Assembly (NCBI GenBank): GCA_025526915.1
Contig: JAHLKH010000067.1
Location: 1-64,000 of the forward strand
DNA: 64,000 nucleotides
Source of the DNA: Entophlyctis helioformis
Taxonomy: Eukaryota; Chytridiomycota; Chytridiomycetes; Chytridiales; Chytriomycetaceae
Reading direction: 5' to 3'
How positions within the stretch are numbered: the stretch's first letter is position 1; each line of letters starts with the position of its first letter. Made by a program: the position numbers and the translations under genes. The notes beneath the pieces are model-generated. The model ran no database searches, was not told the origin of the DNA, and saw only the letters and a program-made list of their open reading frames with translations. This document shows positions 1 to 64,000 of the stretch, piece by piece.

Positions 1-218
1 GAAAGGGTAGTCGATGATGATGAACTCGCAAGCTCGTCCAGCGAGCTGCAGTGTCCTGGAGAAGCTGGCTGCTGGTGCTGCATGGCTGCCACACTCAGCG
101 ACATGAAGAGGTCCCTGCCCAAGTCTGACTCTGACTTGCGCTTCTTGTGGTTGCGTGCGGTCGCCGGCGACGCAGCAATGCGGGGCAGAGGGGCAAGTGT
201 GAAGTGGTCGTCGTGCAT
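1..218 (-). CDS. hypothetical protein, N-terminal part, cut by the window edge
   Basis: An open frame starts at an ATG at 216-218 and runs leftward off the window without a stop, giving about 72 residues. It begins MHDDHFTLAPLPRI, then has a basic patch (KKRKSESD) and a serine-rich end, so it looks like the disordered N-terminus of a nuclear or regulatory protein. Codon third positions are GC-rich like neighbouring genes. It is divergent to the U6 gene, with about 220 bases between them in which I see no other gene. I do not recognise the family, and an exon of another gene or a chance frame is possible. Confidence 0.35.
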   Translation of the reverse strand, partial: MHDDHFTLAPLPRIAASPATARNHKKRKSESDLGRDLFMSLSVAAMQHQQPASPGHCSSLDELASSSSSTTL

Positions 219-436
219 CGTGCAAGCTGCTGTTGGTCTGTCTTTTGGTATGTCTGCCTGGCTCTGTATGTGCCGAGCCGCTGAATATTGAAGGAAAGTC
301 GGGTGTGGCACAGGCAACGGCACCGTCCCTTTGGTGCATCGTTGAGCCTTGAAACAAAGTTGGAGATTCGCAGGTGGCGCGCTCCGAGTCGAAGTGAGTC
401 ATTTCAATCCCACAACCGAAAGCGATTGTACTGGAA

Positions 437-447
437 TATAGTATTTA
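437..447 (+). promoter_or_regulatory. TATA-like element of the U6 gene
   Basis: The AT-rich motif atatagtattt lies 28 to 38 bases upstream of the U6 start, the position expected of the TATA box of a Pol III type 3 promoter. It stands out from a GC-rich surrounding. Position and composition are seen; function is inferred. Confidence 0.5.
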
Positions 448-474
448 GTGTTGGCAAAATCGACTGCCCCTCGA

Positions 475-592
475 GTGCCTTCGGGCCTCATCAAACAAAT
501 TGGAACGATACAGAGAAGATTAGCATGGTCCCCGTGCAGGGATGACACCATTGTTTCTGTGAGGATAGCCCAATCGGGCTAGTTTTTTTTTT
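475..592 (+). ncRNA. U6: U6 spliceosomal snRNA
   Basis: U6 is the catalytic snRNA of the spliceosome. The 5' part forms the usual small stem-loop (gtgccttcgggcc). The central block with the invariant ACAGAGA box (510-516) and the AGC triad (522-524) is base-for-base that of animal U6 over attggaacgatacagagaag. The internal stem-loop follows (530s to 560s). A 3' hairpin (agccc-aatc-gggct) leads into a run of ten T at 583-592, the Pol III terminator. The expected TATA element sits upstream. All core motifs are intact, so it may be functional, but truncated retrotransposon copies begin about 20 bases past the terminator, so a retrotransposed U6 copy cannot be excluded. Confidence 0.93.
583..592 (+). 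terminator. Pol III terminator of U6
   Basis: A run of ten T directly after the 3' hairpin of U6, as expected for Pol III termination. Confidence 0.8.
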
Positions 593-1859
593 GGACCTTC
601 TGGTGTCCGCACTCTGCTGCTTGCCCGGATCGACGGCCTTTGGACGCTCAAGTTCGCCCTCCGCCTCAACCTCCTCGCCGCCAACCACCCCTTCACCGAC
701 GGCTGCTGCATCCTCTGCAACCAGAGCCTGAACGGCACGCACGAGTGGGCTCACTTTGTTGTCAGCTGCACCGGCCTCGCCATCCAACGCGACGACGCCA
801 ACCTCGCCCCATTCATTGCCCAGATCTCGGAAGCCATCGAACACAAACTCCCCGAATCCAACGATCCCGCCGCTCTCGCCGCTCTCGGCTATGACGACGA
901 TCTTCTGGCTACGTTTAGGACCATCCGAGTATCTACAAGAATCGACCAAGTGTACATAACGCTCCTCGGCGGAGGAGTTCTATCCGGTGTTGCGGACATC
1001 ACAGAGTCTTGGCTCTGTGGTGACCAGCAACAAGTCAATGCACCTGGAGACGTGCGTCCACTCGCCTCGCGAATGTGCGCATTTCTTCAGGCTGCCCATG
1101 GTGTGTTCCAGCGTACTTTATGGATACATCACCATGGACGTGTCGGACCAGGGGGATGACATAACTGAGGGATCTACGCACGGCCTTAAGCTCGAAAGGG
1201 TATGGCATCTAGTGTCTTGGGGACTGGGAATCTTCTTGGAATGAACTTTGGCATCACCTAAAAAAACCTCCTCGCCGCCAACCACCCCTTCACCGACGGC
1301 TGCTGCATCCTCTGCAACCAGAGCCTGAACGGCACCCACGAGTGGGCTCACTTTGTCGTCAGCTGCACCGGCCTCGCCATCCAACGCGACAACGCCAACC
1401 TCGCCCCATTCATTGCCCAGATCTCGGAAGCCATCGAACACAAACTCCCCGAATCCAACGATCCCGCCGCTCTCGCCGCTCTCGGCTATGACGACGATCT
1501 TCTGGCTACGTTTAGGACCATCCGAGTATCTACAAGAATCGACCAAGTGTACATAACGCTCCTCGGCGGAGGAGTTCTATCCGGTGTTGCGGACATCACA
1601 GAGTCTTGGCTCTGTGGTGACCGGCAACAAGTCAATGCACCTGGAGACGTGCGTCCACTCGCCTCGCGAATGTGCGCATTTCTTCAGGCGGCCCATGGTG
1701 TGTTCCAGCGTACTTTATGGATACATCACCGTGGACGTGTCGGACCAGGGGGATGACATAACTGAGGGATCTACGCACGGCCTAAAGCTCGAAAGGGTAT
1801 GGCATCTAGTGTCTTGGGGACTGGAATCTTCTTGGAATGAACTTTGGCATCACCTAAAA

Positions 1860-2623
1860 TGCTGCTTGCCCGGATCGACGGCCTTTGGACGCTCAAGTTC
1901 GCCCTCCGCCTCAACCTCCTCGCCGCTCCGCGGCTTGCTCTTTGCAGACGACCTTGTCCTGCTGTGCGTTCTGCTGCTCGCCCGGATCGACGGCCTGTGG
2001 ACGCTCAAGTTCGCCCTCCGCCTCAACCTCCTCGCCGCCAACCACCCCTTCACCGACGGCTGCTGCATCCTCTGCAACCAGAGCCTGAACGGCACGCACG
2101 AGTGGGCTCACTTTGTTGTCAGCTGCACCGGCCTCGCCATCCAACGCGACGACGCCAACCTCGCCCCATTCATTGCCCAGATCTCGGAAGCCATCGAACA
2201 CAAACTCCCCGAATCCAACGATCCCGCCGCTCTCGCCGCTCTCGGCTATGACGACGATCTTCTGGCTACGTTTAGGACCATCCGAGTATCTACAAGAATC
2301 GACCAAGTGTACATAACGCTCCTCGGCGGAGGAGTTCTATCCGGTGTTGCGGACATCACAGAGTCTTGGCTCTGTGGTGACCAGCAACAAGTCAATGCAC
2401 CTGGAGACGTGCGTCCACTCGCCTCGCGAATGTGCGCATTTCTTCAGGCTGCCCATGGTGTGTTCCAGCGTACTTTATGGATACATCACCATGGACGTGT
2501 CGGACCAGGGGGATGACATAACTGAGGGATCTACGCACGGCCTTAAGCTCGAAAGGGTATGGCATCTAGTGTCTTGGGGACTGGGAATCTTCTTGGAATG
2601 AACTTTGGCATCACCTAAAAAAA
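1860..2623 (+). pseudogene. truncated LINE reverse transcriptase fragment (long unit, copy A)
   Basis: A long unit of the array. An open frame beginning upstream and ending at 2516 reads through the FADD catalytic box, the C-terminal Cys/His knuckle and on to the 3' end. A 60-70 base segment (from tgctgcttgcccggatcgac) is present twice, before and after the FADD stretch, so the unit is internally rearranged as well as 5'-truncated. No endonuclease domain and no start of the polymerase domain are present, so it cannot be an autonomous element. Confidence 0.75.
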
Positions 2624-3217
2624 CCTCCTCGCCGCCAACCACCCCTTCACCGACGGCTGCTGCATCCTCTGCAACCAGAGCCTGAACGGCACCCACGAGT
2701 GGGCTCACTTTGTCGTCAGCTGCACCGGCCTCGCCATCCAACGCGACAACGCCAACCTCGCCCCATTCATTGCCCAGATCTCGGAAGCCATCGAACACAA
2801 ACTCCCCGAATCCAACGATCCCGCCGCTCTCGCCGCTCTCGGCTATGACGACGATCTTCTGGCTACGTTTAGGACCATCCGAGTATCTACAAGAATCGAC
2901 CAAGTGTACATAACGCTCCTCGGCGGAGGAGTTCTATCCGGTGTTGCGGACATCACAGAGTCTTGGCTCTGTGGTGACCGGCAACAAGTCAATGCACCTG
3001 GAGACGTGCGTCCACTCGCCTCGCGAATGTGCGCATTTCTTCAGGCGGCCCATGGTGTGTTCCAGCGTACTTTATGGATACATCACCGTGGACGTGTCGG
3101 ACCAGGGGGATGACATAACTGAGGGATCTACGCACGGCCTAAAGCTCGAAAGGGTATGGCATCTAGTGTCTTGGGGACTGGGAATCTTCTTGGAATGAAC
3201 TTTGGCATCACCTAAAA

Positions 3218-3981
3218 TGCTGCTTGCCCGGATCGACGGCCTTTGGACGCTCAAGTTCGCCCTCCGCCTCAACCTCCTCGCCGCTCCGCGGCTTGCTCTT
3301 TGCAGACGACCTTGTCCTGCTGTGCGTTCTGCTGCTCGCCCGGATCGACGGCCTGTGGACGCTCAAGTTCGCCCTCCGCCTCAACCTCCTCGCCGCCAAC
3401 CACCCCTTCACCGACGGCTGCTGCATCCTCTGCAACCAGAGCCTGAACGGCACCCACGAGTGGGCTCACTTTGTCGTCAGCTGCACAGGCCTCGCCATCC
3501 AACGCGACGACGCCAACCTCGCCCCATTCATTGCCCAGATCTCGGAAGCCATCGAACACAAACTCCCCGAATCCAACGATCCCGCCGCTCTCGCCGCTCT
3601 CGGCTATGACGACGATCTTCTGGCTACGTTTAGGACCATCCGAGTATCTACAAGAATCGACCAAGTGTACATAACGCTCCTCGGCGGAGGAGTTCTATCC
3701 GGTGTTGCGGACATCACAGAGTCTTGGCTCTGTGGTGACCAGCAACAAGTCAATGCACCTGGAGACGTGCGTCCACTCGCCTCGCGAATGTGCGCATTTC
3801 TTCAGGCTGCCCATGGTGTGTTCCAGCGTACTTTATGGATACATCACCATGGACGTGTCGGACCAGGGGGATGACATAACTGAGGGATCTACGCACGGCC
3901 TTAAGCTCGAAAGGGTATGGCATCTAGTGTCTTGGGGACTGGGAATCTTCTTGGAATGAACTTTGGCATCACCTAAAAAAA
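3218..3981 (+). pseudogene. truncated LINE reverse transcriptase fragment (long unit, copy B)
   Basis: Near-identical to the unit at 1860-2623, with a few substitutions such as cac/cag in the Cys/His knuckle region. It carries the FADD box (GLLFADDLVLLC) and the C-terminal knuckle in one frame that ends at 3874. The high identity to copy A shows the dimer was duplicated recently. Confidence 0.75.
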
Positions 3982-5087
3982 CCTCCTCGCCGCCAACCAC
4001 CCCTTCACCGACGGCTGCTGCATCCTCTGCAACCAGAGCCTGAACGGCACGCACGAATGGGCTCACTTTGTTGTCAGCTGCACAGGCCTCGCCATCCAAC
4101 GCGACGACGCCAATCTCGCTCCATTCATTGCCCAGATCTCGGAAGCCATCGAACACAAACTCCCCGAATCCAACGATCCCGCTTCCCTCGCCGCTCTCGG
4201 CTTCGACGACGATCTTCTGGCTACGTTTAGGACCATCCGAGTATCTACAAGAATCGACCAAGTGTACATAACGCTCCTCGGCGGAGGAGTTCTATCCGGT
4301 GTTGCGGACATCACAGAGTCTTGGCTCTGTGGTGACCAGCAACAAGTCAATGCACCTGGAGACGTGCGTCCACTCGCCTCGCGAATGTGCGCGTTTCTTC
4401 AGGCGGCCCATGGTGTGTTCCAGCGTACTTTATGGATACATCACCATGGACGTGTCGGACCAGGGGGATGACATAACTGAGGGATCTACGCACGGCCTAA
4501 AGCTCGTAAGGGTATGGCATCTAGTGTCTTGGGGACTGGGAATCTTCTTGGAATGAACTTTGGCATCACCAAAAAAAACCTCCTCGCCGCCAACCATCCC
4601 TCTCTCCGGCCATCGTCGGCAGAGGGCATGCAGGAGAACAGCAAGCGGCCAGCAGATGCGATCCACCGACATCCACTTGACATCCACAAATATCCACTTG
4701 ACATCCACCGGCATTCGACGCGATCTTGGCTTGCGCGACAGAAACCAGCCGCAGCAGCAATGCGGCGCAAGGCTCCGATGCAACCAGGACCTGTGCACAG
4801 CGCCTGTGCACCGCAGCTGTGACGGCAGAGCGAGAGAGCGAGAGAGCGAGGGACCCAGCGGCAGTCTGTGCAGCACACACACACCCACACACAGGCAAGT
4901 GAGCGCATGCATACCGCCAGCGTCCTTTGGTTGCAGCCACACTGACACAAACAAACAGCCTCCGCTGCCGCCGCTGCTGCCAAAACGTCTGCCCACGCAA
5001 GCAAGTCTGTGGTGCGGCACTCGCTCCTTGTGCACCCAGCCGCTCTGGAACTTGAGGGGCAGCGACCATGCCCAGCTACCCGGTCGT

Positions 5088-5160
5088 CCAGCCGCTCAGC
5101 CGCTCAGCCACCCAGCCATCCAGCCATCCAGCCATCCAGCCGTCCAGCCGCTCGGCCGTC
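5088..5160 (+). repeat. cagccatc/cagccgct minisatellite
   Basis: About nine tandem 8-base units (cagccgct, cagccatc and variants). The copies of this stretch in duplication blocks 2 and 3 are shorter, so it is a length-variable tract. Confidence 0.7.
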
Positions 5161-6757
5161 CGTCTGCTTGCCTGATTGGGATCGCAAACAACACCTCCGC
5201 CTTGACCGTCTCTTGACAGCACCTGCCTCCAGGGCATGCAGCAACTTGCCTCTGCCGCCCTCTTTCGGCCGGTCAACCTGCCAGCATATCAACCTGTCAG
5301 CCTGTCGCATCCCAGACACCTGCGACCATACCAAACTCACTCCTGGGGGTCACATCCACGGCGAAACGCGCGATTCTGGCCTGTCGATTGTGGGCAGGCT
5401 GGTTGGACGGTCAGTCGGTCCGTTGGCTCGCAGCCGTGCACGTTCCCTTTGGCAGCACAGAGTGCGGCCCCATGCAATCCGCAAGGGCAGCCGATCTCAA
5501 CCCAGACCCGCCCAGGCCCTCGATGGCAGACAGGTGCGCTCCATGGGGCAATCACGACTGCAAACGCCGCCTGGCTATTGGATCTCTTGAGCAGCAAGCA
5601 CCAGCAGAAAGCACGAGCACGAGCGAGCCGCGTCGCGTCACGTCGCGCCTTGGGGTTCAGCGGCTCGCTTCGGTCTGCACCGTCTCTACCGTCTGCACCT
5701 GCGTCAGTGTGGCCGAGCGTGATTAGCGTGCGGATCGACGTCAGTGGCAGGCCGTGGCACACAGCAATTGTGTGAACAGCCAGTGTGTGAACAGCCGCCC
5801 ACACGAGCCAGGCTGTCATCCAGAACCGCTGGCAAGCAGCACATGCTCGAGCCAGTCAGTATCGCACGCAGGACAAGAGCATGGACGCGACGACGATGAC
5901 GACAACGACGACGACGGCAATAAGGACGCTCGCTGGCCAGCCAGCTGTGCAGGCGCATGCGGACGGCCCGTGCACGCACAGCCCGCTCACAGCTTGCGCA
6001 CAACCCGCGCACACACGCAAGCATGCGAGCATGCGACGGACGGACCAGCGGCCCTCTGTGCGTCTCACGGGCCGGTCCGCCAGCAGCCGCCCCGTTGTCT
6101 GCGAAACCGGCACTGGGCCACACGAGCCAAGCCGGCTGGACTCGCTCACCTGGACACCGAGCAAGACCGCGGCCCGCCGCACCCGGGCGAGCTCAAGGCG
6201 AGCAGGGCAGTGGCCTCGAGACCCCGCTGGCTGCTGCCCTGCTTCCCTTGGCCTGCGCACGCCATCGCTGGCTGCTGCACGTCGTTGCCTGCGCCTGAGA
6301 TCCAAGCCAGATCATGAAGCAAGACGGAAGCAAGACGGTAGCACGGCACGACGGAAGCACGGCACGAGCGAAACACGGCACGCAGCCAGCACCAACACGA
6401 GCACCAACACGATGCAACGCGATGCACACGCACATGGCGGAGCATGGACGGCCGGGCACCAGCAGCATCTGCCATGCGCAGCGGCTCAGCGTCGTGTCCC
6501 CTGCAGCCTCGCGTCGGTCGGAGAACACCGCTCGGATGCACGCGCTGGTGCCGCATGGATGGCGCGTCGCGTGCTTTGGTGCGTCATCTGCACGCTCCTG
6601 CACGCACACGCACACGCACCTCTTGCTGCTCCGCTTGTGCTCCGACCGTGTCTGCTACTCAGTGGCGAGCAGGCACAGGCGCCACCAGCACCGGCCTCCG
6701 CCTGTACAAGAAGCAGGCAGCACCCGCTGCTCTTTGCCGCCATTCCCCGCAGTCAGC

Positions 6758-8493
6758 ATGGCGATCGTCCAGCCTCCCCTTGCACCGAGTGCTGCCCGTC
6801 AGCCCAAGGCCGCTTGCAGCGCCAAGTCGTACCTGCGGCCGACGGCTGCGTCAGCTGCAAGGCTGGCCGCACAGCCTGCCCACGCAGCCACCAGGCAGCA
6901 GCCAGCCAGAGCCACCGCGAAAGAGCCCGCAGCCACCAAGCAGCGGCTTGCTGCGAGTGCCAGAATGCCTGCTCCTTCAGCCAAGCCTGTAAGTGCCGGC
7001 ACTTGTATCTGCAGACATGCTGCCATGCGGCACATCTCGTCCTGTTCGTGCTGCTGCCTCGCATGGCTCTGCCCGTGCTGTCTTGCTATTGTTCGCTCTG
7101 TTTGCGTCGCTGCCTGCATCTCTGCCACTATCCCCGTTGCCTGCTCCGCGCAGTCTAACACGTCTGCCTTGCATCCCCGTCGGTCGTGCTCCTGCTCACT
7201 CCGCTCACTCCGCCGGCTGCCTTCTTCAGACCTCTCTTGCTGCCACCACGCGCAAGACGCCAAGCGCGCACTCGAGCACTCCGCTCCGAAGCCGTATCCC
7301 TGTGCCGTCGCCTGCTTCGCCTGCTTCGACTGCTTCGACTGCTTCGACTGCTTTGCTTGTGCCCAAGGTACGCAGCCACTGCTTACAGTCACTGCTGGCA
7401 ATCTCTACGCTCGTCCAGTGCCTTGTGATGCAATGCGTGCGCACCAAGGACGCTTCAACTGACCCGCATCTCATCAATGGCTGCTTCCCTCTGCGACTCG
7501 CTTCTCTCTGAACTGCTCCGCTGCATGGCGCCATCCAGGATATCTGCGACAAGATCACGGCCCATTCTCGTGCACTCAACGCGCTCCTTTCGTCTGCCCG
7601 CAATGGCACTCTCTCCCAGTCGAGCGCGTCAGACGGTCTTTCCATTGCCGAGTCGCTTGTGGGCATCCTCACGGCTGCATGCAAGCCGCCGGCCGTCTGT
7701 CCGAGTCCCACGTCGAGCGTCTCCAGCACTGCCTCTGATGTGCTTGTGGATGCCTCCAAGCATTCCTGTGACATCGACTTGTCAATGATTGATGGGTCGC
7801 CTGGTCTGCTTGGTGACTTTGGCAGCGACTCGGCGACCGTGGCCCCGCAGTCTCCGCCCGTCTCGCCTGACGCATTTGGCAGCCGCTCCAACCGCAAGGT
7901 AAGATGCCGCCATAGTGCGCATGCCATGCAGTCCTTGGATCTGACCCGACGGTCTCTCTCTCTCTCTCTGCTTCTATTGTATCGTCTCGTCCTGCACGCT
8001 TTTGCCAGCCCGTGAAGGTTGCCGAGGCGTTGACGCCGCCCAACTCGTGCCACTCTGCATTCACGTTTTTTGCCAGTCCCGCCTCTCCCGGCTCGGTCGA
8101 TGGCAACACCACCATCGGCGTGCCAGAGGGCAATCCGCTCTACTTCCCGGACACATCCATCGTCAAGCCACCAAGCCTGCGGACGCCACGTACTGTGATG
8201 GCAACACCGACGGCGATGGCGACATTGAAGACGTCTCAACGGCCCTCTCGGATCTCCGTCTTCGCGTTTTGGCCGAGACTCGCAAAGTCCAGCAACTTCT
8301 TCACCGTCATGACCACGCCTCCCTCACACCAACACGCTCCACCAAATCCAGCACACCCCAGCACACCAAGTCCGACACAAACTCGCTCTCGTCGACTTTC
8401 AGCCGTCTCCTCTTGGTTTCCCTCTTGATCTTCTTCTTGTTCCCTCCCACAGACGCATCGGCAAGCAGCTCGGTTGTTTACGCAAGAACGTAA
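6758..8493 (+). pseudogene. duplicated gene, copy 1, frameshifted
   Basis: Exons 6758-6988, 7230-7367, 7539-7898 and from 8009 join in phase 0 with good gt/ag sites. The product starts MAIVQPPLAPS, is rich in Ala, Pro and Ser, and has a more ordered part (DICDKITAHSRALNALLSSA; later DVSTALSDLRLRVLAETRK). Against copy 2 (38263-40004) one C is missing at about 8165-8175 (aagccaccaag for aagcccaccaag), so the last exon is read in the wrong frame. A further intron 8306-8452 is likely: its 3' part is a long pyrimidine tract ending in cag. I do not recognise the family. The helix-like segments suggest a regulatory protein, but that is a guess. Confidence 0.55.
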
Positions 8494-8748
8494 ACACTGA
8501 CCAGCGGCCGCCATTGATGCATACGGCACAGGCAACCAACCCATGAAAATCATCCTCACCAGATGAGTGGGGTTGCCTCTGCAGCCAGGTGTGACACGCT
8601 CGAACGTGTCTCTCTGGCTGTTGAACCTGTCGATCTGCTTTCTCCCATCTTGGAATGAATGGTGCCCATTTCAACGACACGCGCAATGCTGTGGCTTGCC
8701 AGCCGAAAGGATCAGCGGGTGCAAGTCGATGTGTGTTCATTTGCAACA

Positions 8749-8777
8749 GATTCGGGCCCGGTTCTCATACCATTACC
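8749..8777 (+). repeat. left terminal inverted repeat
   Basis: gattcgggcccggttctcat continues through accattacc. Aligned with the reverse complement of 18201-18230 it matches at about 24 of 29 positions with one gap, including an unbroken gggcccg, tcatac and attacc. Confidence 0.7.
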
Positions 8778-8833
8778 CCTGGTGGAATCGCTGTGATTGG
8801 TCAATCCTGGTGGAATCGCTGTGATTGGTCGAT
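8778..8833 (+). repeat. subterminal direct repeat, 2 x 28 bases
   Basis: The unit cctggtggaatcgctgtgat plus tggtcaat occurs twice in a row, differing at one base. It lies immediately inside the left inverted repeat, a usual place for transposase-binding repeats; that role is inferred. Confidence 0.75.
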
Positions 8834-10270
8834 CTAGAGAGCCCTTGCACGGTGCTGACACTGCGCGATGCGAGCACAGCAGCAACGCGCCATGCCAGAT
8901 CCAGACGCTGCTGCACTTGCCGCCCAACTGCACACAAGCAACAACGAGTCCAACGACAACGACGACAGCGACGACGACGCAGGCGACAGCACGGATATGG
9001 GACAGCGCTCGCTTGCTGGCCGAGTCCTTTCGGGGGAGACTGCGAGGCTCACTGCTCAAGGTGGCATGCAGCAGGCCATGCAGCAGGCCATCCAGCAGTG
9101 CAGCGTGGTCGTGGCCGTCTGAGAGGCATGCCCAACAAGGCGGGCGGACAGAAGGCAGGCTGCAGACAGGCGAGCAGGTGCGTTGACTCGCTGTCTGTCC
9201 AGGCATGCTCCATTGCCCATCGACGACGATGACACAGCAGTCTGACGGCCGTATCTGTGTGGTCTTGGCACTGACTGTGTGCATGTCTCATGGGTCCAAA
9301 CAGCAAGGGACGTTGGCAAGACGGCCGTGAACAGGGCGAGCTGGTTGTTGTTCAAGAAGACAGTGAGAGCATTGGCATAGCAGGACCAAGCTGCCTGGTG
9401 CTTTCCGACTGCGACATGGGATGCAGCGGCAGCAGATGAGCAGCCACTGAGACGTGCTCGAAGGGCCGATCCTTGGAGTTGGCTGCAGGACCTGCTTGCT
9501 GGACAGCTGGATTGGCATGCCGACTTGGATGCCAAACTCGACAGTGGCAGCACACTCGATGAGCAGCACACTCGGCGACACTGATCCAGACGAGATTGGT
9601 GAGGAGGACGCGAGTGCTGGCAGGCGTGTCTGGCCACATTGCACTTGGTGCGATGGCATCTTGGATGCGACCCACTGAGCAGCACATGGAGTGGCCAGAC
9701 AGACAGACCAAGCACTCTCGATTCATTCAACAACCACAACGACGATGATGATGGCGATGGTCCTGACGATCCAAGTCTTGCATGCACTGTGCGTGTTGAC
9801 AAGGACAATCCAGAGCAGAGGGGCGATGCAGGCAGTGCGCCAACGGCCAACCCGCCCACGGACCAGCTGGCCAGTCAGGCAATACCAACTGCATCGCACT
9901 GGGTCACAATGAAGATGCATATCAGGACGCTTGTTGGATGCAACGGGGCATTGACTGAGAAGACGACACTCGGAGAGGGGCTCGCTGCAATGCAGCTCAT
10001 GACACGCAGAGTGATGCTGCACGGTGCATGTCAAGCTGCGCACTGAGTGGCATCACATCAATGACTGTGCCAGCAACACACGACCGCATCTTGAACGCCT
10101 GGCTGTTGGCTGTGCTCGCTGCTCCCTCTATGGCTGTTGGGCAGGGGACGGCGAGTGCCTGGATGCTCGCTCTCTATCCACTCGCTCTCTGTCTGTGTCG
10201 GCAATGAAAAGTTCAACTCCGCCAGACGCTCCGATTCTTTTCTCGTAAACGCAGATACAGACACAGAAGC
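8834..10270. other. left arm of the transposon, no gene assigned
   Basis: About 1.4 kb with only short frames. The best is 8868-9122 (+), 84 residues with an acidic Asn/Asp stretch and a Met/Gln-rich end; another Asp-rich frame lies at 9639-10046. Splice-like sites are present, so a multi-exon gene could hide here, but I could not join the pieces into a convincing protein and recognise no domain on either strand. Confidence 0.4.
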
Positions 10271-13200
10271 ATGACGGTCGCCGGCTTGTTGAGGGTGCTC
10301 AAGCTAGGCAGGGCTGTCTGTGTCTACAGTGCTGCCTGGACCCTGTGCCAGGTCTTGCAGGCTATGCTGCAACAGCTGCTGCCACAACAGCCGCAACAAC
10401 AACAGCCGCAACCACCCACTTCAGCGGGATGCTGCACGTTGATGTGCTAAGCGTCTTCTTCTCGCAGCTAGTCGCCACAGCCGCCATCAGCATGCCCGAC
10501 TCCATTGACAGCTGGAAGGACATCGTCCAGCCAGCTTTTCAGCTGTTCATGGCGTCGGTCGGCGACGACCACACCATCAAATTCCATGTGGATGGTCGCC
10601 GCGGAGACGCAGGTATAAAGATCGTGCACCAACACCGCGCACTCAACATGCTGCATGCGGCGGTCAAGGTCCTGCGGTATGCGTTCCGCCGCCAAGAATG
10701 CAAGCAGACGGGATCACTTTCAAAGTAAGTTTGCTACTCTGTACTGTGTGGCTGCCATGCTGACTATCTTCTGCTGCTTGCCATCAGGGACGAGATGTAT
10801 GCCCTCAACAGGTTCTACACGTTGACGCAGAGTGACAAACAGCACATTGCTGCGGCCCTCAGTGAGCTGGCTGGCAAAAAGAAGGGATGCACAGTCTGCT
10901 GGTGTGATTATGAAGCAGACTGTTGCATCGCCCGCCATGTTCGCGAGCCAAGGTAACATTGCCTTGGATCATTCGGCCGTGACTGATGGCTCACGGTCTG
11001 TATTCTGTGACAGTGCCAAGCCGATCATTGTCATTGCCAATGACTCTGATCTGGTGGCACATTGTGCTGGGCACTGCGGTGTTGTTTTGACACACCTGCA
11101 GCATGGGCGGTTTAACCAGCCTCGCTCATACAACCATGGCGGTATCGCCTCAACCGCGTCTGCATTGGGCGTGCGCGACTTTGCTGGAGCATGCCAGCTG
11201 GTCGCTGCACTGTCCAGGACAGATTATTTTGGCCGCAATGACCATGGTGAGTTGCCGCGCCTGTATTGTAGTATCTGCCATCACTCACATGCCATTCTTT
11301 GTCTACATGCGCGATTCTGCTTGCATTCCCTGCCAGGAATCGCCGCCGCGGTCAAGTTTGTCAATGCGCGGTTTGATGCCAAGGTCGAAGAGCTCAACAT
11401 CAAGGCGGCTGACCTCTACACGATCCTCGAGACTCCTAATGAGGCCAAGGCGTTCATGGACGGCGTCAGGGACGCGTACATCGAGGAGCTGGTCAAGAAT
11501 GGTGATGAGAGCCTTGTCCAGGCATTCAAGAACGCGTTTGAAGTCTTTGTCAACCGGAATGATGTTGGGGCCTCTGCTAGTGCAATCACAGCGCCGATCG
11601 TCGCGAGGTATGTTTATTCTTGAAGGATGTCACGGACATGATGGCATTGACGCGTTTGAATGCCTTGCACAGATCTGAGCCTCAAGCCAACCACACCAAC
11701 CACATGGATGTCAACACGACTCCATCTGTTGGAATGAAGTATGAATGCATGGAATCTGTGGCGTTTCTGGCAAAACTGACACTGAGTTTCTGTTTCTGAT
11801 GCTGCGATCTCATTATTGTGCAGGTGCTTGACGGATGGATGCTGCTTGAGCCATACTGCACAGCAGCAGCAGCAGCAGGCTGAGAACGGTGTCCAGCTTG
11901 TCCACTTGACGCGTGGCAGGGTCGAGCAGCTTGTCAGCAGCACTGTTGGCAACAGGCGGTTGGATGCTGCCTTCATTGAGGTGAAGGGTTGCCATGTGGC
12001 ACTCGACACCATCATCAAGTGCACAGTCAACCGCCTTGCGAGCAGCTACGATGCTGTTACGCGTCGCGACATCCTCGCGGCCATCTGCAAGGCAGCAAGT
12101 GCCCAGCTGCTGCAGATTGCCAGCGAGCAGTTTCTTGGAGCAGATGGCATTTTTAAGCTCCTCCCAGCAGATGAGCCAATCTATCGCGCATTGGTATGTT
12201 TGCATGGCTTGAATGCATGCTGTTGCTATCACACCACGTGCATTTGCTGATTTTGAATGCGGCTGACTTGATCCATTGCTTCTGGACAGAACGCAGCAAT
12301 GAGAATGCAGATGCAGCTCGACAAGATTGCCAATCCGCCATGCGCATCCCACCGGCATACATCCACTCCCAGTAGGTGTTGATTGCATTGAAATGATTCA
12401 ACAGCATCCACTCACAGATCCATTTGTGTTGAATGCATAGTACTGGACACAGAGACGCAGAAAGTCGAGTACCACGGCAGGATGACCACGCGAGTTGCAC
12501 CGCGATCCACTGTCGCTGCTATCCACGACAAGGCGTCAGCCTGGCTGTATTTCCTGGAGCACCCCATAGGTCCACATCCAGAAAACGCCAAACCGCCAAC
12601 ACTCATCAATCAGCGCCAAAAGGCTGTCGCCCTGCTGCAGTCCATCATTGAGCAAAGTGCAGTGCGTCTCGACTTCCACTGACTGCATGTGCATGGAATG
12701 ATTTGGCGCGATTGCTCACCATCCCACTCCACAGGTTGGTCCTCCTCCACCGCCGCCCAAGCCACCACGGTTGTCCAACAACATCTTCGCAGCACTGGCA
12801 TGCTCCAAGACCTTTCCCGTTGGCGATCTTGCCGACACTGAGACGACAGTGAGTTTGGTGCACCATTGGCAATTATGGCTGTGTTTGGTGCACTTGGAAT
12901 GGCCGCCTGATGCTGCATCCAACCGTCACAGGCGCCATTCCAATTCATGGCAGCCAAGCGGGCTGCGCACACAAAGGAGCGTGCCAAGAAAAAAGAGAAG
13001 GCCACACTACAGGAGATCATCAGAGAGAACAAGAAGAAGTCAGACCTGCGTGCTCGCAAGGCGGGAACTGTTGGCAAGAAGAAGGCGTACGCGACATATG
13101 GCATGTCATGTGCCTTGAATGTGCTTGCTGACACGTGTGTCATGCCACAGATGGGTTGCTGGCAGTCGAGTGGCAACTCGTCAGAAGCTTGCAAAGCTTG

Positions 13201-14684
13201 GCCGCATGATTGCGATGCCAGTCATGACACTTGCCGCGGCCACCTATCCCAAAGGACAGCCAAGACCTAAAGGCAATGCACACAGCCGCCCTGAGCAGAT
13301 TGTCAAAATGGCGGTATGGGGTTTGATCGGCATGCTGCTCTGTTTGCTTGGCTTTGTGTATGCTGACTTGTGTGGTATGCAGGAAATGCAGTCATGCGAT
13401 CTCGCAAACACCAAGTTTTTTGGGCCCCAAACCAAGACACCACTCGCCGAGCAGACACCCAGTTCAATCAGCCACGACACCACCCTCACAGTCTACTATT
13501 TCACGGCCGGCTTGTGGCGTGCTGCCCTTGCCTTGATCGGCGCCATGGTCGCGGATCTGGTCAAGCTGAATGCAGACGCGCCTCTGCCTCTGGAGTACTG
13601 TGTCCTGGAGGCAAGCCAAGGCAAGCTGACGCAGTATTACTATGTCAACCCCAAGGACTTTGACGAGGACGAGAGTGCGACGCTCTTGTCAGGTGGATGC
13701 GTTCACAAGCAGGGCATCATTGTTTGGCACATGTACGGCACCGGCCCGCACAGCAGCGACACAAAGATCCCTCGCTATGGCAGCTTGGTGACTCTCGAGA
13801 GTGACACGGCTCTCAAGATCTGCGCCTTTGATACTGCCAAGATTGCCAAGCAACCCAACATGCATGGCGACCTCAACAAGCACGACGAGCACGACGAGCA
13901 GGACGAGCACGACGAGCAGGACGAGCAGGACGAGCACGACGAGCACGAGCTGCCTGTGCAGCCTTGCATCCAGGACAAGCATGATGTGCACAATCAGCCG
14001 ACAGCAGCCAGCAGCACCAGCGCTTCATCTTCAGCCGTCCAACCGCCACCACCACCACCAGCAGCAGCAGCCGTTCCATCAGCAAATGAGCTGCTTACGG
14101 CCCTCACCAGCAGTATATCAGGTGGAGGCGGTGCTGTGGACATGCTGCTGCGCCATCTTGGCTATGTCCTGGCGGACAGCATGATGGTGCAGCCGCAAGC
14201 AACAAAGCATGCCATCCACTCCTGGATCGTAACAGTCATGCAAATGATCCATCGCACCTGGACGCGGAGGGTGCTGCAAACCAACACAGCCAAGCTGCAG
14301 GATGACACGGTACGGATGGACATGATGCAGACGTGCACAATACTGATGGACATGTCACTGATTGATGCAATGCAGCAGGCGGCCACAGAGCACAGCGACG
14401 CGTTCCAGAAAGACGCGCGACAAGCAGCCATGATGGACATGGCACAGATGGACACAATGCGAGCAGCCATGATGGATGCCGACATGATGGACGCGACGCA
14501 GCAGACGGTGACAATCCAGGCCGACGCGATCCTGTCAGCCGTGGTGCAGGCAGATGCAGAGCTGTCGGCCTTGATGCACACAAGTGCACAGACGGCAGAC
14601 GCTGTGCACGCGGGCACTATGGAGGCTGTCTTGCCCTACAGGCTTGATGGCAGCCTTTGCGCGGATGCAAGGCATGACATGTAA
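10271..14684 (+). CDS. XPG/FEN1-like nuclease-family protein next to Fanzor
   Basis: Thirteen exons (10271-10351, 10468-10724, 10788-10952, 11014-11246, 11337-11607, 11673-11738, 11824-12193, 12290-12371, 12441-12661, 12735-12848, 12932-13104, 13151-13313, 13383-14684) give exactly 1,165 codons plus stop. The start MTVAGLLRVLKL copies the MGVxGL start of the XPG family. The N-region follows: VYSAAW (17-23) where VDAS is usual, and HVDGRR...K...HR (67 on). The I-region has DYEAD (153-157), IANDSDL (175-181) and RTDY (236-239). Thus all catalytic acids except the first are visible; Tyr19 replaces the first Asp. The C-terminal half has a Lys-rich segment, a run of HDE/QDE repeats and Met/Asp/Gln-rich helices. 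The family cuts flap and branched DNA. A role in excision or repair at Fanzor cuts is inference. Exon 11/12 junction is the weakest. Confidence 0.72.
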
Positions 14685-14689
14685 CAGAT

Positions 14690-14894
14690 GCCGCCGCAGT
14701 CCCGTGGTCATGTGACCTGCTGGCATTGATCTGGACGCGCCTCACCCGGACCTGGCTTGGCCCTGTTGTTGTAGTCGTATCCAAGCCGTAAGCCTGTATA
14801 CTCACTGCCCCTCTGCCACCAGGTCTGTGCATGAGTCTCAATGAAGTCGTATCCAAGCCGTAAGCCTGTATACTCACTGCCCCTCTGCCACCAG
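14690..14894 (+). repeat. intron-like duplicated element 1 (upstream of Fanzor)
   Basis: Two identical 49-base copies (14774-14822 and 14846-14894), each beginning gt and ending ccaccag with a tactcac branch-like motif, flank a 23-base spacer that contains ATGAGTCTCAATGAA. If the second copy is spliced out, this ATG joins in frame to the Fanzor coding exon at 14895. The element resembles 15660-15898 in layout and partly in sequence. Confidence 0.65.
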
Positions 14895-16421
14895 ACAGCC
14901 AGCCGCTCTCGACGAGGACAGTTACATGACATTTACGGCAATCTGGCCAGGGATGTGTGTGGCATGCTCGCGCGGCACTACATCTCTAGCCAGTCTGAGC
15001 TGGCCGTCACTGCGGCCCTCAAGCTGATGCCCAGTGCATCCATTGAGGACGTGAGAGTGTGGATTGCGGCACTTTTCAAGACCGCCAAGGCTGCTGCTGC
15101 CAAGGCTGCCAAGGATGCTACACCACCAGCGATTGAGGACGCCACACCGCTGGCCACTTTGGACGCTGCTCCTCCCACCTCAAGTCTCAAGCGGGGCCGG
15201 TCCACCTCTTCGTCAGCCAACAAGGGCGGCAGGCCCAAGAGGCGACGGGGCAGGAAGGCAGCCACCACCAAGGACGCGGCATCCAGCTCTTCCTCGGCCA
15301 CTGACAACGGCGGTATTGATACAATCCCGCAAGAGCTGCACGAGCTCAAGACGCTGGTGCCTGATGTGTCTCGGTCAGAGATCGTGATCTTTTACGAGCT
15401 GTCCAAGCTTGCTGGCACGACAAACAAGCTGTGCCCGCAAGCAGCCAGCCGCGATCCCTTCATCCTCATCACCGAGACAACGCTCTTTTGGGCGGTGATG
15501 GGGAGTAGTGATGATCGCATCCGTGGCGAGCAAAGTGCTGCTTTGGCATACTTGCGACTGCAGCTCCTTGCTGCACTCAGTAGGTCGCACTGCCTGTTTA
15601 TGCCATGTCTACATGATATGATGCTAACACTCCACTTTTATCCAAGACTACCAAAAAGCCAGTGTAACGGATGCTCGGTCGCGGTCACGTGATCCACGTG
15701 ATCCACGTGACCCACGTGACCGGACAGACATTGTCGGGCCGCACCGGCCGCTCTGGTTTCCCCCGTTCTTGCAGTCGTCTGCCCGCCGTTCCCCTGCGTG
15801 CATACTCACTGCCCCGAGACCAGGTCTGTGCTGCCTCCCAATGAAGTAGTCGTCTGCCCGCCGTTCCCCTGCGTGCATACTCACTGCCCCGAGACCAGCC
15901 GGCAAGTCCGCCTGGAGGCCCAGTACTACAGCCAGCTTGGGCCTCGCATCATCCAACAGGATGATCAAGAAGGCGTTCAGCAATGGCAAGGAGCTCTGTA
16001 TCCTCAACATACTTCTTCCCGGCCTCCGGCCCAAGAAAGGCCGCTATCAGACGCCAGACGAGGCCGACAAGGAGGTGTTTGAGCAGGTCCAAGCAAATGA
16101 CGCAGTCATTGCTGATGCGATGCAACTGGCTGAGCACGAGGGTCTGGTTGGCAAGGAGCGCCAGGAGTTTATAGACGCCGTGATCGATGGTCTTCCTCCT
16201 GCAATTCCAAGCAAACCGACTGCGGTGGGCAGCTTCCGGACGGACGGATACAGCATCTTTCAATTGGCGCTGGACTATCGCACAGACCGTCCAGAGTCGC
16301 CTCGCAGTATGTGGCGTGCTTGAATGCTTTGGTGCACACATTGGTTCTGACTGCTGCCTTGATCTGCATGCTCCAACATGGCATCTTTAGGCGAGCAGCC
16401 CAGCCTTGCTGATGGCATGCC

Positions 16422-16462
<41 letters not shown>

Positions 16463-18026
16463 GCTTGGATGATGGCTTGGATGATGGCCTTGATGGCACA
16501 TGTGAGTTGCTGTGCCAATCCAGACGCGCACTTGTTGTCCACACCGACTGACATGCCATCCACAGCTGCCGATCCTGCCGACCCATCAGCCACCAAGCCA
16601 AAAGCACCTAATCCTGTAAGTCACTAGCATGCCAACCTCGCGCATTGGTGCACATGCATTGCACATTCCTCACTCATGTCATGGCATGACAGGGCAAGCT
16701 CAGCTTCTACGCCTCGCAGCGATTGCTCAACATTGTCAAAGCCAACAAGTTGTTCACCAACAAGGGCTACTGGTTTGTGCGGATTGTTGGCATTGATTGG
16801 GGCGAGCGGTACATGTATGGCGCGTCCAGCATGCTGGTGGATCTGGCAACCTTCACCTATACCCTCGAGTCCAACTACGTGCTCTCCTCTGGCATGGCAC
16901 AAGCCGAGCACAGCCTTCAGCAGTGGTATGCATGCAATGACTCTGCCACGCGCACTCTTGACCAGATCAACTCACAGCAACTGTCTCTTGCGCCAGGCTC
17001 AACAATCGATATGCCAAGGCAACCGACATCCAGGCAGCCATTGCATTCAAGGCAGCAAAGCATGCCAATCCAAACGTCAAGCCTGGCGAGAGAGCCTTTT
17101 GGGATCTGCGCTGCCGTGCGTACTGCACGCCATTCCTGAATGCACGGGTACGTTTCTTTGTTTCTGGATGCCCATTGACATGACCGCCATGCTGCTTGAT
17201 CGCCTGCTGATTGCACTGGATGGCATGGCATGACATGGCATTCCACAGAAGGTCAAAGCCAAGCGGTTTGCCAAGCGCAGCAACAGCACGTCAATTCGCG
17301 GACAGGCTCTTGAGGGCATCATGAAGCTGGCAGGATCGACCACTGGCAAGCGCGCATCAGCTGCATCTCAAGGCCTCCCTGTCAGCAACCCAGAGAAGGA
17401 CATTCCCGTTGTGTGGGCATTTGGCATCGACTTTACAGGCCAAGGTGGCAGGCACGCTGTGTTTGAGAGGTTTCTCATCAGGCATCTACGGTCGTCTGGA
17501 TATGCCTATGTGCGTCTGAAGCCATCCATCCATCCATCCATCCATCCATCTGTGCACCAACTGACCACACGATCATGAACACACACACGCACAGATCTAC
17601 CGCTGCAATGAGAACCTGACCAGCCAGATGTGCCCGCAGTGCAAGCAGCGGATCCCATACGAGAACCGCACCAACCTGCGACGCTACGAGTGCACAGACT
17701 GCGAGACCGTCTACCACCGAGACGTGCTTGGAGCCACCAACATCGGGATGGTTGCACTGTGGCATCTGCTCTTTGGACACCGGCCGCTCTACTTGACGCA
17801 CACGCCACCTGACAGCAATCCAGCCACGCCAGAGTACCTTGCAGACATCAAGGCAACTCATTATGACATCCAGTGGCGTGCACAACATCACATCATGCTG
17901 CTCGTGACACCGCCTGATCAGCCTGTCGTCCAGCAGCCTCCGTCACCCGATCTGCTTCCCTTCAAGTCGCACGTGGCCTCATGGGATCAGATCATGCTGC
18001 CATGTCTGCCAACAACAACACTTTGA
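14831..18026 (+). CDS. Fanzor (eukaryotic TnpB homologue, predicted RNA-guided DNA nuclease)
   Basis: Exons 14831-14845, 14895-15579, 15899-16306, 16391-16501, 16566-16615, 16693-16925, 16997-17147, 17249-17509 and 17595-18026 give 781 residues. RuvC-I is IVGIDWGERY (Asp458). The RuvC-II strand region is VVWAFGIDF (605-613). NENLTSQMCPQC follows, whose Glu644 sits where Fanzors carry their relocated RuvC-II glutamate. The zinc ribbon is Cys651, 654, 671, 674, and RuvC-III is YHRDVLGATNI (Asp681). The order and spacing are diagnostic of Fanzor/TnpB. The N-terminus has Ala/Lys-rich, KRGR and RPKRRRGRK basic segments likely for nuclear import, and later a 13-Asp tract. The start at 14831 is chosen because it joins in frame across a 49-base intron. 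The 15899 exon has a second plausible frame (see findings). Family function is established; activity here is untested. Confidence 0.88.
15660..15898 (+). repeat. intron-like duplicated element 2 (inside Fanzor intron)
   Basis: Two identical 50-base copies (15774-15823, 15849-15898) begin gt and end gagaccag with a catactcac motif, around a 25-base spacer. Upstream are four CACGTG words. It lies at the 3' end of a 319-base intron, far longer than the neighbouring introns, and shares the pattern gtcgt...gccgt...tactcactgcccc...accaggtctgtgc...caatgaag with element 1. Confidence 0.65.
15683..15722 (+). repeat. tandem CACGTG repeat
   Basis: Four CACGTG palindromes at 9-base spacing (cacgtgatc x2, cacgtgacc x2). 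Each is a perfect E-box-type site. They lie in an intron or, in another reading, encode RDPRDPRDPRD. Confidence 0.7.
16430..16465 (+). repeat. (GAT)n trinucleotide tract in the Fanzor exon
   Basis: About twelve to thirteen GAT codons in a row, encoding a poly-Asp run followed by three GLDD repeats. It is likely length-variable. Confidence 0.8.
17518..17552 (+). repeat. (ccat)n tract in the last Fanzor intron
   Basis: About eight ccat units inside the intron 17510-17594. It has no effect on the coding frame. Confidence 0.7.
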
Positions 18027-18230
18027 ATCGGGGAACCTCCCGATCGACCTAACGGGTCACTTCAATAGAAGGTGAGACCCTTGTTGGATGTGCCACGCCC
18101 GCCTGTCGTCGCATGCTCGTTGCTGACTCGAACCTTCAATCACATGATATGTGGGCTTGCATCCGTCGCCTCTTGGGTCGAATTTAACTCCAAAATCCTT
18201 GGTAATTGTATGAATATCGGGCCCAGAATC
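18027..18230 (+). ncRNA. candidate Fanzor omega-RNA / conserved right end
   Basis: The 204 bases between the Fanzor stop and the end of the right inverted repeat contain no frame of note. Directly after the stop a perfect 6-bp hairpin forms (atcggg-gaacct-cccgat), followed by gacc-taac-ggtc. A related motif recurs at 32917-32953. In TnpB/Fanzor systems the guide RNA scaffold comes from the 3' end of the gene up to the element end, and the guide from the flanking DNA, so the guide here would begin at about 18231. Hairpins and position are seen; the RNA is inferred. Confidence 0.35.
18201..18230 (-). repeat. right terminal inverted repeat
   Basis: Reading the minus strand gives gattctgggcccgatattca followed by tacaattacc, the partner of 8749-8777. 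Confidence 0.7.
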
Positions 18231-18261
18231 GGATCAATCGTCACCCATAAATTCCGGCTAA

Positions 18262-20804
18262 ATGGTTTTGTTTGCCAATTTCAAAACGACGTTCATGAAC
18301 ACAGCGATCGGTCTAGCGGCACTTGCGGCCTGCTGGCCACTGCTGCAGCATCCAGACCAGCCCGCAGTTGCTTCTGCACACCCAACAGCTGCGCAGCAGC
18401 ACCAGCAGCAGCAGCAGCAAGTGCTATTTTCAGCACCAAGCAACGATGACAGCAGCGTCAATGTCATCGATGAGCTCAGCGTTCATGGCCGACCGTTGTC
18501 TGGACGCTTCCTTCACGTCACAGACATCCACCTTGACCTGTACGTGCACGGCTGCCGAAGCTCAGCCAGACCCGTGAGCCTCTGCCTTGCATCGGTCCAT
18601 TGACTCGTGCTTGGATCGACAGGCTCTATCGCACCGGTGCACCACCATCGTCCCAGTGCCATATCGTCGGCAAGGACAAGGGCAAGGGCGGCAAGAAGAA
18701 CCATCTCGAAATCGAGTCCAAGCGACCCATGCAGAGCGCTGGCTTCTATGGATCGCCTGGTGCTGGCTGCGACTCGCCTCCGACTCTGGTCAACGAGACG
18801 TTCCGCTTCATCAAGGAAGTTCTTGTCGATGCTGACGCCGGTCTTGACTTTGTTGTCTGGACCGGCGATAATGCGAGGTGACGTCCTGGCATTGCGTCCA
18901 AGTGGTGCACACACAAACTAACGTTCCATGCAGACATGACAGCAGCGCCTCTCCCCGCTCTGAAGAAGAAGTCCGCCAACTCAACCGGATCTTGACGCAG
19001 CAGATGGTCGACGCGCTGACTGTCCATCCCACAAAGTCAGGCAGGCCGCGCATCCCAGTTCTCGCGTCGATCGGCAACAACGATGTCCATCCGCACAATC
19101 GTCTCAAGTACTCGGCAAAGTCGCGCAACCCAACGCTCAACTTCTTTGCCGACCTGTGGGCGCCGTTCATCCCGCCGTCTCAAGACATCGTCTTCCGCCG
19201 CATTGGCTCCTATGTTGTCGATCTCGTTCCCGGAAAGCTGTGGGGCGTGTCGCTCAACACCATGTACCTCACAAGCTTGAATGACGCTGTACCAGACTGC
19301 CGGCGTCGAAGAGTCAAGCCACCCAAGAAGACCAAGAAGACGAAGAAGACAAAGCACTCGAAAAAGTCCAAGCATTCCAAGCACCAGCGAGATCTGCAGA
19401 CTGACGCAGACAATGGCGAGGAAGGAGCTAGCACGGATGATGTCGAGGAAGACGACAACGACGACATGTCCATCCTTCGCTTGACGGCTGGCGACGACGT
19501 CCTCAGCTGGCTCGAGACCAGTGTTCTCATCCCGGCGCGCAACCGCAACATTGGTGTGTACATTTCCGGTCACATTCCACCCAACGTCGTCAACTACGGT
19601 ACGGGTTGCTACACGGAGTTCTCGCGGCTCTCGGTCAAGTACCGTGATGTCATCCAGGGGCAGTTTTATGGCCACATGAACATTGGTAAGAGATTGCATC
19701 CTCTGATCAGACCCAGGCATCCTTCTTCAGTCACAGCTGACCGTGGACACAGACCACTTTTTCTTTACAACGCCCGACCAGGTCTTACGCCGCAATTCAG
19801 TATCGGCATCGTCCACGGTGGCCCCGATGTCGCTCGCAGCTGATTACGGCGACAACGCTTTGGAGACCGCCATTGGATTGGACAGCGACGGCGCCAAGAA
19901 CGATGCCAGTGATCAACAGCCTGCACCGGCCAGCATTTTCAGGCGAGATGAGGGCGATGACGACCAGCTGATGCACATCATGGCACCGACATGGGTGTTC
20001 CTATACTTTGAATACCTCATTCTGCACTTCAAGGTCATCACCGACACAGACGATCTGCCGAATCCCGTTCTGATTGCCCCTTCGGTCGTTCCGGCCTTCA
20101 ACCCGGCTCTCCGCGTCTTCAAGTACGACACATTGCAGCCTTCATCTCGCCAACCGCAACGCCAGCAGCCTCGGTTCAAAAAGGGCAGCAATCGCAAGGC
20201 AAACCCGCCACGCACGCCCCAGTTTGGCAGACTGCTCGACTATGACCAGTTCTATGCAGATCTCGATTACTGGAACAACCACCAAGGGCCGAGTGCGTCT
20301 GTTGCGGGCAAGCCAAGGATCCCGTCGTCTGGGAAGTATCTATTCGAGCTTGAGTATTCTCCCCGCCGCGCTTACAACATGTCTGGCGACGCGCTCGACG
20401 CAGACTCGATGCTGGAGTTTGGCCAGCGTCTTGCGGGCCGATTCTTTGAGATCCCAAAGTCGAAACGAGACGTTTCTTCACTGGACTCGACAGCAGATCT
20501 CAAGCCCACGGACGAGGCCAGGTATGAAGGCGAGGACGAGGGCGATGACGATGACGACAACAATGGCAAAGAGGCAGACAAGGGCGAGACGGAAGGCAGT
20601 GCGACTGACCAGCCCAGTGATCACAACAACAGCAGCAGCAGCAACAGCACCAGGAGGAAGAAGAAGGCTGCCAAGAAGGAGCGCGAGCGTGTCCGTCGCC
20701 GACATGAGCGCGAAACCAAGCGACTTCGCCACGAGTTCTTCACCAACATGGTGGTGCACATGGCCGGCATCCAGTCGCCAGCGTCCTCTCTTCCATGGCA
20801 ATGA
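18262..20804 (+). CDS. PPN1: endopolyphosphatase, calcineurin-like phosphoesterase (Ppn1 family)
   Basis: Ppn1 cleaves long polyphosphate chains in the vacuole. Exons 18262-18539, 18623-18877, 18934-19685 and 19753-20804 give 778 residues. A hydrophobic N-terminal segment (NTAIGLAALAACWPLL) fits a signal anchor. Metal-binding motifs of the fold are all present: FLHVTDIHLD, VVWTGDNARHD, IGNNDVHPHN and YGHMNIDHFF. A Lys-rich linker and an acidic linker interrupt the domain, and the C-terminus is basic (RRKKKAAKKERERVRRRHE), an unusual tail. A second ATG at 18295 would also keep the hydrophobic segment and is equally likely as start. The transposon ends 31 bases upstream of 18262, so promoter sequence has probably been displaced or is now supplied by the element. 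Confidence 0.9.
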
Positions 20805-20895
20805 ACTGCGCTGTATCTATTACTGGCGATATTGCTGCTGCTGGTATGCTTCTGCGGCTGCTGGGCAGCGCGCTTTGCGCAATCACCAACACGAC

Positions 20896-23800
20896 ATGGA
20901 CGCCCAGGCGCAGTTGCTTCTCCAGCAGCTGCTCATGGTGCTGCAGCAGGGCTCTCCGCAAGAAAAGACGGCTGCGCTCGTGGCGTGCGAGTCTATTGCC
21001 GCCGCAGACGTCAACAGCTTTGCTGCCAGTCTGCTGCCCGTCGCCCTGTCGACAGCGACGGTGTCCGACGCAGCCGTGCGTGTGCAACTGCTCAGCTTGG
21101 TCGAGCGGGTCTGTGCTGCCGTGGACGTGGGCGGGCTGCCCGACATCAAGTATCCTGGTGCGTGCATGGCGCTGGTAGCCGCTGCTGCCTGGGCTGCTAT
21201 GCCTGGACCATCCCGCCTGGGTCCTGTTTGCGGCATGGCCGACTGACGTGCAAGCGCACACTTGCCTTGTCTTGCCAGTCATTGCCGGCTGCATCGAAGC
21301 GCTCGACGCAATATTCCCAGACGAGACCATCCCCGTCAGGAAGCGCATCATCCAGACCATGACGAGCATCTTCCCGCTCGCATTCCGCATCCTGTAAGCT
21401 GCCACTGCAACCCCAAATGCTCGCTCTGCTTCTGCTTCGCATGCTGCTGTCTCGCACTTTTACTTGGACTCGCTGACGACATCTGGCCGGTTCATGCCCG
21501 TTGCTCTGGACAGATCTGCCACGCCTGGCCATCCCAAGTACTGGACCTTTTTGTCGTCTGTAAAGACGCATATCGACGCTCTCTTTGTCCATCCAAACGA
21601 GGGCATCAAGGCCAATGCTGCAAAGTACCTTGCTCAGGTCGTTATTGTTCAGCTGCCCAAAGATCCAGCCGATGTAAGAAGCGCCAGATATGTTGCCCAA
21701 GTGGTCTCCACGCCAAACTAAGCATCGCATGGTGCCATGCTTGCGACAGAGCGATGAATTGCCTTCGCTCAGTATCATCCCGGCTGGGCACCCGTACATG
21801 AACCACGAGCACTCATGGCCGAAGCGCTCACGCTGCTCAACAAGTTTGCCATGTTTCTTGGCCCAGCCAATCCAATCCGGGCGTCGGGCTCCTTTTTCTC
21901 ATCGGTCATCAACTGCATGCACGATATCATCAAGTCTCGTGCCCAGTTTGCCCAGATCGGCCTCTCGGCCCTGCTCGAATGGTACAAAAACCAGCCGACG
22001 TATCTGACACAGCTCCAGCTTCGCAGCGCTCTCCGCACTCTCAAGATTGTCCTTTTATCCGTGCTCGCGCTGCCATCTGTGGCGCCTCTCCAGACAGTGG
22101 TTGCCGATCTGCTCATGACGCTTGGAGCAAAGCCGTACGAGCTAGAGGCGCGTCTGCGCCGCATTGGCAAACGGGCAGCACCAGTCGAGTTTGAAGGCCC
22201 ACCTGAGGGCGACGAGTGGAAGCGGCAACGGGTCAACTCGGCCGACTCGGCAAATTCCGACGTCCAGGATTCAGCCGGCCCTCTCACGCTGTCGCCTGCT
22301 GCTGCTCAGATCATCAGCAATGGCTTGGAGCGCATTCCGTTGCTTGAAGTCGTTGACGCCATTCTGCGCACATTTTCCAATCGCAGCTCGGTTCAGTGGG
22401 AGCACGATACCGCCATGTACGTCCAGTCGATGCCCGCCAATGCAGACCCGTCTGCTGCGCCGCGTGATCCTCGTCTCCGTGCATCGGCAGCAGCAACTCC
22501 TGCGCCAGACCCTGAGCTTATTGCCTGCAGGGGCAGCAGCGCCAAGAGTTTGTCAACGCCATGGTCACTGAGATCCAATCCATGGTCCAAGCAAGCATCG
22601 AGGCAAATCGGCAGCAGCAACTCCAACTCCAACAGCATCTGCTCCTCCAGCAGCAGCTGCAACTTGAGCAGCAAGCCGCCAGGGACCTGCAGCAGATATC
22701 AACATTGCAGCCGTTGACCAGATCACGCTTATTGGGACAGCGACTGTTGATCTGGACGCAATCCTCAACCAGCCGCCCGACCTGTCCGAGCCTGACCGCG
22801 AGTCGCTTCTCATTGACTCGCTGGACCGTATTCTGTCCATGGAGCATCATTTTGCGATTCCGGCAGGCTCCATGTCAATGCTCGGAAAGCCGCAGCCACT
22901 CGTTCCCTCCACGAACGATGGTGTGTTGGCTGCACGCCTCGGGTGGATGCTTCTTGTTGTTCGCGTTGCCACTCGCTCGGGTTCATTGTCAGAGACTCTT
23001 CGCAAAACACTGCTTGACTTTGTTGTTGCCGATTTTCCAAAGAGGTGAGCACGGCGCCTCATCGTCGCTTTTCGAATGGTTCCTGACGCATGCCCTTTAC
23101 GCCGGATGGACAGGGTTGATCTGGCTGTCTTGTGGCTCAACGAGGAGCTGCTTAGTGATGAAAAGTCCAAGACCAGGCAGGGCACGGTGTGGTTTGATCG
23201 CATTCTGGATGCTCGCCTGTCCGGCGTCAGGCGAGCTCGCGACTCGACTGGCAGACACGCTGGAGCGGCCCAGCAAGAGCAGGGGCAAGGAACATCGGGC
23301 GGCAACGTACCCGAGACTGACCGTGGGGAGGATATCGACATGGTGCAACCACCAGCCGAGTTGGGCGAGGCTGAAGAGGGAGGCTTGGGCGAGGAGCTGG
23401 AAGAGGAACAAGAAGAGGATGAGGAAGACGAGGATGAGGACGAGGACGCGGCCCAAGGCGAAGTGGCTGTGGGTCAGGACCGAGACGCTGTCGCGGCTGC
23501 TGCTGTTTCGCGCATTGTGCTTCGTCCAAACGATCGCGCCATTGCCCGGTTGCTTGTTGATGCCCCAGAGCTGACCAACCACGGACTTGAGCTCATCATT
23601 TCACTCTGCAAATCGCCGCTTCGGTAAGTATGCCCGACTGCTGAACGCTCGCTGTCGGCCCATCCATTGACTAGCCTGACACATGTTTGCGTTTACTCTG
23701 CCAGTGCCAAGGCCGGCATTGCCATCTTGCGAGAGCTGATCGTGCTGCGTCCCAGCATCCGCGACTGGTGCCTATCGCAAGTGCTCGGCTTTTGCTCGCA

Positions 23801-25342
23801 CCCTGATCCAGCAACACGGACGCCTGCGGTCGCAGTGTCTCTGGGATTGTACCATCAACAAAAGGCCCTATCAAGCAGCATTGCCCAGCACGCCTTGGAG
23901 AGCATCCGCCAATTGCAACGCAAAGCCGCTGATGCCGAAGCTGCGCTGGCGACTGTGCCGGATGCAGACGGTGATGCCACTGCAGCAACAGGTGCTGAAT
24001 CGGCAGAGGCACCGCAGACCCAGCTGGCTATGAGCGGAGAAGAAACCGCACGTCACTTGGAACTCTACCTTGGCCTGTGTCCGCTAAACGACACTCTTCT
24101 GCACGAGTAAGTGGTCTTTGCCACGGTTCATGCTTGCTCAACGGGATCTAGAAACTGACTCTCGCGACTCGTTTGATTGCCACGACAGGATTTTTGGTCT
24201 CTATCCGCAATACCCTGCAGCTGTGCGCCAGTTCGTGCAAACGCAGATTGTTGGCACGCTGACAACCATGGCAGCAAGACCCGAAAAGCTGCTGGACCTG
24301 ATCGCGTCGTTCCCTGCTGGCTCCGAGGACCTGGTCCTCAAGATAATGGATGTGCTGCTTGCGACAGAGCACGCCCCCGCTGCCATCCAGCAAGCCGTCA
24401 CGGCGTACTTTGCGCGCAATCTTGAAGCCCGATTCCTTCTCATCATCATGCCCAGCTCCCTCGGGTACGTTGGTGCTCTGCTTGGGACTCGCGATGTTTG
24501 CGCAGCATCCGGCTGACAACGTGTATGGTCGCGGCCAGTCCAAAATCCTCGATGAGCTGCCCAAGCTGGTGCAGCTGCTGGACGGAACCGAGCCACAGCG
24601 CGAGATTGTTCGCGCCATGTTCCTCAAGCTTGTCGAGGTGCCTGCAGATGAAGCATCGGCCGATGGCGAGACCAGACGGCCGCCCGTGACGCCTGCCGAG
24701 CTGCTCATCAAGCTCCACCAGATTGAAGATGACGTGGGATTGGCAAAGACCATAGAAGGTGAGTCATGCCCACGCATCGGATATCATGCATGCAGCTTGC
24801 TGCGCATGGACTAATGCTTGTGCATCCCGCCTCGTTCAGCGACCATGATCTGCTTTGCAATGCCTCATCTGTTCACACAAGAGGCGCTGGCTGTTGTCAT
24901 CCAACAGCTGTCGGACTTGGCCAAGCTGCCCACCATCTTTATGCGCACAGTCATCCAGAGTCTCAATGCCCACAAGGGTCTTGTCAGCTTTGTAGTCAAC
25001 ATCATGTCGCGGCTGATCCTCAAGCAAGTTTGGAACAACAAGCAGATCTGGCAAGGATTCATCCGATGCTGCATGGTCAGTTGGGCATTTTCTAGACGGT
25101 GCCTGCATTGCATGCCATGGCTCGTCGACAATCTAACACATACTGCCGCCTGACAGCTCACGTTCCCGTCGTCGATCCCGTTGCTGCTCAAGTTGCCCAA
25201 GGCGCAGGCCATTGAAGTCATTTCGGGACTACCGCAGCTGCGCGTTGCGATCAACGAGCACGTTGAACAGCTGCCCACGTACCAGCGCACCCGCCACGAC
25301 TATGTTGTGCTTTTGCAGCTGCTGGATGAGGCTCAAAAGTAG
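20896..25342 (+). CDS. symplekin / Pta1, mRNA 3'-end processing scaffold
   Basis: Symplekin is the HEAT-repeat scaffold of the cleavage and polyadenylation machinery in the nucleus. About ten exons (20896-21157, 21279-21393, 21514-21673, 21773 on, 23114-23622, 23705 on, 24189 on, about 24514-24758, 24840-25075, 25157-25342) encode about 1,190 residues. The N-terminal part (MDAQAQLLLQQLL; FRIL; ALTLLNKFAMFLGP; FAQIGLSALLEWYKNQP) matches the Symplekin/Pta1 N-domain, and the C-terminal part (FGLYPQYPAAVRQFV; DELPKLVQLLDG; ALAVVIQQLSDLAKLP; FMRTVIQSL; PLLLKLPK) matches the C-domain. A Gln-rich stretch and an acidic stretch lie between. Frames change twice between 22460 and 22720; I could not settle whether short introns or indels explain this. 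The donor near 24475 is also uncertain. Confidence 0.85.
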
Positions 25343-25491
25343 CATGTGAGCGTATCCATTACCAATGAAGCCGGCCCGCCACGCACTCCGTTTATGAAGA
25401 TTGACCCATATCGCCAGCCTGCTGGCTTGGCCTTTATTGCCAACACACCAGTCCAACCAACCCATTCAGCCATGCAGACGGCACCGACGCG

Positions 25492-28400
25492 TTACTTGGC
25501 ACCCTTGGTCTTGCGACGCCCAATGACCTCTGTGCGCACCTTTTTCTTGTAAGACTCCCACTGGCGCTTCTGCAGAAACGCCTCCTGCAGGTTGCACACC
25601 GGCACATCAAACACGTTGCGTTCGGCCAGCAACGCCAGCACAATCGCAATCGGCGCCATCTCCACAAACTCGAGCCTTGAAAACGTGACAATGTCCACGC
25701 GGGTGTTGGTCACGACCGTCACCGGATTGCGGAACACGCCATTCTCGTTCCGGAGCGCCTGGATATACTCTTGCCGGCTGAACCCGACGGGATCGATGGG
25801 CTCGCCCGTTGTGCGCGCCGTCTCAATCTTGGCGATCAAACTGCGGTCTGACGGCAGCACCTGAAGGTTGGGGTAGTGGTCGCCGATGGACAGCTCGCAG
25901 ATCGTGAGCAGCTCTTCGACAATCTCGTCATTGGCCTCGATGGCTGTTGTGCCCTCGGTGTACGACAGCAGCTGCACTGCGTCGGCGTTGTGGCGTTTGA
26001 GGAATGGGACGCGCTGGATGCACCGGCATGAGCCGGAAAGGACCCAGTAGATCTGGAAGTTGGGTGTCTTTTCGAGCGAGATCGTCTGCTGGGCTTCGTA
26101 CGTCAGGAACTGGGCGTACGAGAGTGAGCGCTCAAAGAATTCCTGTGGGGCTATGGAGAGCTGTGGAAGGCGGGCGAGCTGCTGGATGCGGTTGGATTTT
26201 TCCTTGGATGATCCTGTTCGGCAATCTGTTCATGGGTGTGAGTACATGCATGCATGCTGCTTGGATGCTTGCCATGCTGTCGCTGATCTTACCTGCGAGT
26301 ACTCCTCTGTCATTGATTGTGTAGGCGAGGCCACGCCACGATGGACAATGTGTTGTTAGTATGAAGCGGCAATCTTGCAGACAAGCAGGAGTGGGACCCA
26401 CTCTTGTCTATTCGCAGCAACACAGTCGTCTCTAGCGTCGCCACGGATGCTGTGCGCCGCTCCATTAAGATGGACATGGTGCGATCGCCAAAACTGTCGC
26501 CGGTGCCAATGATGTTCAACTGTGCGAGGTCCAAGTGCAGAGCGTGTCAGTCGCCCGTATACATGCACATTCATATGCACGTCGCGATTGCTGATCGCAA
26601 CTTGCCCTGAACTTGGCCGTGTCCCATCCCTTGAAGATCTCAAGCTTGCCAGAGAGCACAAAGTAGAATGCCGTCGACACATGGCCTTCCATAATGATCA
26701 ACTTGCCCTAATCCAGACCTCGACTGTTAGCATCATAGCAGGTGCCTTTCCGAAAGCATGGCCACCAACTTACAGGAGGATGCACTTCAAGCTGAGCATT
26801 CGCCACGCCAAGTTGCGTTTCAGTATCCGCTTGTCGCATCTCCAAGAACACCACCGCCGACTTACCTCGAGCAATTGCAAAACTTGTGTCGCTGCTGGAA
26901 GGTGTACCGCTTGATCGACTGGATGTGCGATGTCAAAAGTAGCTCAAGCCCATCCACGGCAGCATCGCTTTGCGAAATGTCGCGTGCGTTCAGCAGGAAC
27001 TTGACCTGGACGAGCCAAGCCAATGCAAGCCTCGCATGAGCCAGCCATGTAGCATGCCATAACATGACCAAGCATACACTCTGCAGTCACCTTTTCTAGG
27101 ATGCCGGCATCGTGGCCGCTGAAATTGTCCGTGTATGTACCAGGAGTCTTGAAATCGGGCATCTCACAATGCTGCAGGCAATGTTAAACTGCGGCAACAG
27201 CAGCCGCTTCAATAGGACGCTCTTGAACACTTGCGCCAGCGGTGTCCTTTGGTGAGGATGGGCGTGACATGCTTGACATCGGATGCAGATGACGACGCTG
27301 TGCCGGCGCGGTGCCCGTGCCGATGGTGGCAGCAGCCTCTGTGCCCGTCGCGGCCGATACGCGGAACGAGGCGTCTTGGACATTCACAAGAGGAAGACCC
27401 TTGGACTGTTGCTTGTCGCCGTCTTGCTTGGCATGGCTGGTTTGCACAAGTTTCTTGAGACGCGTCAACCGCGCAATCTCGCGATGGATGTTGCTTGAAT
27501 GCTCAAGTGCCTGTGCAACGGCCTTGCTATGAACTCCATGCGATGCTCCGCCGGCTTCCATGAGCTTTCTTGTGTCTGCGGCAATCGTTGATACAGGCGG
27601 CTGCGGAGGTGCTTGGGACAGGTGTGCGGCTGCGCCATGCTTGCTAGGTGGATTGGTGATGGACGCTTCATGCTCCATGCGCATGTTGACATTGGATGGC
27701 GACCGACTAAAGCTCATGTTGAGGTTCGACGGAGTCCGTCCAAGCGTCTTGCTGCGATGCGGCCCAAGCGTGTTTCCAGACGCAGCGTCAGAGTCAGCCG
27801 CAGGCGGTTCTCCGTCGCGCATGTTGATGTTGGACGGCGATCTCGAGACACTGATGCTTCTTCGGCGACCCAGGCTCGGCATGTCAGGCTTTAGGGCGTC
27901 TGGCGGCCGTGGAGTCAATCTGTCGCCCTCGAGGTTCATGGTCGAGCCCCTTCGAGATTGCGACAAGGATAGCATGCTCTGGTCAGGTGCCAGGCTCGAC
28001 CGCGATCTGGCCATGTTGGCACTCTCGTCGGCATTCATGCTTGTTGACAAACGCCGGAGGTTTTGCGAGCTGTCTCCAATGTTTGCTCCCGTTGGTATAG
28101 CCAGGTTGCTCATGAGACTCGCTGAAGCGCGCGGCCCTGAGGACTCGGCCGAGTTTCCCGCTGGCGATGCGTCGCCCTTGGCAGGAAGCCGAGCCAGCTG
28201 GTCGGAATGTCCAGCAGTGTGAGAAGATGGCGAAAATAGGTCGCCCTTGTGTATGTTGCCATCAATCGAAGCTTGCCGAGTCACTATGCTTAGGCGTCGA
28301 CGAACACCGCCAGGGACGCTTGATCGGCCTTGCTGTCCTTCTTGCTGCTGCTGCTGATCTGGCCTTGAATGCTGCTCGCCCTCGGTCGCGTTGTTTGAGA

Positions 28401-30352
28401 TGATGCTCACGGCACTTGGCCGTCTCCTAGGGTCGCCAATTGTAAACGAGCGCCGTGCTGCGCCTTCAACAGCCGCGTATGGATCAATGTCAACCTTGCT
28501 CTGATTGCCATCAGAATATCCAGGCGGTAGCAGAGCTATGGCGCTTGGACGACGACGCCGGCCATCGGTGACTGTTGAGGCGCGTTTTGCATTGGGATCG
28601 CCTTCTGGAGGTGGCATGCCAGAGGCATTGGTGCCAACCGATGCATTGGAATGCGCAATCGAGAGGGCAGACGCTTCCAGAACAGAGTTTCCAGAGTTAG
28701 CCAGAGCAGACAAGGCAGCGTTCTCTGAAGAGTTGCTGCCATTGCTTGACCGGCTGTGCTCCATTCGGCCACTGCTGCTGGTTGCTGCTGCTGCCACGTG
28801 GTTATGACCAACATTGGAGAGTCTGCGTCCGCTCTGCGCAAACATGTCGATGCGATGCGATGCTTCCAGATAGTCGGCCATGCTGTCTCCTGATGTGTCT
28901 CTTGACATGGCTTGCTTTGCTGGCCCTGCAGAGTCGTGCACTTCCATGTCTGTCCGTGACGGGCGTCGTAGACTTGCAGCACCAGAGAACGACGCGACCA
29001 AGCTCGCCGGCGAATCGGACTGCGTGTGCAAATGGTGTCCGATCATCGACTGCGCCAGCACAGGCTCTCCATCTCCAGAGTTGTGCCGTGAGTGCGTTGT
29101 GCTCGAGTTAATGCCAAGAGGAGTATGGCGGCTCGTGATGGACTCGCGTCGCTTGTGCAGCTTGGCCTTGTCCAGCATATTGGGCGATGTAGGTGCTGGT
29201 CCTCCCTCGCTGCCATCGGAAGAGCCCCTTCGGATAGCGTTCTGGATAGTGCGACGACGCTCAGAGTTTTTCAGCTGCGGCAGGTCGGTGCTGTTGTTGA
29301 GGCTTGGAGCGCCATGCTCGCCGTCGTCGTCAAACGCATCGTTTATGTTGGCCTTTTCGAACTCGCGCAGAGCCTGCTGGTACGTGTCGCTGTGAGAGAT
29401 CCCAGATAGTGCAGATGATGCTGGGGCATGGCGTGCTTGGTTACTCTTCGCCGCACTCCCACGCCGCCTCCGGAGGAGTCCGAGCTGTCTGACCGCGTTA
29501 TTCCGGCACGTGTCTGGCCGTCCGTCGAGACAACCGGGCTATTGCCGCCGTTGCCAGCACCAGCGCTGCCGTTACTGGTGGATGCGCCGTTGGCCTGGAA
29601 TTCGGGCTGGTGACAGCCTCGTGGTGTCGGCGCTGCGTCTTTGGCGAGCCAGCGCCAGGGCGGCGATGTGAGATTGGGGACTGAACAGGCGAGTTGGGAC
29701 TGTCGCCATTGGCTGCATGAGAGGTGCGCGGAGACCCGTGCTTTGCGTCGGCAGCAGCAAGCGTGCCCATGAGGGGCGATGTTGGGTTGCCATGCCGCAT
29801 CTGCGGCGTCCCCTTTTGAGATGTCGACGCCATTTTCCCGCCGTCGTTTGTGGCTGCGGCTGCCGACTGCGCCAGATTTGAGTTGATGGAGGCGTTTGTC
29901 ATGGCACTGGCCGTGGGGCTGACGGCGCTGCCGGGCGAGGTCGCGGAAGTATTGTCCGCTGCGGTACTGGCGGGAGGTGGGGCTGGGGTAGTACTGCTGC
30001 TGATGCGCAGGCCCTGCAGCCATGTACGTTTTGGAGCCGACTCGACCACATGGAGGGGCTGATCAGACTTTCCTGAGGGAGTCAACAGCGGCGACTTTGC
30101 AACCAACTGAGGGAGCCGTATGCCATCGGCAATAGCATAGGCAGTGCTTTTGGCGAGCGACATCTGCTGCTGCGGAGGCTGCGCCGATTGCAACTGGGCC
30201 GATGGCGATCCAGTATCGCCCGGTGCAGCTGCATCTGTGCCTGGGCTTGTGCGAGGCTTGTGTGGCTGCTGCTGCTGCTGCTGTTGTGGTGCGCCTGGCT
30301 GCGGATCTTTGGCTTTGGCCTGTGCATCTTTCCTGCTGCCAAACCACTCCAT
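25492..30352 (-). CDS. cyclic nucleotide-binding domain protein (CNBD2-like) with long disordered N-terminus
   Basis: The C-terminal third has a cNMP-binding fold: EVHPPGKLIIMEGHVSTAFY, FVLSGKLEIFKGWD, GTGDSFGDRTMS and RRTASVATLETTVLLRIDK, then a long conserved tail ending in RRKTKGAK. Upstream, an open frame of more than 660 residues (29178-27184) is rich in Ser/Arg repeats such as RSPSN and RRRPSA, typical of phosphorylated disorder. Start chosen: MEWFGSRKDAQ. I join the parts because the long frame stops at a taa inside a branch-and-acceptor sequence (tttaacattgcctgcag) followed in frame by HCEMPDFKTPG. Two genes remain possible. Single-base frame breaks occur near 29400 and 29603. One intron (about 26525-26609) uses a GC donor. 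CNBD2 is linked to flagellated cells in animals. Confidence 0.65.
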
Positions 30353-30579
30353 CGTGGTCTCTCTTTGAGTGGCAAACCTGGGCGGTTTTTGATCGCGTCC
30401 GAATGCCAAACATTCGAAAGTGGCTGGTGTTTGTCCACAAAGCGCCTTCATTGTTGTCCATGAGGGTGACAAAAGTGGCGGGGTGCATGTGAGGAGATCG
30501 GGACAGAATTGCACAATGCGGTGCGCGGGAAGAGCTGTATAAATGGCAACACCGAGTGTCCAGCTTGAGGACAACAGGA

Positions 30580-32801
30580 TCAGTTGCCCATTGGAGCATT
30601 CGGATTGACAATCACCATGAGGTTTCCGTCAACAAGCGCATCCTCCTTGGGCCGAATGTCATTGATGCTCCACTGGCTCGATGCTCCGCTGGCAGCTCCG
30701 CCGGCCATTGGCGCGGCGAGGAAGCCGTCGGCCGTCTGGTTCATGCTGACGTTGAGATTCAGATTCGACGACGACGTGCTCTGCGGTGATCCAGGCGAGT
30801 GTCCTGGCACGTTGAGCTGCGTGCGACTTGCGCTCGGAGAGTGCGAGAGCTTGTTGACGGCCTTGACGACATCAATGGCCTTGCGGAACATGCGACGACC
30901 ATCGAAGCCCTTGCGCAGCTGCGGAAACAGGTCGTGGCTGCCACCGGACCCCTTTTCAACAGCCTTGAGCCAAGGGTGCTCAAGTGCTTGTCTGGCAGTC
31001 AAGCGCTTTGTCGGATCCACAATCAAGAGGTGCCGGATAAGGTCCTTGGCTGCGCGCGTCGCAAGAGTGTCAGTATAAGTGTCTTGATCAAGCTGCTCGG
31101 CAGTCATCCAAACGGCAGGCATTGGTGCAAGCGAACCTTGATCGGAGATCTCGGACCAGTATTCTGGGTCAAAGGAGTATCTTGCAGCCAAGATGTTCTC
31201 CATCTCTTCGGCAGAGCTCTTGGTCATGTAGTCAAAGGGCATGTAGCCACAAAGCCTGTAGCATTGACGATCAGAGTCGGTGAGCTGGCAATTCGGGCAT
31301 TGTGGCGACAAGACCAAGCTCTCACAGGAAAAAGGTCATGACACCAATGCACCACATGTCGACCGGTTTGCCGTGGCCCGACTTGCGAAGAATCTCTACT
31401 CAATGCAAGGCATGGTCAGAATCCGGCAGAACCAACAGGGGCAGAACGCGAGCGAAACAAAGGAAAGCATTCTATGCGCACCAGGGGCCATGTATCCCGG
31501 CGTTCCGCAGGTCGTTCTGAGCGCGTCAATCTTGTCCGAGTCTGTGATCTTGGAGAGGCCAAAGTCTGCAATCATGACCTCGCTGCGGTCTTCCTTTGTC
31601 CTGAACAGCAGATTCTCGGGCTGCAGTCAATGTAGTAGAATGCACCAGCAAGCAAAGCAGGGAAGCGATCAGTCGGTGGAATAGAGTGGCGGATGGTGTC
31701 ATTTGAGTCTGCATGCGAACCTTGATGTCGCGGTGCACAATGTTTTGCTCATGAAGGTAGGCTACAGCATCAACGACCGTGCGGATGATGTTTGCCGCGT
31801 CCACTTCGTAGAAGCTGCCCTTGTCGCAGATGCTGTCAAACAGCTCACCGCCAGTGCACAGATCCATCACAAAGTACACTGTGCAGGGGTCGGGTGGTTA
31901 GATGGCTGCGAGCTGGATCGGCGCTGATCAGCTAAAGCTTGAAGGGAGACTCACGGTTGTTTGGCGTCTCAAAGTCTGTCTCGGCAAGCACAGTCAATAC
32001 AGCGGCAGAGTTAGACAATGCTTTCCAGTAGTGAGTGTCAGGACCAGGCCACACGCACAGTCCCAGAGCGTCACAATGTTCTTGTGGCCCTTGGAGACCT
32101 TCTTGAGGACCTCGATCTCGTTGAGGATCATGTGCTCCTTGCCAGCCATGAGCTTCTTGCTGATCATCTTGACTGCATAGCGCTCTCCCGTCTTGATCTG
32201 GTATGTGTGTGTGTGCGTGTGTGCGTGTGTGTAAATGCACCAACAGGGTGCCAGATCCGAACAAGCTCTGTTAGTCTCGCTGGAGCTGTCTGGCTGCTGC
32301 GGCGAGCGGCAAGGCGGCAACTTGCTTTGACGGCTTCCTTGACGGTTGCGTAGCTGCCCTGGCCGAGCGTGCGGCCAGTCTGGTTGTATGCAGACGCAGC
32401 GCAGATGCAGATGTTGCCAGGCGACCGCCAGTCATTCGGTCAGCAGGTCCGTCGGTCGGCCGGCCGGGCAGTGTGTGCCATGAGCAGCGGGTAGGCGTCA
32501 GTCAGTGTGGGTTGTGTGCCGCCAGCAGCTGGCCAGCAGCGCTGCCGCTGCACTGACGCAACGGTGCCACTGTGGCTGACTGGCGGCAGGTAGGCGAGAG
32601 AGCGGCGAGCGGGCTGCATCTGCGCCGTCGGTGCCTGCTGCGTGGTGCACGCTGCAGCCCGTCGCAGAGGCAGTGCGCTGGGGAGCACCGCGGGCCGTCG
32701 CCAGGTGGCACGACACCGGCGCAGCGCACACCAAGACGCAGCACGCAGGCACGTGGCACGCAGACACGCACCTTGTATTCGCACGGTGCCAGCGACGCCA
32801 T
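30580..32801 (-). CDS. calcium/calmodulin-dependent protein kinase, fungal CaMK type
   Basis: Ser/Thr kinase acting in calcium signalling. Exons join to MASLAPCEYK-TGRTLGQGSY-ATVKEAVK (glycine loop), YAVKMISKKL (catalytic Lys), YFVMDLCTGGELFDSI, IVHRDIKPENLL (catalytic loop), ADFGLSK (DFG), CGTPGYMAP, GHGKPVDMWCIGV, and HPWLKAV at the end of the domain. About 420 residues in total. The C-terminal tail after HPWL is Ser/Asn-rich; the basic calmodulin-binding segment (LRKGFDGRRMFRKAID) follows the domain, as in CaMKI. The intron after VKEAVK has a GC donor (gcaagt). The gene is divergent from TPS/TPP, and two CACGTG words lie in the shared upstream region near 32866-32878. Confidence 0.92.
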
Positions 32802-33136
32802 CGATTCGGCGTTTGCGGCAAACGTTGAGAGCGCGCCGCTGATTGGCCTGCCACCAGTCACGTGTGAACTCACGTGATCAGCGCACCATCCCAAGATTTC
32901 GGCTTCGATTATTTGGATCGGTGACTCTCCCGATCGACGCAACGGGCCACAGCCTTGTGTGTGGCAGCCCTGTCCGTGGCAACCTTGTAGGCGCCATTGC
33001 ATTGGTGGCATTGCGTTGGTGGCAGGCCGTCCGTGCAGGCTGCTGACTCTTGCGTCATGCCATGGCATGGCTCGCTGGCCCACATCCAAGCGGCACAGAT
33101 CTGCGCAGCCGACACATCCCAGACCCCGCGCCGGCC
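32802..33136. promoter_or_regulatory. shared upstream region of CaMK and TPS/TPP
   Basis: About 330 bases between divergent genes. It holds two CACGTG sites 10 bases apart (32866-32878) and, at 32917-32953, a copy of the hairpin-forming motif found just after the Fanzor stop. Both are possible regulatory elements; no function is shown. Confidence 0.4.
32917..32953 (+). repeat. copy of the motif found behind the Fanzor stop
   Basis: ctcccgatcgacgcaacggg ccac here matches ctcccgatcgacctaacggg tcac at 18037-18060, with similar bases upstream (about 31 of 38). The stem gatcgg/ccgatc is kept though loop bases differ. Confidence 0.55.
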
Positions 33137-36100
33137 ATGCCTGCCTCGGCCGACACCATCGCACTGCTGCCTCCGCACCACGAGCTGCAGCACCACGAGC
33201 ATAACGAGCAGCAGCACCAGCACCAGCTTCCCCGCCTTGCTCCTCTGCACGATCAGATGCACGTCAACATCCACATCCAGACCGACAACGACCATCACGA
33301 CCACGACCACGGCTCGCAGACGAACAGCATGCTGGACCACCAGCAGCTCAACGCCCTCGACGTCCTCGGTGGCAGCGATGGCTGGCGCGAGCGCAGGCTG
33401 CTCGTTGTGTCGCTGTTCCTGCCCGTCACCATCGGCCTCGGCCAGCATGCAAGCGCTGCAGCTGCGGACCTGCTGCAAGTCTCGTCGTCGTCACAGTCGC
33501 CGTCGACGGCAAGTGCAGGTACAGGTGCAGGCACGGCGACGCATCCAGCATCCACCTCTGGCGCTTCTGGTGCTGCGGCATCAGCGGCATCAGTGACTGC
33601 TGCCAGCGACGACTATGCCACCCGCCGACTGAGCTTCGTGTCGGCTGTCACTGCCCTCTCGTCGCAGGCCGCCATCAAGGCAAAGCGGCTGCAGATGGAG
33701 CGCTCCCGCGGACGACCGTCCCGCGCCATCGACATGCTCGACCCGCCGATCGAGCCCTCCAAGGCAGGCAACATCGGCCTGCAGAACGCCGTCCATGCCG
33801 TCAAGGGCTGTGCCCAGAACCGCCTCTGGATCGGCACCGTCGGCACCCCGACGGACGATCTGACGCCGGACAAGCAGGCCGCCCTCAAGTCCAAGCTGCG
33901 CGCCGTGCACTCGTCCGTGCCCGTCTTTGTGCGCCATGACGAGCTCGACGGCCACTACAACGTCTTCTGCAAGCAGGTCTGTTGGCATGCGCCTGTCGCT
34001 CCCATGCCCGTCCCTCTCGCTCCCTCTGCCTCTCCCTGCATCACCGCCCCTCCAATCCCTCGGATGAGCATTGCGATTCATGCAGATGGCCGTCAGATGA
34101 CTGTCAGATGGCCGCCCGATGGTCGCCTGATGGTCGTCGCGGGGAACAGACGCGAGCAGATGGCCATCTGGCATGGGCCGATGTGCCCATCCATCCACCG
34201 GCCCTCCTCCCCACGGCCACTCCCTGACGCCGTGCGCACCAGCTCACACACGTGCATTCGTTGCCTGACAGGTCTTGTGGAAACCGTTCCACTATCAGCT
34301 GCCCGACTTTCCAAAAGCCCGCGGCGCAGAAGACCTGTCATGGAAGCACTACGTCTCAGTCAACCAGCGCTTCGCAGATGCGATCGCAGAGGTCTACAAG
34401 GACGGCGACATTGGTATGCTGCTTGGCGGCTTGCGCTCTGGGCCGGCAAGTTGCCCAAGCTGACGCGCAGCCTTCTCTTGATGCGTCAGTGTGGATCAAC
34501 GACTACCATCTGCTGCTCGTGCCGCTCATGGTGCGGCGGCTGATCCCAACGGCCACCATTGGCTTCTTCCTGCACATCCCGTTCCCGAGCTCAGAGATCT
34601 TCCGCGCTCTCCACGGTCCGTGCTTTTCTTCCCTTTCAACTCGATGCCTTGAGCCATGCTGACAGCCTGCCCTCTGTTTGCCCACTGCCTGCCCACTGCC
34701 TGCCCACTGCTTACTGACCGCTTGCCCACTGCTTGCCCACTGCAGTGCGCCGAGAGATTCTTGACGGGCTTCTTGGCTCTGGTGAGTGAGCCGAGTTGTG
34801 CACTTGCTCGAGCCTCACTCACATTATGCACGCGCGTACGCCAGATCTGATTGGATTCCAGACGTATGCATTCATGCGCCACTTTCTCATGACGTGCACA
34901 CGACTGCTGGCTCTCGACACGACTCCAAAGGGCATCCAGCTCGAAAACTCGGTTGTCGGCGTCGGCATCTATCCCATCGGAATCAATCTCAACACACTCA
35001 ACGAGAAACGGTACTTGCAAGCTTGCACCTGATCGTCTACAGCGTTCCGTGCACTCATCTACTGCGTTTCCATCTGCTGTTGTGGCATTCGACCTTGTAG
35101 AAACCATCCAGAAGTCGCTGAGTTCGTCGCATCGCTTCGAGAAAAGTATGCTGGCAAGCGGATTGTCATTGGCCGCGACAAGAACGATTACATCAAGGGT
35201 GTGCGCCACAAGATGCTCGCCTACGAGCGATTCCTCAAGCAGCATCCAGAGTGGCACGGCCGCGTTGTGCTCATTCAAGTCGCGCTTTCAACTACCGAAG
35301 CCAATGGCTTGGAGAGCCAAGTCATGGACGTGGTGTCGCGCATCAACTCGCAGTATGGTGCCATCGGATACGTGCCGGTCGTGTATCTGCAGCAAGACAT
35401 CAGCTTCAATCACTACCTGGGGCTTCTGACTGTAAGTGCGAGTCCATTTCATGTCTCTGATCGTCATGAGCTCTGCAAGACTTACGCTCTGGTGACTGAA
35501 TGCGCGACAGATTGCCGATGCATGCCTCATTACACCCTTGAGAGATGGCATGAACCTCACGTCGCACGAGTACGTCGTGTGCCAAGAGCACAAACACAGC
35601 CCGCTCATCATCAGCGAGTTTGCAGGCACATATGGCAGCTTTGGGGCAGCCATCCGAGTCAACCCATGGGATCGCCAGGAGGTGGCTGATGCCGTCCACG
35701 ATGCCCTAGTCATGTCACCCGAAGAGAAAAAGTATCGCTGGGAGATGCTTTTTCGACACGTCTCGACCAACACAGGTGGGGTTCATTGCATTCCGTCATG
35801 TGCCCGAAAGCGCCGTGGCACTGATACGCATCCACCAAACAGCGCAAGCCTTTGTGGAGACGTTTGTGTCAGACACGGCCAGAGTGCACGAGGAGAATAT
35901 GCTCACGCTCTCAACAAGCATTCCTCGGCTGACGCTCGGGACCATGAACGACATGTACTCCACCAGCCGTCGTCGCCTGATCGTTCTTGATGACGAAGGG
36001 ACACTCTTCTCTCCGGCTGTGACGGCCAGTGCCACCAACCTTTTGGCAGATATCTTTCGCGTCAAGACCATTCTGCAGCTCCTCAGCAAGGACCCGTGCA

Positions 36101-37964
36101 ACATTGTCTACCTCATCAGCAGTCGCTCGCGCACCGACCTGGACGAGTTCTTCCTGTTGCCGAACATTGGTGTGAGCGCAGAGAACGGCTGCTTCATCAA
36201 GTACGCCGGCCGCAACAAGTGGGAAACGCTGCTTCAGGACCAGGATCTGTCATGGCGCAAAAAGGTTCTGGAGGTCTTTGACTACTACACTGACCGCACA
36301 CCTGGCTCGCACATTGAGCAGCGCGAGGTCAGTCTGGTGTGGCACTATGGTCATGCCGACAAGGGCTTCGGATCGTGGCAGGCTGCCGAGTGCCAGAACC
36401 ATCTGCAGAACTCGGTCATGGCTACGTTCCCTATCCACACCATCGCCAAGAAAGCAAGCCTGATTGTCACGCCGCGATCCGTCAGCAAGGGCACAGCCGT
36501 CCGCCGCATGCTGGAGCACCACCAGGCACGTGCACACCGCAGCAAATCCCACTACTCCATGTCGATCCACCTCAACCCCCATCACGGTCACCACCCGTCG
36601 CACTTTTTCACCCACAACTCGTACGGCCACCAGCCACAGCATAGCCAGAGCTTCACCCAGCACCACCAGCAACACCATCCACAGTACGCTTTGCACCAAT
36701 CCGCGTCCTTTTCGCATAGCCCGCTGGCTGGCTGCCATACTGCTGGTATAGCCGCCAGCACAAACAGCGATGCTCTTCGATCTGGAAGCATGCCCAACGA
36801 TGCCAGTGTCCTGCAGCCGCAGCCATACCCGCCGAATGTCAGCTCGCCAATGCCCATTTCGCCAAACGCCAGCATTTCTCCATATCCGCAAGCACTACGC
36901 AGCGCGTCGGCGTACGCGTCCGAGCCTGGATCTCCCACTCAGGCGGATCAGTCTCTGGAGTTCGATAATGACCATAGCGATCGCGTCACGGTCAGCACGC
37001 TAGGCACGTCCTATCCAGGGGCAGACAACATGTCTGTTGTCAGTTCAGACTCGTACACGAGTCATCCTCACTACCTCTATCACCAGTCGTCAGTGATGGC
37101 CATGTCGGCACCGCACGGCGGTCGGAGCAGTGTCGGAGCAGATCGCGAGCGAGACCGTTCCGAGCGCATTGATTTTGTGCTTGCGATTGGAGACGATCGG
37201 TCGGACGAGTACATGTTCGAGTTTCTAGCGCGACTTGAGGCTCGAGAGAACCAGCGGCAACGTGCCGAGACGGTCACATCGCCCGGATCCAATACCGCCA
37301 GTGCGTTGCCCGCTGTGCAGATCCCAGTCCAGCCGCAATCTCCACAGGATTCTGTGTTACATGACGACGCTCTCGATGTAGCGTCTGTCCCAACAACTGT
37401 CGCCGCTGCTGTCACTGCTGCCGTATCTTTCACATCAGCCAAGGCACAGGACGGCATGGACGGCGCTGACTCTGATAGTCAGTCACCTGTCAACCAGACG
37501 CTGCTGCCAGGATCCGAGCCATCGACGCGCTGTTGCTCCAGCCCACCAACGGCGATGTCGCTGCCACGGCGTCCAGCATGCCAAACCACTCGCCTATTCC
37601 GGCCGTGTCACTACCACAGCACGACGATCGCATGGGGCTGCACCAGCAGTTTGCATCACCCTCGCTGCCCCATGTCCAACCAGCGCGGCCCACCAAGCGC
37701 CGGCGACGCATCGTGACATGCACTGTGGGTGTGAAAAGCAGTGCGGCGAGATGGTACTTGCCAGGTGTGTCCTCGGTCCTCGAGTGCCTTGAAGAGCTTA
37801 TCACGCTATCCCTCGGCAACGATCTGCACAACACCAGTCTGTCGACTCCGCACACGACTGCCACAACCACCACGTCTGGATTTGCACCGCCCGATGTGCG
37901 TCGCTCTGCCTCTCTGCCACCCCGAGAAGACGTCGTGTTCCATGTGGGCGGAGACGACCACTGA
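33137..37964 (+). CDS. trehalose-6-phosphate synthase/phosphatase family protein
   Basis: A GT20 synthase domain is followed by a HAD phosphatase domain, as in fungal trehalose synthase subunits. Synthase signatures: [104 protein letters not shown] and LIISEFAG. Phosphatase signatures: [11 protein letters not shown] and [13 protein letters not shown]. Motif I is DDEGTL instead of DYDGTL, so the second Asp is Glu. A long His/Gln/Ser-rich insertion (about 36520-37140) splits the phosphatase domain. The start used is [11 protein letters not shown]; an ATG at 33061 in the same frame adds about 25 residues. The last segment ([19 protein letters not shown]) is in a frame one base off from the body at about 37510. 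The altered motif suggests a regulatory rather than catalytic phosphatase domain. Confidence 0.88.
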
Positions 37965-38011
37965 CGGGCCTGAGGACAGCAAACACGGAGGTCCTGCACT
38001 CGCTCCGATTC

Positions 38012-41000
38012 TGTTGCAAATGAACACACATCGACTTGCACCCGCTGATCCTTTCGGCTGGCAAGCCACAGCATTGCGCATGTCGTTGAAATGGGCACCA
38101 TTCATTCCAAGATGGGAGAAAGAGATAAGGTTCAACAGCCAGAGAGACACGTTCGAGCGTGTCACACCTGGCTGCAGAGGCAACCCCACTCATCTGGTGA
38201 GGATGATTTTCATGGGTTGGTTGCCTGTGCCGTATGCATCAATGGCGGCCGCTGGTCAGTGTTTACGTTCTTGCGTAAACAACCGAGCTGCTTGCCGATG
38301 CGTCTGTGGGAGGGAACAAGAAGAAGATCAAGAGGGAAACCAAGAGGAGACGGCTGAAAGTCGACGAGAGCGAGTTTGTGTCGGACTTGGTGTGCTGGGG
38401 TGTGCTGGCTTTGGTGGAGCGTGTTGGTGTGAGGGAGGCGTGGTCATGACGGTGAAGAAGTTGCTGGACTTTGCGAGTCTCGGCCAAAACGCGAAGACGG
38501 AGATCCGAGAGGGCCGTTGAGACGTCTTCAATGTCGCCATCGCCGTCGGTGTTGCCTTCACAGGAGGTGGCGTCCGCAGGCTTGGTGGGCTTGACGATGG
38601 ATGTGTCCGGGAAGTAGAGCGGATTGCCCTCTGGCACGCCGATGGTGGTGTTGCCATCGACCGAGCCGGGAGAGGCGGGACTGGCAAAAAACGTGAATGC
38701 AGAGTGGCACGAGTTGGGCGGCGTCAACGGCTCGGCAACCTTCACGGGCTGGCAAAAGCGTGCAAGACGAGACGATACAATAGAAGCAGAGAGAGAGAGA
38801 GAGAGAGACCGTCGGGTCAGATCCAAGGACTGCATGGCATGCGCACTATGGCGGCGTCTTACCTTGCGGTTGGAGCGGCTGCCAAATGCGTCAGGCGAGA
38901 CGGACGGAGACTGCGGGGCCACGGTCGCCGAGTCGCTGCCAAAGTCACCAAGCAGACCAGGCGACCCGTCAATCATTGACAAGTCGATGTCACAGGAATG
39001 CTTGGAGGCATCCACAAGCACATCAGAGGCAGTGCTGGAGACGCTCGACGTGGGACTCGGACAGACGGCCGGCGGCTTGCATGCAGCCGTGAGGATGCCC
39101 ACAAGCGACTCGGCAATGGAAAGACCGTCTGACGCGCTCGACTGGGAGAGAGTGCCATTGCGGGCAGACGAAAGGAGCGCGTTGAGTGCACGAGAATGGG
39201 CCGTGATCTTGTCGCAGATATCCTGGATGGCGCCATGCAGCGGAGCAGTGCAGAGAGAAGCGAGTCGCAGAGGGAAGCAGCCATTGATGAGATGCGGGTC
39301 AGTTGATGCGTCCTTGGTGCGCACGCATTGCATCACAAGGCACTGGACGAGCGTAGAGATTGCCAGCAGTGACTGTAAGCAGTGGCTGCGTACCTTGGGC
39401 ACAAGCAAAGCAGTCGAAGCAGTCGAAGCAGTCGAAGCAGGCGAAGCAGGCGACAGCACAGGGATACGGCTTCGGAGCGGAGTGCTCGAGTGCGCGCTTG
39501 GCGTCTTGCGCGTGGTGGCAGCAAGAGAGGTCTGAAGAAGGCAGCCGGCGGAGTGAGCGGAGTGAGCAGGAGCACGACCGAGGGGGATGCAAGGCAGACG
39601 TGTTAGACTGCGCGGAGCAGGCAACGGGGATAGTGGCAGAGATGCAGGCAGCGACGCAAACAGAGCGAACAATAGCAAGACAGCACGGGCAGAGCCATGC
39701 GAGGCCGCAGCACGAACAGGACGAGATGTGCCGCATGGCAGCATGTCTGGCAGATACAAGTGCCGGCACTTACAGGCTTGGCTGAAGGAGCAGGCATTCT
39801 GGCACTCGCAGCAAGCCGCTGCTTGGTGGCTGCGGGCTCTTTCGCGGTGGCTCTGGCTGGCTGCTGCCTGGTGGCTGCGTGGGCAGGCTGTGCGGCCAGC
39901 CTTGCAGCTGACGCAGCCGTCGGCCGCAGGTACGACTTGGCGCTGCAAGCGGCCTTGGGCTGACGGGCAGCACTCGGTGCAAGGGGAGGCTGGACGATCG
40001 CCATGCTGACTGCGGGGAATGGCGGCAAAGAGCAGCGGGTGCTGCCTGCTTCTTGTGCAGGCGGAGGTCGGTGCTGGTGGCGCCTGTGCCTGCTCGCCAC
40101 TGAGTAGCAGACACGGTCGGGGCACAAGCGGAGCAGCAAGAGGTGCGTGTGCGTGTGCGTGCAGGAGCGTGCAGATGACGCACCAAAGCACGCGACGCGC
40201 CATCCATGCGGCACCAGCGCGTGCATCCGAGCGGTGTTCTCCGACCGACACGAGGCTGCAGGGGACAGTAACGCTGAGCCGCTGCGCATGGCAGACGCTG
40301 CTGGTGCCCGGCCGTCCATGCTCCGCCATGTGCGTGTGCATCGCGTTGCATCGTGTTGGTGCTCGTGTTGGTGCTACCGTCGTGCCGTGCTTCCGTCGTG
40401 CCGTGCTTCCGTTGTGCCGTGCTACCGTCGTGCTTCCGTCTTGCTTCGTGATCCGGCTTGGATCTCAGGCGCAGGCAACGACGTGCAGCAGCCAGCGATG
40501 GCGTGCGCAGGCTAAGGGAAGCAGGGCAGCAGCCAGCGGGGGCTCGAGGCCACTGCCCTGCTCGCCTTGAGCTCGCCCGGGTGCGGCGGGCTGCGGCCGT
40601 GGCAGGGCAGCCATTGTTGGACTGCGGCCTTGCTCGGTGTCCAGGCGAGCGAGTCCAGCCGGCTTGGCTCGTGTGGCCCAGTGCCGGTTTCGCAGACAAC
40701 GGGGCGGCTGCTGGCGGACCGGCCCGTGAGACGCACAGAGGGCCGCTGGTCCGTCCGTCGCATGCTCGCATGCTTGCGTGTGTGCGCGGGTTGTGCGCGA
40801 GCTGTGAGCGGGTTGTGCGTGCACGGGCCGTCCGCATGCGCCTGCACAGCAGGCTGGCCAGCGAGCGTCGCCATTGTCGTCGTCTCGTTGTCGTCTCGTC
40901 GTCGCGTCCATGCTCTTGTCCTGCGTGCGATGCTGACTGGCTCGAGCATGTCCTGCTTGCCAGCGGCTCTGGATGACAGCCTGGCTCGTGTGGGCGGCTG

Positions 41001-42235
41001 TTCACACACTGGCTGTTCACACACTGGCTGTGTGCCACGGCCTGCCACTGACGTCGATCCGCACGCTAACCACGCTCGGACCAACACTGACGCAGGTGCA
41101 GACGGTAGAGACGGTGCAGACCGAAGCGAGCCGCTGAACCCCAAGGCGCAACGTGACGCGACGCGGCTCGCTCGTGCTCGTGCTTTCTGCTGGTGCTTGC
41201 TGCTCAAGAGATCCAATGGCTGGCCGGCGTTTGCAGTCGTGATTGCCCCATGGAGCGCACCTGTCTGCCATCGCGGAGCGGGCCGGCTGGGCAGGGCGGG
41301 CTTGGGTTGAGATCGGCTGCCATTGCGGATTGCATGGGGCCGCACTCGGTGCTGCCAAAGGGGACTGCACGGCTGCGAGCCAACGGACCGACTGGCCGAC
41401 TGCCGACTGACTGACCGTCCGACCAGCCTGCCCGCAGTCGACAGGCCAGAATCGCGCGTTTCGCCGTGGATGTGACCCCAAGAGTGAGTTTGGTATAGTC
41501 GCAGGTGTCTGGGATGCGACAGGCTGACAGGCTGCAGGTTGGGCAGGTTGACAGGCCGAAAGAGGGTTGCAGAGGCAAGTCGCTGCATGCTCTGGAGGCA
41601 GGTGCTGTCAAGGGACGGTCAAGGCGGGAGTGTTGTTTGCGATCCCGATCAGGCAAGCAGACGGACGGCCGAGCGGCTGGATGGCTGGATGGCTGGGCTG
41701 GGCATGGTCGCTGCCCTCAAGTTCCAGAGCGGCTGGGTGCACAAGGAGCGAGTGCCGCACCACAGACTTGCTTGCGTGGGCAGACGTTTTGGCAGCAGCG
41801 GCAGGCAGCGGAGGCTGTTTGTTTGTGTTGGTGTGGCTGCAACCAAAGGACGCTGGCGGTATGCATGCGCTCACTTGCCTGTGTGTGGGTGTGTGTGTGT
41901 GCTGCACAGACGCCGCTGGGTCCTCGCCCTCTCGCTCTCTCGCTCTGCCGGCACAGCTGCGGTGCACAGGCGCTGTGCACAGGTCCTGGTTGCATCGGAG
42001 CCTTGCGCCGCATTGCTGCTGCGGCTGGTTTCTGTCGCGCAAGCCAAGATCGCGTCGAATGCCGGTGGATGTCAAGTGGATATTTGTGGATGTCAAGTGG
42101 ATGCCAGGTGGATCGCATCTGCCTGGCCGCTTGCTGTTCTCCTGCATGCCCTCTGCCGACGATGGCCGAGAGAGGGATGGTTGGAGCGGCAGATGAATGA
42201 ACAAACGAATGGTCGAATGCCAAGCAGCAGCAGGT
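38012..42235 (-). repeat. segmental duplication, copy 2 (inverted)
   Basis: The reverse complement of 4592-8748, with scattered substitutions and small indels. It starts 48 bases after the TPS/TPP stop and holds the intact version of the duplicated gene. On its right side it shares about 50 bases more with copy 3 than with copy 1 (to agcagcagcaggt at 42235). The part 40005-42235 has no recognisable gene. Confidence 0.85.
38263..40004 (-). CDS. duplicated gene, copy 2, frame intact
   Basis: Same model as 6758-8493: four phase-0 exons starting MAIVQPPLAPSAARQPKAAC, then TSLAATTRKTPSAHS, DICDKITAHSRALNALLSSA and PVKVAEPLTPPNSCH. The frame stays open through VKPTKPADATSCEG and DVSTALSDLRLRVLAETRKV, where copy 1 breaks. 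A last intron from CACC/gtcatg to a long pyrimidine tract and cag would give the end HASASSSVVYART. Without it, the pyrimidine tract would be translated as a hydrophobic LLLVSLLIFFLF. An uninterrupted frame runs from 40341 through all introns, because their lengths happen to be multiples of three. Ala/Ser/Pro-rich; no family recognised. Confidence 0.6.
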
Positions 42236-42339
42236 ACATTGCACATCGCTGGCACGGACAAGCTGCCCAATACCTCCAGAGATACAACGCATTGAGACGG
42301 AAGCCATGCACCGTGCAGACATGGTCAGGCTCTTACATG

Positions 42340-42540
42340 CAGCATGACAATGTCTCGCGGGTCGTTGCCTGCGTTGTTGGTTGGCGGTGTGGAGAACTCC
42401 ATGATGCCGCACTTGTTGACACCAACCGCCATCTGCCACTGGCCTGTCCATACCGCGTTGGCTTGCACCGCGTCTGCCAATGCTGCATGCGGCCTTGTGA
42501 GGATTGTCCCATGGCCGGCAGACATTGATTTACAGATGCC
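42340..42540 (-). pseudogene. decayed reverse transcriptase fragment (non-LTR type)
   Basis: The minus-strand frame reads AALADAVQANAVWTGQWQMA then VNKCGIMEFSTP, which matches the segment after the catalytic box of non-LTR reverse transcriptases (W..W.M..N..KC.VM). The catalytic YADD itself is not readable (AGHGTILT stands in its place), so the copy is dead. The rest of 42236-42930 shows short frames only; I see no other gene in it. Confidence 0.5.
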
Positions 42541-42935
42541 ATGGCGAGGCACGGCCTGCACATGCCGAGAGCGGAAATCGTGCGTGTACGACAGCAGTGG
42601 TTCCCCCGCCATGCAGAGATCCGGGCGAGTATGCGTCGCGCTACAAAGCATTCCCACTGCGGCAGCGGTATGCAATGAGCAGACTCGGGACCGTTGTGCA
42701 AACACTATATAATGTACTGCAGCTATGCTACAAGCTCTTCCGAGAATAGCCGTTAGCTGTGGTTTGTCCAGCTTAGAAATGGATGCGATCCAGCAGAGTG
42801 AGGTCAAGCTGGCTAGCCCTGCTGTCTGGTGGCATTCATGGTGTCAACGGCCCATATCCATGGGTCGTCTGGAGTTTCTTTAAGGGCGTTTCCGGATGTT
42901 TATTGGAGTATCAACTAAACGATTGAAATCTCATA

Positions 42936-44311
42936 CTAGCGGATCGTCATCGGGAACTGCATTACATATCAACAGCATGGTGGTCAGAAAAGGACGTATG
43001 GACATAAAATGAACGCGTGCAAAGACAACATGTTGGCCATGCATGCATACCTTCGACGGTGATCTGCCAAGGCCAAAAGGCGAGAAACGGGGGGTAGACG
43101 CAAGGGCGGTGCGCGCGACGCGAGCTCTGTGCGGAGTCCAGTCGGCAGCGAGGGCGGGGCTATAAAGGTATGGGTTGTTGACGAAGTTGGGCCCGGCCGC
43201 GCTCCTTGTGGGAGTCTCGCGGGCAGCGGAGGTGGCATGGGCGGGAGTGGCGGTGGCGGTGGCGGTGGCTAAAGGGGCAACACGCGGCTGCTGCTGCTGC
43301 GTCTGCTGCTGCTGCGTCTGCTGCTGCTGCGTCTGCTGCTGCTGCGTCTGCTGCTGCTGCTGCGTCTGCTGCTGCTGCGTCTGCGTCTGCGTCTGCTTCG
43401 CCTGCTTCGCCTGCTGCCGTGCGCGTTCATCTGCATATACAGCTTCTTTCATAGCCTCGAAGAGCTCGGCCTCAGCTCTACGAGCGAGTCGGACAGAGAT
43501 GGGTACATCCGGAATGTATCGGTCCGTGTAGACAATGCGCTCGGCCGCGCTCGATGTAGGAGTGCCGCGGGCACCGTAGGGTCTGTTATGAGGGTAGAAG
43601 CTATCGTCGTAAATGCGCTTGGCCGGGCTCCTTGTGGGAGTGCCGCGGGCAGCGTAGGGTCTGTTATGAGGGTAGAAGCTATCGTCGTAAATGCGCTTGG
43701 CCGGGCTCCTTGTGGGAGTCTCGCGGGCAGCGGAGGTGGCAGGGGCCGGAGTGGCGACAGAGGTGGCAGCGGGGGCAGCGGGGGCAGCCAGCGGTGCGGG
43801 CAGTGGTGAGGGCAGCCAGCGCGTCTGTCCGCGTGCGCTTGGGGGTGACTCGAATATCTTCCTCCTCGCGCACCTTACGCTTGGCCTCGATCATCGTGGG
43901 AGTTTCGTGGGCAGCGAGGGTGGCAGTGGCGGGCGTCGGGTTGGCAAGAGTGGCTGATTCGGCACGGATGGCTGATCGGCAGGTGCGGCTGAGTCTACAG
44001 GTGGCAGGTGCAGCGACGGCAGCGACGGCAGCGACGGAAGCGTTGCAGGGCGGCGGCGCGAAGAGTCGGTGGGTGCGCACCGGCCAGTCGCGTCCTTGTC
44101 CGCCGTCGCTTGCCGCATCCTCCTTGATCCGCAGCGGGCCAGCGCTTGGGCCGCGCAGCTCTTTCAGCGGGCGTGGGGCAGCGGCGGCCGTGGTGGCAGC
44201 AGGGGCAGCGGGGGCGGGCTTGCGCTGGGCGATGGTGCTTGCCCGGAGCATGCGGGTAGGGGCGGCTGCTGCAGCTGCAAGCCGGCGGGTCTGGCTGCGG
44301 GTTGCAACCAT
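42936..44311 (-). CDS. low-complexity basic protein with Q tracts and a 26-residue repeat
   Basis: Starts MVATRSQTRRLAAAAAAP, followed by Ala/Pro/Arg-rich sequence with KRKVREEEDIRVTPKRTRTD, a likely nuclear-localisation segment. Next come two copies of TPTRSPAKRIYDDSFYPHNR plus PYAARG, a related third copy, a helical stretch (RRAEAELFEAMKEAVYADER), a Gln/Thr tract and a tail ending SPSK-FPMTIR after an intron whose donor is gtatgc. SP/TP sites suggest cyclin-dependent phosphorylation. A one-base frame change near 43795 separates the first third from the repeats. I do not recognise the family. A role on chromatin or in the nucleus is inference from composition. Confidence 0.55.
43288..43400 (+). 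repeat. (ctgctgctgcgt)n tract coding for QQQT repeats
   Basis: Tandem ctg/cgt units; on the minus strand they encode QQQT and QT repeats of the protein at 42936-44311. Likely length-variable. Confidence 0.8.
43577..43735 (-). repeat. 78-base tandem repeat inside the coding region
   Basis: Two near-identical 78-base units (tagggtctgttatgagggta onward, at 43577 and 43655) encode 26-residue repeats with the core RSPAKRIYDDSFYPHNRPY. Phase is preserved. Confidence 0.8.
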
Positions 44312-44641
44312 GCCGCCAGCGATGTTGGAATGGCAGCGAGGAGAGGCAAGAGCCCCGCCTTGATAAAAGGAGCGGGGTGGCTCGTGTGTCGGTGCGTGCG
44401 ACACACGCGGATAGTGCCACTGGATGGCTCCGCTCGGTTTATGTTATCAAGCCTGCTCCGGCGCGTGCTGGGCGTGCTGGGCGTGCTGTCGATGCGCATC
44501 TGGATCTGCAGTCTGTTTTGCGACTCGCCGCAAGTGCCATCCAGATGAGAAGACAAAAGGGCCACCGAGACGGGCCACCGAGACGGGCCACCGAGGCGGG
44601 CAGCCCAGATGAGAAGACGAGGGGTGGCGGCTGTGCGTGGC
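44312..44641. other. intergenic region with small tandem repeats
   Basis: About 330 bases without a gene. It holds (cgtgctggg)3 near 44463-44490 and three copies of ggccaccgagac near 44559-44595. Confidence 0.5.
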
Positions 44642-44714
44642 TTGTGTTGGTGCTTGTGTTGGTGCTCGTGTTGGTGCTCGTGTTGGTGCTCGTGTTGGTG
44701 CTCGTGTTGGTGCT
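44642..44714 (+). repeat. 12-base minisatellite gtgttggtgctc
   Basis: About six units of gtgttggtgctc/gtgttggtgctt. The same tract has only two to three units in duplication copies 1 and 2, and it forms the left boundary of copy 3. Confidence 0.8.
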
Positions 44715-46547
44715 GGCTGCGTGCCGTGCTACCGTCATGCCGTGCTTCCGTCGTGCCCGTGCTACCGTTGTGCTTCCGTCTTGCTTCATGATCTGGCTTG
44801 GATCTCAGGCGCAGGCAACGACGTGCAGCAGAACGACGTGCAGCAGCCATCGATAGCGTGCCCAGGCCAAGGGAAGCAGGGCAGCAGCCAGCGGGGTCTC
44901 GAGGCCACGGCCCTGCTCGCCTTGAGCTCGCCCCGGGTGCGGCGGGCCGCCGGGTCCTTGCTCGGTGCCCAGGCGAGCGAGTCGAGCCGGCTTGGCTCGT
45001 GTGGCCCAGTGCCGGTTTCGCAGACAACGGGGCGGCTGCTGGCGGACCGGCCCGTGAGACGCACAGAGGGCCGCTGGTCCGTCCGTCGCATGCTCGCATG
45101 CTTGCGTGTGTGCGCGGGTTGTGCGCGAGCTGTGAGCGGGTTGTGCGTGCACGGGCCGTCCCCATGCACCTGCACAGCAGGCTGGCCAGCGAGCGTCGCC
45201 ATTGTCGTGTCGTTGTTTCGTTGTCGTCGTCGCGTCCATGCTCTTGTCCTGCGTGCGATGCTGACTGGCTCGAGCATGTGCTGCTTGCCAGCGGCTCTGG
45301 ATGACAGCCTGGCTCGTGTGGGCGGCTGTTCACACACTGGCTGTTCACACACTGGCTGTGTGCCACGGCCTGCCACTGACGTCGATCCGCACGCTAACCA
45401 CGCTCGGCCCGCCACTGACGCAGGTGCAGCAGGTGCAGCGGTGCAGACGGTGCAGACCGAAGCGAGCCGCTGACCCCAAGGCGCGACGTGACGCGACGCG
45501 GCTCGCTCGTGCTCGTGCTTGCTGCTGGTGCTTGCTGCTCAAGAGATCCAATAGCCAGGCCGGCGTTTGCAGTCGTGATTGCCCCATGGAGCGCACCTGT
45601 CTGCCATCGGGAGCCGGGCGGGTCTGGGTTGAGATCGGCTGCCCATTGCGGATTGCAGGGGCCGCACTCTGTGCTGCCAAAGGGAACGTGCACGGCTGCG
45701 AGCCAACGGACCGACTGGACCGTCCAACCAGCCTGCCCGCAGTCGACAGGCCAGAATCGCGCGTTTCGCCGTGGATGTGACCCCAGGAGTGAGTTTGGTA
45801 TGGCCGCAGGTGTCTGGGATGCGACAGGCTGACAGGCTGGCAGGTTGGAGGCTGACAGGTTGACAGGCCGAAAGAGGGTGCAGAGGCAAGTCGCTGCATG
45901 CTCTGGAGGCATGTGCTGTCAAGGGACGGTCAAGGCGGGAGTGTTGTTTGCGATCCCGATCAGGCAAGCAGACGGACGGCCGAGCGGCTGGATGGCTGGA
46001 TGGCTGGGTGGCATGGTCGCTGCCCATCAAGTTCCAGAGCGGCTGGGTGCACAAGGAGCGAGTGCCGCAGTACAGACTTGCTTGCGTGGGCAGACGTTTT
46101 GGCAGCAGCGGCGGCAGCGGAGGCTGTTTGTTTGTGTTGGTGTGGCTGCAACCAAAGGACGCTGGCGGTATGCATGCGCTCACTTGCCTGTGTGTGGTTG
46201 TGTGCTGCACAGACTGCCGCTGGGTCACTCGCCTTCTCGCTCTCTCGCTCCATCGCTCTGCCGGCACAGCTGCGGTGCACAGGCGCTGTGCACAGGTCCT
46301 GGTTGCATCGGAGCCTTGCGCCGCATTGCTGCTGCGGCTGGTTTCTGTCGCGCAAGCCAAGATCGCATCGAATGCCGGTGGATGTCAAGTGGATATTTGT
46401 GGATGTCAAGTGGATGCCAGGTGGATCGCATCTGCCTGGCCGCTTGCTGTTCTCCTGCATGCCCTCTGCTGACGATGGCCGGAGAGAGGGATGGTTGGAG
46501 CGGCAGATGAATGAACAAACGAACGGTCGAATGCCAAGCAGCAGCAG
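44650..46547 (-). repeat. segmental duplication, copy 3 (partial)
   Basis: Matches the reverse complement of 4592-6405 and, directly, 40350-42235. It lacks the duplicated gene. The right edge (agcagcagcaggt) lies 71 bases before the SKP1 start codon, so this copy forms the SKP1 upstream region. No gene is recognised in it. Confidence 0.85.
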
Positions 46548-46617
46548 GTCCAGCGCCCACCGCTGGAACCGAACGAACCATTTCGCGCCGGCTTGTCGCG
46601 CAACTCACAACGGCAGC

Positions 46618-47550
46618 ATGTCTGGCCTCATCAACCTGACCAGCCAGGACAACCAGTCGTACAAGGTCGACAAAAAGGTCGCCGAGCGCTCCATGCTGCT
46701 CAAGAACATGCTTGAGGACATCGGCGAGTCGCCCGAGATGCCCATCCCGCTACCCAACGTCGCTGGCAAGATTCTTGCCAAGGTCCGTGTGCCCGTCTCC
46801 CGCTGGCGTTGGTTGAGTGTCCGCTGCCGCATGCACAGCGAGCACGGCGAGCACGACGTCAACGACTGCTGTGTCTGCCGTGTGGGCATGGCTGACACTC
46901 GGACCACATGCTCTACATGAACGTGGTGCAACATACCGGCTATGTACCGCCTGCCCTCTCTCGCACTGTGTCTATCTGCCGCTCGCCGACCGGGGTTTGC
47001 CTTGCCCGCCGCTTGTGTCGTGCTCCTGATGGCCACGACCAATCCGGACCCGGCAACTCGCTGCAGGTCATCGAGTACTGCACGCACCACAAAGACGACC
47101 CGCCTGCACCGCTGTCGGACGACAATGACGAGTTCGAGTCGGGCCGCAGAAGGGCCGACGACATTGAGGAGTGGGACGCCGAGTTCATCAAGGTCGACAA
47201 CGACGAGCTGTTTGAGATTATTCTGGCGGCCAACTACATGGACATCAAGCCGCTGCTGGATCTCGGCTGCAAAGCCGTTGCCAACGTCATCAAGGGCAAG
47301 GTGAGTCTGGAGATCCGCGCTCTCTGTGGTGCGGTCCGTGTGCCTTGCTGACGGGCACCTCTCCGCAATGATACTGCCAGTCACCCGAGGAGATCCGCAC
47401 CATGTTCAACATCGAAAACGACTTTACGCCAGAAGAGGAGGAACAGATCAGGAGGTGGGTTTGCTGTTGGATCACGCTGTCGATGCATGTCCATGGGCAG
47501 GCCGCTCATCTATCTGCTGCAGAGAAAACGAGTGGGCGGCCGACTCTTGA
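46618..47550 (+). CDS. SKP1: SKP1, SCF ubiquitin ligase adaptor
   Basis: Skp1 bridges cullin-1 and F-box proteins in SCF ubiquitin ligases. Exons 46618-46782, 47067-47300, 47381-47454 and 47523-47550 give 166 residues, against 163 in human. Hallmarks: [83 protein letters not shown] and the end [10 protein letters not shown], so both the BTB/POZ fold and the F-box-binding C-terminal helices are complete. The first ATG is used because [11 protein letters not shown] begins the domain. The upstream DNA is copy 3 of the segmental duplication. It is convergent with the next gene, with 241 bases between them. Confidence 0.97.
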
Positions 47551-47791
47551 ACCTGCCACTGCGATGGGCATTTATTACTTGAAGGCATCTGTTCCGTTCT
47601 GCCAAGGATAATGAGACAGGTTTTAGCGTGCCACGCAGTCCAATGGCTTTCTATTAATGCACCCGCGACATGTCGTCGCTCAGTCTGTTGGAAACAACCG
47701 CTCTTCCTTGATGTGCTCAGCGACTCTGCCAACGGTCATGTAGATGGTCGTCAACTGCAGACAGCCAGTCGTGTGAGCATCGTTGTCTATA

Positions 47792-48719
47792 TCAGTTGTG
47801 GCTCAGATGGCGTGCTTTTACCAGCACCACGAGATACCCGACCAGCGTCCAGCTGAGAAGCCCATAGTCGGACAGAGACTGGCTGTAGTTGTTGAATATT
47901 TCGTTGCTGCATTTGGCCACGCCGTTGAGCTCTGTCCCACACCTCGCGTCAGTCTGCGACTCTGAGCGGGCTGTGTGTCGTCAAAGCAACTCACTGTACT
48001 GCACGCAGGATTCTGCCGATGACGCTACATTGACGACATTGTTGCAAACTGTCACAGCAGCATGAGCGTCCATTGCCAGATACAGCCGAGCTACAGCCAG
48101 AGGAGTAGTCCTACCCAGATTGCACTCGATGTTGATGCTGTAGTAGGACGAGCCGATGATTGTGTAGACGGCCAGCCCCACAAAACACACCAACGCCTGC
48201 GCAATCATAAACTGCGCACCATGGCATGAACGTGTTTAGTTTTACGGCCATGGTGAGTAGCCAGGCAATGCAACACGGCAGACTCACGCCAAAGTCGACC
48301 CAATGGACGTTGAACTCGAGCCAGGAGCCATACTTGACAGCAATGGGCGGAACGAGAGTCGACAAGTACCCCAGCGTGATAAGCACGTGTATGACTGGGA
48401 TAGCCACGACCCCGCCAAACGACTTTGGGATAAGGTAGATGGTCACTCCCGCCGCCACCTATGCCGCTCGTGAAGGTCAATGTGGGCACCACACGAGCGC
48501 GAGACGGCGTGTCGCACGAACCAGCTGCAGGACTTCGAGGCCAATAAGGACATCGGGCCGGGCCTCGATTTGCTCCTTGATGCTGGTCATGCTCATGAGG
48601 AGCTTGGTGAGTTTGGAGTTATCGTCTTGACGCTCTTGGCGTCGAATGTCGCTAAAGTGCGAGGCGCGGCGAGCAGCAAGGCTGGGGTCGACATGCGCCA
48701 GCGGCTTTGTCATGGACAT
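47792..48719 (-). CDS. uncharacterised multi-pass membrane protein
   Basis: Five exons (48719-48518, 48445-48288, from 48211, one near 48050, and one ending 47792) join in phase. The start MSMTKPLAHVDPSLAARRAS is followed by a charged coil (IRRQERQDDNSKLTKLL) and at least three hydrophobic helices: VVAIPVIHVLITLGYLSTLV, MIAQALVCFVGLAVYTIIG and LLSWTLVGYLVVLV. A Cys/Asn-containing loop (CVQYKLNGVAKCSNEIF) between the last two could be outside the membrane and disulphide-bonded. I do not recognise the family. It lies 121 bases downstream of the RPA2 stop on the same strand. Confidence 0.7.
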
Positions 48720-48840
48720 GGCCGTGTTGTTGTTGGTCGTTTGGGCAAGGTTGGCATGGACGCGTCATTCATTGACACACACAAAGAAACACAGCAAGAG
48801 TCGCAAGCCAAGCATTTGCAAGGAGAGCCGCAGGAACATA

Positions 48841-50530
48841 TCAAGCATCGCCGGTCGCCTTGAAATGCTCGTCGTCCAGTGTGCTATAGAGATGTCCTTC
48901 TTGGCAGAGCCAATCGACGGCATTGCTAGACTCAGCCAATCGAGCGGTCGTGCAAAGTCAGCAAAAAGGGACCAATACAGGCAGACGGAATGACGCACAG
49001 CGAGTCTGGCCGTGGCATGGCTTACCGGATATCTTGCTCAGAGGCAGTACCGCGCAGACGGAACGTAATGTCCTTGAGCGCGCCACCCTCGACATCATTC
49101 GGACAGGTACGAACAATGTGCAGGATCTGGCTCTGAAGGCTTGTGAACATGCCGTTGTTGTTGTTGTACATGCCCTGCTGGTGCATGCCGCCGCCCATGC
49201 CCATGTTGTTCATGCCCATGCCCATGCCTTGCTGGACGCCATATTGAGACGCCTGGCCATATCCAGCCTGCTGGCCATACCCAATGGGCTGCTGCTGCTG
49301 TTGCTGCTGCTGCATGATCATGCTGCCAGGCATACCGCCGCCCATTCCCATGCCCATGCCCATGCCACCGCCCATGCCCATGCCACCGCCCATGCCCATG
49401 TTGTTATTCATGCCCATGCCCATGCTCATGTTGCTGTTCATGCCCATCTGCGTCGAGCCAGGCATGTTGCCAGCGGCCTGGTTGGAAGCGGCGGGTGCTG
49501 GGAGTCCCTTGGTAAAGGCAGTGTGCACGAGCATGACTTCCAGGTTGTGGTAGGTGATCTCGTTGGCCGACAGCACTGGCCGGACCTTGTACACACTGAG
49601 CGTCCTCTTGTTGTTGAACACGCGCAGCTGGCCAAAGATTCGGACATACGATCCCTCGCTGCATCATTGCAGCAGAGCGACACAGCGACGGTGAGCGGCG
49701 TCAGTCTCGATACACGGCCAGAGACAGCCAGCCAGGTGGACAGACAGCCAAGACAATGCGAAGTGGATGCGTACACGACTTCTTCGCTGCGAGGCGATTC
49801 CTCGTCGTCATTGGCGTCAAAGAAGCGCTTGCACTCCATCACGCCCGTGCCATCGTCAATGACATAGACGCAGGAGGTCGACATGGTGGTGATGCTGTTG
49901 AGGCGGGCCACGACGGTGATCTGAGCAAGCTCCTGGCCATCGAGCAGGAACGGCGTGTCTGGCGCACGCTGAGTGGCGCTGTTGAGCAGGCGGATGGTGA
50001 CTGGCCGCATGGACTGGGTGGATCCAGTGCCCGAGCGCTGGTGTTGGCCATGCGAGGCACGGGCGAAGCGATGGCCAAGTGGGGGGCGAGTGCCAGGTTG
50101 GGCCAGGTTGGGCCAGTCAGTCAATCGGACACGAGGTTCGGACACGGCAAGGGAAGGGACAGACTTGCCTTGCCCTTCTCGGCTGGCGAGCCAGCGGCAG
50201 GCGAGGCAAAGGGGTTGCCCGCAGGCGACTGCATGAAGCCGCCTCCGCCAGCACCCGCACCAGCGCCGCCCTGCATGGCGCCAAAGCTGCCGCCGCCCGC
50301 TGCGGGATGGCCGCCCTGGCCGTACATGGCTCCCTGCCCTTGGTTCATGAACTGCTGCTGGCCGTTGGCGCTTTGCTGGCCGCCCTGCTGGCCGCTGTAG
50401 GCGTTGTACGAGCCATTGTAGCCGCCGTATGCTCCGCCTCCTGCAGCATCCCGCCAGCCAGTGGGTCAGTCGGCCTGTCTGACTGTATCTGTCGCAGCAC
50501 AGCGCATCTGTCCGGCCACGCACCCATCAT
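48841..50530 (-). CDS. RPA2: replication protein A 32-kDa subunit
   Basis: RPA2 is the middle subunit of the heterotrimeric ssDNA-binding complex. The first exon codes only MMG and is spliced to GGAYGGYNGSYNAYSGQQ, a Gly/Tyr/Gln-rich N-terminus. The OB fold follows: RPVTIRLLNSATQ, ITVVARLNSITTMSTSCVYV, DDGTGVMECKRF and GSYVRIFGQLRVFNNKRTLS. A Met/Gly-rich linker (49170-49440, repeats of MGMGGG) is much longer than usual. The winged-helix end is spliced to NAVDWLCQEGHLYSTLDDEH, the C-terminal domain that binds repair proteins. The model is unbroken apart from the unusual linker. Confidence 0.92.
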
Positions 50531-50585
50531 TGTTGAACGGTCAATCGTAGGGAAACTGATTCATTGGCACGAAAGCCAGCACGGC

Positions 50586-50898
50586 TCACTGCGATGCCTG
50601 CTGCGATGCCTGCTGCGGATCCTGCTGCGGATCATGGCGGTCTTGCTGGCTCTGCTTCTCCAGCCGCTCCAGCCGCTCCTGCCGCTCCTGCTCCTTGCGC
50701 TGCTTCTTGGCCGCCTGCGCAGACGCCCGCATGGCCTTGGACTCGACCTGCTTCTCGTCCACCGTGCCCCAGATGGTCACCAGGCCGACCAGGTACAGCC
50801 CAAACACGGTGGTCACGCCACGAGAGAACATCGTGGCCTTGCGTTTGGGCAGCGGCGTCGGCAGGATGGGCCTCTTGCGCTCTTCGGTGGGCGGAGCC

Positions 50899-50937
<39 letters not shown>

Positions 50938-51287
50938 GGTTGCTGTTGTTGCTGCTGTTGCTGCTGTGGTTGCTGTGAAGCAGACTCTTGTGCTGATGCG
51001 CTGAGGAGCCGAACGCAGGACAGGGACAGCGGGCCGCTGGGCCTGCTGCCTGCATGTGCATGTGCCTGTGCTCTCAGTGCCTGTGCATGTGCATGTGCAT
51101 GTGCATGTGCTCTCTGCACCACAGAGTGCATCCGTGTCCATGTGCTGGCGTGCATTTCAGTGTTGGCACGGAGCAAGGAGAGTGCAAGACGCTTCGCGTT
51201 GCTGACACCATAAACGTCTCCAGTGGCTGCTCTGTCTGCTGGTGCACCACTTGCGCCTGATGCAGCCGAGCGCATCGTGTCCCACAA
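50586..51287 (-). CDS. small Q-rich protein with one membrane segment, possibly mitochondrial
   Basis: A 233-residue frame. The N-terminus has Arg and Ala but few acids (NAKRLALSLLRANTEMHAST) and a His/Ala dipeptide repeat, and could act as a mitochondrial presequence. Then a long Gln run, a Pro/Lys segment (RKRPILPTPLPKRKATMF), one hydrophobic segment (VTTVFGLYLVGLVTIWG) and a charged coiled coil (AAKKQRKEQERQERLERLEK). The end is QQDPQQ repeats. The arrangement of one membrane helix with a basic coil resembles small mitochondrial assembly factors, but I do not recognise a family. An intron around the Gln run is possible. Confidence 0.5.
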
Positions 51288-51338
51288 ACAGCCGTGGTAC
51301 GAGGTATGGGTTGTATTGCAGATCTTGCGTCGCTCTCC

Positions 51339-53195
51339 TCAAGTCGTGTGGCTGGGGGCGTCTCTGGACTGTCCTGGGACCGGCTGGCAAGGCACGGTCC
51401 CCGCCCTGCTATAAAAGCGGCTCTCGATCAGCGACCGAGGCTCGTGCACCCACAGCGCGACGTCCTGCAGACCCAGATCAAACAGCGATCGCTCCACCCA
51501 TGCATTTGCCGTCACCGTCGTTGCCTTGAGCCGATCGCCCGTGCCAAAGATGTGCACGTTGTGCTCGCCAAACCGCGAGTGCTGCTTTGGTCGCTGCAGG
51601 AGCGATGCAAACCGCTCGGATGGCTCATTGGCCAGAACTCGGACGAGCCCGATCCCATGGCTGGCCCTCCACTCTCTCTCGGCAGGTCCAACGGTCGGCA
51701 ATGGCTGACCTGGCAGACCCGTCGGCGCTGCTGGTATGGCTTTCCTTGGCCGGGTGTCGACATAGCCTGCTGGATCCAGTGGCGTGCCTATCAGATCGTT
51801 CAGATCAAACAGCGACTGCGCTCGTGCTTGCTCGAACGGCCCGCCCATCCGATGCACTATAAGTGCAAACTTGTCAAAGGCTGCGCGCGTGGTGACAAGA
51901 TTGCGGCCTGCGAGGACGGCCGCCAGGATGGGAAGCAGCCGTTGCGAGGATTCGTTCTCGGCTTGCTCCTTGAGCTGCTCAACGTCGTACACGTCCATGG
52001 GAATGATCTCGAATCTGTGGCAAATGTCCGTCACAAGTGTGATGAGCGTCGTGGTGTCCAAGTTGAGCGTCTGAGTGAGAGCGGGGTGGACCAGCAGACG
52101 TTGATCTGCAGCACGTATTGCCGATACAGCCGATGCATCTGATGCATCCGGCGTATTTGGTATAGATCCGCCTATTGCAGATAGAGATCCTCCTTGTGCA
52201 GTAACTCCCAGTTGGTCAACGCCGCCGTTCAGCGATAGCCGCGTGAAAAGCGCCGCTGCCGCCGCCGGATCGTCGCTCGGCGGCGTTGCCGTTATGCCCA
52301 TTTCAACGACGATACCGATGGCGCGCAGGCTGTCGAGTATCCGGTCGTCGGGCAGATCCGATCCCAGAAACTTCATGACAACCGCCGGTGTCTGGTAGTG
52401 CACCGGGTTCTGCTTGGCAGCTGCTAGCAGCATATCCGCCTGGCGCACGATCGCAGGCTTCTTGCCCACCAGCTTCCCAGTCTCGCTCTTTCCGCTCCTG
52501 CCACGACGATCGCCTCCAGCACCGTCGCTGCCATCCTCGCCATCCGCGTCATCGTCGTCGTCGGAATCGTCATCGTCATCGTCATCGTCGTCTGAGCTGT
52601 CTTCAAAGTCGAGCTCGACACCGCTCATCTTGGATGCCTTGACCTTGATCCACCGCAGGCCACGGCCAGCAACCACGTCCACGCGCACAGATGCAGATCT
52701 CGTCCTGCCGCTCGCAGCGCCAGCCGCCACCTCGCCTCCGTGAACGCCGTCCGAGGTGGTCGGCTCAGGCATGAATCCAAAGACCTGAAAGACTTGCGAA
52801 ACAAACGGCTCGTTGCGGATGAGGCGGGCGACGGCGGACAGGTACGGCATGTTGGAGCACTTGACGTGCGCTGGACGGATGGTTGACGGCTGTGTGACCA
52901 GCTTCTCGAGGAAGCGGTGTTCGGCCTTGACCGACGCACGCAGCTTTGACAGCCCTTGAATGGCCTTCTTGTTGCGGCGGGCCTTGCACGAGTTGGACGG
53001 GTCGCCTGCCAGCTGCGCCAGAGGCTGCTGCTGCGGTGGCTTCTTCTGCTTGCTGCCTGCATTTGCGTTGCTGTTGTGCGACTGCAGCATGTCTATCTGT
53101 GCAAGCAGTGCCGTTGCAGACTCGTGCAGCCGTGTGGCCTCTGCCAGCAACTCTGCTGGGCTGGGCTCGTCGCCAGCATCGGACGCGTCGGGCAT
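51339..53195 (-). CDS. UPF0415 / C7orf25-like protein (DUF1308)
   Basis: A single-exon frame. Residues shared with human C7orf25 in order: KLRASVKAEHRFLEKL near the start, VFQVFGF, RVDVVAGRGLRWIKVKA, ADMLLAAAKQNPVHYQTP, LNLDTTTLITLVTDIC, then a long helical part, VHRMGGPFEQARA, IFGTGDRLKATTVTANAW and VHEPRSLIESR. The NLDTTTLI and FGTGD segments form the PIN-like C-terminal domain of the family. Molecular function is not established. A chytrid-type acidic insertion (poly Asp/Ser) lies after the first third. The start MPDASDAGDEPSP is chosen over an ATG 60 bases upstream, which would overlap the neighbour's stop. Confidence 0.85.
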   Translation of the reverse strand: MPDASDAGDEPSPAELLAEATRLHESATALLAQIDMLQSHNSNANAGSKQKKPPQQQPLAQLAGDPSNSCKARRNKKAIQGLSKLRASVKAEHRFLEKLVTQPSTIRPAHVKCSNMPYLSAVARLIRNEPFVSQVFQVFGFMPEPTTSDGVHGGEVAAGAASGRTRSASVRVDVVAGRGLRWIKVKASKMSGVELDFEDSSDDDDDDDDDSDDDDDADGEDGSDGAGGDRRGRSGKSETGKLVGKKPAIVRQADMLLAAAKQNPVHYQTPAVVMKFLGSDLPDDRILDSLRAIGIVVEMGITATPPSDDPAAAAALFTRLSLNGGVDQLGVTAQGGSLSAIGGSIPNTPDASDASAVSAIRAADQRLLVHPALTQTLNLDTTTLITLVTDICHRFEIIPMDVYDVEQLKEQAENESSQRLLPILAAVLAGRNLVTTRAAFDKFALIVHRMGGPFEQARAQSLFDLNDLIGTPLDPAGYVDTRPRKAIPAAPTGLPGQPLPTVGPAEREWRASHGIGLVRVLANEPSERFASLLQRPKQHSRFGEHNVHIFGTGDRLKATTVTANAWVERSLFDLGLQDVALWVHEPRSLIESRFYSRAGTVPCQPVPGQSRDAPSHTT

Positions 53196-53251
53196 GGAGG
53201 AAGCGACGCAAACGGCGGGGCAAACCGGCGGACATGCCTCGCTCAACGGCT

Positions 53252-54452
53252 TCATTCCAGATCCGAGTCAAGGTCGTTCAGATCGGGTTCAGGTCCAGCA
53301 AAGGCTGCGTCTCCGCTGGGCTCGAGCATGCCCTCGTTGGTCAGAAACGCAAGACGCGGGTTGGCCAGGATTGCCTTGCACACATGCATCGGCACAAGCA
53401 GCGCTTTGGGCGGCTTGCTCGTGTCGGCGTTCACCTTTGCCAGCGCTGCCCTAACAATGCTGCCCGGATTTTCAATCGGTGCTGGATCGGATGCTGCTGT
53501 TGCTGCCGCTGATCCTTGCCTACTCGCCGATTGGACCTGCGACTCGCGGAATGCGTCAATGGATCCGCCAAGCAGATCTCTCAGAAACGCGTTTGTTGCC
53601 TGCACTCATCGTCAGTTCATGTCTTGGCCCAAGCCTCTGATATGCGGTACAGAGCGAGCCTTACAAGATGGACAAGATAGAGCGACGATGGAAGTGGCCG
53701 TATGGACGGCGGCCTGCCACTTTGTACTTGCTGTGGCGACCACCATCTATGTGCTGGCAGTCGCTGGATGTTTGACAGCAGCCACCGTTTCTCGAGGGGA
53801 TGCACCAACTGATCAGCGGCCACACTGCTGTCGTCAATCGCGCGGATGGCAGACTCGAGCGATGGCGAAAGGGCAGGTACCGATGCCAAGGAGGACTCGT
53901 TTCCATTGGTGTCTGGCAGCGATGCCGGTGGCGATGGGAACGCAAACAGCGTCGCAGAATCAAACGGCGCTTGAATGGTAGCTGGGCAAACGAGGCACGC
54001 CAGCACTCCACACGATTTACAGTATGTTTGCGGTTGTTGTGCCGGCGGTGTCGCCTCTTTCTGTTGGGTATTGTGTTCAGCGGCGCGTCCGGCTGCGTGT
54101 CTTTTGCGTCAGTCTTGCAGGTGGCTGGGCTTGGTTCTGGATCCGCCGAGTCGAGCGGCTTTTCCAGCAAAGGCTCAACTGGCGGATGTGCTTCTGCCGA
54201 TGCAGACCCCGCTTCCATTTGAGTGCCAGTGCTCGCAGAGCCAGGCTCGACTGGTACTGCTGGTTCGATCGGAATATCAATGGCCGACGCTGTTGGCGTT
54301 ATGACGCTTACGCTCTTGCGTCGGCCCATGGGGCTTGGCGTGTATCCAAGCCGCCTGCACCAGACAACCACGGTTGTCGTTGATATCCATTGGCGCTTCC
54401 GTGTATTGGCTTCCACATAGTCCCGTGCCAGTTGTGCGCGTCGAAACTGCAT
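53252..54452 (-). CDS. conserved-looking hypothetical protein with a Cys cluster
   Basis: Starts MQFRRAQLARDYVEANTRKR with QWISTTTVVVWCRRLGYTP close behind. A Pro/Glu-rich linker and a cysteine cluster (YCKSCGVLACLVCP) follow, then SLESAIRAIDDSSVAADQLV, EKRWLLSNIQRLPAHRWWSP, LVRLALYRISEAWAKT and, after an intron, NAFLRDLLGGSIDAF; the end is acidic (DLNDLDSDLE). The order of these parts is consistent, but the reading frame changes once before the Cys cluster and I found no good intron there. No family recognised. Confidence 0.5.
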
Positions 54453-54633
54453 TTTCCAGCGAGGCAGCACTGGCAGGTTAGATGCGCAAGACCAACACCT
54501 GCCAAGCACATGCACAGACCTCGACTGATTTACGCGTGCCCATTGGCCATGACATGAACTCTGCATAAGTGGTCGCCGTCCTGTACGCGTAGTGCGACGC
54601 TGGTACGGTCGCTGCCAGCCAATGCACAACTTA

Positions 54634-57174
54634 TCAGCTCCTCTTATCCTTCGAGCAGCACCTTGCACATTCACCCACCTTTGCGCAGGATGGGAAACTG
54701 TTTGCACGCCTTGTCCAGCAAAGCCACAATCTCGTCATTGAGCACCTTGGTCTCGGGGACATCATTGTCATCGTCCTCTTCGTCCATTTCTGCGCCGTGG
54801 TTTTCATGCTGGGAATCCGCATGGCATCCTTGCCGTTGCTTGTCTCGTTTGGATGATCTGCGCCGAGATCGCCATTCAATGCCCTTGCATGCCCGCCCGC
54901 GTCCTGTCCAGCCTCGCCTGCGGCATACATCGCGTCTTGCGTATGCAAAGTCTTTGGCGCGTCTCGGGCCGCTTCGCCACCTTGCCCATCTTCTGCTGAC
55001 GGCGACGGCTCGCCGCCGGTCGGTGCGTTTGTCCTGCTGTCAGCAGCGATAACAGCCTCGCGTAGCTTGATGTTCCGATCGAGCTCAATCTCCAGTTTGC
55101 GCTCGGCACCCTTGATCTCCCTCCCTGTGCGGAAAAAGTCCAGCTGTCCCAGACCAACGTGCGAGTCCGTTAGCTCCTCGCTTTTTGCAGTGCAATCTTG
55201 GCTCGTGGCTGAGGTGGCGGTTACCTTGAGCATGTGGATAATACTGACTGGCTTTGCAGACGAATCCCAAAAGAAGATTTGCAGACGCACTGGACACTCG
55301 CCCCATCCGTATCGAGCTAGTTGGAACGGCGGCGTGGACACATCCACAACGGTGTACGGAAAGTAGTCGGGATGCAGATAGAAGCGCACTTTGCGGATCA
55401 ACCGCCCAATGCCAACATTGGCAGTCTGCCGACAGCACGTTTTAGCATCGCATGAGTTGGATGGAAAGAAACATTGCCGTCGTGGCATTGATAACACGAA
55501 TGCACTCACATCGTTTGGGTCTATCAAGTACACCATCCACTTGTACTCGTACTTTGGCTTGCCATCCGGTGCTGGAACAGCATGATCTGGGATGCATAAG
55601 CACGAGCGTGAGTTCAGGCAGCTCGGAAAACGCATCACGGCGCCATAGTTTGTGGGCTGGCTCACTGGAAGAAAGGTATTTGGAAACGTTGCCAACGAGA
55701 AACTCGCGTGTAGTGTGGAAGCGTGATTCGCGCACAGCCCTGTATCCGCAACGCAAACGCCTACAGTTAGCAACTACATCTCGCGAGGTGGCAACGATGC
55801 ATAATTGCGATCAAATGTGTACCGTGAGAGTGGTGCAGCCGTTTGGTCACCATTGGCAGTTTGGCTTGTTGCGTTGTCTGGGCTTCATCTTGCTGGCTTT
55901 GCTCGTCATACTGTTCGTCATCCTGCTCGTCATCTTGTTCGCCATCCTGCTCGTCGTGTTCAGCCATCTTGTGGTCTGATCCGTCGTCCGAAAGAGGCGA
56001 GAGAGCTATTGGGTCGATTGCAACTGGGGATGGCGCGTCAAAGTCGGCCAAGTCAAGCACTTCGGTATCGTGCACCTTGATTGTCGGCAGCTACAGCACC
56101 ATCCAAAGAGTCAGTGCGTGCCAGGCTAAAGGCGTCCAAAGTGCCAATATCGTACAATCTTTGCGATGATTCTGTGGTTGCCAGTCCAGCGCAAGTCAGT
56201 GGAACTGAACCCAAGGCTCATCCGCAAAGAGTGCCGTCAAGCCCGCTTACTGTCGCTCTGCCTCTTCAGCAGCCTCGTCACGGGCCGCAGCCACAACCGC
56301 ACTCGCAGACACGCCGATGCCGTCAAGCCGAGACGCGGCCTTTCGCGCGCGATGGTCTGCAGGCACTTCGCTCTCGTCGATGGGCTGGCCGCCCGACGCA
56401 CGGCATCCAGATGCGACAGATACTGGATCTTGTGAACAGCCTTGGAATGGTTGATGAAGCCCTGCATGCTGGAGAAATCCGATCGCTTGCAACCCGAGCA
56501 GACAATCCTGGGCAGTGCAGTGCAGTGTGTGCCGGGTGAGCAAGGCGACGGCCAGCCATTTCAGTCAGCGGTGCATGTGTACCACTCACTTTACATAGAC
56601 TCCGTCCTCGCGACGCTCTATCAAGGTTGGTCGCTTTGTGCTGCTGGATGTAGCCGTCGAGCGAGGCGGTAGCGACACAATCGGCTTCCGTTGCCTGGTC
56701 CTTGGCTCTGCATACTCGTCATCCGCCTGCAGCTCCTGGTGGTGTTGCCGCGTCCTCGGCATGTCTTGAGCGTCGGTTGGCGTGAGCAGCATACATGCGT
56801 CTGGTGAGCCAAGAGCGACGCAACAGGGCAGATTGGGCAAGGTGCATGGCCGCACCTTCGCCGCCGCTGAGCAGAAGGTCTCGGATGATGCCGAGCACCC
56901 TTTCTGTGCGGTCCATCTCTTCCTTGATGGCAGCCAGCTCCTGTCGCTTGAGGTACAGCTCCAAGTCAAACTGCGTCCGCAGCACATCTCGGACACGTTC
57001 AAGCGGAAACGGCCGACTGTGCTGCTGCTCTTGGTGATGCTCTTGGTGCTGCGGATGCTGATGCTGCTGCCGGTGGTGGGCATGCCCTGCGGCCGACTGG
57101 CCAGTCTGGCCAGACTGCCGTGCTCGGCGTGGGGACGGTGCCTCGGCCATGTGTATGTCTTGATGTTCGTCCAT
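54634..57174 (-). CDS. YEATS domain protein, YEATS2-like
   Basis: A multi-exon gene. N-terminus: MDEHQDIHMAEAPSPRRARQ, a His/Gln stretch, and a coiled coil FDLELYLKRQELAAIKEEMD, as in YEATS2 proteins. Next, RREDGVYVK leads to a zinc-finger-like segment (CSGCKRSDFSSMQGFINHSK, AVHKIQYLSH) and PIDESEVPADHR. An acidic linker (repeats of EQDDEQDD) precedes the YEATS fold: YKWMVYLIDPND, IRKVRFYLHPDYFPYTVVDV and PPFQLARYGWGECPVRLQIF. The helical tail (NDEIVALLDKACKQFPILRK) is in a frame one base off from the domain. YEATS domains read acylated histone lysines; YEATS2 belongs to the ATAC acetyltransferase complex. Several exon borders are approximate. Confidence 0.75.
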
Positions 57175-57425
57175 GTCGCATCTGCCAAGCTAATGTTGAT
57201 GAGAGTGAGTTCAAGTGGCGAGGAACATGCTGGCAGATCGGCTTGGGGCAGACATTGCGGCGACTGTGCAACCAGATGAGGGGATCTCATCATGAGATGG
57301 TAGGAGCGATCTGTGCGACACTGGCCCTACGAGCAGACAGTCAATGGCTGAACTACGATGAGCAGCAACGACTGTCATGTACGCCATGTTCATGTTCTGA
57401 ATATTTGAAAAATGACACAAGAGGA

Positions 57426-57497
57426 GCCCCTTTAGCTCAGTGGTAGAGCGTTGGTCTTGTAAACCAAAGGTCATGTGTTCAATCCACATAGGGGGCA
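57426..57497 (+). tRNA. tRNA-Thr (anticodon TGT)
   Basis: A complete cloverleaf: acceptor GCCCCTT/AGGGGGC with discriminator A, D arm GCTC...GAGC, anticodon stem TTGGT/ACCAA around CTTGTAA (anticodon TGT), T arm ATGTG TTCAATC CACAT. No intron. Internal A and B boxes (tagctcagtgg; gttcaatcc) are intact. TTTT runs follow at 57502 and 57510. Confidence 0.95.
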
Positions 57498-57501
57498 TTC
57501 C

Positions 57502-57514
57502 TTTTATCATTTTT
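57502..57514 (+). terminator. Pol III terminator of tRNA-Thr
   Basis: TTTT at 57502-57505 and TTTTT at 57510-57514, 5 and 13 bases after the tRNA. Confidence 0.65.
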
Positions 57515-57620
57515 GCAACCCATGACACCCTGGAAGGGTTGCCACGACATTTTTGGAGAGTCTCCTGCCCTTGTGCGGTCTCCAGGCCGTTGTTCTTGTA
57601 TCTGCGCTGCCCGGCAGCAC

Positions 57621-57674
57621 GTCAATGCACCTGGGACTGACAATCTTGCTGGAATGAACACTGGCATCACTTTA
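57621..57674 (+). mobile_element. remnant of the LINE 3' tail behind tRNA-Thr
   Basis: gtcaatgcacctggga and ggactgacaatcttgctgga then atgaacactggcatcacttt match the array units (gtcaatgcacctggag; ggactgggaatcttcttgga; atgaactttggcatcaccta) with an internal deletion. It lies 124 bases past the tRNA. The stretch between (57515-57620) has no gene. Confidence 0.6.
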
Positions 57675-57706
57675 TGAACGGAGATGTCAATTCAAAGACG
57701 AGCGGC

Positions 57707-60700
57707 TCAGTTGCTGTCATAGGCGTCGAATGTCGTGATGGCAATGGCAAACGCTTCCACGGGCGTCATGGGCCATCGTACGTCCAGCGTGAACCAGTCA
57801 GGCCCGCACCGACCAAACTGGAGCACAATGTATCCCTCTGCGCGCATGGTCCGTGTCAGTGCATGGTGTGTTTGTGACGCAACAGACCGTGCATCCCCCG
57901 CTTACCGTCGTTCTCGGGGATGAGCTGCATGTTCTTGATGGACGGCTGCGTGACACGGCCGCCAAAGTTGAGGCAGTGCGACTGCGTCGCCTCGTTCCAT
58001 CTGGGTGCCTTGTTCTTGAGAAACAGGAGCTTGCCCGTATCCTTGGTCTTGAAATCCGAGAAAATGTCGGTGCTGTACCCGGTTTCGGCGTTCTCGTCAA
58101 TCGACGGGGCGGAAATGGCGACGTGCAGCTCTCTCGGCAGCACGTTCTGTGTGTAGTTGACCGACACCAGCTCGCGTTGGCGGTTCGAGTTGCGCATGTC
58201 CGTGAGAATGAAGCTGTTGCGCTTAAAGTTGCCCTTGAGCTTGGCGAGGTAGTGCGCCGAGTCTTTGGAGATGTCGTCGGGGCTGTCGGAGATGATGTAG
58301 TGCACGGATTTGGTGATGAGCTTCTTCTTGGCGCCGAGGAGAAACTTGTCGTTGGCTTCGTTTGTGAGAAGGTAGGTTGGGTTGGCCTTGTCAAGCAGAT
58401 TGCTTTTGCGCGACAGGCGGCATCGCAGAACGCCTTCTTTGGGCAGCCGGCTGGACGCGTGTATTCACGTCAGTCCCACAAGCACAGCAAATGCTGCATG
58501 CGTGGCAACTTACAGGAACAGATTGTTGGTGACAATGGACGGCAGTTTGGAAAGGCTCACGGCTGTGCCACCAGGCGTTTGGCCAGTCGGACTGGGGCCC
58601 TCGCTATCTGCTCCAATCGCAGTCACAACGGTGGGATTGACCGTGTCTTTGGCATGGTCGCCGCCAGCCTGCGCAATCTGCTGCGAGCTGCTGACACGCT
58701 TGATGGCACTGATTGAGATCCTGTCGCTGTCATCGGCAGGCTGGCTCTTGCCGTCGGATGCGCTTGCTGGCTCCGCGGGCATGCTGCTCTGCGTGGCAAG
58801 AACATGCTCTGATTGGCTCGCAGGTATCGCTGGACCGGTTGATGCAGCAGTCGGTGGGATCGGAAGTTCGCGCTCAGATGAACGATGCGACTGCGGGCCT
58901 GCGAGCCTGCCGTGTCGGGGACGAGTGGCAGTTGCGGCGAAAAGGACGCTTCAGGGCTGCGGAGTCCTTCGTCGTCCAATTCTTCGCCGCTGAACCAGCC
59001 TCCAGCCTTTGCGACTGGTTTGGGACGGTCGTCGATGGACGATCCAACCGATCCAAGCTGCTTGGCCGATCCACTCTGCTGGCTGGACAGCTGTGCGGGC
59101 TTTGAGTGGGGCTGGGGAAGCGGTGGTGGTGCCTGGATGTTTTGCATGCTGCCAGAGTGCGGCGTGGGCGGTGTTGGAAGCGGCCGTGCCGAGCGATCGA
59201 TCGGCAATATCTGGTCCGAGCCCGACTTGACATTGACGACCATCGGGGATACCTGCGGCTGCGAACCTGCCTGCTGGCCATTTTTGGGACCTGAAGCGCT
59301 GCCGGTGCGCGAAACGGTCGCAGGTGTGTCAGCACCGCTCGGCATCGGTGCGACCGTCGTTGCTGTGAATGCATTTGCAGGCGAGGCAAGCCCATCTGGC
59401 CGGCCAGCAGACACAGCCGTCTGGATCTGTCTGCGACGGTTGATGAAATCGCGAAGCTGGAAGTCGGTCATGGCGGTCGTGTCGACACCCTGCAAGATCT
59501 CGTCGTCGTCCATGTAGCGCTGAGCCGCAGCCGCGTTTTCAGGCGAGTATCCGCGCACGCCAGCAATGCCGGCGAGTGGGTCGTCGAGATCCACTGCTGC
59601 GCTTGTTATCGACGAACGGCCCTGCACCTTTCCAGCATCGTGCGCTTCGTTTCGGTCGTCGCTCGAGGGTTGCTGTTGCTGTTGCTGCTGTTGCTGCTGT
59701 TGTTGGGCACGGCGAGCAAATTTGTTGAGTGAGCTCTGGCCCAGATCGGCGGTTGCCATGGCACCGGCAGCAACCGTTTTCTTGCTCTTGTACTTGGCTG
59801 GCAGGCCAGGCAAGTCATTCGGGCCAGTCCCGTGCTGTCCTGGCTGGTACTGCGAATCATATGCCGGATCCGCAGAGTAAGCGACAGGAGAGGGAGAAGT
59901 CGGAGACGGAAGCGGGATGGCGTTGCCCGCATTTCGCCTCCATTGCCCGACACGGTCGACAAGAGATGGGCCTTGTCGATGATGGTCGCTTTGGCGGATG
60001 ATGCCAGGTTGCCGCGGCTTGTTGTTACTGACAAATCGTTCTGAGATGTGGTGCCTTGCGCTGATCGCTGGCTCTGGCTGTCTCTGTGGAGACTGCTGGC
60101 GCTTGCACGCGTAGACGGATTGCTGCCGGTATCTGCCAAGTTGCTGTTGGAGATGGAGACACGCTTGGACGGCTGTGACGGTCGACGAACGTCTGCAGCA
60201 CGGGGCATTGCCGACTTTGATGGAGGAACGGCTTCTGGGGCAGTTGGCTGGATAGGGGCATTTCCAGCATCGCCTGATCCTCTGTTGAGCTGCGTGTTTG
60301 ACGCCGTCGGTGTTTTGGACGACTGCTTGGACTCGCTTGGCATCGAATCTGCCTTGTCGACTGCAGCCTTCAGCTTGGCATACTGCTTGTACTTTTTGGC
60401 TGCCAGCAATTGAGAGTATCCCGACAGCGACGGAAGACAGGGGGCGGACACGAGTGTGAGCCACATGCTGCAACAACAAACAAAGAACGCGACGGAACGG
60501 CCACGGCATGCGCGCAACAAACTGGCATGACAACAAGGCGAGGCGAGCAGATGGCAGACACAATGAACGCACCCATGATAGGCACGCCGGCAATGTCTTG
60601 CTTTTCAGGCTTGCGTCCATTGTCCTCGAGAAACTGGTGCTCCCACGCCTTGAGCTCTTTCTTGAGCGTCTTGACCTGGCTTCGCTGCTCATCTGTGACT

Positions 60701-60812
60701 TGGGCCACTGGATGGGACCAACACATGGACCGAGTCAGTCATTGCCCATGATACGAGCCGTTTGCGAGAGGGCGGGGCTTGGGTACACGGCAGTGGCCGT
60801 GCAGAATGTACT
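57707..60812 (-). CDS. Tubby-domain protein with Sld2-like N-terminal motif
   Basis: The C-terminal Tubby barrel is complete: [120 protein letters not shown], and the end [18 protein letters not shown]. This fold binds phosphoinositides at membranes. The N-terminus reads [40 protein letters not shown], then [10 protein letters not shown] after an intron: the pattern LK..L..WE..F....GRKP...DI......KY..Y..L is that of Sld2/RECQL4 N-termini. A Ser/Pro/Gln-rich linker joins the two. The start codon is formed by splicing (A at 60812, TG at 60707-60706). Frames in the linker were not fully joined. Confidence 0.85.
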
Positions 60813-61466
60813 TGCATGCGTCGCTTGACATCATATACAGGCTTGGCGGTCCCTTTGTTTGCGAGTCTTTGAGACGTTTTGCGGGAAGTATGCTGTGACA
60901 CGCCTCACTTGATCTCGACATCAGTTTCTCCGACCAAGGACGTTCAAGTCTGGAACGAGATGAGGTGATGCCGACATTGTCGCTGCGTGTGGCAAAACGC
61001 CTCCTTCCTCCACCACTGACATCACAGCTGAACGGCATAATCGCCATGGGCGGGACCAAATCGCCGCCATGCTTTCCACTCCACAACGCGAGCGCGCGCG
61101 ACACGCGTCTGGCGGCGGTCACGCGCCATCAAGACAACACTCCGCCTGCGCGATTTGATCACGGCGTTGATCAAGACATCGCATCTGGTGCTGGTCCCAT
61201 GGCAGATCACAGCCAGAAAATCAGAGCGCGGCTTGAGCCTGATGCGTGCAACAACAAGCACTGCGTGGCATGGATAAAAGCCTATGCCTCGTCCAAGCTT
61301 CCCCCTGCTCTCCTCTACCCCCTCTCGCTGTCTTTGTTGATATCCGGCCCTCTTGCCTCGCACGCCGTGCTCGCTGAACGTCCTTTCGCGTCTCCAAGCC
61401 GCGCACACCCTACAGACCCTCATAGCTGCAAAGATACAGATAGACAGATAGAATACATACGTGAGA
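60813..61466. other. intergenic region between Tubby and ABP2-like genes
   Basis: About 650 bases between divergent genes. Short frames only, with no recognisable domain. A stretch rich in gatagacagatagaa lies just before 61460. I see nothing further. Confidence 0.4.
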
Positions 61467-63136
61467 ATGACCAACAGCACCAAGACCAGTTCTAGCTCTA
61501 GCAAGAGCAAACCAGCCGCCCCTGCTGCCAGCGTGCCAAAAGCCGGCAAGGGGAGCAGCCGAAGTGTCACAAACGGCACCAGCAGCAAACGCCGCAAGTT
61601 GACCGTCACCATACCCAAAGCAGGGCGTGACAGCCGGCACAGACCAAGCAACCGTGGCACAGCCTTCTGCTGACGTTGCCGCGACCCTTCCCACCCCCGT
61701 TGACCAAGCGTTCTCAGCCCCTTCAGCCTCGACTCTCACCACGGCGTCGTTGGCGTTGCACTCGTCGTCGTCGTCGTCGTCGTCGACCATCGCCACCAAC
61801 ACGCCCTTCAACACGTCCACGCTCGCGCCAGCTGTCCACCACCTCGCCGTGCAGGCGAATGCCGCGTCGTACCTCCAGAGCCCCGTCGACTTGCAAACGC
61901 CGGCACTCACGCCCCTCCACACGTCCACGTCGTCCACGCGGTTGCAGCCCACAAGCCCGTCTGCCAGCACACTCACTGGCAGGCCCACCGACTCGCCACC
62001 GTCCGTGCGGCCCGCGTCCATCGCCACCTCGCCCGCAACCGACCACATCATGAGCACAGCCCTCAAGAACCGGTACTTGTGGTTCCTCCATCTGCACCAC
62101 CACCCGGCCGCGCTCGACCATGTCTGCACGCTCGGCATCGCCCGCCACATCACGGCCCTCAATGCACCCCTCAGGTGGCGGTCGCGTGTGCTCAACATTG
62201 AAAAGATGCTCGAGCTGATCCGCAAGGCCGGCGGGCCGAGCCGTGTGCCCAGCTGGCGGTACCTGGCCGAGCGTCTTGGCTTTGACTGCCAGGTCGCCAC
62301 GTCCATGGCATGTCGGCTCAAAAAGTTTGTGTATGGTACGTGGCTGTGCATGAGTGAGTCGCCCGTCTTGTGGTGTCTTGCAGCACTGACTCGGGGAAGG
62401 TGATGCAGAACACCATTTCGACGTGTTTTTGGAGACGACGCTTGATACGGATACCGACTGGTCGCGAGTCTACTGCGGCACGGCGCGCGGCTCGTGTGAT
62501 GACGACAAGGCCACCGAGCATGTGCGGCCGTCCTGCAAAGTCTCGGTCACGGCCAATGACGGTGATGACAAAGTGGCGGCTGGTGTTCAAGAAACTTTAA
62601 AGGAAGCCACACAAGGCTCCGGCCATGTACCAATACGTTCACCAACAATGACGACTGCCAATGCCACCACGACCGCTGATATCACCACGAGCGCCGATAT
62701 CACCAACACCAGCACCAGCACCAACATGGATCAGAATAACGCGTGCGCAGACGAGCATGACAACAGCGCCAGCGCCGACCCCGTTTACGAGCCGCAAGCG
62801 AATCCGTACCACCAGCCAGGCACGCCTCCACCCATCTTCCACCCCTCCATCGCCGTCGCACTGCCCTTCGCTTACCACAGCCAGGCCACGACGCACCCCG
62901 CAATGCCGCCAATATCGCCTGGCACATGGTCACAACTGCATGCTCTGTGGTGGCCGCACCTGCATCACCCGCATCACCCGCATCCGTACTATACCGCCGA
63001 TCAGTTCAGTGCGCTTGCGTCCCAACACCAGATACTGGACCGTAACGGCGGCCGTGTTTGCGCGACGGGCGGCTGGCGAGCACCACATCGCCGCTGCCGT
63101 TTGTGTCGCGATGACGGTCGGGCACACGCGATGTAA
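61467..63136 (+). CDS. ARS-binding-protein-2-like protein
   Basis: Starts MTNSTKTSSSSSKSKPAAPA with a basic KRRKLTVTIPKAG; a disordered Thr/Ser/Pro region follows, then a helical domain: NRYLWFLHLHHHPAALDHVC, RSRVLNIEKMLELIRKAGG, VPSWRYLAERLGFDCQ and SMACRLKKFVYEHHFDVFLE. The pattern of leading helix, L..LI, W..LA..LG, RLK..., H.D.F.E matches fungal ARS-binding protein 2, which binds origins and chromatin. One intron (from gtacgt after FVY to cag) is supported because it restores EHHFDVFLE. The C-terminus is Thr/Asn- and His/Pro-rich. An extra G at about 61620 (aaagcagggcg) breaks the frame between the first segment and the rest. Confidence 0.6.
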
Positions 63137-63260
63137 ACACGAACCCCGCGGTATGGCTGTGTGCCAATGCCAATGAACAAGGAATGAATGAACCCATGTG
63201 ACGAGCAGGGGGGTTTAATGATGGGAGAGTGGAGGCAACGGCGACAGGCGTCCATGCCAG

Positions 63261-64000
63261 CTACAGCTTCGCCTTGGCGGCCTTGCTGACAAAGTAGTCC
63301 GAGACCACACGCCGCTGCACCTTGCCCGTGGCAGTTTTCGGGATCTCGTCACAATGTGCACAACGCGAGGCACCTTGAACGGCGCGAGTTTCGTGGCAAC
63401 GAGCGCGCAGAGCACCTCGCTCGTAACGCTCTTGGCCGATGCGGTCTTTTTGAGGACGACGCAGGCCTCGACCTCCTGGCCGTAGAGGGCGCTCGGGACG
63501 CCAAAGACGACGGCTTCGGCAACGTCGAGGTGCTGCAGGAGTGCCTGGTCGATTTCGACTGGCGAGATCTTTTCGCCGCCGCGATTGATCTGCTCTTTGA
63601 TGCGGCCAACGAGCACGACAAACTTGTGCTCGTCGAGGTAGCCCAGGTCGCCGGTGCGGAACCATGGTGTGCGTTTGGCGTCAAAGTGGAACGACTCGGC
63701 CGTCGCCTTGGGGTTGTTGTGGTATCCTATGCATGACGCGTGCAAGGACATCGGTCAGCGCCAAGAGGTGGCTTTGCCATGGATGGATGGCTGGATGAAT
63801 GGTAACAAGGAGAAAGGGAAAGTTACCTGAAAAGACATTGGGGCCGCTGACGCAGACTTCGCCAATGGCCTTGAGAGGCAGGGCCTTGCCACTGTCGTCC
63901 AAGATACGCACGTTGACGCCGCGGCCCTTGCCGACCGAGCCAGGCTTGCGCATGCCGCGAGGCAGATAGTTGGACGTCATCTGATGGGCAGCCTCTGTCA
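63261..64000 (-). CDS. acyl-CoA synthetase, AMP-forming (Pcs60/AAE3-like), C-terminal part
   Basis: The right edge of the window cuts this gene. The visible part starts in TEAAHQMTSNYLPRGMRKPG (the A5 motif region), followed by GEVCVSGPNVFSG, an intron, GYHNNPKATAESF, WFRTGDLGYLDEHKFVVLVG (A7), RIKEQINRGGEKISPVEID (A8) and PKTATGKVQRRVV (A10, with the adenylation lysine), then the end SKAAKAKL. SKL-like ends direct peroxisomal import; AKL is a permitted variant. The TEAAHQMTSN stretch points to the oxalyl-CoA synthetase group. A one-base frame change at about 63350 separates FKVPRVVHIV from DEIPKTATGK; a missing G would restore it. Confidence 0.85.

Follow-up and report, generated by a model that had tools for sequence, protein, structure and literature searches.

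An interrupted 9.5-kb chytrid transposon carrying a long spliced gene for a TnpB/Fanzor-family RuvC nuclease

The window, i.e., the whole 64,000-nt stretch of Entophlyctis helioformis DNA that was analysed, most likely holds an interrupted copy of a 9.5-kb transposon with terminal inverted repeats (TIRs), which carries a long spliced gene for a TnpB/Fanzor-type RuvC nuclease and which would be maintained by RNA-guided copying back. The motifs of the encoded protein give good support for a RuvC nuclease of the TnpB/Fanzor family with a relocated glutamate in this chytrid transposon. Its gene is the 3′ gene of the element, and a second gene lies upstream.

The TIR-bounded element spans 9469 bp (window 8755–18223), with a left TIR at 8755–8777 on the plus strand (GGCCCGGTTCTCATACCATTACC), close to which numerous other copies also start, and a right TIR at 18201–18223 on the minus strand. 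Its ends read GGCCCG. The flanks carry an 8-bp target-site duplication, CAGATTCG on the left (8747–8754) and, with one mismatch, CAGAATCG on the right (18224–18231); a candidate 3-bp duplication was dropped in favour of these 8 bp. An element-free paralogue that ends at window position 38005 (minus strand) carries CAGAATCG at the target site, and flanking words of 7–10 bp are common to both sides in four of six other copies tested. Visual inspection of the left flanks that were read revealed no target-adjacent motif, and no transposase was recognised between the inverted repeats.

All exons of the nuclease gene lie on the plus strand. Seven of them, between 15931 and 18026, are joined by GT-AG splicing into a single open frame of 537 aa: exon A (15931–16306), exon B with a poly-Asp run of variable length among copies (16391–16501), and exons C (16566–16615), D1 (16693–16925), D2 (16997–17147), E (17249–17509) and F (17595–18026). 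Splice sites are kept in 28–30 of 30 copies for introns 1–3, depending on the site, and in 30/30 for introns 4–6. An apparent frameshift in exon D was ruled out, as a 71-bp intron with splice sites kept in all 30 copies accounts for it. The original prediction had placed the gene at 14831–18026, but its start near 14831–14841 falls within a 247-bp insert (14680–14926). The true start is well upstream of 14831, because the stretches before the inserts code in the same frame: an N-terminal coding part at 13119–14679 is followed by a coding exon at 14927–15579, and the beginning of the next exon (15646–15662, acceptor AG at 15644–15645) resumes at 15931 in insert-free copies. In a comparison of 16 copies plus that of the window, the gene frame has a pN/pS of 0.42 over 13932–14680, against 1.16 and 1.23 for the two alternative frames, and 39 of 50 indel events there are multiples of three; over 14937–15579 the values are 0.26 vs 1.19 and 3.15.

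RuvC-I, the relocated Glu, the zinc ribbon and RuvC-III are present in frame and in the predicted order once the exons are joined. The RuvC-I Asp of GIDWGERY in exon D1 is encoded at 16795–16797, and exon F encodes the relocated Glu (17610–17612), a C4 zinc ribbon (17631–17702) and the RuvC-III Asp (17721–17723). Spacings of 186 residues from Asp to Glu and 37 from Glu to Asp equal those implied by the residues first proposed (Asp458, Glu644 and Asp681). In exon E, the stretch VVWAFGIDF lacks a Glu where the canonical RuvC-II residue would be expected, a position judged by eye; the relocated Glu lies six residues ahead of the first ribbon Cys. The protein also contains the Bao-Jurka pattern D-X(125,275)-[TS][TS]-X-X-C4 zinc finger-X(5,50)-RD, with 188 residues from D to TS and five from the last Cys to RD. 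A Pfam search returned the OrfB zinc-ribbon/Cas12f1-like TNB domain (PF07282; E 3.5e-11, 43.5 bits, cut-off 26.3), while NCBIfam guided_TnpB matched at E 6e-7, under its curated cut-off. In line with this, a profile-profile comparison with five bacterial TnpBs gave a probability of 97.2% (E 3e-11, 30% identity) over 64 columns, which span only the zinc ribbon, RuvC-III and the position taken by the relocated Glu. The relocated-Glu/zinc-ribbon/Asp pattern occurs in 50 of 52 distinct loci (71 scanned, with same-sequence loci merged). AlphaFold2 modelling of the read-through frame of one locus (L086), in which exon D2 is out of frame, gave an uninformative model (mean pLDDT 39.8), in which only the first three strands reach about 61–81.

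According to Yoon et al. (2023, PMC10711439), who argue that the eukaryotic relatives of TnpB derive from a single narrow DPG clade, the Fanzor fingerprint consists of DPG at RuvC-I plus the relocated Glu, and the search pattern allows 120–160 residues from D-x-G to that Glu. The present family has the relocated Glu, but RuvC-I reads DWG, not DPG, in all 45 loci in which the motif was found (it was not found in 7/52), and the window copy has 183 residues between D-x-G and Glu; the published fingerprint is therefore only half present. Thus, the original designation of a Fanzor gene holds for membership in the TnpB/Fanzor family with a relocated Glu, and is not supported in the strict sense of the published fingerprint. 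The protein may simply be an ordinary Fanzor1 of DPG (pro-Fanzor) descent whose RuvC-I proline has diverged to tryptophan, a view towards which we lean somewhat. A single codon change would be enough, the exact six-residue placement of the Glu and the Bao-Jurka motif fit, and Fanzor1 genes have been described from chytrids as well as from numerous transposon superfamilies (PMC3627910). The uniformity of DWG and the long D-x-G to Glu distance argue against it, as does a family-profile search of solved structures, which had LaTranC as its best match (E 0.27) and listed no Fanzor or TnpB to E 10, although a TnpB profile reaches the Guillardia Fanzor1 in the same library at E 8e-4. The weak LaTranC match and the lack of listed Fanzor and TnpB entries also count against the TnpB/Fanzor reading in general.

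A different origin would be a second, independent eukaryotic capture of a bacterial TnpB with relocated Glu and D-hydrophobic-G, unrelated to the known origin of Fanzors. Yoon et al. (PMC10711439) report the pairing of DWG with a relocated Glu for a TnpB clade with D-hydrophobic-G, and the 64-column alignment points the same way. Among five plasmid TnpBs from tblastn matches, those of Halopiger (L103), Psychrobacter (L104) and Acinetobacter (L106) pair GIDLG with a Glu located six residues ahead of the ribbon (NE..T[ST][QK].C..C) and have the RuvC-III Asp, as here. The other two (L102 and L105) have a canonical IEDL and lack the relocated Glu; the matches therefore fail to single out the relocated-Glu, D-hydrophobic-G clade. 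Moreover, the zinc-ribbon region alone aligns, and its 64 columns are too few for a tree. The bacterial and archaeal TnpBs are single open frames of 353–418 aa, unlike the present gene. Protein database searches returned E. helioformis proteins only and no close bacterial relative, and exon E, used as a tblastn query against plasmids, had matches of E 1 and weaker only. In IMG/VR, 40 stretches matched a pattern and no viral relative was confirmed; one degenerate relocated-Glu pattern had no match there, and another matched two stretches, of which L107 codes for a protein resembling TnpB in its motif. We regard a second capture as unlikely, and as still more doubtful a separate eukaryotic TnpB lineage that arose by independent capture in chytrids, now has at least 150 copies and diversifies by exchange of very short blocks. 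A fungal family with relocated Glu and D-hydrophobic-G departs from the DPG rule of Yoon et al. either by substitution or by second capture.

The window copy is broken by two LTR-like inserts. Insert 1 (14680–14926, 247 bp, TGTAAC...GTTACA) has a 5-bp flanking duplication, TGACA, and is missing from 17/17 close copies spanning its site; insert 2 (15663–15930, 268 bp, TGTAAC...CTACA) has the duplication GCCAG and is missing at its site from 19/19 close copies. Elsewhere in the genome, insert 2 has 154 candidate matches, 40 of which were scored, with full-length matches at 94–100%, and a 5-bp duplication is present in two of seven other copies read and lacking in five. The (T)GTAAC starts and ends near CCAG had suggested introners, a reading that was set aside because TG...CA ends and 5-bp duplications, as expected of solo LTRs, were read at both inserts. 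The catalytic residues, originally described as looking intact, are so at the level of their codons, but the gene copy is not: since the two inserts break its coding sequence, the window copy is probably non-functional.

Copies without a frame-shifting indel in the exons examined occur elsewhere in the genome, e.g., L013, and the spliced frame across exons D1–F is open in at least 10 of the 30 copies. The catalytic exon is under purifying selection, with a pN/pS of 0.33 over 17595–17798 and 1.08 over the tail, in comparisons of close with distant copies; exons A, D1, D2 and E have intermediate values of 0.52–0.61. These per-exon values come from 19 of 30 copies, with frameshifted or rearranged ones left out. 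The moderate constraint on the latter exons, frameshifts in several copies and the interruption of the window copy would suit a TnpB-derived transposon protein that has decayed or been domesticated and has lost its nuclease function. We consider such a loss improbable given the low pN/pS of the catalytic exon, the open frames, the relocated-Glu/ribbon/Asp pattern in nearly all loci and, in 45 of the 52, the RuvC-I Asp.

Between the stop codon and the right end of the element lies a conserved non-coding segment (18027–18223, plus strand), at the place expected for a guide RNA; it is a putative ωRNA scaffold. Over its ∼200 nt, mean column identity is 84% (43 distinct sequences), and its conservation exceeds that of the adjoining upstream coding tail (0.867 vs 0.633, close vs distant copies). 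The dN/dS calculation made beside this comparison used 20 of 30 copies, with frameshifted or rearranged ones left out. Within its hairpins, helices 1 and 3 include two pairs with compensating changes; over the named structure as a whole, covariation does not rise above that of shuffles, the window copy folds no better than shuffles (z −0.35), and Rfam gave no match in the segment at gathering thresholds. According to the transposon model that we favour, transcription of the segment would yield a guide RNA that continues at its 3′ end into the flanking DNA. Nuclease and RNA may then cut the matching empty site, or the sister or homologous chromosome, and repair would copy the element back, so that copy number is kept up. 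Cutting of DNA by the nuclease under RNA guidance is a predicted activity.

The element resembles SPu-1/SpuFz1 of Spizellomyces punctatus (Fanzor1; PMC3627910, PMC10432273) in its chytrid host, Fanzor/TnpB motif, inverted repeats and conserved non-coding stretch from stop codon to right end, and no transposase is recognised in either. SPu-1 differs in being about 2.1 kb long, with a single 633-aa ORF, inverted repeats of 33 bp and putative TA duplications. The present element is 9.5 kb long, with a gene of many exons that has a far longer N-terminal region, and with a second gene; it shows an 8-bp duplication, GGCCCG ends and DWG at RuvC-I. CMe-1A of Cyanidioschyzon merolae likewise reaches about 150 copies in one eukaryotic genome, but is about 3 kb long, lacks inverted repeats and an established target-site duplication, and has a red alga as host (PMC3627910). 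The IS4-type Fanzor1 elements of Ectocarpus and its virus share inverted repeats with a Fanzor gene and, in ESvi-1B, an 8-bp duplication (PMC3627910), but they have 18-bp inverted repeats, are single-copy and virus-borne, and encode an IS4-type transposase such as was not recognised here. Our literature search, with subscription papers outside its scope, found no paper naming both Fanzor and E. helioformis.

The second gene (10208–12750, plus strand) is recognised from substitutions that follow the third codon position in a comparison with one diverged copy, and from an annotated relative, P0008 (520 aa); downstream of about 11620, its exon boundaries are uncertain. A PIN/XPG-like nuclease is a lead only: XPG_I_2 was found in 5/5 relatives and 5_3_exonuc_N in 3/5, all below threshold in Pfam, with 14–16 bits for XPG_I_2 in a spliced piece and P0008 (cut-off 24.2). 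The AlphaFold2 model of the annotated relative has a mean pLDDT of 41.3 and no Foldseek match at E ≤ 0.001. Pfam searches of the open frames at the left end returned nothing beyond chance.

The domain is present in the genome in at least 150 copies; a genome-wide pattern search gave 117 exact matches (reversed control, 0). Some of the loci L001–L068 fall on the same genomic place as others, so that the 62 loci with a right end do not represent 62 places. Sample sizes varied: one comparison of close with distant copies used 17 and 10, respectively (L010, L018 and L026 left out), another left out L010, and one alignment shows five copies picked from the 30 aligned. With some open frames and with flanks, the would-be guides, that differ among copies, the family would offer a natural system for studying the role of such nucleases in transposons. 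Unexpectedly, the copies are mosaics of very short common blocks, which may be an assembly artefact. Two contigs, C67 and C297, both carry the window insertion and differ by ∼5% inside the gene, whereas their right flank and 3′ segment are near-identical, with 0 differences in 195 positions of the 3′ segment.

The gene in the 3′ part of the element is a real member of the TnpB/Fanzor family and lies in a large transposon, of which this is an interrupted copy. Seven exons on the forward strand (15931–16306, 16391–16501, 16566–16615, 16693–16925, 16997–17147, 17249–17509 and 17595–18026; in order A, B, C, D1, D2, E and F), joined at GT-AG introns, give a single open frame of 537 aa. The GT and AG of introns 4, 5 and 6 are found in all 30 copies (the window counted), and each splice site of introns 1–3 is kept in 28–30 of them. 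The motifs named in the original prediction are present on this strand, with the RuvC-I catalytic Asp codon at 16795–16797 (GIDWGERY), the relocated catalytic Glu codon at 17610–17612 (NENLTSQMC) and the RuvC-III catalytic Asp codon at 17721–17723 (HRDVLGATNI); their spacings of 186 and 37 residues are those between the predicted Asp458, Glu644 and Asp681. The predicted 5′ boundary near 14831 is wrong: the proposed start codon lies inside an LTR-like insertion (insert 1), and the gene frame runs on upstream of the seven exons. In 16 copies compared together with the window, the gene frame has a pN/pS of 0.42 over 13932–14680, against 1.16 and 1.23 in the other frames, and of 0.26 over 14937–15579, against 1.19 and 3.15. 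With its frame continuing upstream, the protein well exceeds the 600–700 aa given for most Fanzor1s by Xu et al. (PMC11423790).

Profile–profile comparison of five copies with five plasmid-encoded TnpBs gave a match over 64 columns near the zinc ribbon and RuvC-III (probability 97.2%, E 3e-11). The protein matches Pfam PF07282, the Cas12f1-like TNB family (formerly the OrfB zinc ribbon), with 43.5 bits and E 3.5e-11 (cut-off 26.3), and NCBIfam guided_TnpB at E 6e-7, under its curated cut-off. The Bao-Jurka motif, as given in PMC3627910, is found in the window gene. The relocated-Glu pattern occurs at 50 of 52 distinct loci, and RuvC-I reads DWG at all 45 loci where this motif was found (it was not found in the other seven of the 52). 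All five plasmid TnpBs have D-hydrophobic-G at RuvC-I; three carry the relocated Glu (L103, L104 and L106) and two the canonical one (L102 and L105). In the account of Yoon et al. (PMC10711439), DPG plus the relocated Glu is the Fanzor fingerprint, and D-hydrophobic-G plus the relocated Glu marks a separate clade. With DWG instead of DPG, the family is therefore not Fanzor by this criterion, and the predicted identity stands for the TnpB/Fanzor family and not for a typical Fanzor. It would still work like one.

No relatives outside E. helioformis (PMC11797018 credits the genome of strain JEL805 to Amses et al. 2022) appeared among the matches listed from 5.77 billion proteins (2 of the best 8000 candidates, and 7 of 2342 in a second search). 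With E. helioformis proteins alone among these matches, sequence searches do not settle the family's place. In solved structures, the family profile reached neither a Fanzor nor a TnpB up to E 10 (LaTranC, at E 0.27, was the best TnpB-like match), whereas a TnpB profile (A6) reached many such structures, including Guillardia Fanzor1 at 8e-4. The structure model of the nuclease was built from a locus frame read through introns, with alignment rows that were few and much alike.

The DNA common to the window and the other copies spans 8755 to 18223 and ends in inverted repeats (left, GGCCCGGTTCTCATACCATTACC; right, reversed, GGCCCGATATTCATACAATTACC). Target duplications of 8 bp flank the window copy and differ from each other at one position (CAGATTCG / CAGAATCG); a left-flank paralogue without the element (38005–42184, minus strand) reads CAGAATCG. 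In six other copies for which both flanks were read, these share 8 bp on contigs C12 and C395, 10 bp on C172, 7 bp on C63 (8 if one left-end G is counted as flank) and none on C122 and C198. Of 62 loci whose right end was recognised, 10 (L001, L004, L005, L006, L008, L027, L030, L031, L032 and L038), which have the same gene and 3′ segment, share about 47 more bases after GGGCC before the flanks diverge, with changes within this stretch at two of the 10. The nuclease gene thus occurs with two or more kinds of right end. The left flank of the element (4590–8754) is repeated on the minus strand of the window, most of it at 38005–42184 and part at 44690–46498; a 601-base stretch (4001–4601) recurs at 689, 2046 and 3404, and a U6 snRNA and a tRNA lie at 475–578 and 57426–57497.

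A second gene of the element (about 10208–12750) lies on the same strand as the nuclease gene and has an annotated relative of 520 aa (P0008); its protein gave five matches at E ≤ 0.1, all from E. helioformis. XPG_I_2 and 5_3_exonuc_N, PIN-like families of one superfamily, matched weakly in five of five relatives (best E 0.0047) and three of five, respectively, XPG_I_2 being under the cut-off wherever bits were given. An AF2 model of one relative gave no support for a PIN/XPG-like nuclease, and this possible identity is no more than a lead. The element has no recognised transposase. The left-end module (8856–10150) is 86–97% (mostly 93–97%) identical to locus L087, itself mostly 60–90% further in, and is also matched by loci without a listed match further in; its open frames had no Pfam match worth noting.

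Between the stop codon and the right end, the 3′ segment (18027–18223) has a mean column identity of 84% across 43 distinct sequences. Identity between the two groups of copies, close and distant, is 0.867 here versus 0.633 in the coding tail immediately upstream, and a 29-base pattern of the segment occurs exactly 117 times in the genome (reversed control, 0). Helices 1, 2 and 4 are nearly invariant; helix 5 is 76% paired, with breaks in many cells. Helices 1 and 3 each have one pair that changes on both sides and remains paired, in 5 of 43 sequences and in 5 of the 12 with helix 3 at that place, respectively; covariation of the whole named structure is not above shuffles (score reached by 81 of 500), and the fold of the window segment is no better than shuffles (z −0.35). 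The position of the segment fits that of the omegaRNA in Fanzor loci as described in PMC10432273. Beyond the anatomy of the sequence, we infer every step of a mechanism in which an RNA would be made from this segment. By analogy with the OMEGA systems in the same description, the nuclease would associate with the RNA of its own 3′ end and cleave DNA that matches the sequence flanking the element's right end. When the transposon leaves by its inverted repeats, this cleavage would break the site left empty, and the element would be restored by repair from the sister or homologue.

Two insertions interrupt the window copy: insert 1 (14680–14926, 247 bp, TGTAAC...TTACA, 5-bp duplication TGACA), which brings an immediate stop codon into the nuclease frame, and insert 2 (15663–15930, 268 bp, TGTAAC...CTACA, 5-bp duplication GCCAG). 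They are missing from 17/17 and 19/19 close copies spanning the respective site, and look like solo LTRs. The family of insert 2 is young: a genome search gave 154 first-look candidates, of which 40 were scored, all full-length and 94–100% identical, and two of seven other copies read have a 5-bp duplication. Inside each insert is a direct repeat of about 50 bp. The same element insertion on contig C297 (locus L010) is free of both inserts; its right flank is 99.2% identical to that of the window contig over 1586 columns (2 mismatches, 8 gap openings) and 99% over 4771 bases.

A PF07282 search of the genome yielded 205 candidates and 150 scored matches, and a search with the catalytic exon F yielded 302 candidates and 151 matches (150 scored). 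The domain is thus present in at least 150 copies, some of them broken. The copies (window 16693–18221 and loci L009–L038) have a mosaic make-up of very short blocks shared among them. In both copy groups, linkage among segregating sites drops within 26–60 bp to near that of shuffled data in exons D2, E and the core of F; for exon E in the close group, r2 is 0.68 at 1–3 bp, 0.24 at 4–10, 0.12 at 11–25 and 0.06 at 26–60 (shuffled 0.06). Exon A of the distant group maintains an r2 of 0.37–0.54 out to 150 bp, and the close group, with 13 sites only, has no such long linkage. In the comparison of window 15931–19804 with C297, 113 of 2083 aligned bases differ over 15931–18026; for 82 of these, both states recur in at least two other copies, and the other 31 are private to one. 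The two 3′ segments agree at all 195 positions. Such mosaics would result from very short tracts of ectopic conversion, and consensus building over repeats could produce them as an assembly artefact. Introns 2–4 (16502–16996) differ by 3–6% between the copy groups, versus 27% at synonymous sites of exon D1.
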